22,033 bases of DNA. Source: a candidate division Zixibacteria bacterium SM23_81. GTDB taxonomy: Bacteria > SM23-81. The notes below the pieces were generated by a model, which worked only from the letters and a program-made list of their open reading frames with translations, did not search any database and was not told the DNA's origin. Made by a program: the position numbers and the translations under genes. This document shows, in pieces, positions 1 to 22,033 of this stretch (its first letter is position 1; each line of letters opens with the position of its first letter). The stretch spans positions 1 to 22,033 of the forward strand of contig LJUY01000048.1 of assembly GCA_001304015.1 (NCBI GenBank), given 5' to 3'.

Positions 1-325
1 TTGGGTTTTTCGTAGGGGCGGGTTTGAAACCCGCCCCTACATGGTAATCCGGATCGTTTTCAATAAAAATAATCCCGTGCACATGATCAGGCATAATTAC
101 AAATTCATCCAATCTGATATTCAAATAATGAATTGGCAAATCGATCCAACATTTTTGAACAATATTTCCGAAAGTATTCAATTGCATTGTGCCGTTTGAA
201 ATTCTGCCGAAGATACACTCATGATGATGTGAGCAAATGGTGACAAAATATGCGCCGTTTTTTGAATAATCATACCCTTTCAATCGAATTGAACGCCGGT
301 GATGTCTTCCCTGATGATCTGGCAT
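1..325 (-). CDS. REP-associated tyrosine transposase (RAYT / IS200-like Y1 family), 3' part beyond the window
   Basis: The reading frame starts at the minus-strand ATG at 325-323 and stays open to the left edge, giving 108 codons of a protein usually about 170-200 aa long. I translated it by hand. Family hallmarks are the N-terminal RRSIRLKGYDYS block, NGAYFVTIC, and the HUH motif H81-V82-H83 inside VIMPDHVHGI. The catalytic tyrosine and the rest of the C-terminus lie outside the window. These enzymes make single-strand cuts at REP palindromes and move them. Residues 96-105 (VGAGFKPAPT) are encoded by a GC-rich palindrome inside the gene, in frame, at the point where family members have a variable loop. 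A second palindrome sits just upstream of the start. There is no good ribosome binding site. The DNA is clearly more AT-rich than the neighbouring genes, which suggests transfer. Confidence 0.88.
   Translation of the reverse strand, partial: MPDHQGRHHRRSIRLKGYDYSKNGAYFVTICSHHHECIFGRISNGTMQLNTFGNIVQKCWIDLPIHYLNIRLDEFVIMPDHVHGIIFIENDPDYHVGAGFKPAPTKNP
12..40. repeat. REP-like palindrome inside the transposase gene
   Basis: This is a perfect palindrome: 14-base arms at 12-25 and 27-40 around a single G at 26. The core arm is GGGCGGGTTT. It is read through in frame by the minus-strand transposase as VGAGFKPAPT, so it adds residues rather than breaking the gene. The same core recurs at 340-360. 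Confidence 0.9.
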
Positions 326-339
326 GGCGTTTTCTATAT

Positions 340-360
340 GGGCGGGTTTGAAACCCGCCC
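340..360. repeat. REP-like palindrome upstream of the transposase
   Basis: A second copy of the palindrome core: 10-base arms at 340-349 and 351-360 around G350. The run CCCCT after the right arm also matches the first copy. It lies between the transposase start (325) and the stop of the ABC transporter gene (384), where a flanking REP of a RAYT element is expected. It could also act as a hairpin terminator for the leftward transporter transcript, but no T-run follows. Confidence 0.85.
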
Positions 361-383
361 CTGTTAATATTCCACGTCCGTGC

Positions 384-2657
384 TTAAATACTTGAACTGT
401 ATAATCGGTATATGGAAAGAACCAGGACATTGGTGGCATAACCCGGACCGCCGTTGGTCATGATGAAGATCTTGGCGAAGATCTGAAATCCCACGATGGT
501 CCCCACCACGGTCAGATACAGGGTCACCGGCTTGAGCAGGGGAAGGGTGATGTGCCACCACCGCTGAATGGCGCTGGCGCCGTCGATCTTAGCGGATTCA
601 TGGAGCACTTTAGGCACACGTCCCATGGCCGCCAGATAAAGAATCACCCCACCCCCCGGTGCGGCCAGCATGCCGCTGAGCATAATGCTGCCCAGAGCTG
701 TGCTGGGGCTGCTCAACCACGGGAAAGGTCCCAGCCCCGCCAGGCCGAACAAATAGTTGAACAATCCCCAGGTGGGATCGAAGATCCATTTCCACACCAT
801 GGCGATGACCACAGCGGAGGCCACCCCGGGCAGATAGTAGGCCGACCGGAAGAAGGTCTGTGCCTTCATGCTCAAGGGATAAATCAGGCTGGCCAGAAAG
901 AGAGCCACCAGGATGCCCCAGGGTACCATGACCACCGTGTAGATGAAAGTGTTGCGCATGGAGATCCAGAACACCTTGTCGGTGAAGGTGGTCTTGAAAT
1001 TATCCAGCAAGGCCCAAGGGCTACCCAGGATACCGGCCAGGGGGTCGAAATGTTTGAAGGCGATGACCACCGCCAGCACGACGGGGATGGCGATGAAGAT
1101 GGAAAACACAAAAAAATCGGGCAGCAAAAAGGTGTAAGCCCAAATGTGTTTGCGCACGGTTCCCAAAAATCGCCTCCGCGCCCGGGGCAAGAAGACGGCG
1201 ATGGCCAACAGGGTGGCGATGATGGTGCCCAGAAGATAGGCCCAGACTTTTCTATTGGCCATGCCTAGATCACCGGTCTGTGACTTGGCCAGAAGCTCTT
1301 CTACTTCCTGCTTGGCCACAGTCATGGCCTCCTGGGCCGTTTTGCGACCGAGCATGGCCAACTGCAGCTGGCGGGCGATACGCTCGTCGATTTTCTGCCA
1401 GAGGGGATGAAATGGCCTGATCACCATGTTGGGCAGAGCCTGCTGTACGATGCGCATGTAATCGCCCCGCTCCGGATCATCGGTATAGAGATCGGCTGCG
1501 GAACGTCGTGTGGGAAAGGTTCCTAAATAGCGGCAATATTCCTGATTCTCTCCGTTGGTCAGAAACCGGGCTAGCTCCATGCACAGACGCCGCTTCTCAG
1601 GGTCCTTCTGCTTGAAAACCACCCAGTTGCCAATCCCCGGAGAGGCGGTCAACAACTGACCAGAGGAACCAACGGGAAAACAGGCCACGGCGAAGTTCAT
1701 CAGGGGGCGTACCATGTCCGGTTTGCCCTGGGCAATCCACTTGGTATTGTTCTCCGAGCGCTTCTTATTGGTATTCACCAGATTGCTGATGGACCATGTT
1801 CCCTGACAGGTGACGGCCGTCTTTCCGGGAGAAGTGCCGAACAGATTCCAGGTGGCGTCCTGGGTCAGCCCCCCCGTATTGGGGAGGGCCACGTGGTATT
1901 TGTGCTCCAGATCGATGAGCTTCTGCATACCCCGGATGGCCTCTGGGCTGTCAAAGGTGAAGCGCTTGCCATCCGGGCTCAGTGAGCGTCCTCCCTCACC
2001 GTAAATGATGGCCCAGGCCTCGTTGTTGCCCGGCATGACGTTAAAGCCCACCCCGTACACGTCGATTTTGCCATCACCATCCCGATCGAAGGTGAGCCGC
2101 TGCATTTTCTCCACAAACTCCTCCCATGTCCAGATGCCGTTGGTGGGCAACTCCACGCTCCTCTCGGCGAAGATGTCTTTATTTAACACCATGGTGTAAA
2201 CGGTGGCGTACCAAGGCCAAGCCCAAACATGGCCCTTGTAAGTGAAGGCGTCCAGCATGGCGGAATAATAATCTTGACGATCCTCTGGGGTCAAGTAAGG
2301 ATCGATGGGCTCCAGGATTCCTTTTTCCACATAGGCGAATTTCATGGCACTGCCGGCCACATCGGGCGGGGTATTGCCCATGACGGAGATGTCCAGTTTC
2401 TGCTCCCCTTTGGTCCATGAAAGCCTGGTGAAACGGATTTTCACCTCTGGGTGCATCTCTTGAAATCGATCCAGGAGCTGGAACTCCCAGTGATCCTTGG
2501 CATAGGAAGCCATTCCATGGGGCCCAGGGCGGGGAAAATCCCACACGTCGATGAGAATCCTCCCGTCATCCCTCTCCCGGCAAGCTGGAGCCAGGGCCAA
2601 AAAGACCAAAAGAAATACCAATGAAGGTTTTCTCCGAGAAAATCCCGTCAATTCCAT
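384..2657 (-). CDS. Fused solute-binding lipoprotein / MalF-type sugar ABC permease, C-terminally short
   Basis: A single 757-aa frame joins two parts normally encoded separately. Residues 1-26 are a lipoprotein signal (LALAPAC, lipid Cys26). Residues ~33-460 are an extracellular solute-binding protein, family 1-like, with an acidic DRDGDGKID loop at 191-199 that could bind calcium. A membrane segment at ~471-490 followed by RARRR (positive-inside) leads into the permease at ~500-757. The permease has several membrane helices and the EAA loop (ESAKIDGAS...LPLL, ~687-708) that contacts the ATPase. It would import a sugar or sugar-like solute, but the substrate cannot be read from sequence. The protein stops after LSIYRLYSSSI, where MalF homologues usually continue ~30-40 residues through the last helix. 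The usual MalG-type partner is not found downstream; the transposase element lies there instead. The gene may be damaged. Confidence 0.85.
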   Translation of the reverse strand: MELTGFSRRKPSLVFLLVFLALAPACRERDDGRILIDVWDFPRPGPHGMASYAKDHWEFQLLDRFQEMHPEVKIRFTRLSWTKGEQKLDISVMGNTPPDVAGSAMKFAYVEKGILEPIDPYLTPEDRQDYYSAMLDAFTYKGHVWAWPWYATVYTMVLNKDIFAERSVELPTNGIWTWEEFVEKMQRLTFDRDGDGKIDVYGVGFNVMPGNNEAWAIIYGEGGRSLSPDGKRFTFDSPEAIRGMQKLIDLEHKYHVALPNTGGLTQDATWNLFGTSPGKTAVTCQGTWSISNLVNTNKKRSENNTKWIAQGKPDMVRPLMNFAVACFPVGSSGQLLTASPGIGNWVVFKQKDPEKRRLCMELARFLTNGENQEYCRYLGTFPTRRSAADLYTDDPERGDYMRIVQQALPNMVIRPFHPLWQKIDERIARQLQLAMLGRKTAQEAMTVAKQEVEELLAKSQTGDLGMANRKVWAYLLGTIIATLLAIAVFLPRARRRFLGTVRKHIWAYTFLLPDFFVFSIFIAIPVVLAVVIAFKHFDPLAGILGSPWALLDNFKTTFTDKVFWISMRNTFIYTVVMVPWGILVALFLASLIYPLSMKAQTFFRSAYYLPGVASAVVIAMVWKWIFDPTWGLFNYLFGLAGLGPFPWLSSPSTALGSIMLSGMLAAPGGGVILYLAAMGRVPKVLHESAKIDGASAIQRWWHITLPLLKPVTLYLTVVGTIVGFQIFAKIFIMTNGGPGYATNVLVLSIYRLYSSSI

Positions 2658-2665
2658 TGGCGCAA

Positions 2666-2674
2666 GCTCCTCCC
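2666..2674 (-). promoter_or_regulatory. Ribosome binding site of the transporter fusion gene
   Basis: On the minus strand GGGAGGAGC lies 8 bases before the ATG at 2657. It supports this start and hence the lipoprotein signal peptide. Confidence 0.7.
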
Positions 2675-2857
2675 AAACTCTTCTCCGAATTTAGATTGTT
2701 TGTAACACATTTCCTTGGGAAAGTCAAGTCTTTTTTGGAAGCGCATTAGTATGAAAAAGAAATTCTCTTGACAGAAAGCTTCCCATTGATTAACCTACAA
2801 TTACCAGTAGTGGGAAAGTTTGAAATTGACACTTGTTATCCACCAAGGGTGTGTAGC

Positions 2858-2864
2858 GGAGGAG
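2858..2864 (+). promoter_or_regulatory. Ribosome binding site of the corrinoid protein gene
   Basis: GGAGGAG lies 7 bases before the ATG at 2872, a near-ideal Shine-Dalgarno placement that fixes the start. Confidence 0.75.
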
Positions 2865-2871
2865 AACTTTC

Positions 2872-3513
2872 ATGGAAATATTGGCATCCCTTGCGGACAG
2901 CCTGATTCGAGGCCAGGCTGATGAAGCGTCGCTTTTAACCACCAGGGGGATCAAGGAAGGCCTGGAGCCCCTTGAGGTTTTGAATAAAGGGCTCATCGCC
3001 GGAATGGATGTGGTAGGCCAAAAATTCCGGGATGGAGAACTCTATGTGCCCGACGTGTTGGTGGCCGCTCGGGCCATGCGTGCGGGTATGGATATCCTCA
3101 GACCCCTCTTCGCCAAAGGTGACGTTCGACCTGTGGGCAAAGTCATCTTGGGCACCGTTCAAGGCGACCTACATGATATCGGCAAGAACTTGGTGGGAAT
3201 CATGCTGGAAGGTGCCGGATTTCAGGTCATCGATATGGGCACGGATGTGGCCCCGGAGAAATTCATCTCAGCGGTGAGGGATCATCAACCCAGGGTCCTT
3301 GGCATGTCCGCTCTCCTGACGGTCACCATGATGGGCATGAAGACAGTTCTCGATGCCATGGATTCCCAGGGCTTAAGAAAGGGGGTTGTGGCACTGGTGG
3401 GTGGGGCTCCGGTAACCCAGAGGTTTGCCGACGAGATCGGCGCCGATGGCTATGCTCACGACGCCGTCTCGGCGGTTTCCAAAGTGAAAGAGCTTTTGAA
3501 AGCAGGGAGGTGA
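2872..3513 (+). CDS. Corrinoid (cobalamin-binding) protein of a methyltransferase system, MtaC/MtbC-like
   Basis: This 213-aa protein has the two-part fold of methyl-accepting corrinoid proteins. A helical cap (residues ~1-85) carries the typical VGQKFRDGELYVPDVLVAARAM block. A Rossmann-like B12 domain (~88-212) follows, with the DxHxxG signature at D99-L-H101-D-I-G104, where His101 should be the lower cobalt ligand. GMSALLTVTM and GGAPVTQRFADEIGADGYAHDA are the remaining B12-contact blocks. The length is normal and complete. Such proteins carry a methyl group on cobalt between a substrate-specific methyltransferase and an acceptor methyltransferase in the cytoplasm. The next gene, 144 bases downstream, is a URO-D-fold protein of the kind that pairs with corrinoid proteins. 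The methyl donor (methanol, methylamine, methoxyaromatic or other) cannot be told. The gene is divergent from the ABC transporter. Confidence 0.9.
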   Translation: MEILASLADSLIRGQADEASLLTTRGIKEGLEPLEVLNKGLIAGMDVVGQKFRDGELYVPDVLVAARAMRAGMDILRPLFAKGDVRPVGKVILGTVQGDLHDIGKNLVGIMLEGAGFQVIDMGTDVAPEKFISAVRDHQPRVLGMSALLTVTMMGMKTVLDAMDSQGLRKGVVALVGGAPVTQRFADEIGADGYAHDAVSAVSKVKELLKAGR

Positions 3514-3657
3514 ACTCCCCTTCCCCTCAAAGCCCCCATGACCTCCTCCACAAGCCACCATCTCCGTCTTCACATGGAGTGCACCTGCGCCCGGTTTACT
3601 GTTTTGTCGCGGAGCTCACCGTTCGAAGTTTGAGACTGCCCAAGCATAGAGAGAAAT

Positions 3658-4713
3658 ATGAGCAGAAAAAACGAGCCGAATTTCGAGAGGCTGAGGACCG
3701 CCCTCTTCGCCGGGCAGCCCGACCGGGTCCCCTTGCTGGAGCTGTCCATCGACTGCTCCATAAAGGAGAAATTTCTGGGCAGACCGGTGAGAAATTTGAG
3801 AGATGAGATCGACTTCTTCGCTCGGGCCGGCTACGATGCCATCAAGCTCAGCCCTCTGATGGATATCAACCCCGACCATCGAGAGCCCAGAGAAGACTGG
3901 CGGACCACAGATAGCCTGGAGTTTAACCGCGATCGCGTGTGGGCCCCTGAAGGAGCTGGGATGATCACCAGCATCGAGGAGCTGGAGTCCTATCGCTGGC
4001 CTCTGCCCCAGGAGATCGACTACTCCCCCTTCGAAACGGCGGCAAAGTTACTTCCCCCCGGCATGAAAATAATCGGTCAGTATGGGGATATCTTCACCTG
4101 GGCCTGGACCTTGATGGGTTTCGAGACCTTCTCTCTAGCCCTGGTGGATAACCCCCAACTCGTGGCCCGGATGATGAGTACTCTCGGGGCGCTCATCACC
4201 GATATGTTTGCCACCATGGCCGATTTCCAAGAGGTAGGAGCCTTGTGGTACAGCGACGATCTGGCCTTTAAAACGGGTCTGCTGGTGTCTCCACAGGTGC
4301 TGCGGTCCCATCTTTTTCCCTGGATGAAGAAGATCAGCCAGCTCTGTGTCAAACGAGGAATCCCCTTCATATATCACTCCGACGGAAAGCTGGACCAGGT
4401 CATGGATGACCTCCTGGACTGCGGCATCAACGCCCTTCACCCCATCGAGCCCCAAGCCATGAACATCCGGGAGCTGAAGAGAGAATACGGAGGGCAAATC
4501 TGCCTGGTCGGAAATGTGGATCTGGAGTACACCCTTACGCGGGGGACGCCTCAGGAAGTGGCCGCGGAAACCCTGGCACTGATATGCGATGTGGGGCCAG
4601 GAGGAGGCTACTGCATGAGCTCCAGCAATTCAATCCCCGCGTACGTGCCCTTCGCCAACTACCAAGCCATGATTGAGACCACCCTCCAGCATGGCTGGTA
4701 CCCCCTAGATTGA
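3658..4713 (+). CDS. Uroporphyrinogen decarboxylase (URO-D) superfamily protein, probable corrinoid-linked methyltransferase
   Basis: This 351-aa protein matches the URO-D superfamily of MtaA/MtbA/CmuA-type methyltransferases in length and block order: N-terminal RLRTALFAGQPDRVPLLE, the central QYGDIFTWAWTLMGFE, YSDDLAFKTGLLVSP, IYHSDGK, LHPIEP, LVGNVD and the final GGGYCMSSSNSIP. MtaA-type enzymes bind zinc through His-x-Cys...Cys. Here the corresponding stretch is H240-S-D242, with C319 77 residues after D242, so the middle ligand looks replaced by Asp. C255 is a possible alternative. True haem-pathway HemE is unlikely: the neighbour is a corrinoid protein and there are no other haem genes. 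It could move a methyl group from a substrate to the corrinoid protein or from the corrinoid protein to an acceptor. The start is the only reasonable ATG; the upstream GAGAGA is a weak ribosome site. Confidence 0.82.
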   Translation: MSRKNEPNFERLRTALFAGQPDRVPLLELSIDCSIKEKFLGRPVRNLRDEIDFFARAGYDAIKLSPLMDINPDHREPREDWRTTDSLEFNRDRVWAPEGAGMITSIEELESYRWPLPQEIDYSPFETAAKLLPPGMKIIGQYGDIFTWAWTLMGFETFSLALVDNPQLVARMMSTLGALITDMFATMADFQEVGALWYSDDLAFKTGLLVSPQVLRSHLFPWMKKISQLCVKRGIPFIYHSDGKLDQVMDDLLDCGINALHPIEPQAMNIRELKREYGGQICLVGNVDLEYTLTRGTPQEVAAETLALICDVGPGGGYCMSSSNSIPAYVPFANYQAMIETTLQHGWYPLD

Positions 4714-4793
4714 AAACACAGAGGCCATCATCGGCAGGAGACTTCGTATAAGCAGAATAGAAGCCAGCGGCGACCTTCGGAGCCAAAAAGATA

Positions 4794-4822
4794 TTGACAT
4801 AGAGGGAAATTTGTCGTAATTT
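4794..4822 (+). promoter_or_regulatory. Possible sigma-70-like promoter before the envelope gene block
   Basis: A perfect TTGACA (4794-4799) is followed after 17 bases by TAATTT (4817-4822), which matches the TATAAT consensus at only three positions. It lies in the 217-base gap before the first gene of the 4931-16155 block, where a promoter is expected. FCB bacteria can use a different -10 consensus, so this is tentative. Confidence 0.3.
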
Positions 4823-4930
4823 GGAAAAAGACAATTACGTCTTGTCAAGCTACTTAAAGGATTATTTGAGTGCCAATTTTCAAAAATAACCCGTCCGTCT
4901 AGATCCATTATTCAACGTCCGAGGAAGGAC

Positions 4931-6793
4931 ATGTTACCTATAACGAGAAAAATCGGAATTTCTCTTTTGGCCTTGGGCTTATTGGTCCTACTGTGTGAAG
5001 TGGGTCCTGGCCAGGCTCAGGTTTCACAGATCTGGACTGAGACCACAGAGGAGGACTTTGCCAGCGGAATAGGCGTGGACACCATCAGCGTGGACATCCG
5101 CACCAGTCCTGGAGATATTATCCTGGCTGAGCCCCAGGAAAACTTTGCCTTTGGCAAAAGTGCCGAGGATGGTGGCGATGGCAACGCCAGTTACCCCCCC
5201 AGGAATCTTCTGGACGAAAACCTGGCTACCTTTTGGCTATCTAAGACACAACAACCATTGGGAGTTAGCATAATCGTGGACCTCCGGGCCGAGCGTCTCA
5301 TCGAACAGATCCATATCCTGGGATACATAGAGATCTTTCGAATCAGGGGATATCGGATGTCCGTGAGCCTCGATAAGGTAAAGTGGGTAACGGTGGCCGA
5401 GAACCCGGATAATCCGACCATGAACGTTTTCGAGACCATTGAGCCCACAGTGGCTAGGTATGTCCGTGTCACCATCATCACCATCGACCAGGTTCACGCT
5501 GTGGCCATCAGCGAGATCCAGGTCTTCGGGGCCGGTTTCGCAGCCCAGGGATCTTATTTCTCCGAGGCCAAGGATTTTGGAACCCTGACAAACTTCGGAG
5601 TGGCCACCTGGGGGGCGGAGTTTCCTGACCCGGATATGGACATCACTCTTCAGTTTCGCAGCGATTCCGTTCAGGTGCTCAATGATGGTGGTGTTCTGGA
5701 GGATACTCTCAAATTGGCCAACGAGATGGCTGAGCTGGTCCCCGGATCGGAAGTGGTCACCGATGAGTCCGAGATGATCCTGTACAACAGGGGCTTCGAT
5801 TACGATATCGACTATCAAAAAGGCCTTATCTGGCGTCTGGAGACTAGCACCATCGATAGCGCGGCCTTGATCATGGTGGACTATTCTCTCTGGAACGGAT
5901 GGTCTGAGGAGTATTATTCCGACCCGGATTCCGACCCGGATAGTACCCTCTTTCGTGTCACTGAGCCTCGACGATACCTTCAATATCGGGCCAACCTGTT
6001 CACCGGCACGATCAACACCCCCAAGCTGAAGGAAATCTCCATCAAGTACAGCACATCCAGCTTGGCCCAAAGGGCTCTGGGAACAGTTGTCCCCAATGAG
6101 GTGCCCATCATGAAGGAGAGCACGGTAACATATCTCCTTCAGTTCGCCTTTGGACCGACCAATTTAGGGGTGGACACCGTGATCGTGCTCACCCCGAGCC
6201 CCGCCAGGATCAGCGAGATACGTCTGAACGAGAATCCTTTAACTGGCGCAGATTACGAGGATTTCAGCACGAGAGAGAAGATCAAGATCGGCTTCACTCA
6301 ACCCATTCTGGCCGACTCAACGGCCACTTTGGAGATCGACTTCCGCACAACTCTGTTCTTAAGCCTCAACGCATACCCCGCCCAGATCATCAGCAACGAC
6401 ACCCCAGACAATCCTCAGTTTGTGGAACAAGGCGAGGCCACATGGGTCATCAGCACGACCGGTATCCCGACCGGACCACTGGTCTCAGTAGAGGCGAAAC
6501 CCAATCCTTTTTCTCCCAACGGAGATGGCCTCTTCGACGAGGCCTTCATCTCTTACTTCGTGGCCAAGATCGCCTATCCTCAACCGGTCAGCGTTAAGAT
6601 TTACAACCTGAACGGCGACAGGATCAGAACCTTGCGCGACCAAAAGGATCCGGCATTCTCTTATGAAATCCCATGGGATGGCCGGGATGACTCAGGCGAT
6701 CTGGTTTCCCCTGGCGTGTATATTTACCAGGTTAGGGTCAACACCGATTCTGGTACAGAGGTCGTGACGAAAACCATCACCGTGCAATACTGA
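4931..6793 (+). CDS. Secreted protein with discoidin (F5/8 type C)-like domain and C-terminal FlgD-Ig/CHU_C-like domain
   Basis: A 620-aa exported protein. The signal peptide is residues 1-29, with likely cleavage at GQA/QV. Residues ~72-205 read as an F5/8 type C (discoidin) galactose-binding-like domain: SYPPRNLLDENLATFW, IIVDLRAERLIEQIHILGY, ARYVRVTI and ISEIQVFG. The middle region (~205-515) is beta-rich and unrecognised. Residues ~523-620 begin with PNPFSPNGDG and run through VKIYNLNGDRIRTL, WDGRDDSGDLVSPGVYIYQV to a short tail. This matches FlgD-Ig/gliding-motility C-terminal domains and has the SPNGDG start typical of T9SS type B (CHU_C) signals, without the type A LIK ending. Ribosome site: GAGGAAGG just before the ATG. 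It is the first gene of a seven-gene block. It probably acts at the cell surface or in the periplasm, binding carbohydrate or another protein; no enzyme motif is seen. Confidence 0.75.
   Translation: MLPITRKIGISLLALGLLVLLCEVGPGQAQVSQIWTETTEEDFASGIGVDTISVDIRTSPGDIILAEPQENFAFGKSAEDGGDGNASYPPRNLLDENLATFWLSKTQQPLGVSIIVDLRAERLIEQIHILGYIEIFRIRGYRMSVSLDKVKWVTVAENPDNPTMNVFETIEPTVARYVRVTIITIDQVHAVAISEIQVFGAGFAAQGSYFSEAKDFGTLTNFGVATWGAEFPDPDMDITLQFRSDSVQVLNDGGVLEDTLKLANEMAELVPGSEVVTDESEMILYNRGFDYDIDYQKGLIWRLETSTIDSAALIMVDYSLWNGWSEEYYSDPDSDPDSTLFRVTEPRRYLQYRANLFTGTINTPKLKEISIKYSTSSLAQRALGTVVPNEVPIMKESTVTYLLQFAFGPTNLGVDTVIVLTPSPARISEIRLNENPLTGADYEDFSTREKIKIGFTQPILADSTATLEIDFRTTLFLSLNAYPAQIISNDTPDNPQFVEQGEATWVISTTGIPTGPLVSVEAKPNPFSPNGDGLFDEAFISYFVAKIAYPQPVSVKIYNLNGDRIRTLRDQKDPAFSYEIPWDGRDDSGDLVSPGVYIYQVRVNTDSGTEVVTKTITVQY
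5918..5941 (+). repeat. 12-bp tandem duplication within the discoidin-like gene
   Basis: TCCGACCCGGAT occurs twice head to tail, encoding the acidic run SDPDSDPDS. It keeps the frame. It may be a small slippage or duplication event in a surface-exposed loop. Confidence 0.8.
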
Positions 6794-6813
6794 GCACGTA
6801 AAGGAGCTAATAC

Positions 6814-7773
6814 ATGACCGGGAGAAGGCGTAAAAAAATTGTCCTTTTGCTGCTGATATGTGTCCCAGCTCTCCTGTGGGCAGTTCAGGCCCAAGCTGCC
6901 TTTATCGACGTGGGGCTGGGAGCCAGACCCGTGGGCCTGGGAAGAGCCTTCGTTGGTTTGGCCGATGACGCCAATGCAATGCTGTATAACCCTGCGGGCC
7001 TGGCTCACCTAGAGAGGATGGAGCTGACCTCCATGTATGCCCGCCTCTATCCTGGGATTGAGGATGACAAGCTTCACTTGGGCTATGTGGGTGTGGTGAA
7101 ACCCGTAAAGGGCTTTGGCACGTTAGGAATCGGAGCCACCAACCTGTGGGCCGATCTCTACGGAGAGAATATTTTTTATCTCAGCTATGCTCGAAAGATG
7201 AGCACTGGACTTAGCCTTGGAGGCAGCTTCAAGTTCCTCCGCTGGAGTGCTGATGGCTATACCGATCCGGAGGGACTCAGCGAGTTAGGACATTCCTGGA
7301 ATGGCTGGACCTTCGATGTGGGCCTTCTCTATTCGTTACGCTCGGAGAAACTGCTGCGTTTTATGGGTGCTGACGGCCTGCAGCTGGGCCTGTCGGTTCT
7401 AAACGTAAACCAGCCCAGCACGGCCAAAAATGGCGCCGAAGACGCCAAGCTCCCCATCGGCTTTGAGGGAGGACTGGTTTATAGGAGGGGAAATTACAAA
7501 GGCCTGCTCTCCTTTAGTCGCCGAGATGACATGAGCAGGCTTCACTTTGGACAGGAACTGGACCTCTTGGCTCAAGGTTCGAGGTCGGGCTCAGCATCCT
7601 TTCAGATCCGAGCCGGCGCCTTCAAAACACTCTCTGAGGAGAGTGGCGGAGAATTGGACTTTGGATGCGGTTTCGCCTTGAGGAATGCTCTTCTCGATTA
7701 CGCTTACGTCTTTCCTTTGGCCCTCCGAGACGTTGGTGGTTGCCACAAAGTTTCTATTGGATATACCTTTTAA
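6814..7773 (+). CDS. PorV/PorQ-family outer membrane beta-barrel protein
   Basis: This 319-aa protein has a signal peptide (residues 1-28, cleavage near AQA/AF). It then shows the family's N-terminal signature: GLGARPVGLGRAFVGLADD followed by NAMLYNPAGLA. The rest is alternating beta-strand sequence ending in the aromatic residue of GYTF, as expected for insertion by the Bam machinery. PorV/PorQ/UPF0164 proteins are FadL-like barrels; in T9SS organisms PorV carries substrates to the surface sortase. Whether this one is a true T9SS shuttle or a barrel dedicated to the adjacent ExbBD cluster cannot be decided. AAGGAG (6801-6806) lies 7 bases before the ATG. The gap from the previous stop is 20 bases, so the two are probably co-transcribed. 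Confidence 0.82.
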   Translation: MTGRRRKKIVLLLLICVPALLWAVQAQAAFIDVGLGARPVGLGRAFVGLADDANAMLYNPAGLAHLERMELTSMYARLYPGIEDDKLHLGYVGVVKPVKGFGTLGIGATNLWADLYGENIFYLSYARKMSTGLSLGGSFKFLRWSADGYTDPEGLSELGHSWNGWTFDVGLLYSLRSEKLLRFMGADGLQLGLSVLNVNQPSTAKNGAEDAKLPIGFEGGLVYRRGNYKGLLSFSRRDDMSRLHFGQELDLLAQGSRSGSASFQIRAGAFKTLSEESGGELDFGCGFALRNALLDYAYVFPLALRDVGGCHKVSIGYTF

Positions 7774-7806
7774 AGAGCAAATAGCTGAATATCAAATCCC
7801 ACAACC

Positions 7807-7812
7807 AAGGAG
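7807..7812 (+). promoter_or_regulatory. Ribosome binding site deciding a GTG start
   Basis: AAGGAG lies 6 bases before GTG at 7819 and 9 bases before a second in-frame GTG at 7822. An ATG at 7817 is out of frame and meets a stop after two codons. The start is therefore GTG; which of the two is uncertain. Confidence 0.65.
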
Positions 7813-7818
7813 CCATAT

Positions 7819-10431
7819 GTGGTGAACAGAGTTAAGCTTGGCCGTAATTTGGTCATCCCACTGGCCCTGTTCTTATTGAGTCTGCCCTCCAACTTGTGGG
7901 GCCAGTTCATCGAACCGCCAGGTGGAAGCGATGAGGTCTATGAGAACTACGCCAGCGAGCTGTATAAGAGCTATTCTCAGGAATTCGAGACCATCAAACA
8001 TTATGACGATTTCGGCAACTACCTCGTCGAGGGATTGGATGTCTTCGAGCTCGAGCAGAGACGACCGGGAGTTGGAAGGCTGATTAAGTACAAGTATTAC
8101 AGAAACTACTTCAATAACCTGGTCATCTCTCAGGACACCTACAAAGGCTTTGCCACCAGCTTAATCGTCGGCGACGCCGTCAGGACCAAGTTCACATCGC
8201 TGACCCTCGATCGCTCTCGTCTCAACGGTGTTCGCTGGGATGGAGCCACCCGCAAGAACCAGTTCACCATCTTGGGCTCCCGTCTCTCCTCCCCCATCAT
8301 CATGCCCATCGAGCAAGATCTCCAAGTGACATCTATTTCAGTTTCCCAGCAATGGCCGCGCTATCTTTTTGGAGGACACTGGAAAACCGAGGTGGGCGAT
8401 ATCCTCAAGCTGGGCGCCACCTACCTGAACCTCTCCCAGATCAAAAGTGAAGAGGAATCGAAGGAGCGAAATTTTCTCAAAGGAGACGTGACCGAGGCCG
8501 AGCCACGAGAAATCTACTTGCGCTTCACCGACGACTCGCCGGAAAGCGATTGGGGGGCGCTGATCTACGGACCCCCTTCTGCCATCCTGACCTATGAGGA
8601 GGGCAATGTCAGAAAAAGGATGGCCATCGAGGCCATCCCCGAGCGAGAAACAACCTACCCCTTAGAGGTCAATGGCGAGGACAGCTTCGTTTTCACCTAT
8701 CCCATAAAGTGGGAGGAGGATGTTGTTGCCATTTCTGTCGACTTTGCGGCGGTGGTGGCCAATGATTTTCAGATTTCCGCAGCTCATGCATATGCCGCGG
8801 GTATCAATCCAGATTCACTGACGGACAACACCTTCTTCAAGGTGTATGAAAGAGCCCGTGGGGATGTTCATGACCAGTCCAATAAACAGGTGGTGCACAT
8901 TCGCTACGGATTGGATACCGGCATCTCCATCTACGGAATCGACTTCCAGGCATACTTAGGGGGTCTTGAGATCAAAGGCGAATACCTCATCAACACGCGC
9001 CATTCCAAATATCCCCTTCTTCCCGGAGACCGTTATACAGAGAAATCCAAGGCCTGGTATGTTCATCTGAAAACCAGACAAGGCCCATTCACGCTAGGAG
9101 GTGAGGTCTTTCGCGTCGATCCCGACTACGCCACCTCCCTGGATATCTATTCTCGCGAAGCCTACCTCTCCCCTTACTCTCCGGCAAGCGATACCTCCGG
9201 CGGGGTTCACGACTGGCTGGTCGATGATAACGACGATAACGACCGCTATCCAGACGGATGGCCATTCTGGTCTTCAGGAACGGGGGATTTCCAATCATTG
9301 TTTTATGGCAGGAACGGTTGGGAGGTCTGGAACCCGGAAAATCCCAAGCCGGACGCGGGCATTTTCCCAGGTCTGGACGAAAACAACGATGGCATCCCCG
9401 ATGACGACCAGAACACCAACAATATCATCGATTACTACGAATATTTCATGATGTATTACCGCGATCCTCCCCGATTCGATTTTGGAGACGACTGGAACAA
9501 CAACGGTATCATCGACAGCCGGGAGGACGACGTCAAGCCGGATCACATCTACGACCCCGATCTCAAGGGCCATCATCTGTTCCTCAGCTTGAGACCTTTT
9601 CGAGACATGGACTTCACTCTGGGCAGAATTCGCCAGGAGCAGATCGCCGGAGGAGGTCAAAACTTCATTAACTACGGAAAGCTGCTGTACAAGCTAGACT
9701 TTCCCCGATACGGAAAGGTTCAACTCTATCACGTCACCAAACGAGTTCAAGATGATATTCCCAACCCCACATTCCAGTTTCCAGAGGGTCCAGCTGGATT
9801 CATCAGCTTTACTCAGTCGGAATTCACACTTGACCCAGTACTGATGCGCAACAGCGTGGTGCATACCAGCTATGTGGGAACCCAATTTCTCGGCATTAGA
9901 GGACTCAACGTAGAGAATAACCTGAAAAGCGATGTGAACCGCATGCGCACCACCCCTTATCATGAGAAGGCCACCATCGAATACTGGGGGGGAGTTCACA
10001 AGATCGATTATAACCTGAAGCCCCTCCCCAGGCTGACCATCTCCCCCCAGCTCAAATATCGCTGGGAATGGGAACAGGAGAACCTGGCCACGGAGGAAGA
10101 CGAGACCCTACGGCACCAATACTGGGTCATGCCCATCCTGAGGATCGACTATGAGCTGACTCCCAGAACCATTATCCGAGCTGGTCTGCAGGGTGATCCC
10201 TTCTTCTTGGACGACAAGGCGTTCATGCACCGATACAGAAACAAGCTGGATCCCTCCGAGAGCCAAAACGCCCGCATATTCAAGGCAATGGTGACCCAAG
10301 CTGCTGACTATTTCGGATATAAGGTCTATTTCAATGCTGGCTTCGAGATCCAGCGCATCAGGTTCCTGGAGGATCCAGATAAGGAGCCAGATTACTCCAA
10401 TATCTGGGTCACAGTTTTGGCCGGCTGGTGA
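7819..10431 (+). CDS. Large probable outer membrane protein with EF-hand-like acidic loops
   Basis: I do not recognise this 870-aa protein's family. It starts at GTG and has a signal peptide (cleavage near LWG/QF, residue 28). The N-terminal part has FETIKHYDDFGNYLVEG, then many alternating hydrophobic/aromatic strands. The C-terminal third is barrel-like (PRLTISPQLKYRWEWEQE, PILRIDYELTPRTIIRAGL) and ends in Trp (LAGW), as outer membrane barrels often do. Two calcium-loop-like stretches stand out near residues 520 and 557: DENNDGIPDDDQN and DWNNNGIIDSRED. Both have the D-x-N-x-(D/N)-G spacing of EF-hand or dockerin-type loops. There is also an acidic DDNDDNDR run near residue 470. It sits between a PorV-like barrel (45-base gap) and a TPR protein (27-base gap), in the same orientation as the ExbBD genes. 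An envelope structural or channel role is inferred from this context. Confidence 0.6.
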   Translation: MVNRVKLGRNLVIPLALFLLSLPSNLWGQFIEPPGGSDEVYENYASELYKSYSQEFETIKHYDDFGNYLVEGLDVFELEQRRPGVGRLIKYKYYRNYFNNLVISQDTYKGFATSLIVGDAVRTKFTSLTLDRSRLNGVRWDGATRKNQFTILGSRLSSPIIMPIEQDLQVTSISVSQQWPRYLFGGHWKTEVGDILKLGATYLNLSQIKSEEESKERNFLKGDVTEAEPREIYLRFTDDSPESDWGALIYGPPSAILTYEEGNVRKRMAIEAIPERETTYPLEVNGEDSFVFTYPIKWEEDVVAISVDFAAVVANDFQISAAHAYAAGINPDSLTDNTFFKVYERARGDVHDQSNKQVVHIRYGLDTGISIYGIDFQAYLGGLEIKGEYLINTRHSKYPLLPGDRYTEKSKAWYVHLKTRQGPFTLGGEVFRVDPDYATSLDIYSREAYLSPYSPASDTSGGVHDWLVDDNDDNDRYPDGWPFWSSGTGDFQSLFYGRNGWEVWNPENPKPDAGIFPGLDENNDGIPDDDQNTNNIIDYYEYFMMYYRDPPRFDFGDDWNNNGIIDSREDDVKPDHIYDPDLKGHHLFLSLRPFRDMDFTLGRIRQEQIAGGGQNFINYGKLLYKLDFPRYGKVQLYHVTKRVQDDIPNPTFQFPEGPAGFISFTQSEFTLDPVLMRNSVVHTSYVGTQFLGIRGLNVENNLKSDVNRMRTTPYHEKATIEYWGGVHKIDYNLKPLPRLTISPQLKYRWEWEQENLATEEDETLRHQYWVMPILRIDYELTPRTIIRAGLQGDPFFLDDKAFMHRYRNKLDPSESQNARIFKAMVTQAADYFGYKVYFNAGFEIQRIRFLEDPDKEPDYSNIWVTVLAGW

Positions 10432-10458
10432 TCCCCTTTTATCCACAGGCCCAGAGTT

Positions 10459-13400
10459 ATGATAGAACGACTTCTCATCCTCATAATCACTGCCAGCATC
10501 GGGTTAAGCATGGTGGTGCCCTCGCCTCAGGAGCTCACCGCCTATTTTAAAGAAGGTCAGGGACTCTTCGCCATCGAGGATTATCGTGGAGCCATCCAGA
10601 AGTTTCAACGCATCGTAAAAACGGAAAGCAGGCTTCTGGATGAGGAAAATGTGATGGTCCCGGTGACCCTCGAGGAGGAGTTGCATGTCCCCGTGCAATT
10701 GGCCGCCACCTACCAACTGGGAAACTCCCATAAAAAACTGGGCGAGTTCGATCAAGCGGTGATTCATTTCCAAAAGGTGGTTCAAGAGGCTCCTCTGGAG
10801 CAGCTGCGCAGCTTGGCCCAGTTTCAGATCATCTCTGCGCGCTACGAGCAGCAGGAGTACCATAAGGCGGTGGAAGAGGCTCGGCAGCTGGTGGAGACTT
10901 TTCCCCAAAGTCGATACCTGGAGCGGGCTCTCTACAACATGGGCTGGGCCTATTATCGCCTTAATCAATATCCGAAGGCCATCGAGGCGTTTTCCGAGGA
11001 AATAGAAAAATTTCCCCAGGGGGATTACGCCGCGCGAGCACAATATCAGATCGCACAATCCCACTACGATGGGGAGAACTATTCTCAAGCCATCGAGAGC
11101 TACCGGGAGGTCATCGACCGCTACACTCCCGAAGAGTTCTCAGAGCAGGAGTGGAGCAAAGCGCTCCTGAGCCGTCTGCGCAAGCGCTCCCAAGCCGAAA
11201 GAAGCGTTCTCAAGGGATTGGAAGAACAAAATCTCGTAGAGCTATCGGCCAAAGCCCAGCTCCAAATAGGCGAGTGTCACGTCAAGCTTGGCCAACCTAA
11301 GGAGGCTATAGAGGCTTACCGGGGAGTCACCGAAAACTTTCTGCCCCTTACCGACCTTGTGGAGCTGGCTTACCTCAAGATGGCCGAAACGGCCATGGAA
11401 GCTGATGGCCTTGAGGCCAGCGTCAAAATTTATCGGGACGCTCTGGACAACAGCTCCGATCGGAAATTTCAAGCCAAGATGCAGTATCAAATCGCCAAGC
11501 TGTATTTCCAGCAAGAGATATTTGAACAGTCAGCTATGGAGTATCAGATCTACATCGATGGATACACGGAAGAGGGCCCCAGTATAGGATTTTCTGCCGA
11601 GGACGCCCAGTATGCCATCGGTTTAAGTTACTTTCAAGCCAAGATGTATGAACGTTCCATAGAGGAATATCAAAAGGTTTTAGATCAATACCCCGACAGC
11701 CCGCTGGTGGCTGGCGCCCTATATAGCATCGGCCTCAATCACCAGATGCTCAAGGAGTTAGAGCAAGCCGAAACGGCCTACCAGAAGGTGGTGGACAACT
11801 ATCCAGAGCACCACCAGACGCCCCCGGCCCTGTTGCAGCTAAGCCGACTCTACTTTGAGCGAGAAGAGTACCAGGATGCCAAAAGCTCTTACAGGAGGCT
11901 CCTGGAGAATTACTCAGATTCAACCCAGGTGGAGGTAGCTGTCGTTCTCTACGAGCTGGGTTTGACCTGTCGTAACATGGATGAGATAGAGGAAGCGGCC
12001 AGCTATCTCCGGCGCATCGAGCCAACCTCCGAGCTGTTTGCCGGGGCCGTTTCCGAGATCAACGAGATGTTCATCAAAAAGGGCGATTTCCAACAAGCCG
12101 AAGAGGAACTGGCTGAAGCCTTAGCGAAAACCGAGGACCAAACGGCTATCGCTCAGATTCGCTACGCACGAGCCAGGCTCTATGTGGCCCAGCAAGAATT
12201 CCGCCGTGCTCTGGACGATTTTAGCTATGTGATCGATCACCTGGAGGACCAAAATCTTCGGATCAACGCCCTCTTTGGTAGGGGCGTCATCCACTACCAG
12301 TTCGAGGAATACCAGGAGGCCATCCCCGATCTGGAGCTCGTGATGACCTCGCAGGCAGATCCCAACTTAAAGAAGGAGGCCCGCCAAAAGCTGGGCATCA
12401 GCTATTTAAAAACTGGCCAAAAAGACCGGGCTCTTTCGCTGGCTCAACGCCTCCAGGAGTCGGCCACCGATCCGACTCAAAAGGCCGAGTCCTTTCTCAT
12501 CATAGCAGACCTGTATTACGAGCTCAAGGAATTTAACTTGGGCGTGAAATCCGCCGGACAGGCATTGAGCCTAGAGGGAGTGCAGGATGAGCTCAAAGTT
12601 CAGGCTTACTATATCACGGGCAATTGCTGGAGTGGCATGAAAAACTACCTCAAAGCCCTAGAAGCCTACAGTATGGCCTTGACCAAGTATCCAAACTCCG
12701 CATATCGGGCTGACTTGCTATTTCAGTCGGGCATCATGTCCTACAACCTGGAGGATTATGAGGCCTCCGCCACCAAATTCGAGCGCTTCGCCGAGGAGTT
12801 TGGGGAACATCCCAATATGGTCTTCGCCCTCTACTACCAGGCATATTCCCACTTTCGCCGTGGCCTGTGGCAAGATGCCAGAATGATCTTCAGCCGGTTA
12901 ACCAGCAAGTATCCCAATAGCGAGATGGTAGATGAGGCTCACTATCAAGTGGCAGAGTGTTTCTACAACGAACGTCAGTATCACAAAGCCCTGGAGGCCT
13001 ATCATTTGATTCTGCGAGATTATTCGGAATCACGCTATGCCGAAGATGCACTTTATAACGTGGCCTGGTGTCAATTTCAACTGGAGCAGGAAGAACAGGC
13101 CGTGGCCACTCTTCAGCAGGTCGTCATCAGATTTCCCCAGGGCGACTATAGTGCGGACGCTCAGTTTACGGTCGGTGACTACTTTTACAACAAGAGAGAT
13201 TATGCACAGGCCGAGAAGGCTTACCAGAATGTCATCGACCTCTTTCCTGAGAGTCCCCGCGCGCGTCAGGCAGGTGCCCTCATTCACGAGCTGAATCAGA
13301 TCACATCTTACTTGGCATATCAGGAGGCCGTTGTCCTGTTCGACGAGAAAAAATACCTGGCCGCCATCAAGGCCTTTCAGGGGATCATCGACGAATATCC

Positions 13401-13584
13401 GCGCACCGACGTGGTTGTGGGCGCCTGGGCAAACATCGGCGCCAGCTATGAGCAGTTAAGTCGCTGGGATGATGCCCTGGAGATTTACAACAAAGTAATC
13501 GATCTGTATGGCGACTCCCCACAGCATCAGGATGCGGTGGCTTTCGCCATGGAACACAAGGAATGGATTGAGGACACCTTTTAG
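10459..13584 (+). CDS. Long exported tetratricopeptide repeat (TPR) protein
   Basis: A 1041-aa protein. An N-terminal hydrophobic segment (residues ~4-20, MIERLLILIITASIGLSMVV) acts as a signal peptide or anchor, with no clear cleavage site. From about residue 25 to the end it is almost entirely TPRs of roughly 34-39 residues, on the order of two dozen, with the usual pattern (ALYNMGWAYYRLNQYPKAIEAF, AQYQIAQSHYDGENYSQAI, ALYSIGLNHQMLKELEQAE). Many repeats have the YP(N/D)S turn seen in YbgF/BamD-type periplasmic TPRs. It would form a long superhelical scaffold in the periplasm. Its place directly before exbB parallels the association of TPR proteins with Tol-Pal (YbgF/CpoB) and Agl-Glt motors. 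The ribosome site is weak. No enzymatic domain is seen. Confidence 0.82.
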   Translation: MIERLLILIITASIGLSMVVPSPQELTAYFKEGQGLFAIEDYRGAIQKFQRIVKTESRLLDEENVMVPVTLEEELHVPVQLAATYQLGNSHKKLGEFDQAVIHFQKVVQEAPLEQLRSLAQFQIISARYEQQEYHKAVEEARQLVETFPQSRYLERALYNMGWAYYRLNQYPKAIEAFSEEIEKFPQGDYAARAQYQIAQSHYDGENYSQAIESYREVIDRYTPEEFSEQEWSKALLSRLRKRSQAERSVLKGLEEQNLVELSAKAQLQIGECHVKLGQPKEAIEAYRGVTENFLPLTDLVELAYLKMAETAMEADGLEASVKIYRDALDNSSDRKFQAKMQYQIAKLYFQQEIFEQSAMEYQIYIDGYTEEGPSIGFSAEDAQYAIGLSYFQAKMYERSIEEYQKVLDQYPDSPLVAGALYSIGLNHQMLKELEQAETAYQKVVDNYPEHHQTPPALLQLSRLYFEREEYQDAKSSYRRLLENYSDSTQVEVAVVLYELGLTCRNMDEIEEAASYLRRIEPTSELFAGAVSEINEMFIKKGDFQQAEEELAEALAKTEDQTAIAQIRYARARLYVAQQEFRRALDDFSYVIDHLEDQNLRINALFGRGVIHYQFEEYQEAIPDLELVMTSQADPNLKKEARQKLGISYLKTGQKDRALSLAQRLQESATDPTQKAESFLIIADLYYELKEFNLGVKSAGQALSLEGVQDELKVQAYYITGNCWSGMKNYLKALEAYSMALTKYPNSAYRADLLFQSGIMSYNLEDYEASATKFERFAEEFGEHPNMVFALYYQAYSHFRRGLWQDARMIFSRLTSKYPNSEMVDEAHYQVAECFYNERQYHKALEAYHLILRDYSESRYAEDALYNVAWCQFQLEQEEQAVATLQQVVIRFPQGDYSADAQFTVGDYFYNKRDYAQAEKAYQNVIDLFPESPRARQAGALIHELNQITSYLAYQEAVVLFDEKKYLAAIKAFQGIIDEYPRTDVVVGAWANIGASYEQLSRWDDALEIYNKVIDLYGDSPQHQDAVAFAMEHKEWIEDTF

Positions 13585-13640
13585 CCCTTCAGGCAAAAAA
13601 CGTTCCTGGAAAATCTTGACGTCTACCCAAGGGGGTATCC

Positions 13641-14441
13641 ATGTTCAAGTTGATCGTCCAAGGGGGGCCCTTGATGGTCCCTCTGGTGCTGTGCTCGTTC
13701 TTATCCGTGGCATTCATCATCGAGCGGCTCTGGTCGCTGCATAAGATTCCCACTAAAACTGAGGCCAATGACTGTCTGATGGACGCATCCAAGGCCTTGA
13801 AAAACGGTGGGATTGAGGAAGCTAAATCCTTTTGCGGCCGGCTCAAGGGAATTCTGCCCTTCGTGTTCACCCTGGTCATGGATCGATACGATGCCCTGTC
13901 ACATGAGACACGGACCATTGGCGAGATCAGGGATGAGCTCATCGCCACCACCGAGGAGGCGGGTAGGTCTTATCTGGAGCGCTTCTTGCCAGTCCTCAGC
14001 ACCGTGGGTGGGGTCTCTCCCCTCCTTGGTCTGCTGGGCACAGTGACCGGCATGATCGTGGCCTTTAAATCCATCGCCTCCGTGGGCGCCACCGGCGATC
14101 CACAAACGGTGGCCGCAGGCATTTCCCAAGCCCTTATCACCACCGCCGCTGGCTTGATCATCGCCATCCCCACGGTCATCGCTTACAGCTATCTCCGGCA
14201 ACGGGCCACCAAGATCCTCGTGGGCATGGAGCGTTTCTCCCACGGCTTCGTCAACAGCCTGATCACCGAGGTGGGCCGGTTCGTCTCCTACAAAGAAACT
14301 TTAAAGATGGCTTACGCCGATGGAGGTTTGGAAGAAGGCGAAAAGGAACTTCTGCACAGGAAGAGAGTCTTGCTGAATATCTCGGAGGAGAAAGCTGCAC
14401 AACTGGAGAAGGAGGTTAAAAAGGAGTTGGGCTCTGTATGA
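13641..14441 (+). CDS. exbB: MotA/TolQ/ExbB family proton channel, ExbB-like, with C-terminal extension
   Basis: A 266-aa inner membrane protein. Helix 1 is at ~9-30 (GGPLMVPLVLCSFLSVAFIIERLW), helix 2 at ~112-146 and helix 3 at ~163-185. The family core GGVSPLLGLLGTVTGMIVAF (T134 in the conserved GTVxG) and ALITTAAGLIIAIPTVIAY (T167/T168) carry the pore-lining threonines. With ExbD it conducts protons and powers a TonB-like protein. Residues from about 213 form a charged, probably coiled, cytoplasmic tail (EEGEKELLHRKR..., KEVKKEL) beyond the normal end of ExbB. AAGGGGG (13629-13635) lies 5 bases before the ATG. It is followed 25 bases later by exbD. TolQ is an alternative label; the DUF4159 TonB-like partner rather than TolA/B favours an ExbB label. 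Confidence 0.9.
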   Translation: MFKLIVQGGPLMVPLVLCSFLSVAFIIERLWSLHKIPTKTEANDCLMDASKALKNGGIEEAKSFCGRLKGILPFVFTLVMDRYDALSHETRTIGEIRDELIATTEEAGRSYLERFLPVLSTVGGVSPLLGLLGTVTGMIVAFKSIASVGATGDPQTVAAGISQALITTAAGLIIAIPTVIAYSYLRQRATKILVGMERFSHGFVNSLITEVGRFVSYKETLKMAYADGGLEEGEKELLHRKRVLLNISEEKAAQLEKEVKKELGSV

Positions 14442-14452
14442 GCACGTCCCTT

Positions 14453-14458
14453 AAGGAG
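14453..14458 (+). promoter_or_regulatory. Ribosome binding site deciding the TTG start of exbD
   Basis: AAGGAG lies 8 bases before TTG at 14467. The frame is closed by a TAA at 14452-14454, so TTG is the only usable start before the transmembrane helix. Confidence 0.75.
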
Positions 14459-14466
14459 TTTTAAAA

Positions 14467-14877
14467 TTGGCAAGAACCCAAAGCAAACTTTCAGAGACCA
14501 AATTGGATATCACGCCCTTGGTGGACTGTGTCTTCTTACTGCTGATCTTTTTCATGGTCACTACCGTCTTCTCCACAACCCCAGGTTTGCGCGTCGACCT
14601 TCCCAAGGCAGCAGAGTCGGATATGCCTCCGGAAAAAGACCTGAACATCGTCATCTCCAAAGACGGCGAGTTAGAATTAAATGGAGTACCTTGCACCATG
14701 GCAGAGCTGGATCGAGCCCTTCTGGAGGCCAAGGAGATGTACCGGAGTAAAGTTCTGATCATCAAGGCCGACAAAAAGACCTACCACGAGGTAGTAGTGG
14801 ATGTTATGGACGCTGCTAAGGGAGTAGGCATCGACGAGCTGGCCATCGCCACCGAGCTCGAGGAAGAAGAAAAGTAG
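14467..14877 (+). CDS. exbD: ExbD/TolR family biopolymer transport protein
   Basis: A 136-aa protein starting at TTG. A very short cytoplasmic tail leads into LDITPLVDCVFLLLIFFMVTTVF. Asp20 in PLVDCV is the conserved membrane Asp that takes part in proton flow. The periplasmic domain (residues ~45-130) has the family pattern: LPKAAESD, LNIVISKDGELELNG, LDRALLEAK, VLIIKADKKTYHEVVVDVMDAAKGVGIDELAIATE. The tail is acidic (EEEEK). Length is normal. It stands between exbB and the TonB-like gene, 6 bases from the latter, the classical order exbB-exbD-tonB. Confidence 0.92.
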   Translation: MARTQSKLSETKLDITPLVDCVFLLLIFFMVTTVFSTTPGLRVDLPKAAESDMPPEKDLNIVISKDGELELNGVPCTMAELDRALLEAKEMYRSKVLIIKADKKTYHEVVVDVMDAAKGVGIDELAIATELEEEEK

Positions 14878-14883
14878 GCCGTC

Positions 14884-16155
14884 GTGAGGAAGCACCTTAT
14901 TCCACCGAGGATGTTACTCAATAGATCAGATCGCATAGAGCTGGAAGCTCCGGGTCTGAGACCCCGCAAGGCCCTTTACTGGAGTCTGCTCATCTCTGTG
15001 ATTCTCCACACCGTCATTATCTTCTACCAGGTGGAGCTTCCAGAGCGGAGGAAGCCCGTCCGAAAGCCCATCAGTGTGAAGTTCGTGCAGAGGGCACCTC
15101 GATTGTCTAAACCCCTTGAGCTGATGAAGCGGCCGGTGGTGGTGCAACGGCAGCTAACCAGGAAAATCACTCGGCCCAAATCGGTCATTCCCCGGACCAT
15201 ACGCACCGCCGCTGTACACGGTGGCACGGCTTTGGCCTCCTTGGCGAAGCCGGGAGAGGCAGTGGAGAGAACTCTGGCTCCTCAGAGACTAGAATTGGGC
15301 CCCGAGATCATCTCTGGAGACGTGGAGAATATCAAGGAGCCAGAGGTCACGAACTTGGGAGAAGATCTGCTGGACGTAAGCGACATGGACACCGGCCGGT
15401 ATCGGGCCCAAGTGGTTGTCAATCCTGAGGATAAAAGAGACATCAAGGGCTACTTTCATATGGACCTGGTCAAATACAAGACCTCGCGGACCGATTACGG
15501 CGGCGATCCGGACTGGAACACCTCCCCCCGGGCCATGGCCAATCTCGCCGACTACCTGGAAACCTATACGGATGTGAAAGTGGACATCAAACAACGCTTC
15601 ACCATGGATTCCAAAGATTTAATCCGCTTAAAAGTCCCCCTTATCTTCATCACCGGTCATTTTCAATTGGAATACCATGCAGCCGAGGCCAGAAACTTGG
15701 GCGAATATTTAAGGGCCGGTGGATTTTTACTGGTCGACGACTCTTATTTCCTGAGAGGGGGTCCCTTCGACATGTCGGCCAGGGCCTTGATCAAGGATGC
15801 GCTGGGCGAAGATGCCGTCTTCGAAAAACTTCCCGGCGAACACTGGCTTTATCATTGCTTCTTTGACTTCGACGGACCGCCGGCGGGTGATGACATAGCC
15901 AGAGGTCCGTATCCTGGTCGAGGCGTTCAGACCATCTACGAGTATCTGGAGGCGATCTTCTTGGAGGGCCGCATGGTGGTCTTGTTCTCCAATAAAAGCT
16001 TAAACAACGCCTGGAACGGAGATTGGCGGATCAACCCAGCAAGCCGAGGTGGTCCCATCAACGATACCCGTCAGATGCAGTTCGGGGTGAATATCTTGGT
16101 CTTCACCCTTACCCAGCCAGGGGGGTTTGCGCAGCAAGCGCAAGTGTATCAGTAA
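14884..16155 (+). CDS. TonB-like transducer fused to a DUF4159 domain
   Basis: A 423-aa protein starting at GTG, 6 bases after exbD. A 30-residue cytoplasmic tail precedes a single membrane helix (~31-50). This contains S38-x3-H42, the Ser-His spacing of the SxxxH motif through which TonB and TolA engage their motors. A basic, proline-containing linker follows (~52-130), with many RP, KP and KR steps, as in TonB. Residues ~185-410 are a DUF4159 domain: DWNTSPRAMANLADYLE, VPLIFITGHFQLEYHAAEA, LRAGGFLLVDD and the closing QFGVNILVFTLT. DUF4159 is generally found in exported or membrane-anchored proteins and has a glutamine-amidotransferase-like fold by annotation; no catalytic role is established to my knowledge. 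There is no TonB C-terminal domain. The fusion should be anchored in the inner membrane, with DUF4159 in the periplasm, driven by ExbBD. Confidence 0.85.
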   Translation: MRKHLIPPRMLLNRSDRIELEAPGLRPRKALYWSLLISVILHTVIIFYQVELPERRKPVRKPISVKFVQRAPRLSKPLELMKRPVVVQRQLTRKITRPKSVIPRTIRTAAVHGGTALASLAKPGEAVERTLAPQRLELGPEIISGDVENIKEPEVTNLGEDLLDVSDMDTGRYRAQVVVNPEDKRDIKGYFHMDLVKYKTSRTDYGGDPDWNTSPRAMANLADYLETYTDVKVDIKQRFTMDSKDLIRLKVPLIFITGHFQLEYHAAEARNLGEYLRAGGFLLVDDSYFLRGGPFDMSARALIKDALGEDAVFEKLPGEHWLYHCFFDFDGPPAGDDIARGPYPGRGVQTIYEYLEAIFLEGRMVVLFSNKSLNNAWNGDWRINPASRGGPINDTRQMQFGVNILVFTLTQPGGFAQQAQVYQ

Positions 16156-16236
16156 ATGTCGCATCAAGATAAATTTTTCCTATGAGCTTCTTGCTTCGGC
16201 TTCCTCGTCCTGACACGAGAGACATGAGGCCTAATA

Positions 16237-16314
16237 CGTAATTCGTATTGCGTAAGAAAAACGAGGGGTATATTAAGAATAGCTGGTTTAGACTGTTACG
16301 CAATACGGATTACG
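16237..16314. repeat. 78-bp imperfect inverted repeat (possible MITE-like palindrome)
   Basis: Arms at 16237-16255 and 16296-16314 are 19 bases with one mismatch (CGTAATTCGTATTGCGTAA against TTACGCAATACGGATTACG), separated by 40 bases. It lies in the 202-base gap between the TonB/DUF4159 gene and the next lipoprotein gene. The AT-rich arms look unlike flanking coding DNA. It may be a small mobile palindrome, an RNA hairpin that separates the two transcripts, or a regulator site. No T-run follows. A weak TTGCGT / 17 bases / TATTAA promoter-like pair (16248-16276) overlaps it. Confidence 0.75.
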
Positions 16315-16344
16315 ATGCCAATAGCCACACTAAAGTTTTCACAT

Positions 16345-16350
16345 GGGAGG
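16345..16350 (+). promoter_or_regulatory. Ribosome binding site deciding the lipoprotein start
   Basis: GGGAGG lies 7 bases before ATG at 16358. An in-frame ATG at 16343 overlaps this site and has no ribosome site of its own, so 16358 is preferred. Confidence 0.7.
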
Positions 16351-16357
16351 TCTTTCC

Positions 16358-17125
16358 ATGTCCTGTCCTAGTCGAGTCAGTCACCTGGTTTTCTTCATCT
16401 GCCTGGCCCTCATCCTGATGAGCTGTGCCGGGCTGGTTCCTCCCAAAGTTCGGCTTCGCTCTCTGCTCATCCCTGCATCCAGCGAATTGGGAGAGGGTTA
16501 TACACAAGAGGCAGATGGCATGCTGGCATATCAACGACAGGGGATGAAGGTCACCGTCCAGTTCGTCACCGACGAGGAATTGAACGCCATGTTTCCCGAA
16601 CATTCGGACAAGGGACTTGCCTCCACCAATCCGTACACCTATGGAAATTGGGTGGATCCCGAACTGGGTTACACTCCCAATCGTTTCACCGTCTTCAAGG
16701 TCACCGTTCATAACTACACGTTGCCCAAGATTAACCTGAACCCGGCTGAGGTCGTGTTGACCTCCGATCGCGGCGACCGTCTCCCCTCCTATGTGCGCGA
16801 ATCCAAAGAAATAGGCCACTTGAGCTTCGAGGACTATTATCGGGAGCTTATGGGGCGAAGCGGTGTGGAGGAAAACCGGTTTGCCGAGCGTATGGGCCTG
16901 ATTCGCCAGACCTTATATGTAGATGGTAAAGTTTTTAAGGGAGACATGAAGGAGGGATTTTTGGCCTTTGATCCCTTAGACCCGAGAGTGAAAAAGGCCC
17001 AGCTGATTCTCAAAGATTTCGTTCTCCGCTATGACGCCAACGATTGGCCCGATCAGCTCATCGACCTGACCTTTCCCTATGACAGGCAGGTTCAGCAAGA
17101 AACCGAAGAAAAAGCTAAAAAATAG
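16358..17125 (+). CDS. Unrecognised lipoprotein
   Basis: A 255-aa protein whose family I do not recognise. The N-terminus is a lipoprotein signal (HLVFFICLALILMSCAG) with lipobox LMSC, so it should be lipid-anchored. The mature part is soluble, mixed alpha/beta, with the notable stretches VTVQFVTDEELNAMFPE, NPYTYGNWVDPELGYTPNRFTVFKVTVHN and PAEVVLTSDRGDRL. The F-T-V-F-K-V-T-V-x-N strand followed by P-A-x-V-V-L-T-S-D-R-G resembles small immunoglobulin-like lipoprotein domains, but this is only an impression. It ends in a charged tail (QQETEEKAKK). It is 6 bases from the next gene, so co-expressed with the GHL10-like protein. The longer start at 16343 is possible but less likely. Confidence 0.7.
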   Translation: MSCPSRVSHLVFFICLALILMSCAGLVPPKVRLRSLLIPASSELGEGYTQEADGMLAYQRQGMKVTVQFVTDEELNAMFPEHSDKGLASTNPYTYGNWVDPELGYTPNRFTVFKVTVHNYTLPKINLNPAEVVLTSDRGDRLPSYVRESKEIGHLSFEDYYRELMGRSGVEENRFAERMGLIRQTLYVDGKVFKGDMKEGFLAFDPLDPRVKKAQLILKDFVLRYDANDWPDQLIDLTFPYDRQVQQETEEKAKK

Positions 17126-17131
17126 GAGGAG

Positions 17132-18997
17132 ATGCGCCTGGCGCAATATATTATGTCCTCTCGTCGTATCAGCAAAAGTCTGCTTCTGACCATTATGGCA
17201 CTGGTCATCCTGGGTTTTACGTTGGACACCAGCTGGGCCGCCAATCCCGAGGGACGAGCTGTTTGGGTGACCCGGTGGGAGTATACCTCCGCCACGGGCA
17301 GCCTGTTATCCTCCAGCCATAAGGCCCGGATACGCCGTATTATGGACAGGGCCGTGGCGGGACATTTCAATGTCATCGTACTTCAGGTTCGAGGACAGGG
17401 CGACGCCTTTTACAACTCCAACTACGAGCCCTGGGCCTTTGAGCTCACCAGCACCTCACCCTCAGGCTTAGGGCAGGATCCCGGCTGGGATCCCCTCCAG
17501 TACGCCATAGACCAGGCTCATCAGCGGGGGCTGGAGCTTCACGCCTGGCTGAACACCTTCAACGCTTGGAGGGGGACCACCCCACCTCCCACGGGCATAC
17601 AGCCCGAACACATGTACAACGTTCATCCCGAATGGCTCTGCGCCGATTGGAACGGAACCCCCATGCCCTTGAACTCGGACTACGTGAGCTTCAGCCCGGG
17701 CAATCCGGAGGTCATCCAGCACGTCCACGATGTGGCCATGGATGTTGTCCAGCGCTACGACGTGGACGGCATCCACTTCGACTACATTCGCTATCCCAGA
17801 GATGTATATTCCCGGGATTTCGCCACCGACTCCCTGTTCTTCGAGGCGTATGGCATCTACCCCGACGAGAACACGGAGCTCTGGAAGGACTGGCAGCGCG
17901 ATCGCATCACCACATTCTTGCAGAATTTCTACTGGGAGGTCATATCCGTTAAGCCCATGGTTAAGATCTCCGCAGCCGTCATCGGCCGCTACAACTATCC
18001 CAGCTCAGGCTGGGACTGCTATAATACCGTCTACCAGGACGCCCGGCTGTGGGCCTCTCGGGGGATCGTGGACTATCTGGCTCCCATGATCTATTGGTCC
18101 CTGAGCGAGTTCGCCCCCTTGATACACGAGTGGACCCACTACTCCTACGGGCGGCATGTCTACGCCGGCATCCCCGCCTACAAAATGGACGAGTTCATGG
18201 GAGGATGGTCGGAGATCGAGGCCGAGATCGATACGGCCCGGGCGGCCAACGCCCAGGGCGTGCTCATCTTCCGCTCGGGGAGCCTCGACCCTAGTAGTGG
18301 TTACTACTGGACCGAGCTGGGGACCGACAGGTTCCGCACCTTGGCCACGGTGCCGCCCATGTGGTGGAAGGACAACGTGCCTCCGAACTCTCCGGATAAC
18401 CTCGCGGTCAACAAGGCAGGAGGACAATACCAGCTGTCCTGGGAGTCGCCTCCGCCAGCTTCTGACGGAGACGAAGCCTCCTACTACGGCGTTTACCGGA
18501 CCACAGGTCTCGCCATAGACGTGGACGATCCGGACCAGCTGATCCATCTCTCAGTTGGGCCGTCCACCGGTTTTACAGACACCTCGGCGGACTCCGGCAC
18601 TGCGTACCGCTATGCGGTCGTCGCCTACGATGACGGTGACAACGAGAGCGCTCCATCCCAGGAGGTAACCACCGCAGTCGAGCTGGTTCAGGAGAACACA
18701 CTACCCAGGACCAGTACCCTTCTTCAAAACTACCCCAATCCCTTCAATGCTAGCACAATTATCTCCTTTCAACTGGCCGGACATGAAAAAGCACTTGTGT
18801 CGACGACTGTAAAGATTTACAATGTCCTGGGACAGGAGGTGGCCATACTAGTGGATGGGACGCTGAAACCTGGTCAATACCAAACGCTCTGGGATGGCAG
18901 GAACTTACGGGGAGATGAGGTGGCCAGCGGGGTCTATTTTTACCGCCTCCAAGCAGGGAATCACCACCAGACGAGACGGATGATGCTCATCAGATAA
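17132..18997 (+). CDS. GHL10/DUF187 glycosyl hydrolase-like secreted protein with FN3 and T9SS type A-like sorting domain
   Basis: A 621-aa exported protein. The signal peptide ends near TSWA/AN (residue 36). Residues ~40-400 are the GHL10 (DUF187) TIM-barrel family: EGRAVWVTRWEY, FNVIVLQVRGQGDAFY, GLELHAWLNTFNAWRG and the hallmark DGIHFDYIRYP (~212-222), then VDYLAPMIYW and VYAGIPAYKM. A fibronectin type III domain follows (~408-500). Residues ~530-621 are a T9SS type A-like sorting domain: LLQNYPNPFNASTIISFQL, VKIYNVLGQEV, LWDGRNLRGDEVASGVYFYRLQAG and final RRMMLIR. It would be exported through T9SS and attached at the surface or released, acting on a polysaccharide or peptidoglycan-derived substrate; the substrate is unknown. 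AGGAGG lies only 2 bases before the ATG, unusually close, so in-frame ATG 17153 or CTG 17138 are possible starts. The signal peptide survives either way. Confidence 0.85.
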   Translation: MRLAQYIMSSRRISKSLLLTIMALVILGFTLDTSWAANPEGRAVWVTRWEYTSATGSLLSSSHKARIRRIMDRAVAGHFNVIVLQVRGQGDAFYNSNYEPWAFELTSTSPSGLGQDPGWDPLQYAIDQAHQRGLELHAWLNTFNAWRGTTPPPTGIQPEHMYNVHPEWLCADWNGTPMPLNSDYVSFSPGNPEVIQHVHDVAMDVVQRYDVDGIHFDYIRYPRDVYSRDFATDSLFFEAYGIYPDENTELWKDWQRDRITTFLQNFYWEVISVKPMVKISAAVIGRYNYPSSGWDCYNTVYQDARLWASRGIVDYLAPMIYWSLSEFAPLIHEWTHYSYGRHVYAGIPAYKMDEFMGGWSEIEAEIDTARAANAQGVLIFRSGSLDPSSGYYWTELGTDRFRTLATVPPMWWKDNVPPNSPDNLAVNKAGGQYQLSWESPPPASDGDEASYYGVYRTTGLAIDVDDPDQLIHLSVGPSTGFTDTSADSGTAYRYAVVAYDDGDNESAPSQEVTTAVELVQENTLPRTSTLLQNYPNPFNASTIISFQLAGHEKALVSTTVKIYNVLGQEVAILVDGTLKPGQYQTLWDGRNLRGDEVASGVYFYRLQAGNHHQTRRMMLIR

Positions 18998-19084
18998 TTA
19001 TCCAAGAACCTATGAGAGATGGGAGGTGATGTCCACAAAATTTGTTTCTTGGGATCGCGTTCTCAACTTTCACTCCTCATCGAT

Positions 19085-19090
19085 GGGAGG
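19085..19090 (+). promoter_or_regulatory. Ribosome binding site deciding the start of the large secreted protein
   Basis: GGGAGG lies 6 bases before ATG at 19097, directly ahead of a clear signal peptide. The frame could be extended to ATG 19019, but that would bury the signal peptide behind 26 extra residues. Confidence 0.75.
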
Positions 19091-19096
19091 CATAAA

Positions 19097-21742
19097 ATGA
19101 AACATTTCATATTCTCAATGGTCCTGGTCGTCTTCAGCCTGGCCTTTGTCACCCAGGCTCCAGCTCAGGTCACCGAGAGAGATACCCTCTATGTGGACAA
19201 CAGCCAGGGAGAGCCCTTTTATATCGAGACGGGCACTCCGTGGCAGGCTGGAACCCCTGGCTGGGAAGGTGAGCACCGCCTCGTGCTACTGGATGATCCC
19301 AGCAATATCAACCAGACGGCTCGATGGACCCCGGACATCAGCACCGCTGGCTACTATGCCGTCTCCTTCTACCTGCCGTACACCAGCAACTGTAGAAATC
19401 ACTGCCTGTACATCGTCTCCCCCTTCGGCACTACACCCGATTCCTCCTGGCATGACCAGAACTACAACAGCGGCAACTGGATCAACCTGGGAGTCCATTA
19501 CCTGCTGGCGGGAAGCGGCAACTATGTGGAGGTGGTCAACGACAGCACCAGCACCACCGGCTACGCCTTCCGCGCCGACGCCACCCGGTTCATCCTGGCT
19601 CCAGATCAGCGTGACATCGAGCCAGGCCAGAGACACATATACAATTTCGGGGAGGTACCGCTGCTGGACTCCAAAGACTGGGTGCTGCGCATCTACAACA
19701 TCGGCGGGACCGCCCTGACGGTGGACCAGGTCACCTTCGGGACGGCCGCATTTGCTCTGCAAGATCCCACCACTCCCATTGATATTGACCCAAGGAGTTA
19801 TCAGGATTTCACCGTTCGCTTTCTGCCCTTCGCAGAGCAGACCTTTAACGACACCATGAGGATCATCAGCAACGACGCCGACGAGCCCAGCATCCCCATC
19901 GCTCTGACGGGAGATGGGGTGGGCCAGTACGCCGTGGTCAACAACGACGACGGCCCTCCCGGCTATGTGGAAGAGGTGGGCGAGTGGCAAAACAGCAACG
20001 GAGCCGCCAGCTGTCCGGGAATCACTAACGCCGGCAGCCGTTATTCCGTCCTCAGCACCAATCCTGGAGCCACGGCCACCTTTACCCCGGACATTCCCGT
20101 CGAGGGTCTTTACAACATCTACTTTTGCGGACCGCCGACGGCAAACGCCTCCAATCACGCCCTGTGCGTGATTCGCCCCTTCGGCACGGTTCCCGAGTCC
20201 GTATGGATAGATCAGAATAACAACTATGCCGCCTGTGAGTGGATGGTGTTGGGCAACTATTATCTCATCGCGGGAACGCTGAACAACGTGTCCATCATCA
20301 ACGACGGCACGGGCGCTGGATACTGCATCCGTGCCGACCTAATGAAGTTCGTCAACGTCCCCGACTTCCCAGTCATTCACCTGCCCATCGACGACCATAC
20401 TTTCACGGACGTGCCCGTGGATGAAACGGAACAATGGGCCTTCGAAATCCAGAACCTTGGCAATGGCGACTTGACCATCTCCAACATCATCAACACCAAT
20501 CCCGACTTCTTCACCCTGGAATCTCCCACCAGTTTCCCCGTGGTCGTCCCCGGGCTAGGCAACATCACCGCCACGGTCAGCTTTCATCCCACCGAGATCG
20601 ACGACTTCGAGGCCATCCTGCGCATCGCCAGCGACGCCCTCAACTCCGACACCCTCGACGTCTTTCTGGACGGCAACGGCATCGGCAACTTCGTCCAGGT
20701 GGACGACACCGATCTCCTCGGCTTCACCATGGGCCACTATGAGGACGGCATTCCCGTAGCAGACACCTCCACCTGGGAGCTTTCCACCTCTATCTACGGG
20801 ATCGAAGGAACAAGCCTGTATACAGCGCTCTTATCGAATCCCGGCGCTTTCTGCAAATGGCAGCCCGACGTGCCCTCCACGGGAATCTACGACGTCTATG
20901 CCTCCTCGGTGCCCAGCCAGAATTCGTGCGACCGCACCCCCTATTTCGTCCACTACTCCCTGGGTTTAGTGGACACCGTCCAGGTGGATCAGAATACCAC
21001 CACCTCGGAGAACGTGTGGCTCTATCTGGGCCGATATGACTTCCAGCAGGGAACCATAGGCTATGTTGAGCTCATCGTCGACACCACCATCATTCAGCCC
21101 ACTCCGGCAGACACGGTGGTGGTCAGAGCCGATGCCATCAAGCTCACGGAGGCTCCCACGGGTGTCTTTCTGAGCTCCTTTTTCGCACAAGTGGAAGACA
21201 ACCAAGTGACGGTGCGCTGGGCCACCACCGATGAATACCACCTCCACAGCTTCAATCTCTACCGGCTGACCCAGGAAGGAGCACGACCCCATCCAAAGAA
21301 TCGGATTAACGAGAGGACCATCCAGGGAAAATCTCCCTATTCTTACGTGGATGATGGGGTGGAATTGGGGACAATTTATTACTACTGGCTGGAGCAGATC
21401 GACGAGACCGGGGCCAGCACATTTCACGGGCCCGCAGTGGCTGACCTGAGCGGCCTGGTGCCGACCATCTACCAGCTCTCCCAGAATTATCCCAATCCCT
21501 TCAATCCCGAGACCACACTGCGGTATGCCCTGCCCCGAGATGAGAAGGTTCAGCTCAAAGTCTTCAACATCCGCGGACAGCTGGTGAAGACGCTGGTGAA
21601 TGAGGATGTGAGGGCCGGCCATCACAACGTCGTCTGGAAGGGCCGCGACGACGCTGACCAAATTGTGGCCTCGGGCATCTATTTCGTCCAGATGCAGGCC
21701 GGCGATTATCGCCAGGTCCGCAAACTGGTGCTCATCAAATAA
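19097..21742 (+). CDS. Secreted multi-domain protein: three golvesin/CBM-like and two choice-of-anchor-D modules, T9SS type A-like sorting domain
   Basis: An 881-aa protein. The signal peptide is MKHFIFSMVLVVFSLAF... with cleavage near APA/QV. Modules alternate: golvesin/Xly CBD-like domain 1 (~25-171), choice-of-anchor-D/ASH-like Ig domain 1 (~172-275), golvesin-like 2 (~275-421), choice-of-anchor-D 2 (~422-532), golvesin-like 3 (~532-686), an FN3-like domain (~688-785), and the sorting domain (~793-881). The golvesin-like units share a pattern of aTWTPDIP..G.Y.Vy, V.IDQN, W..LG.Y and (F/C)RAD. The Ig units share NF/TFTDVPV..... W.. I.N.G. TLTV. The last domain has QNYPNPFNPETTLRYALP, VKVFNIRGQLVKTLVN, WKGRDDADQIVASGIYFVQMQAG and RKLVLIK. 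No catalytic motif is seen. It may bind glycans or act as an adhesin or surface-layer component. It follows the GHL10 gene by 99 bases. Confidence 0.82.
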   Translation: MKHFIFSMVLVVFSLAFVTQAPAQVTERDTLYVDNSQGEPFYIETGTPWQAGTPGWEGEHRLVLLDDPSNINQTARWTPDISTAGYYAVSFYLPYTSNCRNHCLYIVSPFGTTPDSSWHDQNYNSGNWINLGVHYLLAGSGNYVEVVNDSTSTTGYAFRADATRFILAPDQRDIEPGQRHIYNFGEVPLLDSKDWVLRIYNIGGTALTVDQVTFGTAAFALQDPTTPIDIDPRSYQDFTVRFLPFAEQTFNDTMRIISNDADEPSIPIALTGDGVGQYAVVNNDDGPPGYVEEVGEWQNSNGAASCPGITNAGSRYSVLSTNPGATATFTPDIPVEGLYNIYFCGPPTANASNHALCVIRPFGTVPESVWIDQNNNYAACEWMVLGNYYLIAGTLNNVSIINDGTGAGYCIRADLMKFVNVPDFPVIHLPIDDHTFTDVPVDETEQWAFEIQNLGNGDLTISNIINTNPDFFTLESPTSFPVVVPGLGNITATVSFHPTEIDDFEAILRIASDALNSDTLDVFLDGNGIGNFVQVDDTDLLGFTMGHYEDGIPVADTSTWELSTSIYGIEGTSLYTALLSNPGAFCKWQPDVPSTGIYDVYASSVPSQNSCDRTPYFVHYSLGLVDTVQVDQNTTTSENVWLYLGRYDFQQGTIGYVELIVDTTIIQPTPADTVVVRADAIKLTEAPTGVFLSSFFAQVEDNQVTVRWATTDEYHLHSFNLYRLTQEGARPHPKNRINERTIQGKSPYSYVDDGVELGTIYYYWLEQIDETGASTFHGPAVADLSGLVPTIYQLSQNYPNPFNPETTLRYALPRDEKVQLKVFNIRGQLVKTLVNEDVRAGHHNVVWKGRDDADQIVASGIYFVQMQAGDYRQVRKLVLIK

Positions 21743-21758
21743 TCCTGGCGAGGTTGTG

Positions 21759-22033
21759 ATGACGAAAAAAACTCTTATCGCGGTCGTCCTAACGCTTCTC
21801 TACTTGAGTTCACCGGCCTTCGGGGATGTCCTCAAGGCGGTGGATGGGCCCCGCCCCCTCACCGCCCAGGATCAGTACTTCATGCATCCCATCTGGTCGC
21901 CCCGGGGAGACCGCTTGGCCCTAGCAGGCCAAAACTATCAGGGACTTTGGGTTATCAACCTTCGGGACGGCCAACTGCGACAGATCAGCGACCAGCTGGG
22001 GGCAGGTTTTGGACCCAGCTGGGATCCTGACGG
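21759..22033 (+). CDS. Start of an exported TolB/PD40-type beta-propeller protein, partial at right edge
   Basis: From ATG 21759 the frame is open to the window end (91 codons read by hand). GGCGAGG (21747-21753) lies 5 bases before the ATG; a GTG immediately before the ATG is also in frame. The signal peptide is residues ~1-22 (MTKKTLIAVVLTLLYLSSPAFG). After it, MHPIWSPRGDRLALAG, GLWVINLRDGQLRQISD and GPSWDPDG show the WSP-G/LA and I-L-DG-LRQ-(I/L)(S/T) pattern of PD40 (WD40-like) propeller blades as in TolB. This is the first one or two blades; the remainder lies outside. TolB itself, a TolB-like surface protein or another T9SS cargo are all possible. It is 16 bases after the previous stop, probably the same transcript. 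Confidence 0.75.
   Translation, partial: MTKKTLIAVVLTLLYLSSPAFGDVLKAVDGPRPLTAQDQYFMHPIWSPRGDRLALAGQNYQGLWVINLRDGQLRQISDQLGAGFGPSWDPD

Follow-up and report, generated by a model that had tools for sequence, protein, structure and literature searches.

A conserved ten-gene block encoding an ExbB/ExbD-type motor and a DUF4159-tipped candidate force transducer in a Zixibacteria genome

Results

A ten-gene locus on the plus strand

The window analysed here is a stretch of 22,033 nucleotides from candidate division Zixibacteria bacterium SM23_81 (contig LJUY01000048.1; genome G000, 3.07 Mb). Seven open reading frames lie on its plus strand with spacings of 20, 45, 27, 56, 25 and 6 bases, and the ORF list together with Pfam and NCBIfam searches confirmed the genes, gaps and domain calls of a first-pass annotation. 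The first gene (4931..6793) encodes a 620-aa surface protein with a signal peptide, an F5/8 type C (discoidin) domain (Pfam F5_F8_type_C, 3e-15) and a C-terminal FlgD_ig/CHU_C tail of the T9SS type, FlgD_ig and CHU_C both scoring above cut-off. It is followed by a 319-aa PorV/PorP-like outer membrane barrel candidate with a C-terminal Phe (6814..7773; NCBIfam PorV_fam, 1.3e-23), an 870-aa outer membrane protein candidate with a Ca-binding-like Asp/Asn-rich insert and a conserved C-terminal LAGW (7819..10431), and a 1041-aa TPR protein with an N-terminal signal or anchor (10459..13584; TPR_6, 6e-83). An ExbB/TolQ-type motor protein with an extra C-terminal tail (13641..14441; MotA_ExbB, 1.8e-29), an ExbD/TolR-type motor protein (14467..14877; ExbD, 5.8e-31) and a TonB/TolA-like force transducer with a C-terminal DUF4159 domain (14884..16155) complete the series.

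After a gap of 187 bases, three further genes follow on the same strand with spacings of 6 and 21 bases. They encode a 260-aa probable lipoprotein with the lipobox LMSC and no Pfam match (16343..17125), a GHL10 glycosyl hydrolase-like protein (17132..18997; GHL10, 5.6e-48) and a 907-aa protein containing three golvesin C-terminal domains (19019..21742; Golvesin_C, 1.5e-51), the last two carrying T9SS type A tails. Conservation in a second phylum (genome G077, see below) extends the block to ten genes, 4931-21742, in place of the seven proposed at first. A transcription break between 10431 and 13641, raised in the first-pass annotation as evidence against a single system, found no support; a consensus scan, which is a weak type of evidence, gave no terminator-like sites on the plus strand between the seven genes.

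Just upstream of the block, 2872-4713 encodes a corrinoid protein that resembles glycine betaine MtgC, together with an MtaA/UroD-like methyltransferase. The minus-strand gene at 384-2657 encodes a 757-aa protein in which, by eye, an extracellular solute-binding domain is apparently joined to an ABC sugar-permease domain. At the other end, a TolB-like WD40 propeller gene starts 16 bases past the golvesin gene (21759-22033) and is truncated by the contig end.

Recurrence of the gene order in two phyla

The distribution of the full-length transducer was surveyed in 205 genomes: four of its own phylum (G000-G003), 82 of the phylum that holds the Calditrichaeota CLD2 and KSB1 bacteria, 39 of the LCP-89 phylum and 80 of the Latescibacterota phylum. 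It was found in three of these (G000, G003 and G077), and the 870-aa protein in exactly the same three. The survey detected no full-length transducer in the 39 LCP-89 or the 80 Latescibacterota genomes. From G001 and G002, of the same phylum as the window, only canonical DUF4159 proteins were recovered, and the 870-aa protein is missing from both. The wider contig scan also gave only canonical DUF4159 proteins, with patterns that would miss the G077 copies, and no relatives were found on viral contigs.

In G003, a family relative of G000, the genes keep the same order, split over two contigs that both end inside the TPR gene; its transducer is 87% and its 870-aa protein 69% identical to those of the window. 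G077 is the sole carrier of the transducer, and likewise of the 870-aa protein, among the 82 genomes of its phylum. Its order is discoidin protein, PorV-like protein, 870-aa protein, TPR protein, ExbB, ExbD, transducer, second transducer, lipoprotein (at the same position as in the window), two inserted genes, GHL10 protein and golvesin protein. Identities between the lineages range from 40 to 74%: 40% for the discoidin protein, which has the same domains in both, 42% for the PorV-like protein, 45% for the 870-aa protein, 42% for the TPR protein over the full 1041 residues, 46% for ExbB, 74% for ExbD, 52% for the lipoprotein, 43% for the GHL10 protein and 44% for the golvesin protein. The two tandem transducer copies are 53% and 51% identical to that of the window (the first is also given as 52%), and this duplication (G077 contig locus 16663-19239) suggests paired transducers. 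Misbinning of the G077 contig was ruled out, the tetranucleotide correlation being 0.94 with another G077 contig and 0.47 with the window.

Chance does not explain why another phylum has these ten genes in the same order at about 45% identity. With the recurrence of the order in G003 and G077, the single-system idea of the first-pass annotation withstands the co-occurrence test set for it there. The rarity of the block (3/205 genomes) and its absence from G001 and G002 show that it is dispensable.

Motor proteins and a transducer with a DUF4159 tip

The two motor proteins scored 102.5 bits with Pfam PF01618 (MotA_ExbB) and 107.7 bits with PF02472 (ExbD), both well above cut-off. Against the NCBIfam equivalogs the ExbB protein stayed below cut-off, at 112 against 221 bits for TolQ and 67.5 against 206 bits for ExbB. 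By these scores, they are clear family members but are neither Ton nor Tol equivalogs. The membrane Asp of the ExbD protein (D20) is invariant in the homologues compared. The C-terminal tail of the ExbB protein, about 55 residues with a faint match to TerB (a TerB-like motif), is common to G003 and G077 and absent from the other, shorter ExbB proteins of G000.

The transducer has one membrane helix. Its S38 and H42 (SxxxH, the first half of the SHLS motif) do not vary among four homologues; the second half of the motif, L and S, is not kept. After the helix comes SVKFVQRAPRL, conserved as SVKF(V/I)Q-APRL in the four homologues at a position which, on sequence alone, would fit the motor-box strand. 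Between this segment and DUF4159 lies a linker of about 140 residues that contains more invariant blocks. The TonB/TolA layout (PMC12204202) consists of a helix motif and then a strand segment, and the helix motif and strand-like segment of the DUF4159 transducer match it. Neither a TonB_C nor a TolA C-terminal domain was found in the transducer with Pfam and NCBIfam, which gave only DUF4159 (PF13709; 103.8 bits against a gathering cut-off of 25.9). Pfam and the fold match likewise placed DUF4159, and no vWA domain, at the C-terminus.

A structural model of the DUF4159 domain, made from the window's domain and 34 canonical relatives, had a pTM of 0.81. Its best fold match was 4i66, a Haliangium DUF4159 protein (Z 22.5, 194 residues, 2.3 A), followed by IFT52, GATase and ThuA-like folds, tied at Z 7 to 9. 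The likeness to IFT52 (GIFT domain; Z 8.8) is on a par with that to other GATase folds and was not used as gliding evidence. Of 49 residues conserved in canonical DUF4159 domains, 32 are kept in the window's domain. There is no conserved Cys in the domain, and glutamine amidotransferase activity was rejected for this reason; a binding role for DUF4159 seems more likely than glutaminase chemistry. Canonical DUF4159 proteins (PF13709; 4i66), which have the same domain and fold as the transducer tip, are mostly secreted proteins of 200-280 aa, encoded beside MoxR/DUF58-like or other genes in the neighbourhoods read, and neither ExbB nor ExbD was found near the canonical genes at 80 loci. A literature search found no paper mentioning DUF4159.

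TolQ and TolR models give the ExbB and ExbD proteins higher scores than Ton-type models do, and the TPR protein, with repeats throughout 10459-13584 in Pfam, matches YbgF/CpoB models. Together with the TolB-like gene that begins at 21759, these matches would fit a Tol-Pal-like envelope or wall system, in which the motor pulls the outer membrane or peptidoglycan during growth or division and the GHL10 protein cuts glycan strands. DigH of E. coli is of the GHL10 type. In multicopy, this glycosyl hydrolase suppresses tol-pal defects (PMC12288456), which also speaks for this reading. However, no Pal-type gene was seen among the genes scanned in the window, no TolB-like gene adjoins the block in G077, and the T9SS tail of the GHL10 protein would direct its export to the outside. 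The transducer also differs from TolA in its C-terminal domain, and the block, missing from G001 and G002, is not universal in its own phylum. A Tol-Pal-like role is thus considered quite improbable.

Barrel candidates and tailed surface proteins

The product of 6814..7773 scored 84.1 bits with NCBIfam NF033709, just below the cut-off of 90; its G077 orthologue scored 66.9 bits and passes Pfam PorP_SprF. The earlier identification of this protein as PorV-like is supported by significance and not by the curated cut-off. The signal peptide, the conserved terminal Trp and a sub-threshold SlpA_C beta-barrel match, which falls on the same stretch in each of the two lineages, make the 870-aa protein (7819..10431) a barrel candidate. 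Membership of SlpA is not claimed, since the match is below cut-off. The 870-aa family profile had no match among PDB sequences, and structure prediction from the single sequence was uninformative (pLDDT 30).

No plug-domain protein (PF07715, TonB-dependent receptor) is encoded on the contig of the block, in agreement with the proposal of a system without such a receptor; ten are encoded elsewhere in G000. The same proposal had set uptake aside, which goes too far in view of the glycan-related surface proteins. In energised glycan uptake, the discoidin, GHL10 and golvesin proteins would bind and cut polysaccharide on the cell surface and the 870-aa barrel would import the products, with the DUF4159 transducer replacing TonB. 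Galactose-binding-type, GHL10 and golvesin domains all occur in the block, and in Fibrobacter succinogenes an ExbB/ExbD/TonB set near two TPR genes is upregulated on cellulose and has been proposed to serve cellodextrin uptake (PMC6851124). We regard such uptake as unlikely on balance, with no plug domain on the contig, no TonB C-terminal domain on the transducer and neither a sugar transporter nor a SusD-like gene in the block.

The GHL10 and golvesin proteins scored 35.8 and 37.9 bits with the type A tail model TIGR04183 (cut-off 23). The tail of the discoidin protein passes Pfam FlgD_ig and CHU_C only and stays below the NCBIfam T9SS cut-offs. SprA, the translocon of T9SS, is encoded in all four genomes of the phylum (G000-G003), which lies outside Bacteroidota. 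In G000 its gene (C94:49895-55423) stands alone near LptF/LptG-like genes, away from the block. Adjacent PorP-like barrels serve as anchors for type B tail proteins in Bacteroidota (PMC9143113), and the discoidin and PorV-like gene pair shows this pattern. The comparisons with Ton, Tol and Agl-Glt systems drawn in the first-pass annotation are incomplete, as the T9SS-type tails and the SprA of the genome add a link to type IX secretion.

These features raise the question of whether the motor stands in for GldL/GldM in type IX secretion. The presence of SprA in 4/4 phylum genomes, with GldM matched in 0/4 by a search that was positive in none of the control genomes, and the PorV-like and TPR parts of the block would agree with this. 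Yet G001 and G002 have SprA without the block, SprA is located elsewhere in the genome, and the SprE-like matches of the TPR protein are generic TPR matches below cut-off. We therefore hold a T9SS motor to be very improbable. The GltC-type TPR model of Myxococcus Agl-Glt gliding also stayed below cut-off with the TPR protein (27.4 against 450 bits).

A second cluster of G000 (C36:50000-69000, locus 2280-13389) encodes an FlgD-tailed protein, a PorV-family barrel that itself carries an FlgD_ig tail, a 1043-aa TPR protein, ExbB, ExbD and a TonB with an ordinary TonB_C domain. As an independent hint, it suggests a connection between PorV-type barrels, tailed proteins, TPR proteins and proton motors. 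The tetranucleotide usage of this cluster is somewhat closer to G077 than is that of the rest of G000.

Discussion

The reading that we tentatively prefer, at somewhat less than an even chance, is a dedicated proton-driven trans-envelope complex acting on an outer membrane complex that displays T9SS-exported surface proteins. Several lines of evidence argue for this reading: the ten-gene order in two phyla on authentic contigs, the exact co-occurrence of the transducer and the 870-aa protein, the invariant helix Ser/His and following segment without a TonB or TolA C-terminal domain, the confirmed DUF4159 fold without a conserved Cys, the T9SS tails and SprA with the precedent of PorP-like anchoring (PMC9143113), and the second G000 cluster, which repeats a surface protein, PorV, TPR, ExbB, ExbD and TonB. 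Counting against it are the discoidin tail below the NCBIfam T9SS cut-offs, the rarity and dispensability of the block, and the glycan-related genes, which fit uptake equally.

In such a complex, protons would flow through an ExbB-type pentamer and an ExbD-type dimer, the 5:2 stoichiometry being taken from known homologues. The motor would act on the transducer via two elements, the S38xxxH42 helix and the conserved segment that follows, a contact suggested by the motifs, and the linker would carry force to the GATase-like DUF4159 domain. This domain would serve as a grip and not as an enzyme, and may engage the TPR protein or an outer membrane barrel. Work would then be done on a complex that the PorV/PorP-like barrel forms with the 870-aa barrel and that may hold or move the discoidin protein after its export by an SprA-type T9SS, as the SprB-SprF precedent suggests. 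The likeliest use would be to adhere to a glycan surface or to move along it, which is the weakest step of the scheme. The assignment of motor and transducer is well supported; what the DUF4159 tip grips, and the cellular task of the complex, we infer. A bolder reading is an unrecognised class of machine with a 5:2 motor outside Bacteroidota, in which the DUF4159-tipped transducer mechanically drives or loads T9SS-exported adhesins via the paired barrels. Such an engine for gliding or surface display would use ExbBD parts and not GldLM; this is distinctly unlikely.

With the Ton system (ExbB-ExbD-TonB), the block shares the motor families, the SxxxH helix and a conserved segment after it; it differs from that system in having no TonB C-terminal domain and no plug receptor. 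With the type IX secretion and gliding machinery (SprA, PorV, SprB-SprF, GldLM) it has in common a PorV/PorP-like barrel beside a tailed surface protein, a TPR protein, a proton motor and SprA. In contrast to the latter, the motor here is ExbB/ExbD-like with a separate transducer, and SprA-bearing relatives lack the block.

In 2025, motor-driven force transducers with a foreign C-terminal domain (the vWA class) were described beside a TPR gene (PMC12204202). The term 'undescribed', applied to the system at first, holds only in part, as PMF-driven transducers with non-TonB tips beside TPR genes are among those published then and it is the DUF4159 tip that differs. A TolQ/TolR-type motor, a TonB-like helix, a foreign tip and a TPR gene adjoining the motor are shared with the vWA class, as is the gene order TPR, tolQ-like, tolR-like and transducer, although one tolR-like gene is present here and two are present there. 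The present system is thus of the same kind as the foreign-tipped transducers of 2025. What is new is the DUF4159 (GATase-like) tip, together with the linked barrels, the T9SS-tailed, sorted surface proteins and the other lineages in which these are found.

These results provide a plausible job, force transmission, for DUF4159, which is otherwise known as a small secreted protein. They add a second type of foreign-tipped transducer beside the vWA class and tie motors to T9SS-type surface proteins outside Bacteroidota. If this interpretation is true, 5:2 proton motors would be a general power unit with exchangeable periplasmic grips.
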